Source: Psilocybe azurescens (Eukaryota > Basidiomycota > Agaricomycetes > Agaricales > Agrocybaceae). From it: 64,000 nt of DNA. A program made the translations under genes and the position numbers. Numbering within the stretch: position 1 is the first letter of the stretch; each line of letters begins with the position of its first letter. The notes beneath the pieces are model-generated. The model ran no database searches. It was not told the DNA's origin and saw only the letters and a list, made by a program, of their open reading frames with translations. The stretch covers positions 62,001 through 126,000 of the forward strand of contig JAJIRX010000159.1 of assembly GCA_023853785.1 (NCBI GenBank), in the 5' to 3' direction. Positions 1 to 64,000 of the stretch are shown one piece after another.

Positions 1-1075
1 CTCGGACACGCGTTCACGGTATGATGGCAATGACAACGGCTCCGTATATGACGACAACGACACCGGAACAAACGAGGTGGAACAAGGGAGGGGATGCGAG
101 CAGGTAATGAGGCGACATGAACGCAGCTGCGACACCAGGTAAGTCGCGAACCCCACCCACCGCCGCCACTAACTCTCCCCCCTCTTTCTCATATAGACCG
201 ATGGCATACGCATACGTACTGCACATACCGTGACACACGCAACATGTACAGTACAACAACGGTACGAAAGCTGATACAACACATAGGGACGACGACAACG
301 ACACGCAGGACACGTACCATGACACATATGACACGCACAGCGGCCACAATGACGACATGTACAACATGCATGGTGGCCACGACGATGACACACACAACAC
401 ACACGGGCGGCCACAACGATGACACACACAACACCGAGTACGACGTACAGCACCCACGACAGCCGCAAAGACAACAACAACAACATGTACGACACGCATG
501 GTGGCCACAACGACAACACGTACAACACGCACGCCACGACAACGACACACACGACACCAACATACAGCACCCATGATGGCCGCAAAGACAACGATGATGA
601 CATGTACGACACCGAGTACAACGGCCATGCATGACGGCCACAACGGACACAATGGCTGCAAGGATGACGACACGTACGGCGGATGCATACCATGCCCACG
701 ACGACGACGGCATGTATGACCGATACAACCACCCGTCCGCCACCCTTTTTAAAAAAATTTTTTCACTTTTTTTCTTTTGTTCTCTCATTTTCTTTTACAT
801 TTATGTGTTTGTTTGTTCATTTAACCCAAGTATATACCCTCCCGCCCATCTTTTTACTCTGTTATGTTTTTTATTTTTATTTTATTTTGTTACAATGGAC
901 TTTGCATGTAGATAATAATGTAGTATATAGTTATTAATATATTATATTGCACTCATGAATTTACACTAAGATTGATAGATTGAAATATTCTAGTTGGAAT
1001 CCAACTGGATTCTGTTCTATTCAAAGTTAAAGTTGGCACTCCAATTGGAGTCCACCTGGACTCTATCAGCTCTTC
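1..1075. mobile_element. Truncated non-autonomous DNA element (GGANTCC-array family), cut by the window start
   Basis: Positions 1-720 are ACGAC/ACAACG-type low-complexity DNA rich in CpG. A T-rich stretch (745-895), an AT-rich block around 915-950 and diverged GGAATCC/GGAGTCC decamers (995-1,065) follow. The same order, intron included, recurs at 43,600-44,350, and the AT-rich block plus decamers recur inverted at the left ends of the elements at 19,604 and 46,569. The expected TIR (GTACTTTACTG-like) is missing near 1,080, so this end is eroded or was lost next to the KDZ relic. All long open frames here are low-complexity and open in several frames, so I do not call them genes. Confidence 0.7.
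139..196 (+). other. Conserved GT-AG intron inside the non-autonomous element
   Basis: GTAAGT donor at 139, CTAAC branch-point-like site near 169-173, pyrimidine tract, ATATAG acceptor ending at 196. The homologous 60-bp segment at 43,714-43,773 keeps the donor, the CTAAC and the TATAG acceptor although most CpGs around it have decayed. This implies that the family is, or was, transcribed and spliced on this strand. It could be a captured gene fragment or a genuine element transcript. Confidence 0.6.
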
Positions 1076-1205
1076 CACCATAGGTCCCAATCATGGTATT
1101 TATTATTATTATTGCTATTATTATCATGTATTTAGTTCCTTAAATAATATAGATGCATGGACAAAATTTAATAGGTCTGAATCCACAACTAATATATTAA
1201 AGTTT

Positions 1206-1690
1206 TTGCAGTCTGTTTATAAGACAAAAGAATCTTGTACTGAATACATATGTATTGACAAAGGATGTCAAGTGTTGCAAACAGCTGTTACCAATGGAAG
1301 TTGGGATGCTATGTGGAAAAAACATCAAGATTTATTGTGGACACTTACCATTATGTATATTAATCACCAAGCCAATGATTATCTTTGTTGAAAGTACTGC
1401 AATCCTTCTCTAGGTGATGGTTCAGCTCCAAATCTTGTAATTATTGCATATGATGATAATGGCAATGCATATGCCCAGAAAACCTTTAATACACAAGTGT
1501 GTGAACAATTAAATGCATGGCTGGGTGGTTTTGAATCTATACTTAAATGTATGACACCTGGCAATTTCAACTGGTTTCTACACACAATACTATTTTACCA
1601 CACAAAATATATCATTGCAAAGCAGAAAAGAAAGGCAGAGTCTTCAGATAGTGATGATGAAAATGAAGAATTAGGATTAGATGAAGAGAC
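1206..1690 (+). pseudogene. KDZ transposase relic, C-terminal part (interrupted by the 13.8-kb element)
   Basis: The C-terminus of a fungal KDZ-superfamily transposase, recognised by a block read across frames: CTEY near 1,236, RFIVDTYHY near 1,330, NHQANDYLC near 1,362, KYCNP near 1,391, then an uninterrupted run through LNAWLGGFESILK (~1,510) and NWFLHT (~1,570) into an acidic serine-rich tail. At least two frame changes and a stop near 1,388 show decay, and the upstream catalytic part is absent. The segment contains no CpG at all from 901 to 1,690. Reading resumes in frame at 15,508 after removal of the inserted element and one target-site copy, giving the natural acidic end and stop at 15,553. 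Confidence 0.8.
1684..1690. repeat. Target-site duplication AAGAGAC (left copy)
   Basis: Direct repeat with 15,501-15,507, immediately outside both TIRs. Seven bases match. An eighth (G) could belong to it if the terminal G of the right TIR is counted as host, which would fit the 8-bp duplications known for KDZ/Zisupton elements. Confidence 0.85.
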
Positions 1691-1942
1691 CACATAGGGC
1701 AGCTACATTGTAGCGAGTGACTAGTGCCATAGAATGTACACAATGTATATGTGTGACTCGGTGCTATAGAATTCTATAGAACACACCTATAAGAAGTACG
1801 ACGATATAACATACAATGTAGTGACTCACTCGGTGCCATAGAATTCTATGGATGAGGCTAATTTAACCTGATATCAGCTGCGGTCACCGATACTGTGAAA
1901 TCGTCCCCAATATATCGGCTGCGGCCACCGACAATGTGGACG
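1691..1942 (+). repeat. Left terminal inverted repeat of the KDZ element
   Basis: It matches the reverse complement of 15,248-15,500 at close to 90% by eye. It contains two 16-bp perfect palindromes, CTATAGAATTCTATAG (1,764-1,779) and CCATAGAATTCTATGG (1,836-1,851), each preceded by GGTG, and a third half-copy (GTGCCATAGAA) near 1,724. These look like iterated transposase-binding sites. Confidence 0.9.
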
Positions 1943-2184
1943 CCGGCCCCAGACCCTTTGGTGATATGTCATACAGAACTATTTTGTATTAAATTATGAC
2001 AGTGGATAAAGTCGGCAAATACAGTACCTGAATATGATGACGCTAATGGTGCGGGCAATTCACTGGCTCAGTCCCGAGAGTTCTCAGTCCAAAGTGGATG
2101 AATTTGATTGTCGATGAAAGTTGTATTTCACGAGTAACACCAATTTTGAAATGAATTTAATGTAAATATATGAAAAATTAGAAT

Positions 2185-3283
2185 TTATTCAACTACATTT
2201 GAACAGTCGGCCAAACCATCAGCCGATAGTGCTGTTAAGTCGTTTTCAAAATTTGCAATGGCATTGAGAGCTTGGGTATCGATATCTTTTAATAATTTTC
2301 GTGACCAATCATTTGCTTTAAGCTTCTCCCACTGAGTTATGTATAGCCGATGGCAGGCATCCTTGTAAGATATACCAAGCATTTCACGTAGATAATTGAT
2401 TTCGGAATGGATTTGAAGTAGTTCTCGGTAGGTCAAATGCTAACAAAAACATATAAATTTGCCTAGAAACTATATAAACTAATGCTTACCGGATCGGCTG
2501 GGACCAGGACGCTGTCACCGAGAATGATAAATTCCAAACCTGCACTATTGCCTGACTGAAGAATTAGTAAGTAAAAGACTTTAATGATCTAAAAATGGTG
2601 AAAGGAGCAGTGGGAGGTCTGAAAAGCCGCATCATTAGTGGAAGAGCGCAGCCGACTCGACCGAGTTGTAAGCTACATCGCCCCCCGACATGTGTGACCG
2701 AAGTCAAGTAATGACGGCCCCGATGAACGGCGGCCGAATAGTTGACTACGGCCAACATCGGCCCTGATAGACATGGCCGACGGCCAAACTCGGGCAATCT
2801 CGGCTACGAGACAACGCTGACGTGGCCGATCTTCAGATTTGAATACAATCCGGTTCAGGTGATATGTGCAACCGAATCACAATAAAGGTGGCCACAAATG
2901 AGTGGTTAGTACAACCTGAATTGAGGGAAAGGTAGCCATAATATATGTTACCGACATAACATTGGAACAATGGCAGCCCCGAAATGTTCGGCCACCCAGC
3001 TCAGGTTCATTTGGCAATTCGCAAAATGAAACAATAGCACTTACTCCACCGTGTTGCTTGTCTAGTTGTAACCCTGCCCTGCGGTTCGCTGGCCATTGGG
3101 CCCTATTATCTGTCTGAAACCGTCTGGAATGCTAATTGAATGCGGTGTCTGAGTGGAATCGGCATCGGTGGGTGGTAGAGAGTCCATGTGTGGCGATTGA
3201 CTTTGTGGCTGGGGCCAAGGAACGGGTCTTGGGATGGTATAGAGTTTGGGATCAGATGATAGCGGCCCTACAATAGTGGACAT
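2185..3283 (-). CDS. KDZ-element accessory protein a (unknown function)
   Basis: A multi-exon gene with no family I recognise. The first exon, starting at ATG 3,283, is Pro/Gln/Ser-rich and hydrophilic. The last two exons are clear: one ends in DSVLVPADP, a GTAAGC...GTTAG intron of ~50 bp lies around 2,439-2,489, and then comes an 83-residue helical block with SYKDACHRLYITQWEKL and a short acidic tail ending at 2,185. The upstream exon of this pair has a good TTCTTCAG acceptor near 2,557. How it joins the first exon is unresolved: the 3,283 frame stops at ~3,064, shortly before a strong GTAAGT donor. The gene diverges from gene b, with start codons about 260 bp apart, so the two probably share a promoter region. 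An accessory role in the transposon is inferred from position only. Confidence 0.5.
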
Positions 3284-3543
3284 GCCAGATGTGTCCTGTC
3301 ATTGATCATTCATGTTTTGCTAATGCAGTAGGTAATGTCAATACGATATATTTCAAAAGATTGAAATAGATAAGGTTGCAATCAAACTTAATCTTGATTT
3401 GTGACTGTTTACATCACATGATTGTTGATTTCGCCAGCACCACAAAATTGGGAATCTTTTACAATTATCTACAACTTCATCTGCCGAGTCGCCCCCAAAC
3501 AGCGATATCCACAAGAACAGATTCTCATCAAAACTTAAATACT

Positions 3544-6011
3544 ATGTCTATCTCAATGATTATACCTTCCGCAGCCGATCTTTTGGCAACACTTCGTAAT
3601 GTCGATAACCGTATCCGGGGCGCACTGACCAATGGCGACATATCAAAAGAGATAAAGGAACTTAAGGCGCAGTTGGTGGGTAGCAAAATATTCTTATTCA
3701 TAACCTTTGACAATGAGAGAATTCAGAACGAGATATTTGCCTTGCATGCGTTGACCGGTCCCGTGGTGGCCCATCTGCAACCGGCATTCAACACCCCCAT
3801 GTTCTTCTGGGGTTTCTTGAAATTGTGGAAAGAAGTCAAGCAAGCAGGTCGTACTGTGGATTTTCTTATGAAGCATTGGCAAAATTTGGCCGCATTCAAA
3901 AACGTGGTATCAGAGCTGATATCTGCACCGGCCGTAACTGCAAAAGTACAAAGCATCGTCGCAAACAATCTTGTTGCAACACAAGCCGCAGCAGAATCTA
4001 ACCAACTTGTCGAAATCCAACAGCATCCATCAGGTGTTGAGAGTACAAGGCGTATTCGACGTCGGCCAACACGGTACCGATCGAGGTCGGCCGATGAAGA
4101 CATTGCGATCGGGAAGCGCGTCGAGGAGGCCAGCATGGCCAATACAACAGATTTGTACGTGCTACCGAAAGGATTGGCCTCAAAGGTGAGAGAGCCGCAG
4201 ACCCGTGTACGGCAGGTATCACATAATCGGCGCCGTCAAGTTTCACGACAGCGGGACCGAAGACTCGGGGCCGACACGAGCGAACATCAAAGACGAGAAT
4301 CGAGTGCAGAAAGTGACGCACCTCGTGCACCATCTCCCATGGACCAGTCTGAACTGAATGACGACGCTGAAGGGCTGCCCTATACTTGTACCCAGAACGT
4401 TGAACAATGCATCGTGTGATCGGTGCCGCAAGGCAAACGTAGATTGTTACGATCGAGCTAACGGGCGTGGAGCGTGTTGGCGGTGTAGTAAATTCAAAGT
4501 GAAGTGCAGTTTCGGACCAGGAGGACACCTACAGCAGGAAAAAATCAAATCATCGACTACAAAAAGAAAGTTGAAATCAAGGCTGATTGTCGAGTCCAGC
4601 GATGAATTATCAGCTGAACAGCTAGAAGACGATGACAGTGACGAAGAAATACATGCATCCGACCGAAGACCGGTTGTAACACAGCAAGTGGGCGAATCAT
4701 CGCGGCCGAGCCGTAATCGGACACTGACATCAAGTTGGCCCCGATATATGAAATTGGCCATAGCCGATGAGGATCACGCTCTGCGCCTTTTGGCAGTAGA
4801 AAAGGGAAAGTCTTGTGGTAATTTTTTTATGTTTACCTATTCCTTAAGGGATGTTAACTTTATCATTTATTGTTAGAAACGCGAGGCCGACGACGCCGAT
4901 GCCGACTTAGGTGCCCGTGTGGACACCGTCGAATCGACCCTTGTTACGGTTGCAGCCGACACGTCAATGGCTCTATCCATGGCATACAACTGTAACGAGT
5001 CATGCCATCAGTTAGAGCAGGCATCAGCTCATGGACCAAATGCCAGCCTCGGCCACCTAGCGTCACTCGGTTGGAAGGCAAAATGGACGACATTCTGGAA
5101 AATTTCAAAGCGTTTAGAAGGGCAATACACTGACATTGCTGAAATACTTGAACATTTACGTGCCAATGTCATCCTGAACTCAGCAAGGCAGCTTCCAATG
5201 GACATCGGGACCGAAAGTTTGTCGGCTGAGATAGCTCCCATTCCTCTAGAGCGTATTACGCCGGTCAGCATACCGACATCGGCCCCAATTGTTCAGTGCA
5301 CTGCCACCAGTCTGAATTCGGGCCCGATAGCAATGTCGGCTGATAGTATATCGGCAACTTTGCCGACATCGGTCCCGAATTCTGAAGGCAATGCCACCAG
5401 TTCGCTCTCGGGGCCGATTATGTCTGTGACTGAGAGTGCAGTGTCAGCACCACTCATTGATTCCTCGGCAGCCAACCTCAATGTGATGGCTGATATTCAA
5501 GTAGGCGATGATGCTGCCATGCAGGAAAGTATAGCAGGCTCGTCGGTTTGTAAATGTATCACTCCGGCAGTGCAATTAATTCCCCCAACACCAAATAATT
5601 CACAGGAGCAAGCCGCATATGACACAACCATTATCGTCGCAGCAACACCTCAAGACGTATTGCATGCGCCAACAGGTCCTTCTCCTGCTGTTACGACCAT
5701 TGCTGATCAATCCTCGTCTCAGGAACTCAAGCATACATCCGGATATAATACATCACCGATGTCAGGGCCAATCGATGTCGGCTCCGACATTCCACAGGTG
5801 TCCGTTTCTTCAATCCATCTCCTAGCATCGACATCACTTCTTGGCGCCTCCATCATTACCAGAATATGAACAACCTTCACCACGTCGATCACCACGCCTC
5901 TTATCACCCGTCCGATCTCAATCAGTGTCCCGTAGTCCAATACCAGGCAAATGTCGTCTCAATGATATGTCGGCCGACGAGGGGAAAAGGAAGAAACATC
6001 ATCAAGACTAA
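3544..6011 (+). CDS. KDZ-element accessory protein b: Zn2Cys6-like DNA-binding protein
   Basis: I chose ATG 3,544, since the open frame upstream lacks a convincing earlier start. The order is a helical N-terminal region (to ~3,990) and an Arg/Ser-rich linker (~4,040-4,330). Six cysteines follow with spacing C-x2-C-x6-C-x9-C-x2-C-x6-C (~4,412-4,510), which matches a GAL4-type Zn(II)2Cys6 cluster with a slightly long loop. A LIVESSDE stretch (~4,583) resembles a SUMO-interacting motif followed by an acidic run. After a likely intron (about 4,819-4,876) come a Ser/Pro-rich segment and an RS-rich basic end (GKRKKHH) with stop at 6,009-6,011. Frame changes near 4,390 and 5,840 are not explained by good introns and may be indels. 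DNA binding is a family-based inference. CGG palindromes across the element are plausible targets. Confidence 0.6.
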
Positions 6012-6198
6012 TTTTATACAATTCATATACCATTCCAAGTACTTATGTATATATTTCATTCTTGGACATATAGCAGTCCTAATTTTGTGAATATGAATTC
6101 AATCATGTATTCTGAAAATGAGACAATCAGGGCCGACTATTTATATCGCGAACTTTGTTGAACAGTAGGTATTGTTGGTAGTAAAGTCGATGATGATT

Positions 6199-8338
6199 CT
6201 ACGTTGGTGATTTGTCTTTTGATCTCTCTTTACTGTTTTTTGAGTAAGTTGTTGATGTAGACGGCCCCACTGGTACTGCATTTCCTTCTGTCAGCTCCAC
6301 AGTCGGTTTCGGTGTCAGTGATGCTCTGGGAGTTGGCATAGTTGGAGCAAGTAGCCGAGGATCAATGGTATAATTATTGGGCAAATTGATTGGCGGTGAA
6401 ACTGCAATCTCATTCTCATATCTTTTTCTTTCCACATACTGTGCATATTGGGTTGAATCCACCGGGAAAAGTGGCATACCATCGGCTGGGCCGTTAACTG
6501 GCAATGGGTGTTCAACATCAGAACGACATATGGATTCCATAATGTCTTGGGTAACATATATGTGGCTTGGCATCCGTGTAGTACTGTATGCTGGCTCCTC
6601 AATTTGAGTTCCTGACAAGATCGGCCGATGTGTATGAACCATCGGGGCCGATGGTATAGCGTGATTCATAGATATCAGCTGGGTGGCACCAGCTGTCGGT
6701 GCCGATAATACATTTGGTGTCTTGTGTGGGTGATCCGCAAGTGCTGTATCCTGGATGATAAAAGGTCGATCGGTAGGTTGATTTTCTTCCTCACCCATTT
6801 GGATAAGATTTGTTCTCGCATTTGTACGTTTATATTTTCTTTTGCGTCGACCAAGATCGGCCTCAACTTCATCAGGATATTTTGTTGCCCCCAGTCCATC
6901 TTTGCGCTTCATAGATTGAAATCGAAACATATCTTTGGGTTGATATAACTGTTGTCTGTTTACCAAATGACTGAAAAATGCTTGTATGTCCTCTTTATGA
7001 AGATTCCGAGGGTTCGTGAATTTCATGTTGTGGGGCAAATATTTTGGATCAATGAATGTGGCCTGAGCATTTGATATATTGGTGTATGGAACTTTATCAG
7101 ATATTCCTCCCATTCCAAGTTCTGCACCTTCATTGAGACATGTCAGGCTAAAATAGGTAATTAAAGTGCTTACGGTAATGATAATTAACATACAAACTGA
7201 ACGCCTCTTCCCAGTCTGCCTTCGTCCAATTTTTGTCCTGCAATGGGATCGGCAAGATTGGGAAACCGTCCGAAGTTTTCCCGAGAGTAAATATGGACTT
7301 CTTCTCTGTTGCTCGGTTCACAGTGAATGCTAGGTGTGGGTTTTTCTTGAGATTTTGCAAGCCGGTCATATAATCCAGTATGTTTTGTTTCATTTGATCG
7401 ACATCGGCCTGATATGTACTCATAAAAGAAGGACCTGGAACACCCATTAAGTGTGCAATTTGTTCATATCTAAGGTTTGTAATTAGTTGTGTGCACTGAT
7501 TTTTGTCATACCGGCCGAATGATAATATCGGCCCTGGCGTATTACCATGAGGTCGATTAATATTAATGTCGGGCCGGAAACATATTATGTCAGGGCCGAC
7601 TGATATTCGACCAATTAGAAAACACTTACCCATCGACCGCTATCTTTCCATCGGCCATTGGAAAGCAGACAAAGATGATACTTGTCATCCCCATTTCTTT
7701 ATAATGGTCTTTCATTGTTTGATCAATCCTTCTGACGTGGAATTTTTCGCCAAACTTAGATATAATTGTTTAGCTTAGACGTTGAAGTGGTGCTAAATCA
7801 CCGACCTTGCCTGTGTGTGTTCATCATAGCCTTGCATCCCGCATGTTTCTACCTCCTCATCAATAGCCTTGCGTTCCTCATCCGTCATGCTGGTCCAAAC
7901 GTTTTTCATAGCCGTTGTCCTGTGGCCGAACCAACCAAATGTGTTGGCCGAAGCGGTATCAATTCCCATAATGCTGGCTATTTCCGCCCAAATCTTCGGC
8001 TGATGATTATGCCATAGAATATCAGGTTGCTTAGGACAAAAGTGGTTGGATTTTCATGCAATCCCTCATTCTGCCCACCAATTGTTTGAGCACCAGGTAA
8101 TGATTTCCTGCGCTACGTTAGGTATACACTCTGTAAATTTGATTATATATGGCCTTACTTGTGTCCACCGTCGACTCTCAGTGTCATCCTTTGCCCGCTT
8201 ACCTTGACTGGCCCAATAATTGAATATTGCCACCAATATGTGATTTGTCAAGATCAAGAGACGTTCTTTCACTGTCCTAGCTTTCACAAAAGTCTCTTTG
8301 AAAGGCAAGATATGTTGGAGTTCATCTGCACTGAACAT
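6199..8338 (-). CDS. KDZ-element accessory protein c (unknown function)
   Basis: The start is ATG at 8,338, about 250 bp from the divergent transposase start. Exons recognisable in order: 8,338-~8,066 (ARTVKERLLIL block), ~8,010-7,790 (WAEIASIMGIDTASANTFGW, then TDEERKAIDEE), ~7,720-7,632 (MKDHYKEMG, FPMADGKIAVDG, followed by a GTAAGT donor), ~7,600-7,195 (YEQIAHLMGVPGP, NPHLAFTVNR, FPILPIP, NWTKADWEEAF), then a GTATGT...TTTTAG intron (~46 bp) and a long final exon to 6,199. The final exon has a basic GRRKRKYKR patch near 6,845 and a Pro/Thr-rich tail. The layout is like uncharacterised ORFs that accompany fungal DNA transposons, but I cannot assign a biochemical role. The basic patch suggests a nuclear protein. 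Confidence 0.55.
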
Positions 8339-8587
8339 CTTTGGCTTGCGTTTTCTTATTTTGTAATATGATTGGTGTTGCCATGTTGCTATATGAAGTT
8401 ATCGTTCAATATCAGAGAAGGAATGACATGGCGAAGTGGGGATGATCAAGAATCAAATAACGCTTTGCAGACTCGGAGCAGTGACAATAAACCTCATGTA
8501 AACCTCATGTTCCTTAGTTTGGACTGAGCATCACGTTCAACACATGTGTTTTGTATTCTCTGTGTTTCACACTCTCTGCTTTCAACC
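8339..8587. promoter_or_regulatory. Shared divergent promoter region between gene c and the KDZ transposase
   Basis: A 249-bp spacer between two divergent ATGs. It is CT-rich near the transposase start. No clear TATA box was found. Co-regulation of the two genes is inferred from geometry. Confidence 0.4.
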
Positions 8588-11500
8588 ATGAACTCATCCA
8601 GTGGGCCAGCACACAAAAGGCAAAGGAAGTCAAAACACCTGGTTCAAGGAAGTGTTGAGGCCACTCAGGCAGTTACACACCTCTCCAATGTCTTCAGTGG
8701 TCCCAGAAACCAGCGACAAGTTCTAGTTCCGCTAGTGACAACTGTTACGGAAGATGGCACATCAAATGACCCAACTAATCCCAAAGAACATGAGGCCACC
8801 CAAGGTATTTACAATGACAGTGGAGTATTCTCAGATCATTTTGAAATACCCCGCAAAAAGAAAAGCAAGGTAATTGGTTAGCATGTGGGTGATTAAAATG
8901 CTCAAACAAATCTTGACAGACACAGCAAGAATATATGAGGGAATGGGTCGACCGAGTAGAGGACCTCCTTCAAGCATCACTGATTTGGGAGACTTGGCCA
9001 CCTGACAACCAGCATTGCAGAGCCTATTCAACACATTCCTGGGCTATATGGAGATGCATTGATTGCACATTGGGAGAGCCAATCTGCCGCAAATACATGC
9101 GACATTCACACCAGGTTGCACCTTTTCATAGAATTGAATGCTGGGCAGAGACACATTTCCGGCCGAGCCGAAGTTATGGGAAGTCGGCTGTTATATTTTT
9201 GTCCCTCATCGTTCCGGACAGGCCATATGCAACTCACTTGAGTTCCAAATCACCTATTTGGAATCCCTTCAGGAACATTCAGACCAACGAGAACAGGAGG
9301 CATTAGACAAAGGACAGAGTCGGCCAATTTGCGGCTGACTAAGATATCTGGATCGGCTGATGTGTTGGCCACGCAGCAATCGGCCTACGATGGATCAAGT
9401 ACTATGTACGAGGACAGTTCGAAGAGCGGCACAAATCCCCTGCATTTCTTAAATGAATGCTGCGCAAGCCAGGACATAGAGGGTGACAGTATTGGCCGTG
9501 AACAAGCAGCTGAGGACAACGACGGAGACGATCCAGAGACCGACGTGAGAAGGTTTTGGTCACTATTTAGGTCTAGATGACCATGGTTGTGGTATGGGTG
9601 TTGAAGAGTCAGCAAATGAGGATGTCGATGTCAGCTATCAGCATGCAAACGACACACAATCAACTCAACCAAGTGCACCAGTCGCAGATGGTTTAAACAA
9701 CACATACGTGCAAATTTTACATACCAACGGTATTCATCACATGGCTATGGTCACATGCTATTGCCGAGGGGAACACTCGGTCCCGATGGACTTGGTTGCT
9801 TGTCAGCTCCTTCCAGCTAGCTTTACCAAAATACGAACACTATTTTCTGTTCAACTTATGGATCATTTTCGCTCTTTGTAACCTGGAGTTGAAGGCATCC
9901 GCATATCAATTTTATCAACTGATTCGCAGAATGACGACGCCGATCGGCCGGACCAAAATCGTCAATGTTTACCATGAATTCTGCCGCATGTCTCAACTAT
10001 GGAGATGGCTCAAGAAATTGACATGGGCCGGGTATGGCCACAAAGCTGAAGATCCCAAGGACCCACCATATGCAACATTATCCTTATATTGCCCGACATG
10101 CCCTCAACCTGGAATAAACTTGCCCACCAATTGGAAGGATGATCCAAATCGGTTAGTATATTACACAAATTATAGAATTCAAAAGCTGATCTACCTTGCA
10201 CGCAGTACCATATATAAACATATTTTTGTGGCCGACGGAAATTTCAAAGCCGACCATGTTTGGCAAAAGTGCAATGATGATATCTGGTTAATTGACGGAG
10301 CTGGGATGGCGCCCGAACTCCAATGATTATCAACAATTTTTAGCGTCCTGCGATTGAACGATTAACGGTATGTGCAGGTCGGGGCCGATTTTTGGCCGTG
10401 TCTGATGTAGACATTTCCAGAAAGCACCTTGTGAAAACACTTTCAAAGCCATTACAAATGCATTACTGGCGACAAAAGCATGTGATAGGACAGGGAAAGT
10501 TGCTTTCGCATGTGCTCAGCATGGTTGCTTTGTGCCGAATTCCTTGGCCGACATGTTCCGAGGCGAACAGCAAAAAATATTGACTATGCATTACTGCAGG
10601 CAATAAAATCAACACATGTTGAACCTGAACAAGGCCTACTTCTCATCTATGATATTGTCTGCGCATTGATTGTTCATGTGTTCGACCGAATCGGCCATTT
10701 GCTTCCAGCCGGCCTCATTATTGATAAAGCTATTGATCTATTTCATGTTCATGGCCACAAAGACGTCTGTTTCTTTCGTTTTGCATTGACATTCATTCCT
10801 GGTGCAGCAATAGTGGCCAGACAGATTCTTGAATCACTCTGGTCGAATCTCAATGCAATCTCAACTTCGGTCCGGACAGCAAGTCTGGCACACCGGGAAG
10901 AAGTGCTCGACGATCACGCAACTGATTCTAATTACAAAAAATGCTCGGAATGACAAAGGTTCTCTCCACTAAATACATGGATGCAATCGTCATGGTTGGC
11001 CGGGCAGATGCGTACTTCCTTGAAATGTCAGGAGATATTGCACAGGCAACACTGAATGAATGGGAGGACAAAATTCAAAGTGTTGAAGCAATGTGGCTGG
11101 CCGACATTCAAAGAATGGACATTCTACGGTGCCCGTGTGCCCGATACAATGACCGACAATATGGCCGACATAGTTGGCACCGAGGACGGCACCAACAATG
11201 CTGTTTGGACTTGGCTTCGGTTGGCCTTATTAATCAAAGAAAAGCAGTAAGCTATTTTGTATTTACATATTTCCATTATTTAATTGCATTTTTCAGAATT
11301 GATGTACAGAACAAAGTACGCCGGCTCGGCTCAGTACCACATGAACAAGACCAACAAGTAGTGAAGCAACTTTGTGAAGTCCTGACTTCAATGATTGCAG
11401 AACTCAAATTGCAACAACAGATGTCTGAAGTGGCAGATGTTATGGGTCGAATGCACCACATGCAGTTTGGTAATGAAACCGAATTTGATGACATTGGTGA

Positions 11501-12407
11501 AGAAGATCCTAATGTCCAAAGTGGACCAGCTGTTCAGCAGGACGCAAATGATGACCCCAAGTCTGTTCACGGCCAGCGGGTCCCAACTATTCTGTTTGTT
11601 GAATGCCAGATTCTTCCGTTGCCATCCAATTTCAATGTCCCTGAAGAATACGCTCCTTTGGAGTTGGAATTGAGAAAACAACAAGCCCATAATCAAATCA
11701 CACGCATTCGTGATGTCGTGGCCAATATTTCATTTTTATATCGATATGTCATTGGGAAAGGCAGCCACACCAGCATCCGTTCCAATGGCCAAAAAGAGTA
11801 AAATTACTGAGTTACAATAAAGTTTTGCAGGCTCGCATTTACTCAACCTGTCAGTCCCGACTTGTTGCACTGGATTGTGATAGAGAATTTCTAGATACAT
11901 TCCGCGAACTCACTCGGAATGATTTAAAGGCCAGCACTGTAATTTGGAAACCTAATTTGACGGGATCGACTACTATGGAGTTGTCGTGGATATGGGGGAC
12001 CGGCCGTCAATATTTATTCGGGGTCGGGGCCAATGCCGATATCGATTGGCCAATCGGGCCCGACTTGACACAATTTCATCGGGAATGTACGTGGTATACT
12101 ATTGTCACAAAATAAAATGCCTCTCTTATAAATAACATAGTTAATAGAGTCCATTGGCTTCGCGCACAAGCTCAAAAAAATAGGTGGCATGAAGAAGTTA
12201 TCCTGGTTATTTATGAAATGCAATGGACGGTCAAATATTTTGTTCATCGCGAGAGAAGAGTGGGCCAACGCAACTAACATGGAGGGTGTGCATGCGGGTC
12301 CAAAAGCTTACACTCATCGGCAAAGTACTATGTGGAATAAATATGCATTGGTGGCTGATGCTGCATTTAAAAATAGTTCACAGCATTATGTATCGCCTCT
12401 CGTGTGA
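8588..12407 (+). CDS. KDZ transposase with CxC2-like cysteine cluster (frame-damaged)
   Basis: Cut-and-paste transposase of the KDZ superfamily. ATG 8,588 opens a basic N-terminus (KRQRKSK). Intron 1 is 8,870-8,919. Blocks in order: CxC2-like cluster (WRCIDC, PICRKY, PFHRIE; ~9,060-9,150), LHTNGIHHMAM (~9,720), CPTCPQPGINLP (~10,090), VADGNFKADHV (~10,230), HGCFVPN (~10,525), LLLIYDIVC (~10,635), HVHGHKDVCFFRF (~10,750), ARQILESLW (~10,815) and the C-terminal RWHEEVILVIYEMQWTV (~12,180) to the stop at 12,407. These are the family's hallmark motifs in the expected order and length. Damage: a frame change near 10,305, an in-frame stop at ~10,354 just before a plausible intron (10,368-10,420), and a one-base loss in an A6 run (10,572-10,577). 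The usual GE pair before the last motif reads RQ here. The gene is nearly intact, so errors of assembly are possible. Confidence 0.85.
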
Positions 12408-12473
12408 TTATGTAATTTAATGTTCCAATCAAATTGATTATCTATGTAGATCACTCCTTGGAGACAATCCAAT

Positions 12474-15026
12474 ATGTCTAACACAGAAATCTCAGTCTTC
12501 AACCTGCTCACCACATTGGCCAGGAGCAAGCATCAATCGGATATCGATATACAAGCACTTGTGTACTATGCCAAGTCCAGATTTCGGGCGCACTCCTCGC
12601 TATTTCTGTGTCAACAAAAGAACAACAAGGGTGGAAACAACACTTTTTATTTACTGAAGTGGTCAGTAACGGATGTATCTGATGAAAAATATAGCTGATT
12701 TACTCGATGTGTAGGAAGTGATTTTATATTTTGTTGGCCAGGCGTCTGCCCTCGGTCTCCCGATCACCATTCCCATTATTCTTCGGTCGTTGTCGGCGTC
12801 CACTCTTGGCCTCCGACTCGGACATTTTCCCCTTAAATTATCATATGATTTTTGTCAGCTATTGGATGCCGGCATAGATAAAGACAGTCCAGTTCGGCTG
12901 GTGGAAAAATACCTTAACAATTGGTGGAATGGTGACGACGAGGTAGACCTGAAGTATGCACTGAATGGCTTTCTAATTCAGGAAGCTTTGAAAGTTCATG
13001 CAAGCAATGAATTGCGTGAAATCATGACCGACAAGTTACCTGACGTACTGGCCGACTCGGTACCGAATCAGCGATCCACTGATTCGGTCCCAACTTATCA
13101 TCCACCCGACTCGGTCCCGACTCATCATCCACCCGACTCGGTCTCGATTCATCATCCGCCCGACTCAGTCCCGATTCATCATCCGCCCGACTCAGTCCCG
13201 ATTCATCATCCACCCGACTCGGTCCCGACTCATCATCCACCCGACTCGGTCTCGATTCATCATCCGCCCGACTCAGTCCCGATTCATCATCCGCCCAACT
13301 CAGTCCCGATTCATCATCCACCCGACTCAGTCCCGATTCATCATCCGCCCGACTCAGTCCCGATTCATCATCCGCCCAACTCAGTCCCGATTCATCATCC
13401 ACCCGACTCAGTCCCGATTCATCATCCGCCCGACTCAGTCCCGACTCATCACCCGCCCGACTCGGTCCAGCTTGTATGTCCACAATGTAAAAAATATCTG
13501 AATCTTGCCTTTGGCCTCAGGGACAAGCTCCTGGCTCTTTCGACTACCGCTCAAGCAGCACATACCCATGCCGAAGCTGACTATGAATTAAGCATGCGCC
13601 GAGCAGCCGGTTATCATCAACTCCATGAAGCTGTGATCTTGAAGGAACAACACACAGGTGCTCCAATACCAACCGACAACGTAAACGGCCAAGCGATCGG
13701 CATCGGGCCCGCATAGGCCAGCCACTGCATCAGCTTATCCTGAAACCATCGATGATGTGTTGATCACTGGACGGTCGCGCAGTATGGCTATGAATGTGGC
13801 TAATCAACTATCAGATCTCAAGTCGCTCCCGATCTCGTCGCAGAAATGGACATGGGGGCCGAACTTACGCGAGATTGATCTTCACGCACTAGCAGATTAT
13901 CCGACAACTGGCAAAGTTCCTCACTCAGGTTACGTTGACTCTCTTCCCGACGGTCGTTTGTATCAACGAGAGTCATCTCCAGATCCTGTTCATCCAACCA
14001 GATCGTCCGTTCCGTCGACTGTCGGGGCCGATTCTGAGGACTTCGGATGTCGTTCGCTCGGTGCCTGATATCATCTCTCCATTGTCCACAGTTCGCACTA
14101 CGACATGGCGGTCAGCAGACACTCTTGCGCGTGACCGTCAACTCTCTCACTCAGCTTCTGGTTTCATTGACGGTTCATTTTCGGGGCCAATTGCAAACTG
14201 TCCTCCGGTCGGCACTGAGGATCAATCGGCCCCGCTCTCGGCTTTTCTCTCCACAGCTGCAGAAGCAGCTGCAGCATGGAATTCCTCCTCAGATGAAGAT
14301 GAAGATGAAGACAATAATATTGCTTCTGCTGAAGTTTTACCTACCGATGAGGCGACAACAAATCAAGGCTTGTCCTTAGCAGCGCAGTGGCCGAACTCTG
14401 GTTGCGGGAGTCATCCGCGGAAGTTTCCTTTGCTTCCCCACAACACACTGTTGGCACTACAGCTGCTGACCTTGCAGTTGCCTGGGCCATATCTTCCGAT
14501 GAAGATCTCGCTTTGGATGTGGCCGGTCCCGACTCGGTTTCGTCAGCTGAGGCCGATGACCATAATTTACTTGAGCAAAATCAATGTATCTCGGAAATAG
14601 TTGATGCTACCGATGCAGCGGCAGTGTGGTCCGACTCCTCAGACAGCAGTGCCGATGATGGATCGGGCCCGCCGGCTGATCTACCAAATTCATTCATTCT
14701 TCCCATCCCTATTCCTCCTCCAGCTGGCCCAGCCGAACTCACTGCAGTATGGTATTCTTCAGACGAAGACCGATCTTCTCTTTCCAACTCTGCCCCTCAA
14801 TCTGATGGGCACCTCTCTCCAGCCGACTCTTCAATGAGTACAGCTCTTGTACATATGGCCGTTGACTCTGTTACTCCATCTCGTATTACCCTTCCCTCGA
14901 CCCTTTACCCCGACTTTTTTTGATTTTGTTGATGATACCTGGCTGCCAGCCGAGGAAGATATCAGGGATTCCAACAATGAACAGCAGGCTGCAGATACTG
15001 ATGATGCTGAGGAGTTTGTTTTATAA
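12474..15026 (+). CDS. KDZ-element accessory protein e: DSVP-repeat and acidic-repeat protein
   Basis: It follows the transposase in the same orientation. The N-terminal part (ATG 12,474, then ~12,718-13,070) is globular and unfamiliar, and the exon join between them is unresolved. Next come 14 copies of a nine-residue unit (D/N)SVPxHHPP (13,081-13,458), a CPQC pair, a helical segment to ~13,716, and a C-terminal half with four W-x-SSDED-like acidic repeats (~14,275, 14,485, 14,625, 14,745) plus a weaker one at 14,945, ending AEEFVL at 15,026. Several frame switches occur (about 13,715, 14,390 and the T7 run 14,915-14,921), so it is either multi-exon or damaged. Acidic aromatic repeats resemble activation or interaction regions, which is inference only. 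Confidence 0.5.
13081..13458 (+). repeat. 27-bp coding minisatellite, 14 units (DSVPxHHPP)
   Basis: Exactly 14 x 27 bp = 378 bp, in frame with gene e. Units are variants of GACTCGGTCCCGATTCATCA plus TCCGCCC. The Asp-Ser-Val-Pro codons coincide with the palindrome TCGGTCCCGA in two units (13,111; 13,219), and many others carry the one-base variant TCAGTCCCGA. Blocks of several units repeat as higher-order groups, showing recent unequal exchange. Confidence 0.95.
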
Positions 15027-15247
15027 GTGATTTGATAGTACCGTTCCTTGTCTGAATTGTTTATTTGAATTTCATTTATATTTAAACATTCGCCGAAGCC
15101 GAAGTTTACCTACCTGCCAGCTGAAGTTTTATAAGTATGATTTTTGCATCAAATTATATTTATAAGACTGTAAATTATATTGTATATCAGCAAAATGTGA
15201 TCCTGAGCTGAATACAAAATTTGACGTGGCCAATTTATATGGCACCG

Positions 15248-15500
15248 AGTCCACGCTGTCGGTGGCTGCAGCCGATATATTTGGGGCCACGTTCGGAACA
15301 TCGGTGACCGCAGCCGATATCAGGTCAAATTGCTCTCATGCATAGAATTCTATGGCACCAAGTGGGTCGCTACATTGTATGTTATATCATCCTACTTCCT
15401 ATAGGTGTGTTCTATAGAATTCTATAGCACCAAGTCACACGCATACATTGTGTAAGTTCTATGGCACGAGTCACTCGCTACAATGTAGCTGCCCTATGTG
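15248..15500 (-). repeat. Right terminal inverted repeat of the KDZ element
   Basis: Reverse complement of 1,691-1,942. The palindromic boxes are kept at about 15,341-15,355 (the first arm lacks one base of the left copy) and 15,412-15,427. It ends GCCCTATGTG at 15,500. Confidence 0.9.
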
Positions 15501-15507
15501 AAGAGAC
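15501..15507. repeat. Target-site duplication AAGAGAC (right copy)
   Basis: Partner of 1,684-1,690. Removing the element plus one copy restores an open KDZ reading frame. Confidence 0.85.
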
Positions 15508-15553
15508 TAGTGATTCTAGTGAAGCAGAGACCAGTGATTCTGACTCAGACTAA
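15508..15553 (+). pseudogene. KDZ transposase relic, last codons
   Basis: This is the continuation of the relic that ends at 1,690. Joined across the element with one copy of AAGAGAC, the frame stays open and encodes a short Ser/Asp/Glu-rich tail ending at TAA (15,551-15,553). It confirms that the 13.8-kb element landed inside a pre-existing KDZ coding sequence. Confidence 0.75.
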
Positions 15554-15595
15554 ATTGAATACAAGTGTGTAAAAAAACAAGTTAATTCACATAAT

Positions 15596-15755
15596 AGATT
15601 ATATAAGCAATGTACAGTAGGTGTATGATACAAGGTAGATTACATAAGCAGTGTATAGTAGGTGTATGATACAGGGTAGATTATATAAGCAGTGTACAGT
15701 AGGTGTATGATATAAGGATTATATAAGCAGTGTATAGTAGATGTATGATAGTAGT
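15596..15755 (+). repeat. 41-bp tandem repeat, about four units
   Basis: Units start AGATTATATAAGCAGTGTAC and end near TGATACAAGGT. Two or three units are near-identical and the last is shortened. The repeat is CpG-free like the relic beside it. No coding potential. Confidence 0.85.
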
Positions 15756-15847
15756 GGTAACTGTGTAAATCTATTTTTATATTCAGCCTAAAGGTGTGGG
15801 AAATTGTTTTACTCAGCTTCAAGCCATGGGAATTCCACTTTATTACT

Positions 15848-15990
15848 GTATTGGCTATAAATAACTCTATTCCCCTTCATTCCCCTCTATTCCCTCTCCA
15901 ATTCCGTCATTCCCTCTTCAATCCCCTCTGTTCCCTTTCTATTCCCTCTATTCCCTCTATTCCCTTCACTCCCTTTCTCAATCCCTCCAG
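15848..15990 (+). repeat. ATTCCCTCT-type degenerate tandem array
   Basis: About 14 imperfect copies of a 9-11-bp ATTCCC(C/T)TCT motif. It has the same style as the GGAATCC subterminal arrays elsewhere in the window and may be the stub of a related element. No second end was found. Confidence 0.6.
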
Positions 15991-17454
15991 TCCTAGGGAA
16001 TATGTGGGGATTGAGAAGTACTGCAAGAAACAGGTTCTGCACGGATGTGCAGCGTGGCCCATCTTATCTTAGTAGAATAAACTTCACTTTTATTTGCCTG
16101 CGATGCTCAATGGATCATAATAACTATCCACTTGCAACAACGACTTACCAAAACAATCAAATGAAAAGCAACCTCTGTCTTATGATGTATACCTATGGAG
16201 ACGCAATTTTGATTAAGATTGTACCAGTAGTATTCCGAAATTCATTTGAAGCAATTTATTATACAGATTAATCGCATGCCATTATCGAATTTTCTCCGAA
16301 TCGCGACCCGTAAAGGTCATCATAGGTTCTTGTGTCGAAAACAGTGGACATACATGGTAACATATGATACAGTGGCGCGTGAATTAGAATCAACCCGACA
16401 TCTACCTCATCAGCTAAAGAAGCTCGGAAAAGGTCCTCTTCAATTAATTGCTGTGGCACCAGACCGGGGCGTAGAGAGCAGAGAGCAGAGTCAGCATGGT
16501 GGCGGGGACGGGCACAGAACAATTGAAATTTGGACCACCCGTTCAAACGTTCAAACTTCGCTTGAATGTAATTCAAGCATCGTCTCCAAGCTAATCGATC
16601 GATGGCATCTCTTTAACTCTCGCGATGATCGAAGCTGCATTCTACTTTCTAAGCGCGGTCAAAATTCTCTAAATTCCACGCTTAAAATTATGTATGATCA
16701 TCTTAATGATCATGGAGCGGTCTGTACGCTTCCGAAAGCACCGTAATGACGAGGAGCGACTCAAGCGACCGTGGTGAGTCGCTGCCCTGCCCATCCTTTG
16801 GGGTCAACATCTGTCTGTAAGGCTGCCACGCTCTCTTGGGGAATCCCAGGCTGTTCTCGCTAGGTTTTAAAAATAGATAATCACACAGGTATACGGAGAA
16901 ATGATCGTTTCTTCTCATCTCGCCGAGGCTTCGGAATCGCCTCAAGAGCTGTACTGATTGTATCGATCTCTCTGCCGCTATGACGGCCATCAGATTTCGA
17001 TCATTGTACTGTGTTTCAATACGATATCGCAGGTATTTTCGTTCGCTTCATCCCATTTGACTCTAGAGATGCCAGGCTATCGTTACATCACACGTTCAAG
17101 TGCGTTGACGGAGTCTATACAGCGCAGGTGTCTGGCGCACCATCGAACATTCCACCCTCCTGTCCTAGTGATTACGGCACAAGAAAACATCCCTTGTAAA
17201 GCTTGAACCCTGTCCACTGAGGCGCAATATTCAGACGTACACGCATCAATTCCGGCCGATATGTACTGGCTGTAAATGTATGAATAATCAAAATAAATTG
17301 TCCACTAAATAGATCCAGGTATATGTGCGTGCTATACGGGTACTACTACTAGGGAATGTCTGGTAATGGTGGGGGAAATATCTAAGTATTGAAAAGTACC
17401 ATAGCACCGACGACCGTAAACTGGTCGGAGCCCTAATAACATGGTTAACCCTTG
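15991..17454. other. Intergenic stretch without a supported gene
   Basis: Short open frames only, with no recognisable family and no repeat shared with the rest of the window. A 4-way GATCATCTTAATGATC-like dyad lies near 16,696-16,712. Confidence 0.5.
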
Positions 17455-19129
17455 AAATTCCTTTCGTCGCCACCATCGACATATATTTCGTGCACTTTCA
17501 ATACCATCCGATTGCATAGGGTAGACGACATTGCAACTGAAAATCCCAGGGGTGCATCAAATTTGTCCTGTACAATACGTTAGGAATGTTCACACGAAGA
17601 GCTATTGAATTGGCTTACCGGGTCCACTATCCAGATAACCATGCAGATCAGGTAAGTAGCCCCGGTACTACATGTGCTAGTGAATTAGTGTATGCCGCAC
17701 TGGGTCAATAAATTGGAACACTTGCGCTATGAAATAAAGAATTGAATCTTGAACCAGCATATTAACGAGATTTACACTGGTGGAATAATACGATCCACGG
17801 AAGCTGAAGTGCCGAAGCCCCCGCATGACGGCCAGTGAGCACAAGAAGCACTCAAATGCAAATGTAGGGATCCAAAAGGCGTATGCGTAGCGTTGATTAC
17901 TTGATAAAGTGCAGAAATTCTCTCCAGGGATCGCAACTGCACGAATTAAATTATCTAGGGAGTAATTTTCTGTCTTAAAATCTCTGTCGAACTGATATCA
18001 GTCATAGGGGACTATGGTAATTACCCGTCTTTGCTTGGTAGAATATTTCCTGTACCACGACTGTGGAAGCCACGGTCGACAATATGTAGAGAGGTACCAT
18101 GCATGCCAAGAGTTTATTGCTCTTGCTGAAAAGTGCATACAGTCGGACCTGCAAAATGGCTACAGTTATAACAGGGTATATTTGGCTGAGTATCGCCTAA
18201 ATACTAGATATATGATTCACTTATCTACTTACCTTGTGCAAGAAGGGGTCCCAGAATACCCGACCATTGCACCAAGTCCACAAAGCGTAAACCTTGAATG
18301 CCGTGAGTCGTAATTGACATTGGAGATTTGAATTGATACTACACTCACACCTACAAATGCAAATAAACAACAAATGATTAATGTTTGTTGTTGTGTCTCA
18401 ATCTTCATGTAAATGCATACAACTAAGAGAAAGGGGGTCAGATATACCTACGTAGTGATTGATTAATGATGTACATACTTTGTCATCGATATTGGGATAG
18501 AAGAATTCTATATGTACCAACATAAGCAATTATATGTGCTGAGATATTTGCAACTTACCATATAAATTAAATCTAGTGGAAGTTTGGTTGCACTTAAGTA
18601 CATGACTCAAGCTGAAAATGTGACTTACGCGATTGCGCCAATAAAGTAATAACGATTCTGGCACCGGGAAGTCAGCTTCTTTTCAAAATGTTGAAAACAT
18701 TGAACCAACCAGGAAAAACAACAGTTTCACAAAGCTGAAGCGCTTGTTCTTGATAGAGGGCAGCCGTACTCAGTGGGGGTGTCCATAGCAAATAGAAGAA
18801 ATATGCACCCACAGAAAGGCTATCTGGATCGTGGGAAAGCCCGAACGAGTGTTAGTACGGTGGATGTTAGCCGCAACGAGTTGACTTGCCTCTTGGTCGA
18901 AGGTGATGACTATTAGGCGGATACACATTAACCACATGCCTACGTAGATTCAAATTAATCTGCTCACTATAATCATATAGAATGATGGAAGTTGCTGAAA
19001 CTACAAAGCGGTGGGAACATGAGTAACATGGAAAGAGCAGGAGCAGACATACATGTGGATTGCGATTGACGTACGTCTACAGAGTCTGGTAAACTGTACA
19101 GTTTGTATATCATAGATTAGCCCGTCCAT
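17455..19129 (-). CDS. DUF6533-type multi-pass membrane protein (probably damaged)
   Basis: Basidiomycete membrane proteins of this type have about seven TM helices and unknown function. Diagnostic segments appear in order on the minus strand: IRLIVITFDQE (~18,910), FSFVKLLFFL (~18,735), VRLYALFSKSNKLLACMV (18,150-18,090, after a TTTTGCAG acceptor), PGENFC (~17,920), YAFWIPTFAFECFL (~17,875) and YLICMVIWIVDP (~17,650). A clean 51-bp intron follows (17,568-17,618, GTAAGC...GTACAG), then GFSVAMSSTLCNRMVL and the stop at 17,455. The start at 19,129 is a guess. Frame problems near 18,710 and 17,700 are not solved by good introns, so it may be a pseudogene. The residue pattern in the core is strongly family-like. 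Confidence 0.65.
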
Positions 19130-19780
19130 TGACTGGGGGATAACGAATGAGACATTGTGTTCATTTGGGATTGGGGGAAAAGGTATCCGGAGTAACTAGT
19201 GTTAAGGGAGTATGTGGAATCCAATCCATTTCAGATATGTCTCTTATAGACCACAGAAATCAAGTGCTCTCTAAGTCGGTACAAGGCAATGGATAAATCA
19301 CATTTGGAGCTGCGTAGAGCCAGAGATATCTTCTCACCACTGCTCCAGATATCTTTTTCTGATGTTCTAAACCGAAGGATATACAAGATATCTGGTGTTG
19401 GTGGCGTCGATTCTATCGTAACAATCAGATTAATCTATTTGGTAACCCACCTTTCCCGTGATGCAACCCGGGTTGCTACATTCATAATTATCTTTTGGGC
19501 TTCAGTGTCCTACTCGCACTGCCGTGTAGCCGTGTTGCCATTGAATCTGCCATTTTATGAGTCAGCTAACATCTGTACAAGTCACCCCTTCGTATAATCA
19601 TGACAGTACTTTTACCATCCCCCACACAGTCCATATGGACTCCAGTGGACTCCAGTGGACTCCACTGGACTTGCCTATATACTGAGTGTAAAAGGTAAAC
19701 AGAGTCCAGTGGACTCCAGTGGATTCCACTGCACTTTAGTAGATCTTATACTATACATTGAATATGGACTAAAATAACTG

Positions 19781-19880
19781 TAGTCCACTGGAGTCCACTG
19801 GAGTCCACTGGAGTCCACTGGAGTCCACTGGAGTCCACTGGAGTCCACTGGAGTCCACTGGAGTCCACTGGAGTCCACTG
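19781..19880 (+). repeat. Ten perfect-phase copies of GAGTCCACTG
   Basis: Strict 10-bp tandem (only the first copy starts TAG). The unit contains the near-palindrome GGAGTCC. More copies in both orientations lie at 19,629-19,671, 21,688-21,738 and 21,788-22,011. Confidence 0.98.
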
Positions 19881-20049
19881 GACTTGACACAGTAAATAAA
19901 TTCAATCTTAACATAAATTCAGATTAGTGGAATAAAGTATATTAATAACTATTTAATACATTACTACATATCTACATGTGAGGGCCAAGACAAAAGGAAG
20001 AAAAAGATAATAAAATAAAAAAATAAAAAAGGGGGAGCAGGAGCAGTAC

Positions 20050-21360
20050 TTTACCATCGACGTGTCGTCCGTCGGGTCGTCCGTCGGGTCATCGGTACCG
20101 CGTCTGTATCCATCGCTGTTGCAGCCGCCGTACCCGTCCTTGTCGCTGTTGCAGCCGCCGTCCAGCGTCCCTCGTCCCTCGTCCTCGTCCCTGCCGTCCG
20201 CGTCGGTCCTCGTCCCTGTCGCAGCCGCCGTCCGCATCCGCATCCTCATCCCTGCCGTCCCCGTCCCTGTCGTCCACGTCCCTGTCGTCCCCGTCCCTGT
20301 CGTCCCCGTCCGTCCCCGTCCCCGTCCCCGTCCCCGTCCCTGTCGTCCCCGTCCGTCCTCGTCGCTGTCGCTCGTCCGGCTGTCGTCGTCCCTGCCGTCC
20401 GCGTCGGTCCTCGTCCCTGTTGCAGCCGCCGTCCGGCGTCCGCTGTCGTCGTCCCTGTCGTCCCCGTCCCTGTCGCATCCGCTGTCGCCGTCTCTGTCGC
20501 GTCCACGTCCGGCTGTCGTCGTCCCCGCCGTCCGCTGTCGTCTCCCTGCCGTCCGGCGTCGTCGTCCCCCCGCCGTCCACGTCGTCGTCCCGCCGTCGTC
20601 CCTGCCGTCCACGTCGTCGTCCCGCCGTCCCGTCTCGTCCCCGCCGTCCGGCGTCTTCGTCCCCGCCGTCCGCGTTGTCGTCCCCGCCGTCCGGCGTTGT
20701 CGTCCCTGCCGTCCAGCGTTGTCGTCGTCCCTGCCGTCCAGCGTCGGTCCTCGTCCCTGTCGCAGCCGCCCGTCCGGCGTCCGGCGTCGTCGTCCCTGTC
20801 GTCCCCGTCCCTGTTGCAGCCGCCGTCCGCGTCCGCTGTCGTCGTCCCTGTCGTCCCCGTCCCTGTCGCATCCGGCGTCGTCGTCTCTGTCGCGTCCACG
20901 TCCGCGTCGTCGTCCCCGCCGTCGTCCCTGCCGTCCACGTCGTCGTCCCCGCCGTCCACGTCGTCGTCCCCGCCGTCCGCGTCTTCGTCCCCGCCGTCCG
21001 GCGTTGTCGTCCCCCGCCGTCCGGCGTTGTCGTCCCTGCCGTCCGGCGTTGTCGTCGTCCCTGCCGTCCGCGTACGTCGTCGTCCCTGTCGCAGCCGCCG
21101 TCCCCGTCCGGCGTTGTCGTCCCTGTCGTCCAGCGTCCCCGTCCGCTGTCGTCGTCCCTGTCGTCCCCGTCCGTCGTCGTCCCTGTCGCGTCCACGTCCA
21201 CGTCGTTGTCGTCGTCGCTGTCGCGTCCTCGTCCCTGTCAGCGTCCACGTCCGGCGTCGCTCCTCGTCCTCGTCCCTGCCGTCCGGCGTCCGTCGTCGTC
21301 CCTGTCGCAGCCGCCCGTCCGCTCGTCGTCCCTCGTCCTCGTCCTCGGTCGTCAACCTCT
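20050..21360. repeat. CpG-rich GTCGTCC/GTCCCCGTC minisatellite
   Basis: 1.3 kb of short units built from GTCGTCC, CCTGTCGTCC and CCGTCCGGCGTC. It lacks stop codons in several frames on both strands, hence apparent ORFs of over 400 codons in each direction (Arg/Asp/Gly/Thr-rich on minus, Ser/Pro/Arg/Val-rich on plus). That is expected from composition and is not evidence of a protein. The 5' part of the minus frame (21,548-21,360) is more complex and shares a PPPPPRRSEP-DSQPDATE block with the element at 46,569. Confidence 0.9.
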
Positions 21361-22297
21361 GTCGCGTCGGGTTGGCTGTCGCCTGGCTCCGACCGACGAG
21401 GTGGTGGTGGTGGTAGTCGGGAAGAAAGGTTGGGGTCGTCCATTTGATGGTTGTCGTGCCGATCGGCCGATGCCGGGCACGTGTGAGCGTCACATGTTCT
21501 TGTGAAATTTGACCCCGCGGACTGAACAAAATACAAAATTGTATCCATAGGGAGGCATTGCTCCCTAGTGTATTTAACTATTGTTTCATTTAACTGTCAT
21601 TTATTTCCATTGATTTTAGTCTTTTATTTTTTGCAATTAATATTAATAACTAATGATCATACTTTGGATATTGTGTTAATTATTGCATCCAGTGGACTCC
21701 AGTGGATTCAACTGGACTCCACTGGACTCCACTGGACTGTGCTAATAAATATATTATTTGTTGTTGTTCAGTGAATATTTAAGCCCCAGTCCAGTGGACT
21801 CCAGTGGACTCCAGTGGACTTGACTGGACTCTCAATCCACTGGACTGAGACTGGACTGAAAATTTGGCAGGAGTCCAGTGCGAGTCCAGTGGACTCCAGT
21901 GGACTGCAGTCCAGTTCCAGTCCAGTGGACTGGACAATCTGTCAGCCAGTTTGGCTGGACAGAGAGTCCAGTGGAGTCCAGTGGAGTCCACTGGAGTCCA
22001 CTGGAGTCCATATGGATTGTGTGGGGGAAAGGAAAGACCTCAATCATGATGATAACAAACCTCGACAATTGTAAAAGCTATGTTTCTGAATATTGAAAAC
22101 GGCAATGCAAGCACAGAGATCTGTTGCATACTTATTGCGGTTTCGTTCATCATACTTAATTGAAGAGAGATATTCAATACAAAGAAAGTACCAACTGTAG
22201 TATACAGTACAGCGAATCAAATGTAAAGATTGTAAGCCCAGAAGTTCACATGTGCAAGGCTGCTATGCATAGGTTATAATGCTAACTCCAAATTTCA

Positions 22298-22717
22298 ATG
22301 CAGCAGGCAGTGCTGCTTGAAAAACTTGTGACAAAATATTGTATTTCAATCCCTTACCTTGCATGCTGGAATGGCAAAAATATCATTCGTGATGCATGCA
22401 ATGAAGCATTCAAGAGGTTTCTTGTATTTTTGTTAACAACCCAAGGAACCAACATCCGTCATCGGGTACAGACTTTGTATGGAGCAGTCTGCAACTATTT
22501 GCTGGAATTCAAAAGGTCGAATCCTTCGCCATTCAAAATCATCATCGACTGGACCCAATATCCAAATCACTATGTTATTAATCGTTTTACGGCCGATGAC
22601 TTGGATGATGATCGGGACACATGGCGAGTTATTTACGTCGATGAATTCATTCTTCCGAGCGACGAGGATATACAGGAACCTGCCGAGCAAAGTGATCGGC
22701 CATGCGGGAACACATAG
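22298..22717 (+). CDS. Hypothetical protein fragment (about 139 aa)
   Basis: An open frame with balanced composition, opening after a plausible TTTCAATGCAG acceptor (22,290-22,301), so it may be an exon of a larger gene. The C-terminal half is acidic (TADDLDDDRDTWRVIYVDEF). No family recognised. Two GGCCGA/TCGGCC hexamers (22,591 and 22,697), the signature word of the KDZ element, suggest it may derive from a related element's accessory gene. Confidence 0.4.
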   Translation: MQQAVLLEKLVTKYCISIPYLACWNGKNIIRDACNEAFKRFLVFLLTTQGTNIRHRVQTLYGAVCNYLLEFKRSNPSPFKIIIDWTQYPNHYVINRFTADDLDDDRDTWRVIYVDEFILPSDEDIQEPAEQSDRPCGNT

Positions 22718-23636
22718 TTTGGGCGTACGCGTATATTTGGAGGGTGCTGTGGCGTTAACATAAAAGGAAAATGCACAAGCGTAGATACTAGAATGTTCCA
22801 CTATATGTAATGGTATTTTGACCCTTCCGAAACCAACCGAGTCACTGAGATGGTAGGTTAGAGACAGACATTGAAGCCTATAAGCTGAAGAGTAGCCTCC
22901 GTTTTAATCGTCTGATTCACATACACGCGAGCGTACATTCATTTTCACACAGCACGAGCCTCGAATCATTCAGACCGAACCTGCTGGCTGAAGGCTGATA
23001 CGTTCGGTTCCCTTTTCTCCTCCTCTCTTCAAAGTCGCCTCAAGGTTACTTGTATCACACACGCGAGTGTTTAATCAATGTCAATGAAACAATATTTTCT
23101 TTTTTCAAGTTCATTGATTAATCGTGAAAGCTAAAAATACTCAATACCCCAAACTCGTGCTAGCTATGTATGTAGGTATGAATTTATTTTAGCTACAGTA
23201 CCAGCACCAGTACGAAAAATAGAATGTAGGGTTTCTTCGGCATCGTCCAGGCACCAAGACATTGATAGGGCATCGGTCGCAAGGGAGGGGTTGTTACAGT
23301 CGTTTTATGTGTTCGGTATTTCTTCGTCTTTTCATGCTTGCAAGGGGCTTACTAGAATTAAAATTCATAAACCATAAATCAAATAGCGATCCCAATCGCA
23401 AAGGGGATCACAAGTCAGCAAGCGAAAAAGAATAAACACGAAGCACCCCGGCACTCGACTCAAACTCCATCCGTAGAACAGTTACGGAGGAGGAGCGCAG
23501 AGGGTGCCATCGCTTTTACTGAGTACGTGGGGGCGCATGTAGTAGTAGAACGAAAGGAGAATGATAACCATAACGCCACAAAGCGCACGCATTCACATAC
23601 AAACCGAAACCGAAACCCAACTCCCAATCCGGACGA
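22718..23636. other. Stretch without a supported gene
   Basis: Unique DNA of mixed composition. Only short open frames and no repeats shared with the rest of the window. Confidence 0.5.
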
Positions 23637-26600
23637 CTAGAGAGACCAGAAAAAATCCACTCCAGATGCAGGCGGCAGCAGCAAGGCGTGGTGGCATATA
23701 ATTAAGGAACACGGGCATGTACACACAATCGACTCGGATGCCAACTCGGGGCATAGGATCGTATTAATAATAAATAGGAGAAATGAGGGCAATTGGAGGA
23801 ATGGATGGATGGATAGACGGTGTGCCCCAGGGCGTATGATGCTTTCGGGTACGGCATTGGTGGGTTGAGATGTGAAAAGAAGGTGAAGTCGAAGTGGGAG
23901 GTGACAGGCAGTGACAAAATAGGCAGTGGAGGATAAATGGTGGAAGCGAAGGTAACAGTGCAAAAGACAATGGAAGGGTGTAAAAGTTGAAATTTGCAAA
24001 TAAAAAATGGGGGTTCGAGAACAAAGTGCATGCACAGAGGGAAGGTGGGAAGTCGAATGTCAGATGTCAGAAGGGGAGACGATAAGGAACAGGGAAAGGG
24101 ACTGGAAGGGGTGGGATGGAGGGATAAGCGGGAGTAGGGAGGATGTGAACATAATGAAACCAAATACCAAATTCTCAGAAATCCATCTCCATTCAAAAAC
24201 CATACAACGCACGCACCAATCACCACCAGAATCTACACCCAAACCCCTCAGTAATCCATCCCAACATACCAATCCATAACCGACGACGGGTCATACCCCC
24301 TTTCCATCTCCTGCACGCAACCCTCTCTATCCTCATCAGCAGCCCACGGACACGTACGCAGACTGCTCCTCAAGCCTTTCTCTAATCCTTTTTACCCATT
24401 GCGACCACCTGAAATGACGCCGCCGAACTCTATGCGCGCAGGCGCCATGCGGTGCTTCATGAGCAGGACAGCGCGGCGTTAGCGTGCCGACTTGGAGACA
24501 CAGGTGCGGGGGAGAGTGGAGAGGATTGGATTGGGCGGGCGGGTACCTGGGCGTTGTTAGGGGATGAAGCAGGGACTGGAGCGGGTTCTTGCTGTCGGAA
24601 CTGGATCTTGTGCATCTCGTGCTCGCCTTCGTCCATCAAGCTCTGTCTCAGATGCACCCTGCATCCGCGAAAAGACCTTCAGCCGAATCGCGAGGAGCGC
24701 ATCTTGCACTTCGAGCTCTACAGTGCGCTGTCTGCGCTTGGCGGAGGAGAGCATGTTGTTGAAAAAAGGCAGGATGTAGTCGAAATCATCTTAGACGGTA
24801 GCAGAGTGTCGTCGTCCTCGACGAGAGGGAAGCGGCCAAAGCGGCTCGAGCTCTGATCAGAAGCACCAGCGACGCGGATGCCAGATCCACGGTGACACTT
24901 CATTTCCGAGGCTGCCGTCGCAGTGGAAGGGACATCAACAACAACGTCGTCATCGTTGTACTCGACAACAACGACAACAGACGCACAGGGACCAGACATC
25001 AGCATCGGACTATTTAACCTGCTCACAGCCGCAGGGGACGTCGCAGAGGCAGCGGCGCGCGCCATCTCGGTTCTGTACCGCTTCTCGAGCCGTGCATGAC
25101 CATGCGGTAGACATACACGACCACGTTAGGGTCCGAGAACGCGACGCGCTGGCGGCACGGCAAATGCGAATAGGGGCGTGCATTTGACGAGGACGAAGAA
25201 CGTGAGGGAGAAGAAGAGAGCTTAACCGCAACAGGCGTAGGGATGCGCAACGGCTTTGAACGTTGGCATAGATAGGGTCAGGGTTAGGGTTAGGTGCAGC
25301 GGGATGCCGAGCGGGACGGAGATGCCGAGCACGGCGGCGGCGGCGGTGATGGCGACAAATACAGCGGGGTCGAGAATCTCCTCTTTCTCCTTCTTCAGCT
25401 GCAGCCGCTGCTTTGCATCTTGCAGAAATAACGACAGCACAGCGAGCGACAGATACTGCTACTGCTACTGTTCCGCGGTGTTGGACGTGAGCAAGGACGG
25501 ACGCTTGGGGCTCTCCTGGTGACCGTACTGTTGTTGTTGGTCATGGTCATGGTGCACGGCCATATCCGTTGCGCGCCACACGACGACGCCACTCCCGAGC
25601 GCAGGTTCTCTGAGCTCCATCATGCGCTGCAGTAGTGGGGAGACGATAACCGGGTTGTGGCCCTGGCTCTTTACTGACATATAGCGTCCAGTTCGGTTCC
25701 TTCACTTCGTCCAGCCTTTCTTACCCATACTATCAGATATTTCCTCACCCGATTGCCAAGTACGTTCCATTTTTTTTAAACACATACTAACCCCCGTATC
25801 GCAGAGTGCAATTTAACCACAAGGTACTACGGACGGCGGTAGCACTCCTTATCTTCTTGGTGTATTCGCACATGATGAAAGGAATCAGCGAGAACCATGC
25901 CTCGAAACACTGATACCCGTGGTTATCGCACGACTCTGACTCTATATTTGCATGGCATCGATGATCTCTCTGTGCTATGCCACCTTTTTTCTCTTTCCAA
26001 GGTATTCTCATTGAATGGCATGCATGTGGACCTCAAATCAAACGATCCCTCAAATACGATCCTTCAATGCACCAGGCCCAGAACATGTTTTATGATGCAG
26101 GAAAAAGCAACTTCTGGGCTCGTCATGCAGCATATATCCACGGGTTGCTTTTAATAATATTCACATTCGCCCCATCCATCGTAAGTATTCCAGCCACTCT
26201 AAACACCTTGCAACTCCAAACTCAGATCTCCGACTAGCTCAGGCTGTATTTTCCACATCATGCTTGATGTTTTGAGAGTCCATACATCCTGATCGAGAGC
26301 TCCATTCCAGCAGATACTCGCGATCCTACTCTCCTCGTACTCATACTGCGGCTACCACGTTAAAGAAGTGACCTCACCCATCCACGGTTCCACTCATAGA
26401 ATGATGCACTGACGTTCGCGGGTTCTCTGCACGCAGAACTGGCCTTCATCACGCATCTGTGTAGTTGGTCGTAATTGGGTAAAGGGCGCTTCATTGCAAT
26501 ATATTCTCATTTACTGGAAACGAGCAGACAATTTTCCTCCGACTTCCGCATATTTAAGTGATCGAGATCAAAGAACGACAGACGGGAAGCGATCAAATGA

Positions 26601-27700
26601 CGAAAAAAGGAAGGTCATAGAGTCCTCCCCCCCCAAAAAAAAAAAAAAAAAAAAAAAACAGAAAAGGCGCATACATAGCAGATCCTTAACGCGCCGCATA
26701 TACATCCTCTTATGCCTCCTCCCTATATCCCCTTCCCTGCTTCCCTTGCCCCTTCCTTCCTTCCCTCAAGCCTCCTTCCCCCATCCCCATCCCCGCCTCA
26801 AAATACCCCCACAGGTACAACAAGCGTCACCGGTACTACACGTCTCCCACGCATCCCAATTGCCTCATTCACAGGCCATAGCGCGTACTGCATAGGCGCC
26901 AGTGCGACGATGAGTGAGAGTAAGGCGGCGTAGAGCAACAAGGTGAAAAATGCGTGGACCGAGAGTAGAAGCATGGTGGGGAGGCGCAGGATATATGTAT
27001 GCATAGGGTGGAGAGCATAGAGGAGGCAGGAGAGGTGCTTGTAAAATGAGGTGGCAGAGTGTGGTGCGCGGGCGCCGTGGTCGAGGTCAGCGGAAGCAGT
27101 GCCATTGAAGTTTCATACGACGTCATCCTGATCGTCCTCACTATCACACATCACCCCGTCCATAACATTCACGCCTGGCCCTGTCACACCTGCTGCCCCA
27201 ATGTCGGACGTAATGGAAACACCGACACCGACACCCCAGGCAGGCTAATCCGCACTGCTTTCATCCGGACGACTCCGCCTAAAATATCATGAAGCGATAC
27301 GGAGATGGTCGTTTAGGAGCTGAATTCTGCCTGTGGGGGTAGGATTGGGAGAATGAGTCATGTAAGTATACTTTTGGCGGTCACCTTGATTCCGCTTCAA
27401 GTTACCCATGCACTGACTTCACTGGCCTATTGTCCTGCTGCCGACTCCTCCACGTCAGTATTAACATCTTCATCCATATTCATACTGCCACTCTTAACGG
27501 CCCCATATCCGGAGTCCGTAACAGAAACCCCAACTCTAACGAGTATACCACAAGAAAATGTTTTTCATATCCCATGCCTCTTGAACAGTGCATAGACTTC
27601 GAACGTCATGCCGAGGGATGAGATAAAGCCTTCTTTGCAGGAGACGAAGTACAGTGTTGATCATAGCTGAGGTGTGGCTGACGATCAAGGCTGACGGGCA
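23637..27700 (-). other. Unresolved gene-like region, probably remnants of membrane-protein gene(s) on the minus strand
   Basis: Several minus-strand segments look coding but do not join: hydrophobic FFTLLLYAALLSLIVALAP (~26,950-26,893), GYQCFEAWFSLIPFIMCEYT (~25,918-25,860), KEKEEILDPAVFVAITAAAA (~25,385-25,325) and the charged helix KRRQRTVELEVQDALLAIRL (~24,738). At 27,640-27,430 there is EGFISSLGMTFEVYALF followed by VTDSGYGAVKSGSMNMDEDV. A multi-exon gene or a decayed one would both fit, and I recognise no family. The stretch also holds a 24-A run at 26,635-26,658 and a short TTAGGG-like stretch at 25,273-25,294. Confidence 0.3.
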
Positions 27701-28245
27701 TTGAGGTCGACTTTCTGAGCGGGGACACTAAATGGATGATGGTGAGGATACCGGGGACTCGGATTTAGTATCTCCTTTCAGCTTGTGGGACGACCGATTC
27801 CTCGTTGTTGTTCAAGTACCCAGAATGTCCCAATCCAAAGTTAAATTAGAAAAGTGGTCATCGCAGGTACTCCTGATACCCCTGGGTTTCGGGCTCAGCG
27901 ACGCCCTGCTCGGTACCTCCTTTCCTTATTGTATGGTCCCCTTTACATCTTTCGATCTTCTGTCGGACACTAATTGTCCACAATATGTAACAAGACCCCT
28001 CTACGTTAGGATCCGATGATTTTGCACAGAACTACCTACCTACGACGGCGACGTCGACATTCAACGTCTCTTCTGTCTATTTAAAGCTCACGATCTACGG
28101 TCTGGATTGTAATAGGCACAAGAATTGGTCTGTATGCCGCTCTGTGCGAGCGCTCAGGTTGTTATGTTGCGTGTGGCACTCGATGGAGAGTCAACACATC
28201 CTGTGGGCATGTGTTCACGTAAATGCGTACGTTTCTGTTCCTTTG
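27701..28245. other. Stretch without a supported gene
   Basis: One short open frame (27,732-28,019) without family resemblance. Otherwise nothing recognisable. Confidence 0.45.
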
Positions 28246-28560
28246 CTAATTTCTTTTGGCACTAGGAAGGACGCCGTGGGCAGCTGAGTATTCGTCCATC
28301 CGAAACTTCATTTCGCAAATGTAGTTGACATCATAGCTATTTAAAACCGGTGAACTATGCAGGGGTCATGCACAATATTCACTACTCTCATACTCAGGGC
28401 CCTAATGCACGACTTCAGATCAGAGAAAATGCTGCACAATGAAGCTACTCTTAATGAACTCTAGATACTGGTGCATCGAAACTAAACATCCGTATTATAT
28501 TTCTCATAAATCTGCTTGTAGATCCTTTAATATCACCCTTAACGAAGGTACAATGCAAAA

Positions 28561-29104
28561 CTAAACTGGGCTGCAGCTGAACGAGCTTGCCTGGTCGTTA
28601 AAGTTCACATTCCCTCCGGTTCCAGGAACAGGCGTCCCGAAACTCCAAGTTCCACCTTGCAAGACCACCTGGGAGCCCCCTTTCAGAGACAAGCAACCAG
28701 CATCGCTTAAGTTTCGAATCCCAGTATGAGACCAATATGCTCTATAAGATGACAAAGAAACAGGGACGTACGCAAAGAAACTGCACACGAAACCACCTGG
28801 GACAACAACAGCCGACGACTCCTTGTCGAGGAAGCTGAGCCCGCCAGTGAAGTTGACGCAGGCGTCGGAGACCACAGGAATGGTCACGCATCCGGTCCCG
28901 ATGTTCCCCGTACACACCTCCACGCTCGGGGTGACACTCTGTTATAGTCGAGTGTATTTAGTTGAAAATGCTGATAAATTCGGAAACAAAATAACGCACT
29001 GCTGCTCTTTCCTCGTAAACGTTGTTGGAGGTGGGTGCCGCACTAGCAATGGTAATCATTGCGACGATTGCGAGTACGTTGGTGAAGATGGTCTTGGAAA
29101 ACAT
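28561..29104 (-). CDS. Small secreted cysteine-containing protein (intact copy)
   Basis: ATG 29,104 opens a typical signal peptide (MFSKTIFTNVLAIVAMITIA, then SAAP). Two introns fit GT-AG rules: GTGCGT...ATAACAG (~60 bp) after the signal region, and GTACGT...CTTAAG (66 bp) after GGFVCSFF. With both removed the product is about 128 aa, with six cysteines (VCTG, GCVT, ACVN, VCSF, GCLS, SCSP) and a TWSF...GNVNFND C-terminus. The pattern resembles small secreted proteins of wood-decay and litter Agaricomycetes, function unknown. A TATATAAG box (29,203-29,210) lies about 100 bp upstream of the ATG. The G5 run at 28,676-28,680 (read as C5 on plus) keeps the frame open. Confidence 0.8.
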
Positions 29105-29202
29105 TGTTGTTATATGATAGTTTGCTTTGAAACTGTTCTTTGTGTTTGGGAGAAGCCTTAGAGTGATTCAGTGAACTGAAGATATGCGATAGTTCACTTG
29201 AA

Positions 29203-29210
29203 CTTATATA
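29203..29210 (-). promoter_or_regulatory. TATA box of the small secreted protein gene (left arm)
   Basis: TATATAAG on the minus strand, about 100 bp before the ATG at 29,104. Conserved in the other arm. Confidence 0.65.
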
Positions 29211-29595
29211 CTGCAGTCCTCTTTGCATCCCTGAATATCTTGGAACTGCTTTCTGCATAACATTTTGTCCTTGATTTTCAAAAACGCCGAATCCCGACAT
29301 GTGAGCGCCCTTGACAGATCTATTAAAAACATCCGGCAGCTAGAAACGCCTGCGTATATTTTTAACGAGGCTTGCATCCAAAAATTTCACACACTGGTTT
29401 TCTTCCCATAACTTATCTTATTTTATGATGTTCAGTGCTGATAGATAAAAACAAATACGCCGTTAGGCTCATGTGCACACAAAGTCCTTGTTTTCCCTGT
29501 TCCAGATCTAAACTTTGATTGGTTGATATCCTTCTCACCAGGTTACTATCGATTACATGTGCCCGTTAATACGGCAGTTGTGACAGTGAGAAAAT

Positions 29596-30494
29596 AATGT
29601 TGTTATATTATAGTTTGCTTTGAAATCGTTCTTTATCTTTGGGTGAACCCTCGGAGTCATTCAACTTGGTATCATCACCCTGTGATTCGCCCACATTGTG
29701 CAATGATAGTTAAGAGGCAAACGGAAATTATTAGGAGACACATCCCTTATGAATACAACATGATGGCCGACTTGAATCTTGCATCTTAATCGATATTGAG
29801 CGTTCTTCTACTAAACTTGTGTGTGTCAGACATTTCGATCTGGTGAGATTTTAATGTCAATTTTCCATGTCTAGAGCTCTTGTCTATTAACTCGAACCTC
29901 TTTCTCAAGGGTTTCACCACTGTCATCATGCTTTCCTTGGAAGAGCCAAGTTCGTTTTCCGTGAGTTATTATGTACGTATATCACTGTGCCCTTCGACGA
30001 AGCCAATTATTTGTATTGTGGTTGGCTCCGAGGGCTCTTTTTATTTATGGATTTTACATCGCTATTCCACAGTGATTGCTATCTCAATGAAACGATACTC
30101 TGATCCGTGAAGGACGAACCGAATCAAAAGTGTGATGAGAATTGAGCGAGAAAAGTATATTTGCAGTCATTAGATTTACCAGACCTGTGCAATAAAAGCT
30201 ATCGAAGGCAATAGGCGATTGTACTTTCCGGCGTCTTTCCCACTTGACGCTTCTGCGAGTTCACATCGCACGGCATTTTCTGTGTCCGTGGGACCTAATT
30301 TTGAACAAGTAATTATATTTAGCTGACTGGTATTCCTGACACGTGAATTAAATTCATAATGGAACGGACTACAAACATCACTACTATGAAGTCATCCATT
30401 CATTGAATGAATCTCAATTGACTGTAGTGACAGCCGTGAACCTCGCGCAAACTTAAGAAGAGAAACGCCAGGACATCCTATTCGTGGGGCTTGA
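29596..30494. other. Spacer of the inverted duplication
   Basis: No supported gene. Its first ~90 bp (29,588-29,680) resemble the start-codon/5' leader region of the secreted protein gene (29,100-29,175): TTATAGTTTGCTTTGAAA and TCTTTGGG-GAA follow in the same order. This suggests a third, eroded copy lay here. Confidence 0.5.
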
Positions 30495-30879
30495 GCTTGG
30501 TCACTCTGGCAACCGCCGTATTAACGGGCACATGTAATCGATAGTAACCTGGCGAGAAGGATATCAACCAATCAAAGTTTAGATCTGGAACAGGGAAAAC
30601 AAGGACTTTGTGTGCACATGAGCCTAACGGCGTATTTGTTTTTATCTATCAGCACTGAACATCATAAAATAAGATAAGTTATGGGAAGAAAACCAGTGTG
30701 TGAAATTTTTGGATGCAAGCCTCGTTAAAAATATACGCAGGCGTTTCTAGCTGCCGGATGTTTTTAATAGATCTGTCAAGGGCGCTCACATGTCGGGATT
30801 CGGCGTTTTTGAAAATCAAGGACAAAATGTTATGCAGAAAGCAGTTCCAAGATATTCAGGGATGCAAAGAGGACTGCAG

Positions 30880-30887
30880 TATATAAG
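30880..30887 (+). promoter_or_regulatory. TATA box of the right-arm copy
   Basis: TATATAAG, about 100 bp upstream of ATG 30,986. Confidence 0.65.
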
Positions 30888-30985
30888 TTCAAGTGAACTA
30901 TCGCATATCTTCAGTTCACTGAATCACTCTAAGGCTTCTCCCAAACACAAAGAACAGTTTCAAAGCAAACTATCATATAACAACA

Positions 30986-31528
30986 ATGTTTTCCAAGACC
31001 ATCTTCACCAACGTACTCGCAATCGTCGCAATGATTACCATTGCTAGTGCGGCACCCACCTCCAACAACGTTTACGAGGAAAGAGCAGCAGTGCGTTATT
31101 TTGTTTCCGAATTTATCAGCATTTTCAACTAAATACACTCGACTATAACAGAGTGTCACCCCGAGCGTGGAGGTGTGTACGGGGAACATCGGGACCGGAT
31201 GCGTGACCATTCCTGTGGTCTCCGACGCCTGCGTCAACTTCACTGGCGGGCTCAGCTTCCTCGACAAGGAGTCGTCGGCTGTTGTTGTCCCAGGTGGTTT
31301 CGTGTGCAGTTTCTTTGCGTACGTCCCTGTTTCTTTGTCATCTTATAGAGCATATTGGTCTCATACTGGGATTCGAAACTTAAGCGATGCTGGTTGCTTG
31401 TCTCTGAAAGGGGCTCCCAGGTGGTCTTGCAAGGTGGAACTTGGAGTTTCGGGACGCCTGTTCCTGGAACCGGAGGGAATGTGAACTTTAACGACCAGGC
31501 AAGCTCGTTCAGCTGCAGCCCAGTTTAG
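30986..31528 (+). pseudogene. Small secreted protein, right-arm copy with frameshift
   Basis: Same gene as 28,561-29,104 in opposite orientation. Exons are 30,986-31,090, 31,152-31,318 and 31,385-31,528, with the introns conserved. The third exon carries GGGG (31,410-31,413) where the other arm has five G, which shifts the frame after LSLKG and removes the conserved C-terminus including the last cysteine. Everything else is nearly identical. It is either a recent pseudogene or a homopolymer error in the assembly. Confidence 0.8.
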
Positions 31529-31854
31529 TTTTGCATTGTACCTTCGTTAAGGGTGATATTAAAGGATCTACAAGCAGATTTATGAGAAATATAATACGGA
31601 TGTTTAGTTTCGATGCACCAGTATCTAGAGTTCATTAAGAGTAGCTTCATTGTGCAGCATTTTCTCTGATCTGAAGTCGTGCATTAGGGCCCTGAGTATG
31701 AGAGTAGTGAATATTGTGCATGACCCCTGCATAGTTCACCGGTTTTAAACAGCTATAATGTCAACTACATTCGCGAAATGAAGTTTCGGATGGACGAATA
31801 CTCAGATGCCCGCGGGTTCCTTCCTAGCGCGAAAAGAAATGAGCGAAACCTGTG

Positions 31855-34800
31855 ACCTCAGGTCTTTCTATTACGAACAAGCTGTCATGAAGTTTAGCAA
31901 CAGTATCTGTTAACGACGGCAAGTTTTTGCTTTACTGAACAATTTAAACAGAAGTTCTATGAGCACAGAATAATGATGATATAAAGTCGTTGCTCATGTT
32001 GTTAGTAGGCAGATCGACACCCAGATTACAGTAAAATAATCCGATATATAAGTCAGTTAGCCCTGATCACAGATTTGAACGAGATATCTCGAGAAACGGG
32101 CATCCACGATCACTACGAGTTGGAATACAAGACCGATCAACAAATAACAAGCCACCATGGGACTATTAGCACGAGACTGTGTACATCCTTGAACATAAAG
32201 ACCTAGTATGACGAGGCAGAACAATCTTAGTTTTTGAAGAGCAATAGATGATACGGAGGCATGGGCAGTACTCAAGGGTCCCTGTTATATGGCAGGCATG
32301 TGACTTAAACGAGCTCGCGCACCAACCCCCGAATCGTACCCTGCGCAAGCGTATGCTGCTGCTCCAACGGCTCTGTCACTGCGATGGTGCTCAACACCTG
32401 CAGGGCGAGCTTCATGACCTCCTGATTGAACACGTCATTGCCGTCGCTGCTTTCGTGTGCTGCGCTTCCTTCGCGTCGTACGCCTGCGCGGTCTGGGTCT
32501 GCGTGGCGCTGCTCGTGGTGCTCGAACTCCCCATCCCCATCGTCATACTGCTGCTCCACCCACCTCTGCGCAAGCGGCGAACTGACACTCGCACTCCTCA
32601 CCCGATCACTCATGGATGGCTCAGGTGTCACCAGTTGCCCGACAACCAGGTCCTCCCTCCTCTCCTCCGTGTCCTCCTCCGTTTCCGGCGTCTACGATTC
32701 TGCGTCCATGTTCTCGTGACCAGCCTCTTCCTCGTCCCCGTCTTCATGCTGCGCCCCACCCTCCGCTTCAACAGCACCACGCACCTCCGCCGCAGGTACC
32801 CCACCGCTCGACGTGCCCACTCTCCACAAGACGTACATGCCCATTCTCCCCGCGCTTAGCACGCGCCAGCTCCTCCTCCTCCTCCTCCACGCTCTCTGGC
32901 TCATGCAGAATGACCGTCGAGATGCTCCTCACGTCGCCGTCGTCGTCGTCGGCATCTTCCTCTTCTCACTCCTCATTAACATCTCCCTCCTCATGCTCAT
33001 GCCCACGCTGTTGTTCACGTTCGCGCTCATGTCCAGAACCCGGCTCGCCCGCCGCCGCCCCCTCATAATCATCCCCACATAATCATCCCCACAACAACCC
33101 CACCTCCCTCCCCATCGTCTCCTGCTTGAGCATTGCCCCTCCAGTTGGCGCACCCTCTCCAAATGGCCCGCGAGCCGCATCTGCATGTCGCGCAGCTGCG
33201 ATTGCAGGCCCTGAATTATGACCACCAGGAACACAGGGGCATTGCTGCCATTTGCAGTGGTGGTGGATGTGGGTTTGGCGTTGGGTGGAGGCGGACGAGG
33301 CAGCGGACGACATGGCACCAACGGATGTCGGTTGTTCTTGCTCCTCCCCGGACGAAGTCGAAGTTGTTGCTGCAGGCGCAGGCGCAGGCGTCGGCGGCGT
33401 GGACGACGTGGAGGTCCCTGCTACTTCTGTTGCTCCCTTCTTATCCTTCCCTCCCCGCCTCCGTCGAAATTGAGACTATAACAACGACAGGCGCAGTAGG
33501 CGATCCCGCAGACGAACCTCCGGCGGTGGCGGGTGTAGCAGCAGTAGGCCGGTTATTGGAAGGTGAAGAGGGGGCGGTGGCTGCATTATGTCCCGGTGGC
33601 AGAGCGCGTACATGCGGGAGATACGTCGAGAACAATGGAAGACTTGCAAGCTAAAAGTAGAATAAAAAAGAATATCGTCAGCATATGCTCATGGAAACAG
33701 AGCACAAGAACGGAAAGACACCGCGGCAAAAAAAAAACAAGACTCGAGACTCGAAGCACATTTTATGCAAATGCAAATCCAACCTCAAAAACCGAAAATC
33801 CAAACCATAAAAAGAAAAAACTCACACTCCCTACAAGAACATCCCCACATCGCCCATCGCCCGCATCAGATCGCCCAACTCCACCCCCGTCTCCCGGCTC
33901 TTCTGCACCTCTCCCTGCAGCGGCCTGCCTGCTCAGAATCGCATCAAGCGCTAAGCCTGTCTTGCCAGGGGGCCGAAGACCGATACCGCCCATGCTGCCC
34001 AGGCCTTGGGCGAGCTACAGGCGGCGCTGCTGGAACTGCGCTTGCGCTTGGGAGTGGGCGGTTGGCGGTGGAGAAGGGGAAGTTTTTCTGGGCCTGCGGT
34101 TGTTACTGTTGGGCCTCGTTAACACCTGCGCTGCCTAGCCCATTGAAGCTACCGCAGCCATTCATCCCTCACGTCCCCATCCCTCCAACGCCTCCCAGCC
34201 ACGCAATACCCAGATGCTGCCGCTCAAGCTGCCCTCTCAACCGTACCGGCACCACCGTGCATCTACTGCTGGTGCTGCTATACCCTGGGGGCCACCTGCG
34301 CATCCTGCTCGGTGAACACGCACACGACACGCGCGGCAACTTTGTCGTGGATGATCGTTTTGTCGTCTTCGCGGTGGTGGATGAAGATGTGGCGCTCATT
34401 CCCATCCGGCATATTCTCATCTCACTGTCCCTCCTCTCCAGCGCCCTCTCCAGCTCACGCAAATTCCTCGTCCCCGTTCCCATCCACGTCCTCGGCGCAT
34501 GAACTGCCTCATCACCTCCTGTTCCATTATACCCCCCATTCGCCTCCAAATTGTCGTGCATACAACACATGATGCCCCTCTGCTTAAGTTGAACTTGCAC
34601 GTTTTCGACGAGAGATGGGCTCCAGACGAACTGGCAGCGGAGGTGGAAGCAGAGACAGGGAGGAAGTGGCGGGGGCTAGCTATTGGAGGTGGAGGTGGGG
34701 GATGTGGGTCCGGGTCCGGGGTCGAGTGCAGAGGATGATGTGAAAGTAGACAAAAGACGTGGAGTGGGTAGTGACGGAGGCAAAGGAGGCAATGTCAGCG

Positions 34801-34962
34801 CTGTTGGTGGAGTAAATGAGGCTATGGTGGGACAGGAGCAATCGAACGCTGGATATTCATACAGGAGGAAAGATAGTGACAGGTAGAGAAGGCATGAAAC
34901 GAGACTACGCACATAAAAAGTCAGTATATGCGCTTCAACAACACTTAAAGATACGCAGAAAT
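31855..34962 (+). repeat. 3.1-kb direct duplication, copy 1
   Basis: Collinear and same orientation as 56,260-59,386, roughly 88-90% identical by eye, with small indels. Similarity starts at ACCTCAGGTCTTTCTATTAC and stops abruptly after CAACACTTAAAGATA. Confidence 0.95.
32290..34640 (-). pseudogene. Coiled-coil/acidic conserved fungal protein, copy 1 (frame-broken)
   Basis: Minus-strand pieces in order: a coiled-coil segment (~34,620-34,500), RELERALERRDSEMR (~34,460), a region matching RPSGKTGLTLDVILSR of copy 2 (here RPPGKTGLALDAILSR, ~33,975), GLQSQLRDMQMRLAGHLERV (~33,216), KQETMGREVGLL (~33,120) and DVRSISTVILHEPESVEEEE (~32,945). From memory, proteins with LDVILSRLQ and RSIST-PHELE motifs are conserved but uncharacterised in Agaricomycetes. 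A frame change right after RQLEG (~33,140) exists in both duplicates, so it predates the duplication or marks a small unrecognised intron. Exon structure is not solved. Confidence 0.45.
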
Positions 34963-35035
34963 AAGGCCTGTCATGGATCGGCAAAAACCGGTTGATATCC
35001 GTGACCGTTTGTTAAATATAACCGCGGTTATCTAT

Positions 35036-35116
35036 AATATAAGAGACGGTCTATATCTATCTATATCTATATCTATAATTCTATAATATATAATTCTATA
35101 ATATAAGAGACGGTTT
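35036..35116 (+). repeat. TATATC/TAATTCTA simple repeats
   Basis: CTATAT and ATTCTATAATATA units. Flanked on both sides by AGAGACGGT (35,040; 35,106), as if a short segment had been duplicated. Confidence 0.8.
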
Positions 35117-36655
35117 TTCTAAAAAGGAAGTACGATGACTAAGGATTTCGGAAAAGGAAATTTCAAATTACTTAATCATGACAAAGCACACTGCTGTGTT
35201 TTAGGGCCTCCGCTGCAGCGCCTTTTGAAACAAACAATCTGTGGCTAATGGCAAACAACAAGATTGGTGGCACAACATGTCTATGAGCCATATCCTGGGT
35301 GGCTTTGAAAACAAAAAATATGTACACAGGGCACCAGGGAAATAAATCAATAAATCCACAATAAAGACTATTTCAATGGCATTTCTGTCTACAGATATTG
35401 TGTTTGTTTGCCACCTGTATAACAACTATATACAGTAGAAAAATTGAAATGAAACCCCTGAATAAATCTGCAAACAAGTGGTATTGTGGACTGTGGAAAA
35501 TTAATATGGAATGAACTATGTGTTGGTGACCATGTTTTCTCTGAGTGAGAGGTATTAAATAAAAATGTACATAGAGAGATAGCAGTAGGATATGATTTTG
35601 GAATTAGAAATAAGCAATCTGCAGTATTGTAACCATTTTTTAAAGATGAAGCTCCAGTGTGGTTTAGCCATGTAAATATAAGTATACTTTTAACTATTGG
35701 GTGAGTGAATTTTTAAAATGGCACAGTGCTGTAGGTGCTGTACATATCAAGACATGGTTGGATAGTCAACAAGTAGTGCAGTGATATATAAAATATAGGG
35801 TGGCAGAGGCAATGATTGATGAGTGCTTGAGAGTGGGTAGACCAACAAAGTGGTGGAGGGGGGAATGGATTGATAGATATGAATTGCAAGTGGTAACAAA
35901 AATGAGCTGAGTGTTGGAACTGTTGTTTGAATAGTGTTGGTGATATAGACAGTGTAAGCTATGCAATTTAAAATGGCACAGCGCCATAGGTGCTGTGCAT
36001 ATGAGGTGATTAGTGAATAGTCAATGAGTAGTGGAGTATTGTATAAAATATAAAGTAGAATAATAATTGGTTGAGAATGGACATGGACAGGGATGTAGAT
36101 ATTAAAATAGATGTGTGGCAAAAGTGCTGTGGATAAATATTTGTGTATTTGTTCACTATTTATATAAGAACAAAAATGTTGACTGTTATTTGACTTTGAG
36201 TATATATAATTTGACTATAGAGGTGTGGTGTGGCTTTATAGTAGAGTGCAAGAGTGCAAGCCCAGCAAGCTGTTAGGCTAACTGTGAGGCAGGGTGATGA
36301 GTGCAGCTCATCCCCTCTGAGGCATTATATATATGAGTATGTTGGAATCTGGGAATCAAACAGCTCTATTCCCATGATTCTGTGCTCTGAATGTGCCACC
36401 ACAAGTATGTAATTGAGAATTCAAATTGAATTCTCCATTACAGAAATTTAGTTAGCATAAAATGTATTTACATTATTGTATGCTACACATTTACCTCCAA
36501 TCTCACAGTTTTTATCTGTTTGCTTTGGTCTTTTCAATAGAGCACCAATATTATTTATTTTTTCAATGAGGAAGTGTAAAGCACTGACAAACAGGGGGAT
36601 GGCTCATCCCCCATGTGTTATATGAGTGGGGAATGTTATTTATTTATCAATGAGG
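35117..36655. other. AT-rich, CpG-poor repeat-derived DNA without a supported gene
   Basis: Very few CpGs and many TG/CA steps. ATGGCACAGYGCYRTAGGTGCTGT recurs at ~35,718 and ~35,972, so part of it is an internal ~250-bp direct duplication. Nothing codes convincingly. Confidence 0.5.
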
Positions 36656-36689
36656 AGGTGCAGGGCACCCGACAAAGCGAAGTCTGGGG

Positions 36690-36706
36690 GCTGCGCCCCC
36701 ACTCAA
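36690..36706 (+). other. GC hairpin TGGGGGC-tgc-GCCCCCA
   Basis: Perfect 7-bp stem with a 3-nt loop, inside a short GC-rich island (36,660-36,775) in otherwise AT-rich DNA. Typical of mobile GC-cluster sequences. Confidence 0.6.
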
Positions 36707-36903
36707 GCTATTGACCCTGCCGTGAAGCACAGGGGGTGAGCAAAGCAAATCCCCCTGACGCGTAGCGGCAGGTCATAAAGCTCATATTTAACAAACTGCA
36801 GTTAACTGCGGTTTGCCGGTTTTGACAAAGCATAATAAGTTATATTTGGGAATATATTAAAACTCCAACATCAATCGATGACAGCCTGTGGATTCATTGC
36901 CTC

Positions 36904-36934
36904 AGATAACGAGGCAAGCTCTGCCTCGTTATCT
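36904..36934 (+). other. 13-bp perfect hairpin (AGATAACGAGGCA / TGCCTCGTTATCT)
   Basis: 13-bp arms around a 5-nt loop, 22 nt before ATG 36,957. Could be an RNA hairpin in a 5' leader or a transposon-end structure. No CTRR end typical of Helitrons follows directly. Confidence 0.6.
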
Positions 36935-36956
36935 CTTTTCTCCTACCCCTTCATTA

Positions 36957-37161
36957 TGGCACCAAGAGGCCGCAAACAGGCTGTAAACATCTTCCCAACC
37001 CAACCTGCACCACCTCAAACTCCTATCCGGCCTCTAGTCAGGTTTGCAGCTCCACCTTCACCTGGGGAGGAATTTGCAGATGTATGTATCACCTGGCTCC
37101 AGTGATGAGGAGGTACAGTTTGGTCTGGGGAATGTTCCCATTATCACATCACCCATTAAGT
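36957..37161 (+). pseudogene. N-terminal fragment of an unidentified (probably transposon) protein
   Basis: ATG 36,957 encodes MAPRGRKQAVNIFPTQ and a Pro-rich, basic-then-acidic stretch. A one-base frame change near 37,082 leads into VSPGSSDEEVQFGLGN and a stop at ~37,161. No known domain. The Tc1 element inserted 55 bp further on. Confidence 0.35.
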
Positions 37162-37215
37162 GACAACACAATGCACCAACTATCAATCATCAGTCAGATA
37201 TGCAGGTTTGGAATA

Positions 37216-37427
37216 CAGTAGCTCAAAAAACCGTCCCAATATTTGGCACTTTCTCACTAATTGTTTAATAACTTGGGAAATAAATTATGTAAAAGTCTGA
37301 AAATATTATATGGTATAGTTTAACATGTGACTAACATATTTCTCACCAAGGTCACATAATTTTAACAAAAACTGATTAAGTAATGGAATTTACAAAATAA
37401 TAAAACATTAGGACAGTTTTTTGACCC
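37216..37427 (+). repeat. Left TIR of the Tc1/mariner element
   Basis: Inverted partner 38,608-38,819. CAGTAGCTCAAAAAACCGTC at the tip. Confidence 0.95.
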
Positions 37428-37574
37428 TATAAAATAATAGCTTTACATGCTTATAGAAAGCCAAATTGCTTTGTATAAATTGTGAGAAAATTAAACAAGG
37501 TCATGTGACACTATTTGTACACATTTTCAATATTGAATTCAAGTTCAACCGTCTTTCTCTTTAACCACCACATC

Positions 37575-38603
37575 ATGAAGCCTGCAACACCTTCTCAGTA
37601 CAATTCTGTTCTCAATCTTCTTGAAGAGGGCTATTCTCTTTGTCAAATAGAGTCTAAAACTGGTTTGGGAAAGTCTACTGTTGGAAGAATCAAGACGGAA
37701 GTGGATGCCAACAAAGAAAACCCCAAAACAACAAAAGGTGGACGTCCCTCCAAGCTTACTCCCAAGGATAAACAGGTCCTTTTCGTTAAATCAAAACAGG
37801 AAAGCTGGACAATGCTGTCCAGGCAACACACTTCATCAATGATGCTATTCCCTCTCCTGTTTGTGCCCAAACAGTCAGAAATGCCCTCAAAGAAAACAAC
37901 TTCTGCTCTATTGTTAAATCAAAACGGCCCCTCCTCAAGGCTATCCGCCATCAAAAACACCTAAAATTCGCCCATAATTATGTTGGCTGGACTGTGGAGG
38001 ATTGGAAAAGAGTACTCTGGTCAGATGAAACAAAAATCAACAGGATTGGCTCAGATGGAAGGGTCTATACATGGAAACCCAAGGGTGAAGCAATCTCAGA
38101 TAGAACAACATTACCAACTGTCAAGCATGGAGGGGCAACAATCTCATGGTATGGGGTTGTATAGGGTGGAATGGTGTTGGAACACTCACTGAGGTTGAGG
38201 GGAAGATGAATGCAGACCAATACTGTGAAATTTTGGATCATGGGGTGGATGAAAGCTTTGACAACTTGGAGATGGCAGAGGGGAAAAGGATTTTTCAGCA
38301 GGATAATGACCCCAAACACACCTCCAAAAAAAGCTCAAGAATGGTTTTTGGCCAATGATGTTGAAGTTATGGAGTGGCCACCCCAATCTCCTGGTCTCAA
38401 CCCCATTGAACACCTTTGGGTTTTACCTCAAAAGGCAAATGAACACCTATGAGACACCACCCAAAGGAGCATTTGAATTGTGGGAGAGATTGGCAAAGGT
38501 ATGGACTGAAATACCTTCAGAAACATGCCAAAGGCTTATAGAAAGCATGCCAAGGAGAATGGAGGCTGTTATCAAGGCAAAGGGAGGCCATACTAAGTAC
38601 TAG
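37575..38603 (+). pseudogene. Tc1/mariner transposase, DD34E type, broken only by single-base shifts
   Basis: ATG 37,575 to TAG 38,603, about 343 codons, the usual Tc1 length. The N-terminus has a helix-turn-helix (EEGYSLCQIESKTGLGKSTV) and a GGRPSKLT hook-like linker. The catalytic core has WSDETK (first Asp, ~38,024), QQDNDPKHTS (second Asp, ~38,300) and PGLNPIEHLW. Exactly 34 residues separate the second Asp from the Glu. Four one-base shifts occur, all in homopolymers: A4 at 37,793, G4 at 38,132, A7 at 38,326 and T4 at 38,421. Between them every frame is open, so the gene may be intact in reality. Confidence 0.85.
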
Positions 38604-38607
38604 ATAG

Positions 38608-38819
38608 AGAGTCAAAAAACTGTCCCAATGCTTTATTATTTTGTAAATTCCATTACTTAATCAGTTTTGTTAAAATCATGTGATCTTGGTGAGAAATATG
38701 TTAGTCACATGTTAAACTATAACATATAATATTTTCAGACTTTTACATAATTTATTTCCCAAGTTATTAAACAATCAGTGAGAAAGTGCCAAACATTGGG
38801 ACGGTTTTCTGAGCTACTG
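38608..38819 (-). repeat. Right TIR of the Tc1/mariner element
   Basis: Inverted partner of 37,216-37,427. CAGTAGCTCAGAAAACCGTC at the tip. Confidence 0.95.
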
Positions 38820-38821
38820 TA

Positions 38822-39862
38822 ATTAACCATAGATATAAGATATCACAAGTTAGTAGTAGGCAGTTTAACCAGTTTCTCATAATTTATTTATTGCTAATGC
38901 ACGCACATATACATTGAATTGACCAACTAAATTAAGTAAGTTGTGCATATTCATGCTTCTATGATCCCAGTCTGCCCAAATGCATGCAAATGTTGTGCAT
39001 GTTTGTTTGCGTGCACTTGCATGGCACTCAAGTGCATGCAAGCACACAACCTGCCATGCACATTTCCTGATGCCTGACTTGCATGTACAGACATCATCAT
39101 CATCATCATCAAACAAACTGAGCAGCGGATAGACAAGGAGGGATCTGTCTACCACTTTTTAAATAGTAAGCTTTGACTTCAGGCAGTCTGCATTGCTGCC
39201 CCCTACTTAACTCGAATTCAAACAACCTCATAAAATGCCGCTTCTTGGCATTGATAGCTGCGTAATGATCTGGTCAACAACAAGCGAAGGACCTTCAGTG
39301 GCTATGGGTTCTATGGAAGTCATGATAAGGGTTAATTCATGGCACCAATAGCATTTCATTGTCAAACCTTATGGTTACATAGCCAGGTGTACCATGAAAT
39401 GTTTTGCACTTTTCACCTTGGGAGATAATTACCAATGGTGTGTACACAGGATAAAACCCAAAATGACACATAGATCATGTGCGTCTGGAGTGTGAAGTCC
39501 AGTTGGTCAATATCTGACCTCCTCAATGTCCAGTTTGCAGCGCTACATCAAGGGTAATGTAAGACTCAACGGAAGTTTAAATTCATATATCGGTTGTAGT
39601 CTACAAGATTTTCACAAAGTGGAGCATCTATACAACATAAATAATTTGTCCAAGAGTCAGAGATAGATAGAGTAGAAACATATATATTTCCTATCACTGG
39701 CAGGCTTGACCTCAATCACCCCATGCACATTGTCGTCACGGCAGGGTTCACCACTGGTCTGAGGGTTAAAGAATAACCATTGTCATCTGCTATGTCAGAG
39801 ATAAATTTGTGATGGCGGCCTGGAGGAATGCTCATTTCTGCAGATATAGCAAGTTATTCATG
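38822..39862. other. CpG-poor stretch without a supported gene
   Basis: Repeat-derived in appearance, with a short TCA microsatellite near 39,091-39,110 and GCATGCA-rich DNA around 38,975-39,080. No coding segment recognised. Confidence 0.5.
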
Positions 39863-39865
39863 TCA

Positions 39866-39977
39866 GCAAGGACTTATCACTCCCCCAGCTTTTCCTTAAG
39901 GATTCCCTCATTCCCTAAGAAATCTTTAGATTCCCCACTGATTCCCTGTACAATTATTTTAGCACTAGACCCCTTTA
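39866..39977 (+). repeat. Partial copy of a foldback-type element end
   Basis: ACTTATCACTCCCCCAGC followed by GGATTCC/ATTCCC units. Near-identical to 40,438-40,532, which sits between the arms of the palindrome next door, and similar in its first 30 bases to the outer ends of that palindrome. Confidence 0.75.
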
Positions 39978-39979
39978 AG

Positions 39980-40989
39980 CCTGTACTTATCACTCCTCCA
40001 GTTTTCTTTGAGGATTCCTCAGACTCATGGAATCCTCATGGAATCCTCAAGTAATATTGAAAGGAATCTACTAAAAATAAAGGAATCTGCAAGGAATCTA
40101 ATAAATTTGCAAAGTACTATTATTTGATATATAAAGTACAAATTTTATTTATTTACACAGAAAGTTATATTTAAACAATTGAAACTATCTTCACTCTTCT
40201 TCATCCATATCAGCATATTTGTCTTCTGATGCTTTCTTTGTGTTTTTGTAGAACATGTTTGATATGGATAAATAACATGGTGTGAATAAACCAATTGTAG
40301 TTGCTTGGTGTTATATGTTTAAAATTTGAATCATATCCACCAAGCCAGGAGTTGAGTTATCCACATGTCTTACAATGAAATTAGTATATTTATAATTCTG
40401 AATTAAAAGACTTACTTGGGTATTGCCTGCTTAAAGAAGGACTTATCACTCCCCAGCTTTTCCTTAAGAATTCCCTTATTCCTCACTGATTCTTTGTACA
40501 ATTATTTTAGCACTGGATCCCTTTAAGGGGCATTCAATACCCAAGTAAGTCTTTTAATTCAGAATTATAAATATACTAATTTGATTGTAAAGCATGTGAA
40601 CAATTCAACTCCTGGCTTGGTGGATATGATTCAATTCTTAAGACACCAAGCAACTTTAATTGGTTTATCCACACAATGTTATTTATCCATATCAAACATG
40701 TTCTACAAAAACACAAAAGAAAGCATCAGAAGACAAATATGCTGATATGGATGAAGAAGAGTGAAGATAGTTTCAATTGTTTAAACATAACTTTCTATGT
40801 AAATAAATAAAATTTGTACTTTATATGTCAAATGATAGTACTTTGCAAATTTATTAGATTCCTTGCACATTCCTTAGAGATTCCTCACTGATTCCTTTAC
40901 TTTTAGCAGATTCCTTCAATATTCCTTGAGGATTCCATGGGTCTGAGGAACCCTCAAGAAAAACTGGGGAGTGATACTGTAAGTACAGG
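39980..40989. mobile_element. Foldback element: ~450-bp palindromic arms around a 109-bp centre
   Basis: Left arm 39,980-40,425 and right arm 40,535-40,989 are reverse complements with about 90% identity by eye. Ends read CCTGTACTTATCACTCC, followed by 10-11-bp GGATTCC/GGAATCC repeats. No coding capacity. The centre (40,426-40,534) is a copy of the neighbouring partial end (39,866-39,977), so an end fragment appears to have inserted, or been trapped, exactly at the palindrome centre. Confidence 0.9.
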
Positions 40990-42032
40990 TGTCGGCACTC
41001 ATCATATTGACAAAACAGTTCAATTGAACAACTTCCTCACTATCAACACGCAAGCAGTTAAATGTTACATCAGACAACAGCTCAAAATAAGATAAAGGGA
41101 GGTAAGTAAAGAATGTACTGCACCATCGTGCATCTAAAAATTGCTAGAAGCAGCTGGCCATGCACCATCCAATACCGAGCACCCCATAATACGGGTCTGT
41201 GTGCCAAAATCCATCATGTTCTATTTTACAAAAGGTGGGAGAAGGTGTCAGTGGTTGTCTGCATTCTTGTAAGCTAGTCACACTAGTCCAACAAACTGTA
41301 ACTGTTACACAAAAATGGTGCTATAAATACCCTCTGGCATCTAGTTTCTCAGACTGTATATAAAGTGGTTAGCTGCCAGGCTTACAATTCTGACATTTTT
41401 CAAAATGTAAAGAAATGTAGTGACAAAGGTGTGAAAAAGTCACAAGGACAAATATTGAGAGGAGAGGGAATGTCAACGTGGTAAAGGGAAAAGCCAGTCT
41501 TTGAATACCCATAGATGAGTGAACTGACAGAATAACAGTAAAGAAAGTGAAAATATAAACCAAAAGGTGTCAAAATAAGTGATGTGGGAATTAAAGTGAT
41601 AAGCAGGAGATCAAAAAACAGAATGGGAGTGAAAAGATCCAAAAGGAGGGCTAATCCAGACTAGCCAGAACTCGTGCAGACCAGAGAAGGATGAAAAAGT
41701 GTATCAAAAAGCCATCAGCACCCACCAAGCCATAATATAGCCCAAAGCTCCAATCATTCCTAAAATTTTGTAGACCACTTCCTTTTCACATCCTTTGCAA
41801 CAATAAAAATAACAAGAAGACAGTGGTAGAGGTGAGAGTAAATTGAAGCAGGTCGAGTGTCATGCAATGCTTATGATAGGAGAGCATGGATGTGTCGTCA
41901 GTGTCTTATTGCTTGAGGTGCTCCTGCTAGAAGCACTGGTGAAGGGTGTCATACAGCTGGTATTTTGCTCTGCAATACATTTACATTTGCATACATGTTT
42001 AGTTGATCTGTGAGGAAAGGAAGCAAACACAC
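40990..42032. other. CpG-poor stretch without a supported gene
   Basis: No open frame with family resemblance. Unique within the window. Confidence 0.5.
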
Positions 42033-43210
42033 CTAAAGCAAGGTCTTTCCTTTCACCCACACAATCCATATGGACTCCAGTGGACTTGGGCTTAAATATT
42101 CACTGAACAACAACAAATAATATGTTTACTAGCACAGTCCAGTGGATTCCACTGGAGTCCACTGGATGCAATAATTAACACAATATCCAAAGTATAATCA
42201 TTAGTTATTAATATTAATATCAATTGCAGAAAAATAGAGACTGCATTCAATAGAAATTAACTTTATGAAAACACAATTAAATGGAACAATAGTTAAATGT
42301 GTTTGGGAGCAAGGCCTCCCTATAAATACATTTTTGCATTTTGTTCAGTCCACAGGTTGAAAGTTCCACAGGTGCATGTGTCACACACATGTGCCCAGCA
42401 TCAGCCAATCAGCATGACAACAATCAAATGTACATGTCACCTCTTTTTTCCAACCACCACCATCCCCTCTCCACCCCTTCTTCTTCTTTTTTCCATTGCC
42501 ATTGCTGTCTTTGCCCTCTCCACTGTCGACGACAATTGTGACAGTCACACAGACAACAACAAGGATGGATGCAGACAATCATGATAACAAGGACAACAAT
42601 GGATGACAACAACACTAACAAAGGCAAGAAAGGCCACAACAAGGACATGGATAGAAACAGTGGGAATGAGGACAGTGACAGTGAGGATGAGGACAGTGAT
42701 GACAATGATACAGAAGGCAACAGAAAGGACACAGGAGGCAACAGCAAGGATGGCCAGAGCAAGGGTGAGGATAGCCAGAGTGAGGACACAGACAGCAAGG
42801 ATGAGGGCACAGACATCAAGGGCAAGGGCAAGGACAGCAGGTGCAACAGCCAACACTACCATCCTCCTGCCCCCCCCCCCCCCCCCCCCCCCTCTCCCCC
42901 CCCTTTTTTTTCTTTTTTCCTTGGACCTTGCCAATAAATATTAATGTATAGTTGTTAATATATTGTATTCCACTCACCTGAATTTACAGTGGCTCAAACA
43001 ACTGTCCCGCTTTTTGCAACTACATGGACACCCCACGTGGAACTTCATCTGGAGTTCCACATTCTCCATATAGATTCCATGTGGATTTAACATGTAAATC
43101 TTGTATATCAGCATTAATACATAATTTCAGAGTTGAATTCAAATAGACTCCAGGTGGAGGAAGGTCCCCGTATTTTAATCATATTCTATTGTAATGCAAA
43201 AAGGAAAATG

Positions 43211-43283
43211 CACCAACAGAAATTGAACTGAAGCATCTGTGAAGCCCAAACATAGATGATAAACCAACTGAGCCACAAAGGCT
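43211..43283 (-). other. tRNA-like module with A- and B-box-like sequences
   Basis: Minus strand: GCCTTTGTGGCTCAGTTGGT (A-box-like TGGCTCAGTTGG) and, ~48 nt on, CAGTTCAATTTC (B-box-like). The acceptor stem does not close, so it is not a working tRNA. The same module occurs at 48,323-48,398. Confidence 0.6.
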
Positions 43284-43713
43284 TTTGTGAATATGAAAAT
43301 GACTGCATATATACCAATCAGGATCATTTTTGGCAACTCTTGGCAAATATTAAAAATGTCACATGCACGACTTGTGGTTGCCATGTCGGGTCCATTGGTT
43401 ACTCCAACCACCCCACCTCTTCCTCCAACCACCACCACCCTGCTGCTGCTATCATGCATGCCCCCACCACCTTGCTGTTGTTGGTTGGAGCCAGGCACTT
43501 GCCAATCCAACCGGACATGCATCATGGCACCACCAACTGATGATGGGTCCATGTACAATGACAATGACCCCAGACATGTGTATATAGTACAACAACAATA
43601 ACAATGGTTCTGTATACAATGACAACAACACCAGATTGAGAGGGAATGAAATGGAATGAGGGGAGGTGATGAAAGCAGGAAATAAGGCAATGTGAACAAG
43701 GCCATGACGCCAG

Positions 43714-43773
43714 GTAAGTTGCAAACCTCACACACTGCTGCCACTAACCTTCCCCCCCCTCCTTTTGATATAG
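43714..43773 (+). other. Conserved GT-AG intron, decayed copy
   Basis: Counterpart of 139-196. GTAAGT, CTAAC and TATAG survive while most neighbouring CpGs are lost. Confidence 0.55.
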
Positions 43774-44527
43774 ACTGACAATGTGTATATACCACACATA
43801 CTGTGACACACATGACATATACAGTACAATAATGATATATACAAAGGTGGGCACAACACATAAAATGTGAATGGCAGCATGTATGCACAACACCCACAGT
43901 GGCCACAAAGACAATGACAATGATGTGTATGGCAGATGCATACCACTGCCATAATGACAACAACATATATGGCAAATACATACAATGACCACACTTCTTC
44001 TATCCTTTTTTATTTTTTCACTTTGTTATTTATTTTTGTTCTCTTATTTTCTTTCACATTTATATTTTTGCTTGTTTATTTAAACCAAGTATATACCCTC
44101 CTGCCCACATTTTTAGCTTGTTATATTTTTTTTGTTTTTTTTTGTTACAATAGACTTTGCAAGTAGATAATAAAATAGTACATAGTTATTAATATATTAT
44201 ATTGCATTTATATGAATTTATACTAAGATTGAAAGATTCAAATATTCTAGTTGGAATCCAGATGGATTCTAATTGAACTCCAGTTGGACTCAAGTAGACT
44301 TGTTTAAAATCCACCTGGAGTCCACCTAGACTCTATCTGAATTGTTTGGAGTCCACCTGGACTCATAATCTACTGGACTGAGACTGAACTGAAAATTTGG
44401 CAGGAGTCCAGTGAGAGTCCAGTCCAGTCCAGTGAACTAGACAATCTGCCAGCCAGTTTGGCTGGGTAGAGAGTCCACTGGAATCCACTGGAGTCCATAT
44501 GGAATATGTGGGGATAGCAAAGACCTC

Positions 44528-46560
44528 AAAAGCAGGTGAAGCTATCCAGACAAGGTGCAGCCAAAAACTTCCCCAGATTGATGAATGGCAGCAAAGTGAA
44601 CAATTACATCAGGAAAATGGAGTTTGGACCTAAAGAAACTCAGATGTCTCTAAGTGTTTTTAGAAACTCTAAAAACTCCAAAGACACAAAAACTCTTAAG
44701 TTTTTCCCAAAGCCCTTCTAAAACAACCCAAAGCAACCTAAATAATAATAAAACAAGTCAAAGCTTCTCTGAAAAGCACTGAAAGATCCAATATACTGAG
44801 TCAACTATATTGAGGTCACATGATATTTGTAATATATGAGAAACAATAGAATGCATTTAACAGGAATTGAACCAACAGTGTTAGGGACACTCTTTTTCTT
44901 TTTCTTTTGTTTTCTTTTGTTTTTTTATATAATTCTTTATACATTCTTATCATGTGATGAATGACATCACGTGATTGTTTCTTTCTTTGACTTATACTTG
45001 CATCTGACTCACATCAGTACAATTAAGTTCTTAATTACTTCACTGTTGACTGTATTCATGCACATGGACTCAAGTCTGAAGTTATAATAAACAGCCTTAC
45101 AAATAACATGCTCTATCAACTGCACCATCACTGCTTTTGTGATCTAGCACATTTAATTGACTATATACCTTTGTTTCCAAAACCAAATAATATATTCTGG
45201 CACTTCCTCTGAAGCTAAACCCACTTATTATATACCAAAAATTTCAGAAATTTGAGAGCAATATGCCTGTAATTAAATCATAATATTTATAATGCACAAG
45301 CATGTTCAATATACTTTAAATGTTTTCAAAGACACTCAGAGAGATTTGAGGAATTTAAATATTTGTGAAAACACACAAAGCCATTGATAGTGGCATAGAG
45401 AGCCAAATATGTCCTGGGTAAGTTGGAATTACCAAAGTTGCTCTAAGGGCAAACCCCTTTTTCCTAATGTAGACCCAAGTGAGACTCAGGGTCAGGCACT
45501 ATAGCCGGCAAACAGATAGCCAGCACAGATAACCAGACAAGAACTGGACAAAAAGCCCCTCCAGTCAGAGTGTCAAGTTCCAGCACTGATCATCCCAATT
45601 GTCAGACCAAAGTGAGACACCAAGCAGAGTACCATAGCAAGAGACTAGAAAACAAGCAATGCTAACCAGACAAGACACAGACAAAACACCACCAGGCAGA
45701 GTTCCAAGCCCCAAGACAGACCTTTGCAAGCTGCAGCAAAGGTACCCATCAACCACCAAGCCCAAGCCCCAACAGCAAGCACAGCTGTGCATATAAAACA
45801 CAAACAATAGACAAAGCAATGCCAGCCAAACTCCAGAGCCACATGACAGACAGCCCTGGCAGTGAAATATTTATGATGATGATGGAGATTCATAAGGGCA
45901 AAGGGAAAAAGCTGTGGCAGGGGCAAGCAAGATAGGGTGTGTGGGCATGCTTATTCTGGTCAATGTATATTGTGTACAGGTACATTTAAGAGCACTTAGG
46001 TAGTGTAGAAATAAGTCCTTAGTCATAATTATCTCACTAGGAATGCATGTGCATCCAGCAAGTGACTTTTTAATTGAGTTGGTTGTATAGTCTGACAGAG
46101 TAACATGTGGCCTGTGCCTTGTAAATGTGTTTGACCCATATTCAATGTACCGCACAACCTGCAGGATACCTTTTACATATTTAAATGTAATGATCCATGT
46201 TTAAAATATCTATGAGAGTATCTAAAAAAACATGTAGTTCAAGTTTTTTATTTACTAAGGTCAAAATAAGGTAAGTATTAAAGAGAGAACATGGGTCATC
46301 AATATCGTCTAATCAAGGTAAAAACTCTAGGTAAATGGGCGCTTAACAACTTGGTAAATATTATTGCAAGTATAATAATCTGTATTTAGCTTGGGTAAGG
46401 TATGAAAGGACAACTGGATGTTGTCTTGAACCATGTACAAACTTCCCCATTTGCGCATGCAGGTCCTCGTATGCAGTGCCCTCTGACTGTGTTCAGGCCA
46501 TCCCACAAAATCAGCTTCATACCCAGAGTTTGGGCTACATCGGATATGTTTGGGCCCCTA
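44528..46560. other. CpG-poor repeat-derived stretch, with a tRNA-like sequence
   Basis: No supported gene. It contains a CCAGACAAGAC/CAGACAAAA-rich low-complexity block (45,490-45,800), a B-box-like GGTTCAATTCC (minus, ~44,857-44,867) and the tRNA-like sequence listed separately. Confidence 0.5.
45062..45130 (-). other. tRNA-derived (SINE-head-like) sequence
   Basis: Minus strand: TGGTGCAGTTGATAGAGCA (A-box-like, ~45,126-45,108) and GACTTGAGTCC (B-box-like, ~45,077-45,067), at normal tRNA spacing. Arms are imperfect, and it is probably a SINE head or an old tRNA pseudogene. Confidence 0.5.
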
Positions 46561-46992
46561 CTTCACAGCAGTACTTTACTGTCCCCACCCATTCCAAATG
46601 GAATCCAACTTGATTCCATGGATTCCAGTTGAATTCCAGTTGGAATCCAGACCAATTCCAATTTCATTTCATTTAATGGTTTCAAGTGGAATGGCTGGGA
46701 ATCATGGAATGAGCCCATTCCAACTGGAATCCAAGTTCATTCCAGCTTATTTCATTCAATAAGACTTTGTGAATTTCACTAAGTCCAGCTTTAAATTCAC
46801 ATGAAATGGAATGGAATGGAATCCAATTGGATTCCAACTGGAATACTTTAATCTTAGCTTAAATTTATGTGACAATGTAATATAATATATTAAAAACTAT
46901 ATATTACATGATTATATACAGGTAAAAAAAAAAGAAAAACATAATAAAAAAGAAACAAAAAAGAAAAAAAATAGAAAGAACAGAAAAAGGGG

Positions 46993-48200
46993 CGGAGTGT
47001 ACATTGGTGGTGTCACCGTCCGTGTTATCGACGTCGTGGTCGACCGTACCCGCCGTGGTACACATCGGTGTTGTCGTCAGTGTCATCTGTACGTGTCGTG
47101 GTACGCATCACTGCCGCCATTGCGTGGTCGTGGTCATCTCCCTGTTGTCCTCGCTGTCGCTGCGGTGGTACGTGTTGTCGCCAGGTCCGTACCCGTTGTG
47201 GTACATGTTGGTGTCATTGTCCGCCGTGCCTCTCCTGGCACCTGTCGGTCCCTTCATCACGGGTCGTCAGCGGTACGTGTCGGTGTTGTCATCGTGTCGG
47301 TGTCATCGTCGTGTCGGTGTCGTTGTCGGCGTGTCGTTGTCGCCGTGGTGGTATCCATCAGTGCCGCCCGTCGCTGGTTGTCCTTGTCCTCGCCCTCGCC
47401 CTCGCCGTCCACGTCCCACGTCCTCACCATCCACGTCCTCGTCCTCGCCGTCCACATCCACGTCCTCGCTGCCATCCTTGTCCTCGCTGCCGTACTTGCC
47501 CTCGCCGTCGTTCTCGTCCCCGCCATCGTCCTTGTCCTCGTCGCCGCATTCGCCGTTGCCATCGCCCTTGCCATCGTCCTTGCCATCGTCCTTGCCCTCG
47601 CCCTTGCCATCATCCCTCGCCGGCCGTACTCGCCCTTGCCATTGTCCTTGTCCTTGTCCTTGTCCCCGCCGTTGTCCTTGTCCTCGCCGGCCGTACTCGC
47701 CCCTTGCCGTCGCCCTTATCCTTGTCCTTGTCCCCGCTGTCGTCCTTGTCCTCGCCGCCATACTCGCCCTCGCCGTCTCCTCATCCCTGTCCCCGCTGTC
47801 GTCCTTGTCCCCGCTGTCATCCTTGTCCTCGCCGGCCGTACTCGCCCTTGCCGTCGTCCTTGTCCTTGTCGCTGTCCTTGCTCTCGCCGGCCGTCCTTGC
47901 CCTCGTCCTGGTCCACGCCCGGTGTCTTGGTCCTCACCGTCGTGGTCGTGGTCCTAGCCGTTGTCCTCGCGGTCCTCGCCCTTGCCCTTGCCCTTGCCCT
48001 TGCCCTTGCCCTTGCCCTTGCCCTTGCCCTTGCCCTCGCGGTCCTCATCCGCTCCTCGTTGTCGCTGTCGCAGTCGTCCTCGTCCTCGCCGGTGTGGCCA
48101 TCGCGGTCATTCTCGTCCTCTGTCGCATCGGGTTGGCTTTCGTCTGGCTCCGACCGACGAGGCGGTGGTGGTGGTGGAAGGGAAAGGGTGGGGTCGGAAT
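46993..48200. repeat. CpG-rich GTC/CTTGTCCTCGCC minisatellite of element 3
   Basis: Built from CCTTGTCCTCGCCG and, at ~47,963-48,035, a run of about 12 CTTGCC hexamers. Frames are open on both strands for compositional reasons. Its 3' end (48,120-48,200) has the same GGTTGGCT...CTGGCTCCGACCGACGAGG sequence as element 1. Confidence 0.85.
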
Positions 48201-48322
48201 CAACAACGGACTGACGTGGCATCAACATGTCATGTGTGCGTTGTTGTTTGGCCCATGCCAAGCAGTGCCGAGAAATTCGGCTGTATCAGTCTGTATTTAA
48301 CTAATTTTATTATTTTCTATAA

Positions 48323-48398
48323 GCCTTTGTGGCTCAGTTGGTTTATCCCACTTATGTTCGGGCGTTCTCCAATGCCTGAGTTCAATTCTTGTTGGTGT
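48323..48398 (+). other. tRNA-like module inside element 3
   Basis: GCCTTTGTGGCTCAGTTGGT (A-box-like at 48,330-48,341), GAGTTCAATTC (B-box-like at 48,378-48,388), followed by an eight-T run (48,401-48,408) that could terminate RNA polymerase III. Stems do not form a normal tRNA. Confidence 0.6.
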
Positions 48399-48835
48399 CT
48401 TTTTTTTCTATACTAATATAAATTATAATAAAATATAATAAAAATAATGGGATATCATTCCACTTGGATTCCACCTTATTACATTGGAATGGACCTATAT
48501 TGGACCAAACTCAATGTAATATATGATATTCCAGTTGGATTCCAATTGGATTCCATATAGATTCCAGCCATTCCATTGGAATGAAACTGGAATATTCCAT
48601 TTGGAATGGCTTATTTTCTGGAATCCATTTGGAATCCATTTGGAATCCATGTTAATTTACCCATACAAAATAGCAGGGTGTATGATATGAGATTTCAGAC
48701 TGGAATCTAATGGAATAGGTGGGGGACAGTAAAGACCTCCTTCACAGCATGCACGTTTTTCTTGTGAGTAGTAGTACAGCAGTGGTAGTCATATGTTTCA
48801 TTTCCCAAACATCATAGAAGACAGTATACAAGCCG

Positions 48836-50907
48836 TCATACTCTTTGTGTTCCTCGTTCACGTACAAGTAATGCCTTTGTTATCCCGGTACAGACCGCGG
48901 CTGCCATCATCACTATCTATATGATAATATGTTATACGAAGGCTTGGCACAATATTTATCGAAAGGACAGCGTACCCCGGAGAAAATTATAGGTTTATTC
49001 CAGTCAAATTCGGGTCCAAGTAATGCCCCTTGAACTGGAGCTGCCCCTAAGGACCCGAAGCTACTAAGGGCCAGGGCAAGGCCAGTTCGCGCTCTGTTTT
49101 CATAATGAAACACCAGGACACAGCGAGTTGTCACAATGACGTACCCTACTTCGTTTGGATGACGAGCAAGAGTCGCAAGGCTCGCAACAGATATAGATAA
49201 CCCTAGCTTGATATTAATTTTATTTGACAATTGCAACAGATCATAACCTACAGGCTCCTGCAAACAGGCCATAGAAAATGCTGATTACCACAAGCGAGGT
49301 AGAATCATGACTAAATGAGAATAGAACTGTAAGTCTTTAACATCGATAGTCACTATACACTCAAGAACTCACACTCCAAACACAGAGAATATACTTGCGG
49401 ACGTTATTACCGTGCACAGAACAAGTACATTGATGGGTCCATAAACTTGTGCAAGATAGTTTCCTAATAAGCGTCCAAAGGTACTCGCAGCATTAAGAAT
49501 AGCAAGCTAAGGTGTCGCAGTTGTTGTCAGAGAATCTAAACGAGTTGATTACCGAACTTACCGAATAAAATGCAAGAGTGGTATTGATTCCATGAGTCGC
49601 AGCGTAGAGCTGCAGGTAAATCACTTTGAAATCAATGTTTCAACGCATTCGTACAATCTCGGAAAATAACACGAACACTTACGAGGGAGATAAAATCCAA
49701 ACATTGCGATTAGGCCTCTGTGTACTTGCTGTGGTCAATATAGAGGACTATAACAGGTGAAAAGCCACATACCCAAACGTTAAAATTATATACGGAGGAT
49801 CGGTGAAGAAGCTTAGGATGTTTAGTTGTGGACCATTGTCGGTCGTCTTCCTGTAGGCCGACCTCATTAAGCAATTGCCTACCACCAGCATACTGAGTAC
49901 GATGTAGGCGCTGGCGCGGACGGCTTGAGGAAACCCGATCGACCCAATCAGATTGCTAAATCAAGGGATGGATTTGTTACTTTTTCCTACCGCGGACATA
50001 CGGAAACTATTTACTTAATCACTGGATGTGGAAGTGAGAATATGCAATAATAGTCACAGATAAAATGGCCTCACTTATGGGAAATATGACGGCCCCGAGA
50101 GAGCTGCCGCTCATAACGATCCCTGTTGCGAGCACCTTTCGGCGCCGGAAATGATGTACTGTCAAGCTGACAGTCGGAACAAAAGTAAGCCCCAGTCCTA
50201 TACCCATTCCTACTCCCTGGCTAAGGAAAACTTGCGCATAATGCTGCGGTTTTGCTAGGGAAAGCGTAAATAATCTGAAGAGACAGTGATGTCAAAAATT
50301 CTCCTGAACCCAAAACAATTCACAAGCTTACGAGACAGTAAAAAGCACCGAGCCAATGATTTCCAGAGCATAGAAGTATCCGGCATCGAAGAGTTTTCCA
50401 GAGACAACTCCAAATGCAAACGGCATCATTAGTTGAAAACTCCCTATCCAGCTGAGAGATATAAAATGTTAATAATGCATCGAGCAGCGTCAACGAAGAC
50501 GTACGCAATTTTGCTGGCACTATGGTCGGAGAGGAATATTCTCGTATAGAAATCTGAGCTCCAATTTCGTGTTTCAGTGTAACAAGGCATCACGCTTGAG
50601 AGTTCTACTCACCCTGATAGACTCCGAACGAATAGAGGTAACTGAAACTCCAGCGTTAGTATTTATATACACGTTCTGAGCATCGAAATATACCCAAAGG
50701 TTGAAAAAGGATAAGCCAGCTAAATTTCAACATTAATTGAAACTACCGATAGGTCTGACAGGATTCTACTTACGCCCCGAGAATAGTTGTCCATGCTTTC
50801 ACTCCTCCGTCTTGCACATTGAGGTCGTCGTGAGTCTCAATGGAGCCTGCGAGTGCTTGTCGAGAGTCGAAATCATCTTTGCTGGGAATAATATCGTTGT
50901 TTGTCAT
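48836..50907 (-). CDS. MFS monocarboxylate-transporter-like permease
   Basis: Fungal relatives of SLC16/MCT carry small monocarboxylates or other organic solutes across membranes. The substrate cannot be told from sequence. ATG 50,907 starts a hydrophilic N-terminus, then DGGVKAWTTILGAWLI (TM1), YLYSFGVYQ, DFYTRIFLSDHSASKI, MGIGLGLTFVPTVSLTVHHF and RRRKVLATGIVMSGSSLGAV (the loop/TM4 region). Later come TDPPYIILTFG, YLQLYAATHGINTTLAFYSL, NAASTFGRLLGNYLA, ALSSFGSLGAAPVQGALLG and the C-terminal KALLVRERGTQRV with stop at 48,836. At least eight short GT-AG introns separate them, for example CTCGGGGC|gtaagt near 50,770. All expected blocks are present in order and I saw no clear break, so it is probably functional. 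Confidence 0.9.
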
Positions 50908-51263
50908 TAAGATGCGCTAGTTATGAGTGGCTCGTTTTTCAGTAGTGAGGGTGAAAATGAGCGAGTGCTACCACTAACTGCATACACTTGTATATATAAG
51001 TCCAGAGAAGTCGTTCGCTGATTCGGTGAGATTCATTTCAAGTCCAATAATAGAACTCCTAAACAGTCTGATGTGGGACTGGTACATTTCGCGAGACGTC
51101 TGCATTCTGCACCCACGGCAGTCATAAAGCACTTCCATACGGATTTTTGTGGTACTGATGTTTCTCTCGCACAGCAAAGTTGATTAAATGATCCGCAAAG
51201 CTGCGATACAAATATAGGACCTTCTCCTCACATGCGCACGTATTCGAGACTACTGCAACCTCA

Positions 51264-52462
51264 CCAGATCAAATCAAAATGGGGATCATGGCACCGCTCA
51301 ACACGTGGATTCAATTAATAAATTTGCTTTTGCAAGCTCAATGCATACGAATATTAGTATGAGATACCTTGTTTCCTAAATTAGCGCCTGTTGGTCTCGA
51401 CCTTAACGGGATAAATTTGAAATTGGTCCTGATAAGATCAAATCAAAACGGGGATCCTGGCACCGCTCAACACGTGGATTCAATTAATTTATTTATGTCT
51501 GCAAGCTCAATGCATATAAATATCAGTGTGAGATACTTTGTTTTCTAAATGCCAGTCCAGATTGAGGTCATCTGAAAGCAATAGAAGCGATGCTGATTTC
51601 CGAGAAACACATGATGGCACAACCCTGAATAAGATCGATCAGAGTAGACGATTACGGGACAATTCTGAAAGCAATTCTGAATTCGATTATGAACGCTCTG
51701 AGAATCTTGAGAAAGTCGAGAATCGTATAATCGTGCACAAATCGCGTCGGGCCCAGGAGATTCTTGCAGCGATTACGATTATTGCTCAGACGATTACCGG
51801 ACGATTTCCTAAAATTTCTATCATTTTTTCCGTAAAATTTGACTGATCCCTATCTCATAATCGTGTTGATAATCTCCCAGCAATCGAAATGATAATCGTC
51901 TATAATTATGGTAAATACACACCTATTTTTAAGCCTCAGGCTCCACCTCCAACTTCTGTGTACATTCAACGCTATTGTCGGATGCAAGGTTCCACGACTG
52001 AGCGTAAGAACCTCGGACTATTCCAGTAGTCAGCCTTCTGGAAATAGAGTTGAGCTCGGACCACCGTCCCGAGTTGCCGATTTGTACTGGTACTATCTCT
52101 CCTTCCTTTCTCAACTAGTACCCTTGATTGTGCCATCATGTGTTTGTCGGAAACCAGTGCCGATTCTATTACTTTCAAATGACTTCAATCCGGACTGACA
52201 GAAGCTGATTTAGAAAAACAAGTATCTCGCCCTGGTATTCGTATGCGTTGAGCTTGCAGACATAAATAAATTAATTGAATCCACGTGTTGAGCGGTGCCA
52301 GGATCCCCGTTTTGATTCGATCTTATCAGGACCAACAGGCGCTAATTTAGGAAACAAAGTATCTCATACTGGTATTCGTATGCGTTGAGCTTGCAAAAGC
52401 AAATTTATTAATTGAATCCACGTGTTGAGCGATGTCATGATTCCCATTATGATATGATCTGG
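51264..52462. mobile_element. 1.2-kb non-autonomous TIR element with doubled ends
   Basis: Ends are CCAGATCA(A/T)ATCA with TIRs of about 110 bp including CTCAACACGTGGATTCAATT. Each end carries two tandem copies of this unit (51,264-51,378 and 51,434-51,548; inverted 52,225-52,320 and 52,345-52,462). The interior (51,550-52,220) has no recognisable gene. No clear target duplication was seen. Confidence 0.8.
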
Positions 52463-52580
52463 CCCTCTGCGAGAGCACCGCAAGAGATTCTTAGTGGATG
52501 AACCGATTCTATAGCTATCTCAAGACAAATTTCAAAGTTGTCCTCATCAAATTCGGAACCCATGTTGCTTTGGATATGTA

Positions 52581-52604
52581 GAGAGAGAGAGAGAGAGAGA
52601 GAGA
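52581..52604 (+). repeat. (AG)n microsatellite
   Basis: About 12 AG units. Confidence 0.95.
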
Positions 52605-53010
52605 TAATTACTTGCAATCAGTGCACATAGGTTCAGGTATATCAGTCAACACACTGATGCTCCAATAAAAGTACCGATAAACAGGACATTAATTGTATTA
52701 GACACTACCTGCGACCATCCCTTCCAACTTGTTATTATCATGCAGAGAGCTTTCTAAAGATAAATTCTGCAAGTTTAATCAGAAATTCTGTGTCGCTGAA
52801 TAAGGCAGGTGTAATTTACTTCAAGCATAAGCATTCTTGATGCGTGCCTTTGAACCTGTGGAGCCCTCGTCGGCATTCTTTGCTTATGGACCGTTCGACC
52901 GTTGAGGCTGTTTTGTAATTACTTTGAGAAAAAGAGGGACGGCAATGAATGATGTCAATTATGCTTACGATGAAAGCAAAGAGCAAGAGAACACTGAGCA
53001 TTATCACCAT

Positions 53011-54169
53011 TTAGTCTGGCTTAGGTAGTAAGAAATCATACGACCTACTCCTTGCCAGACATGCCGTGAAGGCCAGCCACACAACTGGTGATGTCGTAAG
53101 TAACTCGTTGTCTTGTGATGCAGCATTGATTCAATGCACTCACAAGTATGTGGAATAACTAAAAACTGCTCTTGAAGTAAGCAATATTTTCCATATTAAA
53201 GCCCGAGGGATAACAAACCGATACGAGTATGGCCAATTCATTCAGACTCGTGAGAAATCCTGTCTCTATTAGACATGTTGGATTAGTTGGTGTATTTCAC
53301 AATCCCTATGTATGCTTGACTTACGGATTGTCCAAGCAATCACTTTATCGATAGTCGAGGAAGTGCTTGACAGATCACTGAGAGAAATGAGAAGGAAATG
53401 GCAATGAAACTAACACACCTTTTCCCATGTGCTTTGAGATAATAAGACAGTGAAACAGCAATGATTATGTCGATTACCAACCCAATGGCCAATACAGTGA
53501 TCACAAGCCATTTCCATTTAGTTTGAATTTGAGGCAATGTCGTCGCGTTCAGCGCCTCGGCCATAACGACAAATGTCATAACACCGCGAATAGAAGAGGA
53601 AATCCAGCATATGACCGGAATATAGAGCTTTCCACTGACTATACGCACGCGTTCTGCAAAAAATATCTGCCAAATATTTGGGGTTTTAACACTAAATGCA
53701 GGCTTCGAATGAATAAGTAGTACCTGAACAATAGGCCCAATCACTCCACTGAATGAAAGTGCTACATCTAGTGATTTGGGAGGTTTGAGGATATCATTCG
53801 GATTTCCATAGCCGTTAACGAGCATGATATATAGGGCATGGCAGACGCATAGACAATGTCCAAGTTCGAATGACCTAAAGAGAGGGCATGTCAAGTTCAT
53901 TCCTTAATGTCTGAAAGTGGACCACAGAAAGGAGTGTCCCTTCGGATACTTACCATACTGCAAAAACCTATCCAACAACCATGAGTGCTCTTAAAGAAAA
54001 AATTGAAGAGCCAATGTACCATAAGCTTCAAATATGCTTTATCATTAGGAAATCGAGTGTAGTATATGTACGTCTGAACAACAATGACTCCAAAGAGACA
54101 GCAAGAGACAGCAGTACCAATTAACAGGTAGCCAAGGGTGTTACGAACGTCGAATATAATCGGCTCCAT
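53011..54169 (-). CDS. DUF6534-type seven-TM membrane protein A
   Basis: A basidiomycete-specific family of multi-pass membrane proteins of unknown function. The start at 54,169 gives FDVRNTLGYLLIGTAVSCC, the family's typical N-terminus with TM1, then QTYIYYTRFPNDKAYLK. After an intron come ELGHCLCVCHALY, PPKSLDVALSFSGVIGPIVQ, ERVRIVSGKLYIPVICW and KWKWLVITVLAIGLVIDIII. The DUF6534 domain proper (DKVIAWTI|ETGFLTSLNELAIL, ~53,350-53,250) and PVVWLAFTACLARSRSYD end at stop 53,011. Introns are short and mostly clear; the last one (around 53,130-53,200) is uncertain. It lies head-to-head with paralogue B, 583 bp apart. Confidence 0.8.
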
Positions 54170-54699
54170 GAATAAGGCCAAGGGGAGAGATGTTCGCCCG
54201 TAACTCTTCAAATGTAAGAGTATAAATTGTGAATCGCACCAAATTACTTTAGTGCGGTGGGAATTCCAAAATTGTCAATGATAATTTTTATATTTGCATG
54301 GGTTGTTATTAGGTCAATGACTCTGCAATGTATCAAGGTTCTGATCGTAGCTCTGCGATGGATGAGCAAAAATGGAAGGGGTACTCAATACAACTTTCGC
54401 CGTGTAGATGGCTCCCGTTTCAAGTGCTATGTTCGGCCATATCACACAGGGATATCATGGAATCAAGACAGATATTTCTATTTCCCAATCTTGATTTTGA
54501 ACCAAAAGGAGCCTAGAGCATCCTTTATGTCTTAGATTGAGAAAAAATCATCATACTTGACGATGAAGTTACGTGTATGTACTATTCATAGCACGCATGA
54601 TTTAATCCCAAAGATACTCCCTCGTTGATAAATTTGTAAATGGCGTGACCGTTCCATCAAATTTACCATCAAGTATCGAGCATTGAGAGATCATCGGGT

Positions 54700-54708
54700 T
54701 TTATATAA
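54700..54708 (+). promoter_or_regulatory. TATA-like box upstream of DUF6534 gene B
   Basis: TTTATATAAG-type sequence about 45-50 bp before ATG 54,753. Confidence 0.45.
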
Positions 54709-54752
54709 GTAAGGCAACATACCTGACTCTGCCCTTGCGATAGTCGTGGCCA

Positions 54753-56032
54753 ATGGCATCTTCTGTGGTCCCCACACCCAACCTACAGAGCACTATAGGA
54801 GCCCTATTGATAGGGTTTCTCATATCATGTTGCCTCTTCGGAGTTGGCACCGTTCAGACTTATCTATACTATGCCCATTTCCAAACCGACAGAGCATCTT
54901 TGAAGATTATGGTGTGTATACATCGATATGCTATTTTTCTGTTATTCACAGTCTTTACGCAGGTCATGACTGTCTGGTACCTATTATGCATATTCTATGT
55001 CATGAACTGAGTAACTTGCTCAAAAATCATCTACTTAGGATCTGTGAGCTTGCACACTGCTTGTGCATCTGCCATTCATGTTATGTCGTCGCGGTTGTTG
55101 GATATGGCAACCCATCATTTTTGTTTGTTCTTCCAAGGTCCTTCGATGCATCAATTCTCCTGAGCGGAGTGATAGCAGCAATTGTTCAGGTATGAGTACT
55201 AAGCTCTGTGGTTACTAAATGTCTCACCTCTTCACAGTCTTTCTACGTCGAACGCGTCCGAATGATAAGCCGGAAACTCATAATACCGATTTTTGCTGGT
55301 TTCTTACAGCACTGCGACTCATAATGACAGTTTTGCTCACGGTAGAAGCTACGAGGACCTCCTTACATCGGTTTGAAACCCGTTGGAAGTGGCTATGTGC
55401 CAGTACATTGGCTATAGGATCGTCAGTCGATTTATTCGTGGCCGTACTTTTATCCTATCACCTCAGGGTTATCGGACTTCAGATGACTCACAGAAGGTCA
55501 GCTCCCCATAGATCTACGCCAAGGATTGGCATATTCACGAATCTCGCAAGAACTTTATTTCTTATTGACAAGATCACTGCGTGGACAATTCGTAAGTCGT
55601 CCTACGACCTTTCCTCGTTTGAAACTCTCAAAACACATCGTAGAAACAGGACTAGTAACCAGTTTGGCTGGACTGCTCCTGCTAATTTGTGTAAGTTAAG
55701 CTGAACCGGATTGTATACGCATGTTCTAAATGAATAACAAACTAGTTCCTAACAATGCCCAAGAGCTGTGAGCATGAGAAGTCAATGTCTGATGGGTAGT
55801 GAACGCTCACCTCCAGCTATCAGTTATCTGGCTAGGGATCTTCATGCTTCTGGCGCGCAGTAGGTCTCTCGAAATTATTATGGCTGTCCAAACCTTCATG
55901 CTGCATCTCAGTATTTTCAAACTCTTTACTTGCATCGTAGGTGGAATACTCTCTACAGGACTATGTACTAATCATGGATGGGGCCGTAGACTAAATGGGA
56001 GGGCAAACCTTCGCAAAAAAAAAAATCTCTAG
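54753..56032 (+). CDS. DUF6534-type seven-TM membrane protein B
   Basis: Paralogue of the divergent gene A. ATG 54,753 gives TIGALLIGFLISCCLFGVGT (TM1) and QTYLYYAHFQTDRASLK. After an intron (about 54,911-55,039) come ELAHCLCICHSCY, RSFDASILLSGVIAAIVQ, an intron to ~55,238, ERVRMISRKLIIPIF, WFLTALRLIMTVLL and RWKWLCASTLAIGSSVDLFV. The DUF6534 part is DKITAWTI|ETGLVTSLAGLLLLIC (~55,570-55,685), then VIWLGIFMLLARSRS, with an A-run and stop near 56,032. One frame shift at a T5 run (55,290-55,294) separates two otherwise matching blocks, and may be an assembly error. The C-terminus beyond ~55,880 is unlike gene A. Confidence 0.75.
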
Positions 56033-56259
56033 AAGTAACCACTGCACTCCCCAAAGGATCCCCTGCTTCCCTGCACAAGAATAGGGTTAGAAAAAATGTT
56101 ACAGTCATCGGGAAGAGCAATTACTGAGTCATCTTCTAGCCGCATCTAACGGGAATTGCGGTACACGTTAGCAAAATTACCGAGGTCACGGTAGACCCCG
56201 AGTTCGCGCATGGGGTGATATAAATTCAATAGTACTTAGATGAATATTTTCTACAAGTA

Positions 56260-59200
56260 ACCTCAGGTCTTTCTATTACAAACAAGCTGTCATGAAGTTT
56301 AGCAATAGTATCTGTTAACGACGGCAAGTTTTTGCTTTACTGAACAATTTAAACAGAAGTTCTATGAGCACAGAATAATGATGATATAAAGACGTTGCTC
56401 ATGTTGTTAGTAGGCAGATCGACACGCAGATTACAGTAAAAGAATCAGATATTCAAGTCAGTTAGCCCTGATCACAGATTTGAACGAGATATCTCGAGAA
56501 ACGGGCACCCATGATCACTACGAGTTGGAATACAAAACCGATCAACAAATAACAAGCTATGATGGGACTATTAGCACGAGACTGTGTACATCCTTGAACA
56601 TAAAGACCTAGTATGACGAGGCAGAACAATCTTAGTTTTTGAAGAGCAATAGATGATACGGAGGTATGGGTAGTACTCAAAGGTACCTGTTATATGACAG
56701 ACATGTGACTTAAAGGAGCTTACGCTCCAACCCCCGAATCGTACCCTGCGCGAGTACATGCTGCTGCTCCAATAGCTGTCAACGCGATGGTGCCAGACAC
56801 CTTCAGGGCGAGCTTCATGGCCTCCTGATTGAGCACGTCCTCGCCGTCGCCGTCGTTGCTTTTGTGTGCTGGGCCTCCTTCGCGTCGTGCGCCTTCGCGG
56901 TCTGAGTCTGCGTGGCGCTGCTCGTGGTGCTCGACCTCCCCATCCCCATCGTCATGCTGCTGCTCCACCCGCCTCTGAGCAAGCGGCGAACTGACACTCG
57001 CACTCCTCGCCCGATCGCCCAAGCCCAACATGGATGGCTCAGTTGTCGCCAGTCGCCCGACAACCAGGTCCTCCCTCCTCTCCTCCGTGTCTTCATCCGT
57101 TTCCGCCGTCTACGATTCTGCGTCCATGTTCTCATGACCAGCCTCTTCCTCGTCCCCGTCTTCATGCTGCGCCCCACCCTCCGCGTCAACAGCACCACGC
57201 ACCTCCGCCGCAGGTACCCCACGCTCGACGTGCCCACCCTCCACAAGATGTACATGCCCATTCTCCCCGTGCTTGGCACGCGCCAGCTGTTCCTCCTCCC
57301 CCCTCCTCCTCCATGCTCTCCAGCTCATGCGGCATGGCCGTCGAGATGCTCCTCGCGTCGTCGTCATCATCGTCGTCGTCATCATCGTCGTCGTCATCAT
57401 CGTCATTGTCATCCTCCTCTTGTCCCTCCTCACTATCTTGCTCCACATTGACCTCTCCCTCCTCATGCTCACGCCCACGCTGTGGTTCACATTCACATTC
57501 ACGTTCGCGCTCATGATGTCCAGAACCCAACTCGCCCGCCCCCGCACCCCTCATAATCATCTCTTCAACAACCCCACCTCCCTCCCCATCGTCTCGTGCT
57601 CGAGCACCGCCCCTCCAGTTGGCACACCCTCTCAAAATGGCCCGCGAGCCCCGTCTGCTTGTCGTCCAGCTGCGATTGCAGGCCCCGAATTATGACCACC
57701 AGAAACGCAGGGGCGTTGCTGTCATTTGCGGTGGTGATGGACGTCGGTTGGGGGTTAGGTGGAGGCGGAGGAGGCAGCGGACGACATGGCGCCAACGGAT
57801 GTCGGTTGTTCTTGCTCCTCCCCTGACAAAGTCAAAGTTTTTGCTGCAGGCGCAGGCGGCGACGACGACGGCGTGGACGACGTGGCGGTCCCTGGCTCCT
57901 TCTGTTGCTCCCTTCTTATCCTTCCCTCCCCACCTCTGTCAAAATCGAGGCCGGAACAATGACAGGCACAGTAGGCGATCCTGCTCCCGAACCTCCGGCG
58001 GCGGCAGGTGTAGCAGCAGTAGGCTGGTTGTCGGAAGGTGAAGAGGGCGGCTGCGGCTGCAATATATCCCGGTGGCAGAGCGCGTACAGGCGGGAGATAT
58101 GTCGAGAACAGTGGAAGGCTCGAAAGCTAAAAGTAGAATAAAAAAGAATATCGTCAGCATATGCTCATGGAAACAGAGCACAAGAAAGGAAAGACAGCGC
58201 GGCAAAAAAACAAGACTCGAAACTCGAAGCACATTTTATGCAAATCCAAATCCAAATCTAACCTCAAAACCGAAAATCCAAACCCACAAAAAAGAAAAAA
58301 AATCACCTTCCCCACAAAAACATCCCCCACCTCGCCCATCGCCCGCATCAGATCGCCCAACTCCACCTGTCTCCCGGCTCTTCTGCACCTCTCCCTGCAG
58401 CCTGCTCAGAATCACATCAAGCGTCAAGCCCGTCTTCCCAGAAGGCCGAAGGCCGATACCGCTCATGCTGCCGAGGCATTGGGCGAACTGCGGGGAAGTT
58501 TTTCTGGGCCTGCGATTGTTACTGTTGGGCGCCGTTAACACCTGCGCCGCCCAGCCCATTTATGCCACCACCGCCATTCACCCCTCCTGTCTCCATCCCT
58601 CCAACGCCTCCCAGCCACGCAATACCCAGATGCTGCCGCTCATGCAGCCCTCTCACCGGTACCGGCGCCATCGTGCATCTGCTGCTGGTGCTGCTCCGCC
58701 CTGGGGGCCACCTGCGCATCCTGTTCGGTGAACATGCACACGACACGCGCAGCAACTTTGTTGTGGATGATCGGTTTTGTTGTCTTCGCGGTGGTGGATG
58801 AAGATGTGGCGCTCTTTCCCATCCGGCATATTCTCATCTCTCTGTCCCTCCTCTCTAGCACCCTCTCCAGCTCACGCAAACTCCTCGTCCCCGTTCCCAT
58901 CCACGTTCGCGGCGCACGTGCTGCTTCATCACTCCCTGTTCCATCATACGCTCCCCATTCGCTTTCACATTGTCCTACAAATAAAACAGGATGCCCCTCT
59001 GCATGTGTCTGAGTTGGGTCTGCACATCTTCGACAAGCGATAGCCAAAACGGGACTCTAGACGGACTGGCAGCGCAGGTAGATGCAGAGACAGGGGAGGA
59101 GATGGTGAGGGTTAGTCGGTGGAGGTGGAGGATGTGGGTCCGGGTCCGGGGTCGAGTGCAGAGAATGGTGTGAAAGTAAATGAAAGGGATGGCGACGCAG

Positions 59201-59386
59201 GTGAAAGAGGCAATGTCGGCGCCGTTGGTGGAGTAGACGATGGTATATAAGGGCAGTAGCAAGCTGACGCCGGATATTCATACAAGCGGGAAGATAGAGA
59301 CAGGTAGAGAAGACATGAAACGAGACTACACACATAAAAAAGTCAGTGTATGCGCTTAAACAACACTTAAAGATATGAAGAAAACA
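56260..59386 (+). repeat. 3.1-kb direct duplication, copy 2
   Basis: Partner of 31,855-34,962, same orientation, 24.4 kb downstream. Confidence 0.95.
56700..59060 (-). pseudogene. Coiled-coil/acidic conserved fungal protein, copy 2 (frame-broken)
   Basis: Same order as copy 1: LVEDVQTQLRHMQRG (~59,035, after a CTGCCAG acceptor), RELERVLERRDREMR (~58,880), QHLGIAWLGGVGG (~58,650), RPSGKTGLTLDVILSRLQGE (~58,455), GLQSQLDDKQTGLAGHFERV (~57,695), LEHETMGREVGLLKR (~57,605) and DDDDARSISTAMPHELESME (~57,375). An Asp run of about 16 residues precedes RSIST. The frame change after QLEG (~57,618) is shared with copy 1. Uncharacterised family, and neither duplicate gives one clean reading. Confidence 0.45.
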
Positions 59387-59479
59387 CACTAAAGTTCTTC
59401 CGCATACAACATATTTGATTGATCACGCTCGCCAAGCTATCCAGCTCTACCCCATGGTGACTTCCTCTACACAGCCTTC

Positions 59480-59575
59480 CCTCTTTGCGGTCTGCTCAGA
59501 ACGACATCGAAGCTGAAGCTTGTCTGAAAAGACAGAGGCGGCCGAATCGTGAATGGTCACCTCGTCAGTGTTTCT
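59480..59575 (-). pseudogene. Third, short remnant of the coiled-coil protein gene
   Basis: Minus strand reads IRPPLSFQTSFSFDVVLSRP, matching LRPSGKTGLTLDVILSR of the duplicates. Only this ~30-codon piece is recognisable, so the family was present here before, or in addition to, the 3.1-kb duplication. Confidence 0.5.
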
Positions 59576-60393
59576 GAGATCTAGCACGCACTAGTCTCGT
59601 CTCATTTACCCCGCCTTATAACCGACAGAAACACGGGCAACCATTGGCTGGTGTTAAAAATGTGCATGAGATCTATACAGAGTTAAGTGAGTGCAGAGAC
59701 GAGAAGCAAGGACAAAGATTGCACTGTTTGTTTGTTCGTGTCTCGATATAATTCAGACTCCGCTTGCTTGACGTCTGCTTCTGGGACGAGGGCCGAATAA
59801 AACTCAGAAGAGACAGCCAAAGGTGCAATCTCAGCCATCGATCATGAGTAAGAGCTGCATAAATTGTTGGGCCTTTGAGTATGGATGTGGAGGGAGGGTG
59901 AAGTTCTTTAAATAGAGATAGGGATTGGGAGGTGGTACGCGAGGGGTTAGGGTGCGTGAGGAGAGGAAGATAAACACTAAACAGTGTACGTTGTAGGAGA
60001 GGAAGAAAGAAGAGAATTTTTCTCAAATTATACACCGGCTTCGTGGGCTAGTTACTCTTTCTACAGCGATACAAGACCATTGAGAGGCTCCTCACAAGCA
60101 GGACTAAGAATGGCCCTAAGCAGGCAGCACTCTTGATGAAATAAGAACCTGAATAGTTCGTGAAGCAAAGACAGAGCCGACTCTATCCAGGAATGTTCTT
60201 ACTGTGAAATCACACCGTTGAATTTAATTGTACATACTAGGAGTCACCGTTTACCTACAGTAGGGAAAACGAGAGCGAAACTATTTCTTTGACGTGTCCA
60301 ATCGCATAGTGGTAAATACAAATCTAAGAAAAGGAAACGGAAAAGAGGCCAAATTTGATGTTGAAAAATCTGCTATTGATGTGCCGCAATGAG
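59576..60393. other. Stretch without a supported gene
   Basis: Short open frames only. Probably 3' flank of the membrane-protein gene and eroded paralogue sequence. Confidence 0.5.
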
Positions 60394-61718
60394 CTAGACT
60401 TGATTGTCACCAGATGAGGCATCCGTGCTGAGCTCCCTCTTCAGTTTAATCACCGGGGTCGGCTCCACATCATTTGTATGAGCCCAGATGCTAACATCTC
60501 TTTCAGTGGAATTTCCACTATGACCATTGCCACTCCCTTGCTGTGACCCAAACTGCAAGCCGGATATATGAGTGATTGCGGCTGGTACTACTGTGTTGTT
60601 GGTATCTGTAAGAGCAAGTCTGGCAACCAGAACTGTTGGCGCCAATCCCTGATTCCATGTAAGAGACGTAGAATGTTAAAATGAGCATTAAAATATACGT
60701 ACCGAGACAACAATAGTAATTGATTCCATGTAATAACCAGCTATGCTCAAGGGAGATCCTAACCCATTGAATGACGGAACAACACCAATGATGGCATTGA
60801 GGAGGAGTACCAGTGAGTAAGCCGCGGCTGACTCGATGATCATTGTCGTAATGTGGTTGAATAGTCCTCTGGACGGTAAACCATGAATTTGGGAAGCAGA
60901 ATGTATTCTGTACCAAATGAGAAAGGTTGTAATCAAAGTGGTCCCCAGTGACACAAATATGAGAGCACTTGAGATATTATTGAATAGAATAGCGTTGGCG
61001 TCACTGGTTATCGAACCAAATTGCACTTTTAAAACTGTTGTCGCAACAAAGAGACCTGCAATGACACATTGTTACTGGAAGTGTTTGTGAGAAACTTCAC
61101 TCTACGGTGCTCACCAAATTCAGCGACTAAAAGTGACAATGGAGCAAAAATCGCCCAGAATAATCGTCCCCAAGCATGGTAACATCGCCAAATCTGTCAA
61201 TATGTCAATAAGAACTATATAATAACCAACAATATTGACCAACCAGTAGTCCGTCAGAAACAATAAACAAGGAATTCTGTAGAAAGTCACAGAGTACTAC
61301 GATCCATTGAGGGCTGCCCATTGTTCCCAAAAGATTGATTCTTGCGTGTCTCCATTAATCACAATTGTCCAACTGAGATAGTACCACTGCACAATAAAGT
61401 AGAAAAGGCATAGCAGATATAGCGCGGAAATAGTTGGTATAACAATGCGACGATTAAAATTTCCAGGCTTTTTGGATACTGTAGGAGACATCATTGGCAA
61501 AGTTGCTTTTCAACTTGAAGGCAAGAACCCACAATAGATGTAGATGGTTCCTCCATATACCATGGTGTAAATGCCTGGTGCACATAAGTTTGTGTTGATG
61601 ACATTCATAGAAGTAGAGATTTACCCATAAGAAAATTCAAAAGCATTGAGCTATTGAGGTTGGCGCTAATTAGAGTTTCTTGTACATTGACTGGGATTGA
61701 AATGTGAGGTGTAGACAT
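60394..61718 (-). CDS. Seven-TM basidiomycete membrane protein (unnamed family)
   Basis: ATG 61,718 gives a hydrophilic start, TM1 as SSMLLNFLMG|IYTMVYGGTIYIY across an intron, then RRIVIPTISALYLLCLFYFI (~61,455), WEQWAALNG, IWRCYHAWGRLFWAIFAPLS (~61,195-61,135) with VAEFG, and SSALIFVSLGTTLITTFLIW (~60,980). IHGLPSRGLFNHITTMIIES, AYSLVLLLNAIIG and PLSIAGYYMESITIVVS follow, then the cytosolic tail GLAPTVLVARLALTD (~60,650-60,600) to the stop at 60,394. Short GT-AG introns join the parts, and I saw no frame break. The family is common in Agaricomycetes and of unknown function; membrane location is certain from hydropathy. Confidence 0.8.
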
Positions 61719-64000
61719 AGTGTGATATTTTAGAGTTGAGGACCCTCATCCACTGAACCCCTTATATATGTTTGTTGACTCGTTGACTATAGTATTCTTA
61801 TCCTATGCTACTTATCGTAGCAATTGTCTTGAACAGTAGCTATGGATACTCACAATGAATCATCCCAGTACTACAATAATTTAATGACCTCAGTTCACTC
61901 GCCAGACATACAGTGTTGGCTTCTTAGATATGGTTGGGAAGACCACCGTGTTGGATGTGCAACTGATTTGATATTTAACTTAATAACAGTTTTATCCCAA
62001 AATACTACCGATGTATCTGTCGTACCTGGAACTCATTTCCGAGATCAGCATTGAGTATTGTGATGGCCAATATCCATTTCACCTGTAGTGTACACATAGT
62101 AACGACCACTCATCCGCTATTCATTATTTGTCAGTCTTGCGAAAGGCGACGGCTGGTTTGCAATTAGTCAAACCCAAGTGGGATGGTTGTTGATTGTCAT
62201 GAATTATCTTGTACAGTGTTGTATTTATAGATTAAGTGAATTCTGGTATCAGTAATTCCGCTTGGTAGTTGCCATGGATGCTAGATCGAATGATCCTGCC
62301 ATGTCCATGATGTGATTTCTCAGCGACATTCATCTACACCTGTCGAAACATGCTGATAGGAGGCATGTTATGATTCGCAGACATCTGTCAGCTGTTTGGA
62401 TGTCTAGCGTTTTCTCCAAAACACATACAGTGTTGTACAGTGTCCCACAGCGATCATGAGACGCAACTTTAAGCATATCCTCAATTTGATGTATTATGTT
62501 TGATTTAGCACACCTGCCTCATCAATATCGTGATAGTATCTTCCCCTGAAGTTTTGTTCATTCAGTAAAATCTTTGATCAATCATGTCCGAATGTCTGTT
62601 CTCATAGCATGGTTATGTTAATCATAGACTAATTGCTACTTATTGCCGTGCGATGCACATCACTTGATCAAATCTAGAAATACCTACTTTATCGTTTGGG
62701 CAAAGCATGAGATTTTGTCGGTGTGAGTAGATAAAAATTAAATGATGATAGATTTAACAAAGACAAGAACCGTGATGTCGAAAATTTGCCAGGTCACCGA
62801 CTTGGCCCCCTCAACCACTCCTCAAGCATACGTTTTGCCTTTCGAGAACTTGGGGAACTCTCGAATTATACCCAGGCTGCATAGAATACAGAATATGATA
62901 AGCATAGGTAGAGACTGCAATGTGCAATTTGGCCTCTCCGATTAGCAGCAGCTCGAGGTAATGAATGACGCGTGGATGTATGGAAACCTGGACTGTCAAG
63001 CTTCGCAAAGTTTCGCCAAACACATTGTGGCAACTGATGCCGGTCTTTGATCATATGAAAGCACTATATTTAGGTTATCAGGACCCCCAAAATCTGTGGA
63101 TGATATACTGCATTGGATAAAACTCCAACTATCAGCATAAGTTACTTATGGGATATGGAGCACAACCATCGGAATATATATTTTTAGTAGCGTTACCATA
63201 AGTAAAGTGGTTCAACAGTTCGCACGTAACATGCGTAGGTACCCCCATCTCAGGTATCCCACTTCTTGGAGGTGTCCTCGTTCGATCTTCCGAATTTGAA
63301 TCATGCCAAAGGATGAAATTAAAGGGAGTGTAAATACATTATAATTTCATGTTTCTCTAGTTTGTTGTGGCTACACGGCACGTTGAATGGTAATTTCCCG
63401 TAGTCACAATTTAGTCCATAAGGACTCCAGTTTTCCTTCTAGGTTTACATGAAATTTATTGTAATTTTTTTTAGGTTATATTTTGTTACACCTTAAAATT
63501 GACAGTAAAAATATTTTCGTAGAAAACGGTTGAGATTTGACTTCAAGAAAACACTAACAAAAGCTGCAATTGCGTGAAGTAACATTGACCAACACACTGG
63601 CTCAGCAAACCAAATCAGTGTGTGACTAGTGTTGCAGCGCGCACCCTGCACGCTTGCGTTCCTTAGAGGCATGCCCATGCTCGATTGAATGATTTTGACG
63701 AATTTGACTCTATCTCAGGCATTTTTTTTTAAGGGCACTGAGACTTATATGAATGCATACTCGTACCGGCAGCAACATTGGAATAGAAACGGTCTGTAGG
63801 CTGGGTCGATTTCGTTGAAATAAGTTTTAATTAAAATATATGATAGTATTGATCAATTCTTAATACAATTTCTGACCGTAGGTAATTACTGGTGAATGCA
63901 ATAATTGTATCAAAAGCAAACAAGAAATCAGCAGTCACTAGTGTCCTGATTTGGCAATCGTGTGAGCGAAGATCAGGCAAGTTGCATAACATGTTCGCAA
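61719..64000. other. Stretch without a supported gene
   Basis: Small open frames only (for example 61,842-62,054 and 62,742-62,945) without family resemblance. No repeats shared with the rest of the window. Confidence 0.5.

Follow-up and report, generated by a model that had tools for sequence, protein, structure and literature searches.

A short palindrome accumulated along KDZ transposons of Psilocybe azurescens may be a self-address read by their own zinc-cluster protein

Introduction

Can a fungal DNA transposon carry, along its whole length, the recognition sites of a protein that it encodes itself? This question is raised by a locus of Psilocybe azurescens (assembly GCA_023853785.1, contig JAJIRX010000159.1, positions 62,001-126,000, forward strand), and the whole stretch of 64,000 nt that was analyzed is called the window here. 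The initial annotation of the window described a palindrome, TCGGNNCCGA, confined to a KDZ element with a Zn2Cys6-like gene (gene b), and proposed self-recognition or anti-silencing in the manner of plant VANDAL elements. Zinc-cluster proteins are mostly transcription factors, and the target of Ppr1 and UaY is TCGG-N6-CCGA. According to the available portion of PMC3334620, Zn2Cys6 proteins usually target CGG half-sites with spacers of varying length. In the Arabidopsis VANDAL system, the binding of VANC and the loss of methylation were shown experimentally (available portions of PMC5735166 and PMC10398659).

Results

The transposase domain, the terminal inverted repeats (TIRs) and the short target-site duplication identified the element as a DNA transposon of the KDZ superfamily (Table 1). 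The KDZ transposase domain (PF18758) was matched with E 1.2e-20 and 74.6 bits against a cut-off of 26.6, and a weak CxC2 match in the transposase ORFs 9697-10326 stayed below the cut-off (E 0.018). The TIR had at least 40 matches in its own genome, the two of the window counted in, and reading the flanks by eye gave 7-bp duplications at each of the five elements for which both termini were available. A scan of ten element ORFs detected no TET/JBP domain, and the gene c ORFs gave no domain above the cut-off in the profile scan. The first part of gene b was 36% identical to the C33 copy (tblastn) and also aligned to P. cyanescens P0001, and its C-terminal part contained a coiled-coil-like stretch followed by a Ser-rich tail (labels given by eye).

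Table 1. Positions of the element, its genes and its motif sites in the window
Feature	Position	Strand	Remarks
KDZ element under study	1691..15500		ends are the TIRs; target-site duplications adjoin
Target-site duplication, left, AAGAGAC	1684..1690		same 7-mer again at 15501-15507
Target-site duplication, right, AAGAGAC	15501..15507		partner of left copy
Left terminal inverted repeat	1691..1910	+	220 nt, 88% complementary to 15281-15500
Right terminal inverted repeat	15281..15500	-	pairs with 1691-1910
Gene b, first part (N-terminal region)	3370..4419	+	ORF; likely ATG 3543; site 4265 inside
Gene b, zinc-cluster exon	4358..4876	+	six cysteines, CX2CX6CX9CX2CX6C, at 4415-4507
Gene b, C-terminal part	4877..5869	+	sites 5205, 5318, 5369, 5408, 5778 inside; aligned to P. 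cyanescens P0001
Gene c	6199..8398	-	ORFs 6199-7317, 7148-7639, 8066-8398; sites 6642, 6696 inside
KDZ transposase, several ORFs	8528..12115	+	KDZ domain within 10489-10953; sites 9777, 12054 in ORFs, 10379 between ORFs
Gene e ORFs	12715..14923	+	sites 13057, 13111, 13219, 14022 inside
27-bp minisatellite	12998-13521		within gene e region
TCGGNNCCGA sites (n = 15)	4265..14031		4265, 5205, 5318, 5369, 5408, 5778, 6642, 6696, 9777, 10379, 12054, 13057, 13111, 13219, 14022
CGG-N2-CCG core sites, window element	2715..14671		25 vs 2.9 expected; N3 spacing 5

All 13 positions first listed for TCGGNNCCGA were correct, and two overlooked ones (5,778 and 6,696) brought the total to 15, with none in the remaining 50,190 bases of the window. 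The counts of GGCCGA plus TCGGCC, 45 inside the element and 14 outside, were reproduced. Confinement to the element thus held for the window (15 vs 0) but not for the genome, in which 1296 sites were counted. The sites had been described as lying in coding and non-coding DNA; 14 of the 15 fell within ORFs of at least 90 aa, so that they are mostly coding in the window copy, and in three other gene-b elements 17 of 21, 23 of 31 and 16 of 19 sites were inside ORFs. In Markov simulations of the element (200 runs), the mean count was 0.10, 0.31, 0.93 and 1.65 for orders 1 to 4, and the highest count in any run was 5, compared to the 15 observed. The GC content was 45.6% inside the element and 45.2% outside it in the window. 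The sites at 13,057, 13,111 and 13,219 sit in the 27-bp minisatellite, and 12 sites vs 0.73 expected were left after its masking. Tandem steps between sites were found only at the 27-bp repeat of the window and at 21-bp repeats in C33 and C529. Genome-wide, TCGG-Nk-CCGA occurred 437, 1296 and 700 times for k = 1, 2 and 3, and the reversed-pattern control for TCGGNNCCGA gave 654 vs 1296.

The spacing of the palindrome was strict. When 4+N+4 palindromes (256 × 21 combinations) were counted in the window element, C454, C529 and C714, with minisatellites masked in the window and C454, TCGG-N2-CCGA was the top dyad in each (12, 16, 31 and 19 seen vs 0.73-1.39 expected), and TCGG/CCGA dyads at other spacings numbered 0-4. 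CGG-N2-CCG was also the top among 64 × 31 triplet palindromes in these four elements, and beyond one flanking base little base preference was found around the motif. Over the 14 gene-b elements, the observed/expected ratio (O/E) was 6.6-16.2 for CGG-N2-CCG and 1.3-3.0 for CGG-N3-CCG. In the genome as a whole, bare CGG-Nk-CCG counts (10357, 9546 and 6611 for k = 2, 3 and 4) were under their reversed-pattern controls (10984, 11323 and 9658) and are swamped by background. In synonymous-codon shuffles of four gene-b elements, 14, 17, 23 and 16 sites were observed against means of 3.7, 1.2, 2.5 and 2.1. The motif is therefore a feature of the DNA, independent of the encoded protein and of codon use, and an origin in peptide repeats was ruled out by the same shuffles.

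Between 15 and 31 TCGGNNCCGA sites were present in each of 13 of the 14 gene-b elements of the genome, while the remaining one, a CpG-decayed copy, had just 2. The gene-b elements with the motif fall into three diverged families (F1, F2 and F3), and these results support TCGGNNCCGA as a mark of gene-b KDZ elements as a class. The element flanks contained no site in 85,158 bases. Density was not equal in KDZ elements without gene b: no site was found in C547 (16.5 kb), C438 (8 kb), C38 (4.5 kb) or C250 (4.5 kb). In the 4.5-kb pieces of C38 and C250, which are more distant KDZ elements, neither N2 nor N3 palindromes were enriched and the pattern scan detected no zinc cluster. The CpG observed/expected ratio of the KDZ stretches without the motif was 1.00 in C250, 0.94 in C38 and 0.95 in C547. 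Together with the Markov controls and the single spacing, these CpG-rich, site-free stretches ruled out composition or CpG content as the origin of the motif. The deletion derivative C202 had 0 sites in 2.3 kb, a result without weight, since the left end of the window element, to which it corresponds, is likewise site-free. C911, at 3 kb not long enough for a verdict, contained 3 N3 sites vs 0.36 expected plus one TCGGNNCCGA. In C311, 10 N2 sites vs 1.1 expected were counted, and its treatment as a fourth family was set aside, its zinc cluster being F3-like by eye.

As annotated, gene b of the window copy carries a zinc cluster of six cysteines, with CX2CX6C twice. Of the 14 gene-b stretches that were scanned, 8 showed the six-cysteine pattern, with F1, F2 and F3 all represented. 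The cluster is conserved between families (24-25 of 32 residues identical), and the main matches of F1 and F3 gene b to the F2 protein were 35-39%. Judged from its profile match, the gene-b cluster is atypical, since Pfam fits its second half only: Zn_clus (PF00172) scored 21.9 bits (cut-off 21) and covered only profile positions 2-15 of 39. At E 0.01, PF00172 gave no match for C33, C547 or two Psilocybe zinc-cluster proteins. The AlphaFold model of the zinc-cluster region was poor (mean pLDDT 59), and a sequence search of solved structures returned a single chance-level match (E 8.6). The pattern scan found no uninterrupted cluster in one frame in C454, C529, C92, C447, C683 and C634. All six had many sites despite this (21-31 in the first four), which could be kept only by action in trans, or the decay could be recent.

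C547 and C438 make up one KDZ family, which encodes a different six-cysteine cluster with a central loop of CX12, compared to CX9 in the gene-b families. The top triplet palindrome in both was CGG-N3-CCG (64 × 31 tested), with 52 seen vs 3.4 expected in C547 (O/E 15.2; N2 O/E 2.0) and 15 vs 0.66 in C438 (O/E 22.8; N2 O/E 0). The N3 sites of C547 numbered 43 vs 6.9 under synonymous-codon shuffles and used all three frames. In the KDZ core, C547 showed 41-53% identity to the 13 gene-b elements listed (all but C792). The same palindrome with one extra middle base in a related family points to a protein, encoded by each family, that recognizes its own DNA. Of the links to a CGG-binding protein, the change from a 2- to a 3-bp spacer with a different zinc cluster is the strongest. 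The N3 evidence comes from one family, and the covariation by itself is silent on the reader of the motif, because the N2 and N3 families have different transposases as well as different zinc clusters. The spacer switch had not been foreseen by the initial annotation.

The halves of the motif were better kept than comparable sequences. Between families, TCGG and CCGA were the best kept of the 16 NCGN tetramers, CCGA tying with ACGT in one of three stricter settings. Outside palindromes, TCGG was intact in 138 of 339 between-family comparisons and CCGA in 128 of 405, with ACGT following at 27%. When gap-free flanks were strictly required, only 15-17 comparisons of sites were left, 4 of them kept whole, and the spacer was then not clearly less conserved. 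With P values that are too optimistic, because changes were counted in both directions and the same reference copies were reused, motif CpGs decayed less than other CpGs somewhat in F2 (12/608 vs 212/4885, P 0.004; single half-sites 59/2085, P 0.003), weakly in F1 (45/116 vs 710/1476, P 0.05; single half-sites 240/638, P 9e-6) and not in F3 (7/64 vs 80/1062, no deficit; single half-sites 19/382, P 0.1). In five sister-copy comparisons, 28-67% of the differences were CpG transitions, and this hypermutation means that gene-b copies enjoy no general protection. The copy comparisons therefore gave no support to a shielding of element CpGs against methylation-driven mutation, nor did CpG content, as motif-free KDZ stretches are CpG-rich as well.

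Discussion

On balance, we lean slightly towards the reading that this KDZ transposon encodes a zinc-cluster protein and has accumulated its predicted sites element-wide, a self-recognition similar to that of VANC. The gene b protein would bind two CGG half-sites in inverted order, always 2 bp apart (consensus RTCGGSSCCGAY), and the putative sites would have accumulated along the length of the element, reading frames included. The zinc-cluster protein would presumably act as a dimer, in which case the half-site spacing would be the address: CGG-N2-CCG may be read by the gene-b families and CGG-N3-CCG by the other KDZ family with its different zinc cluster. Through such sites the element would densely mark its own copies, and the likeliest use would be VANC-like, many bound dimers holding chromatin open so that the element genes are expressed. 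Of the self-recognition or anti-silencing reading put forward initially, the marking of a class by the motif, its DNA-level nature and the best-kept halves stand in favor, and the CpG content lends protection no support.

It is rather unlikely that the KDZ transposase, through a zinc-binding N-terminal domain of its own, or a transposition complex reads the motif, the internal sites being needed to gather or align the 14-kb element for excision. The transposases covary with the spacing no less than the zinc clusters do, C38 and C250 (32% and 36% in the KDZ core comparison) were motif-free in the pieces seen, and the transposase has its sub-threshold CxC2 match; however, the sites are spread through the element, not near its ends, and CGG half-sites with variable spacers are usual for Zn2Cys6 proteins (available portion of PMC3334620). 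Gene b might instead be a self-regulator (a repressor, a copy-number control or a transcriptional activator) whose action is titrated or amplified by the sites, not an anti-silencing factor. Such a regulator would need sites near promoters rather than dozens over exons in all three frames, and we consider it unlikely, although most zinc-cluster proteins are transcription factors and CpG decay is expected if copies end silent. An origin by chance or as a side effect of CpG-rich composition, Ser/Pro-rich peptide repeats or repeat-unit duplication is highly improbable and already contradicted by the Markov controls, the synonymous shuffles, the single spacing, the scarce base preference past one flanking base and the CpG-rich stretches of C250, C38 and C547 without TCGGNNCCGA, even though SGPT/SVP peptide repeats, the minisatellite or the 21-bp steps hold some of the sites, the motif contains two CpGs and neighboring DNA can be CpG-poor.

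Reading by the element's own zinc-cluster protein would resemble the VANDAL/VANC system in three respects, judged from the available portions of PMC5735166 and PMC10398659: a DNA transposon with an extra sequence-specific protein (predicted here), a short motif that is frequent in the element but only sporadic outside it, and motifs that differ between related families, as if they changed in step with the protein. The hosts differ, fungal KDZ here and plant VANDAL elements there. VANC21 motifs occur in a single orientation, chiefly within tandem repeats outside coding DNA, and were missing from the coding probes that were tested (same portions), whereas the motifs here are palindromic, mostly in ORFs and mostly outside tandem repeats, with a constant half-site and a varying spacer, unlike VANDAL motifs. 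With GAL4-type Zn2Cys6 factors, the candidate system shares the six-cysteine cluster, the inverted CGG half-sites and specificity by spacer length; in contrast, a length of 2 or 3 bp is short for a spacer, the candidate targets fill a transposon instead of promoters, and a basic stretch lies in the second half of the gene-b cluster, the half that alone is matched by Pfam.

The element is similar to Cryptococcus KDZ1-3 in its KDZ transposase, TIRs of at least 139 bp, size of ~9-14 kb and target duplications of 4-8 bp (8 bp in KDZ1, 4-8 bp in KDZ2-3), and to Dileera, a TET-encoding fungal KDZ, in its transposase (available portions of PMC12810828 and PMC12730594). A zinc-cluster gene with an element-wide motif is mentioned in neither available text; "zinc" occurs once in the former, for CxC1, and is absent from the latter.

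We give about an even chance to the wider proposal that KDZ elements evolved a spacer-coded self-address independently of plant VANDALs, with a spacer of 2 or 3 bp separating clades and sites written by point mutation into coding sequence. If true, sequence-specific self-recognition of transposons would be no plant peculiarity but would have arisen again in another kingdom, another transposon superfamily and another protein family, and non-coding sites would have been fitted by the dozen into coding DNA. A one-base spacer change accompanying a zinc-cluster change would also offer a natural system in which protein-DNA coevolution is testable with two small domains and short probes, and how fungal transposons without a detected TET enzyme meet DNA methylation would become testable.

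Results

Distribution of the palindrome in the window

The palindrome TCGGNNCCGA was detected at 15 perfect sites in the window, all of them within the KDZ element, and at none in the remaining 50,190 bases. The initial annotation had listed 13 sites, and all 13 positions were correct, but those at 5,778 and 6,696 had been overlooked; its reported absence outside the element was reproduced, as were its approximate counts for GGCCGA plus TCGGCC (45 inside, 14 outside). GC content was nearly equal inside and outside the element, and Markov simulations of orders 1 to 4 (200 runs per order) gave means of 0.10 to 1.65 sites and a maximum of at most 5. Sites one CpG transition off the motif numbered 21 in the element (some in the minisatellite) and 2 outside, and eight transversion controls gave 3 inside and 3 outside.

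The element carried terminal inverted repeats (TIRs) of 220 nt and a 7-bp target-site duplication (AAGAGAC), and it encoded a transposase recognised by Pfam as KDZ (PF18758, E 1.2e-20). Pfam was run on 10 ORFs of the element, drawn from the 41 stop-to-stop ORFs that the window's first 18 kb contains. Zn_clus matched gene b, which encodes the six-cysteine zinc-cluster protein, barely above cut-off and by profile positions 2-15 only, on the second half of the cluster, which placed the basic stretch in that half. The single outside protein at E < 0.001 was a hypothetical protein of Psilocybe cyanescens (P0001), with 70% identity to the version on contig C33, which made a related agaric the probable source of the genome. 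Compared by eye with gene b of family F2, this protein had C, W, Q or H at many positions in place of R, the pattern expected from CpG decay of arginine codons. The KDZ element may lie inside an older element, and the CpG-starved block looks like old, long-methylated repeat DNA.

Coordinates of the features (window positions unless stated)
Feature	Coordinates	Observation
KDZ element	1691-15500	
Gene b, ORFs	3370-4419, 4358-4876, 4877-5869	
Zinc cluster of gene b	4415-4507	CX2CX6CX9CX2CX6C
27-bp minisatellite	12998-13521	contains 3 of the 15 sites
44-nt inverted repeat	913-956 / 19923-19966	84%; one arm on each side of the KDZ element, some way off
Array of 10-bp unit ACTGGAGTCC	19614-19896	inverted array adjacent
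GC-rich peak	20001-21000	71% GC, strong AT skew, 179 CpG per kb
CpG-starved block	35001-47000	1-13 CpG per kb
GC-rich peak	47001-48000	64% GC, strong AT skew, 117 CpG per kb
CHAT-like and tetratricopeptide-like repeat gene (labels by eye)	L005 48-3176 (C33)	adjoins the C33 element; DNA nearly CpG-free

Spacing and consensus of the motif

All 256 four-base palindromes at 21 spacings were scanned in the elements of the window, C454, C529 and C714, with minisatellites masked in the first two. TCGG-N2-CCGA ranked first in each, with 12, 16, 31 and 19 sites seen versus 0.73 (from half-site counts), 0.84, 1.39 and 1.07 expected, and only 0-4 sites were found at other spacings. In the 70.4 Mb of genome searched, TCGG-Nk-CCGA occurred 437, 1296 and 700 times (k = 1, 2, 3) versus 574, 654 and 643 for reversed-pattern controls. 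The consensus over 78 sites was RTCGGSSCCGAY; bases further out showed little preference, indicating that most sites were not copies of a longer repeat, except in the 27-bp minisatellite and where sites of F2 recur in steps of 21 bp.

A protein-level cause of the motif was ruled out by synonymous-codon shuffles, in which the protein and codon use of each ORF were preserved. In the same four elements 14, 17, 23 and 16 sites were seen versus means of 3.7, 1.2, 2.5 and 2.1, and none of 1000 shuffles per element matched the observed count, the ORFs being picked by length without overlap and some possibly not real genes.

Sites in other copies and between families

The gene-b elements examined numbered fourteen, counting that of the window; some were truncated by contig ends, and four stretches (C683, C634, C323, C447) possibly included some flank. 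Thirteen contained 15-31 sites, and C19 only 2 in 9.9 kb. The C19 copy (L028, 10 kb), 90% identical to the window element and with a CpG o/e of 0.53, represented a natural decayed control. The elements were grouped into F1 (window, C19, C454; 76-90% identity), F2 (C33, C529, C92, C274, mutual identity 99%; C447, C792, C152, C634 and C683 assigned by TIR or gene-b match) and F3 (C714, C323; 99%), with 60-66% identity between families. Since same-family copies are not independent, the independent evidence comprised three families, with C454 as a partly independent fourth lineage. The DNA flanking nine elements, 85,158 bases with the window's 50,190 included, contained no TCGGNNCCGA; single sites exist elsewhere in the genome, such as on C28 and C32.

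Nine aligned elements gave 66 site positions, 18 common to at least two families and 48 confined to one. The whole site was kept in 30 between-family comparisons out of the 81 without gaps (each pair counted twice, once per direction), versus a background at the same eight positions of 4062/56925 for any 10-mer and 24/284 and 4/127 for windows with two CpGs. Half-site positions had identities of 0.74-0.88, the two spacer positions 0.54 and 0.67, and flanking positions 0.43-0.64. Because the aligner was possibly drawn to motifs, gap-free flanks of 20-30 bases were demanded; this left 15-17 comparisons, of which 4 preserved the whole site, and most of the dip at the spacer disappeared. Half-sites outside palindromes led the 16 NCGN tetramers in three settings, TCGG being first (43-44%) and CCGA second (29-32%), with CCGA closely followed by ACGT (28-29%, level with it in one setting) and CCGG (22-28%). 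These top ranks persisted after the stricter alignment.

A different spacer in elements without gene b

C547 and C438, selected as KDZ elements without gene b, were about 97.5% identical over a matched 6.3 kb and thus represented one family. Their zinc cluster was CX2CX6CX12CX2CX6C, unlike that of gene b. TCGGNNCCGA was absent from 16.5 kb around the C547 element and 8 kb of C438, in which CGG-N3-CCG occurred 52 times versus 3.4 expected and 15 times versus 0.66, respectively (N2, 7 and 0). The dyad scan of C547 (8 kb) was topped by GCGG-N2-GCCG (13 versus 0.44), which contains CGG-N3-CCG. Among triplet palindromes (64 x 31), CGG-N3-CCG came top in both, and CGG-N2-CCG in the window, C454, C529 and C714; across the 14 gene-b elements, N2 stood at 6.6-16.2 times expectation and N3 at 1.3-3.0 times. 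The N3 sites of C547 used all three reading frames (12, 17, 14), and the 43 seen exceeded every one of 500 synonymous shuffles, which averaged 6.9 and never passed 14. Neither spacing was found in the KDZ stretches C38 and C250 (4.5 kb each), with more distant transposases. In each N3-type contig (C547, C644, C438, C643) a zinc-cluster gene was matched twice, at places some 7-9 kb from each other, the second match being diverged.

CpG decay among copies

CpG transitions made up 40/80 (C529-C33), 21/76 (C529-C92), 43/133 (C529-C274) and 39/93 (C33-C92) differences between F2 sister copies and 105/157 in F3 (C714-C323), and 54% of the 407 window CpGs aligned to C19 were TG or CA there. These results indicated that the copies do face CpG mutation pressure, presumably from methylation. 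Decay of motif CpGs was somewhat reduced in F2, weakly in F1 and not in F3, the counts being non-independent. Motif-less KDZ pieces were equally CpG-rich. An uninterrupted zinc cluster was missing in 6 of the 14 gene-b stretches, yet five of them held 21-31 sites, and C683 held 20.

Discussion

KDZ and TET/JBP were reportedly described in 2014. No description of KDZ elements that combine a zinc-cluster gene and a motif spread over the element was found in the titles and abstract starts of the open-licence papers searched, nor in passages of PMC12730594 and PMC12810828. By analogy with VANC, the anti-silencing protein of plant VANDAL transposons (passages of PMC5735166; abstract of PMC10398659), an anti-silencing role is proposed. 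The CpG decay of copies, the CpG-rich motif-less pieces and the sites in stretches without an uninterrupted cluster count against it.

The spacer was fixed within each clade and differed between clades, the half-site was constant, and the sites extended across exons. The main rival is that the motif is read by the transposase, which covaries with the spacing too. These are the traces expected of a zinc-cluster protein that acts as a dimer and has its target throughout the element: a constant half-site, a clade-fixed spacer and sites across exons. Known zinc-cluster biology (passage of PMC3334620) and the pairing of each cluster type with one spacer suggested that the motif is likely linked to gene b.
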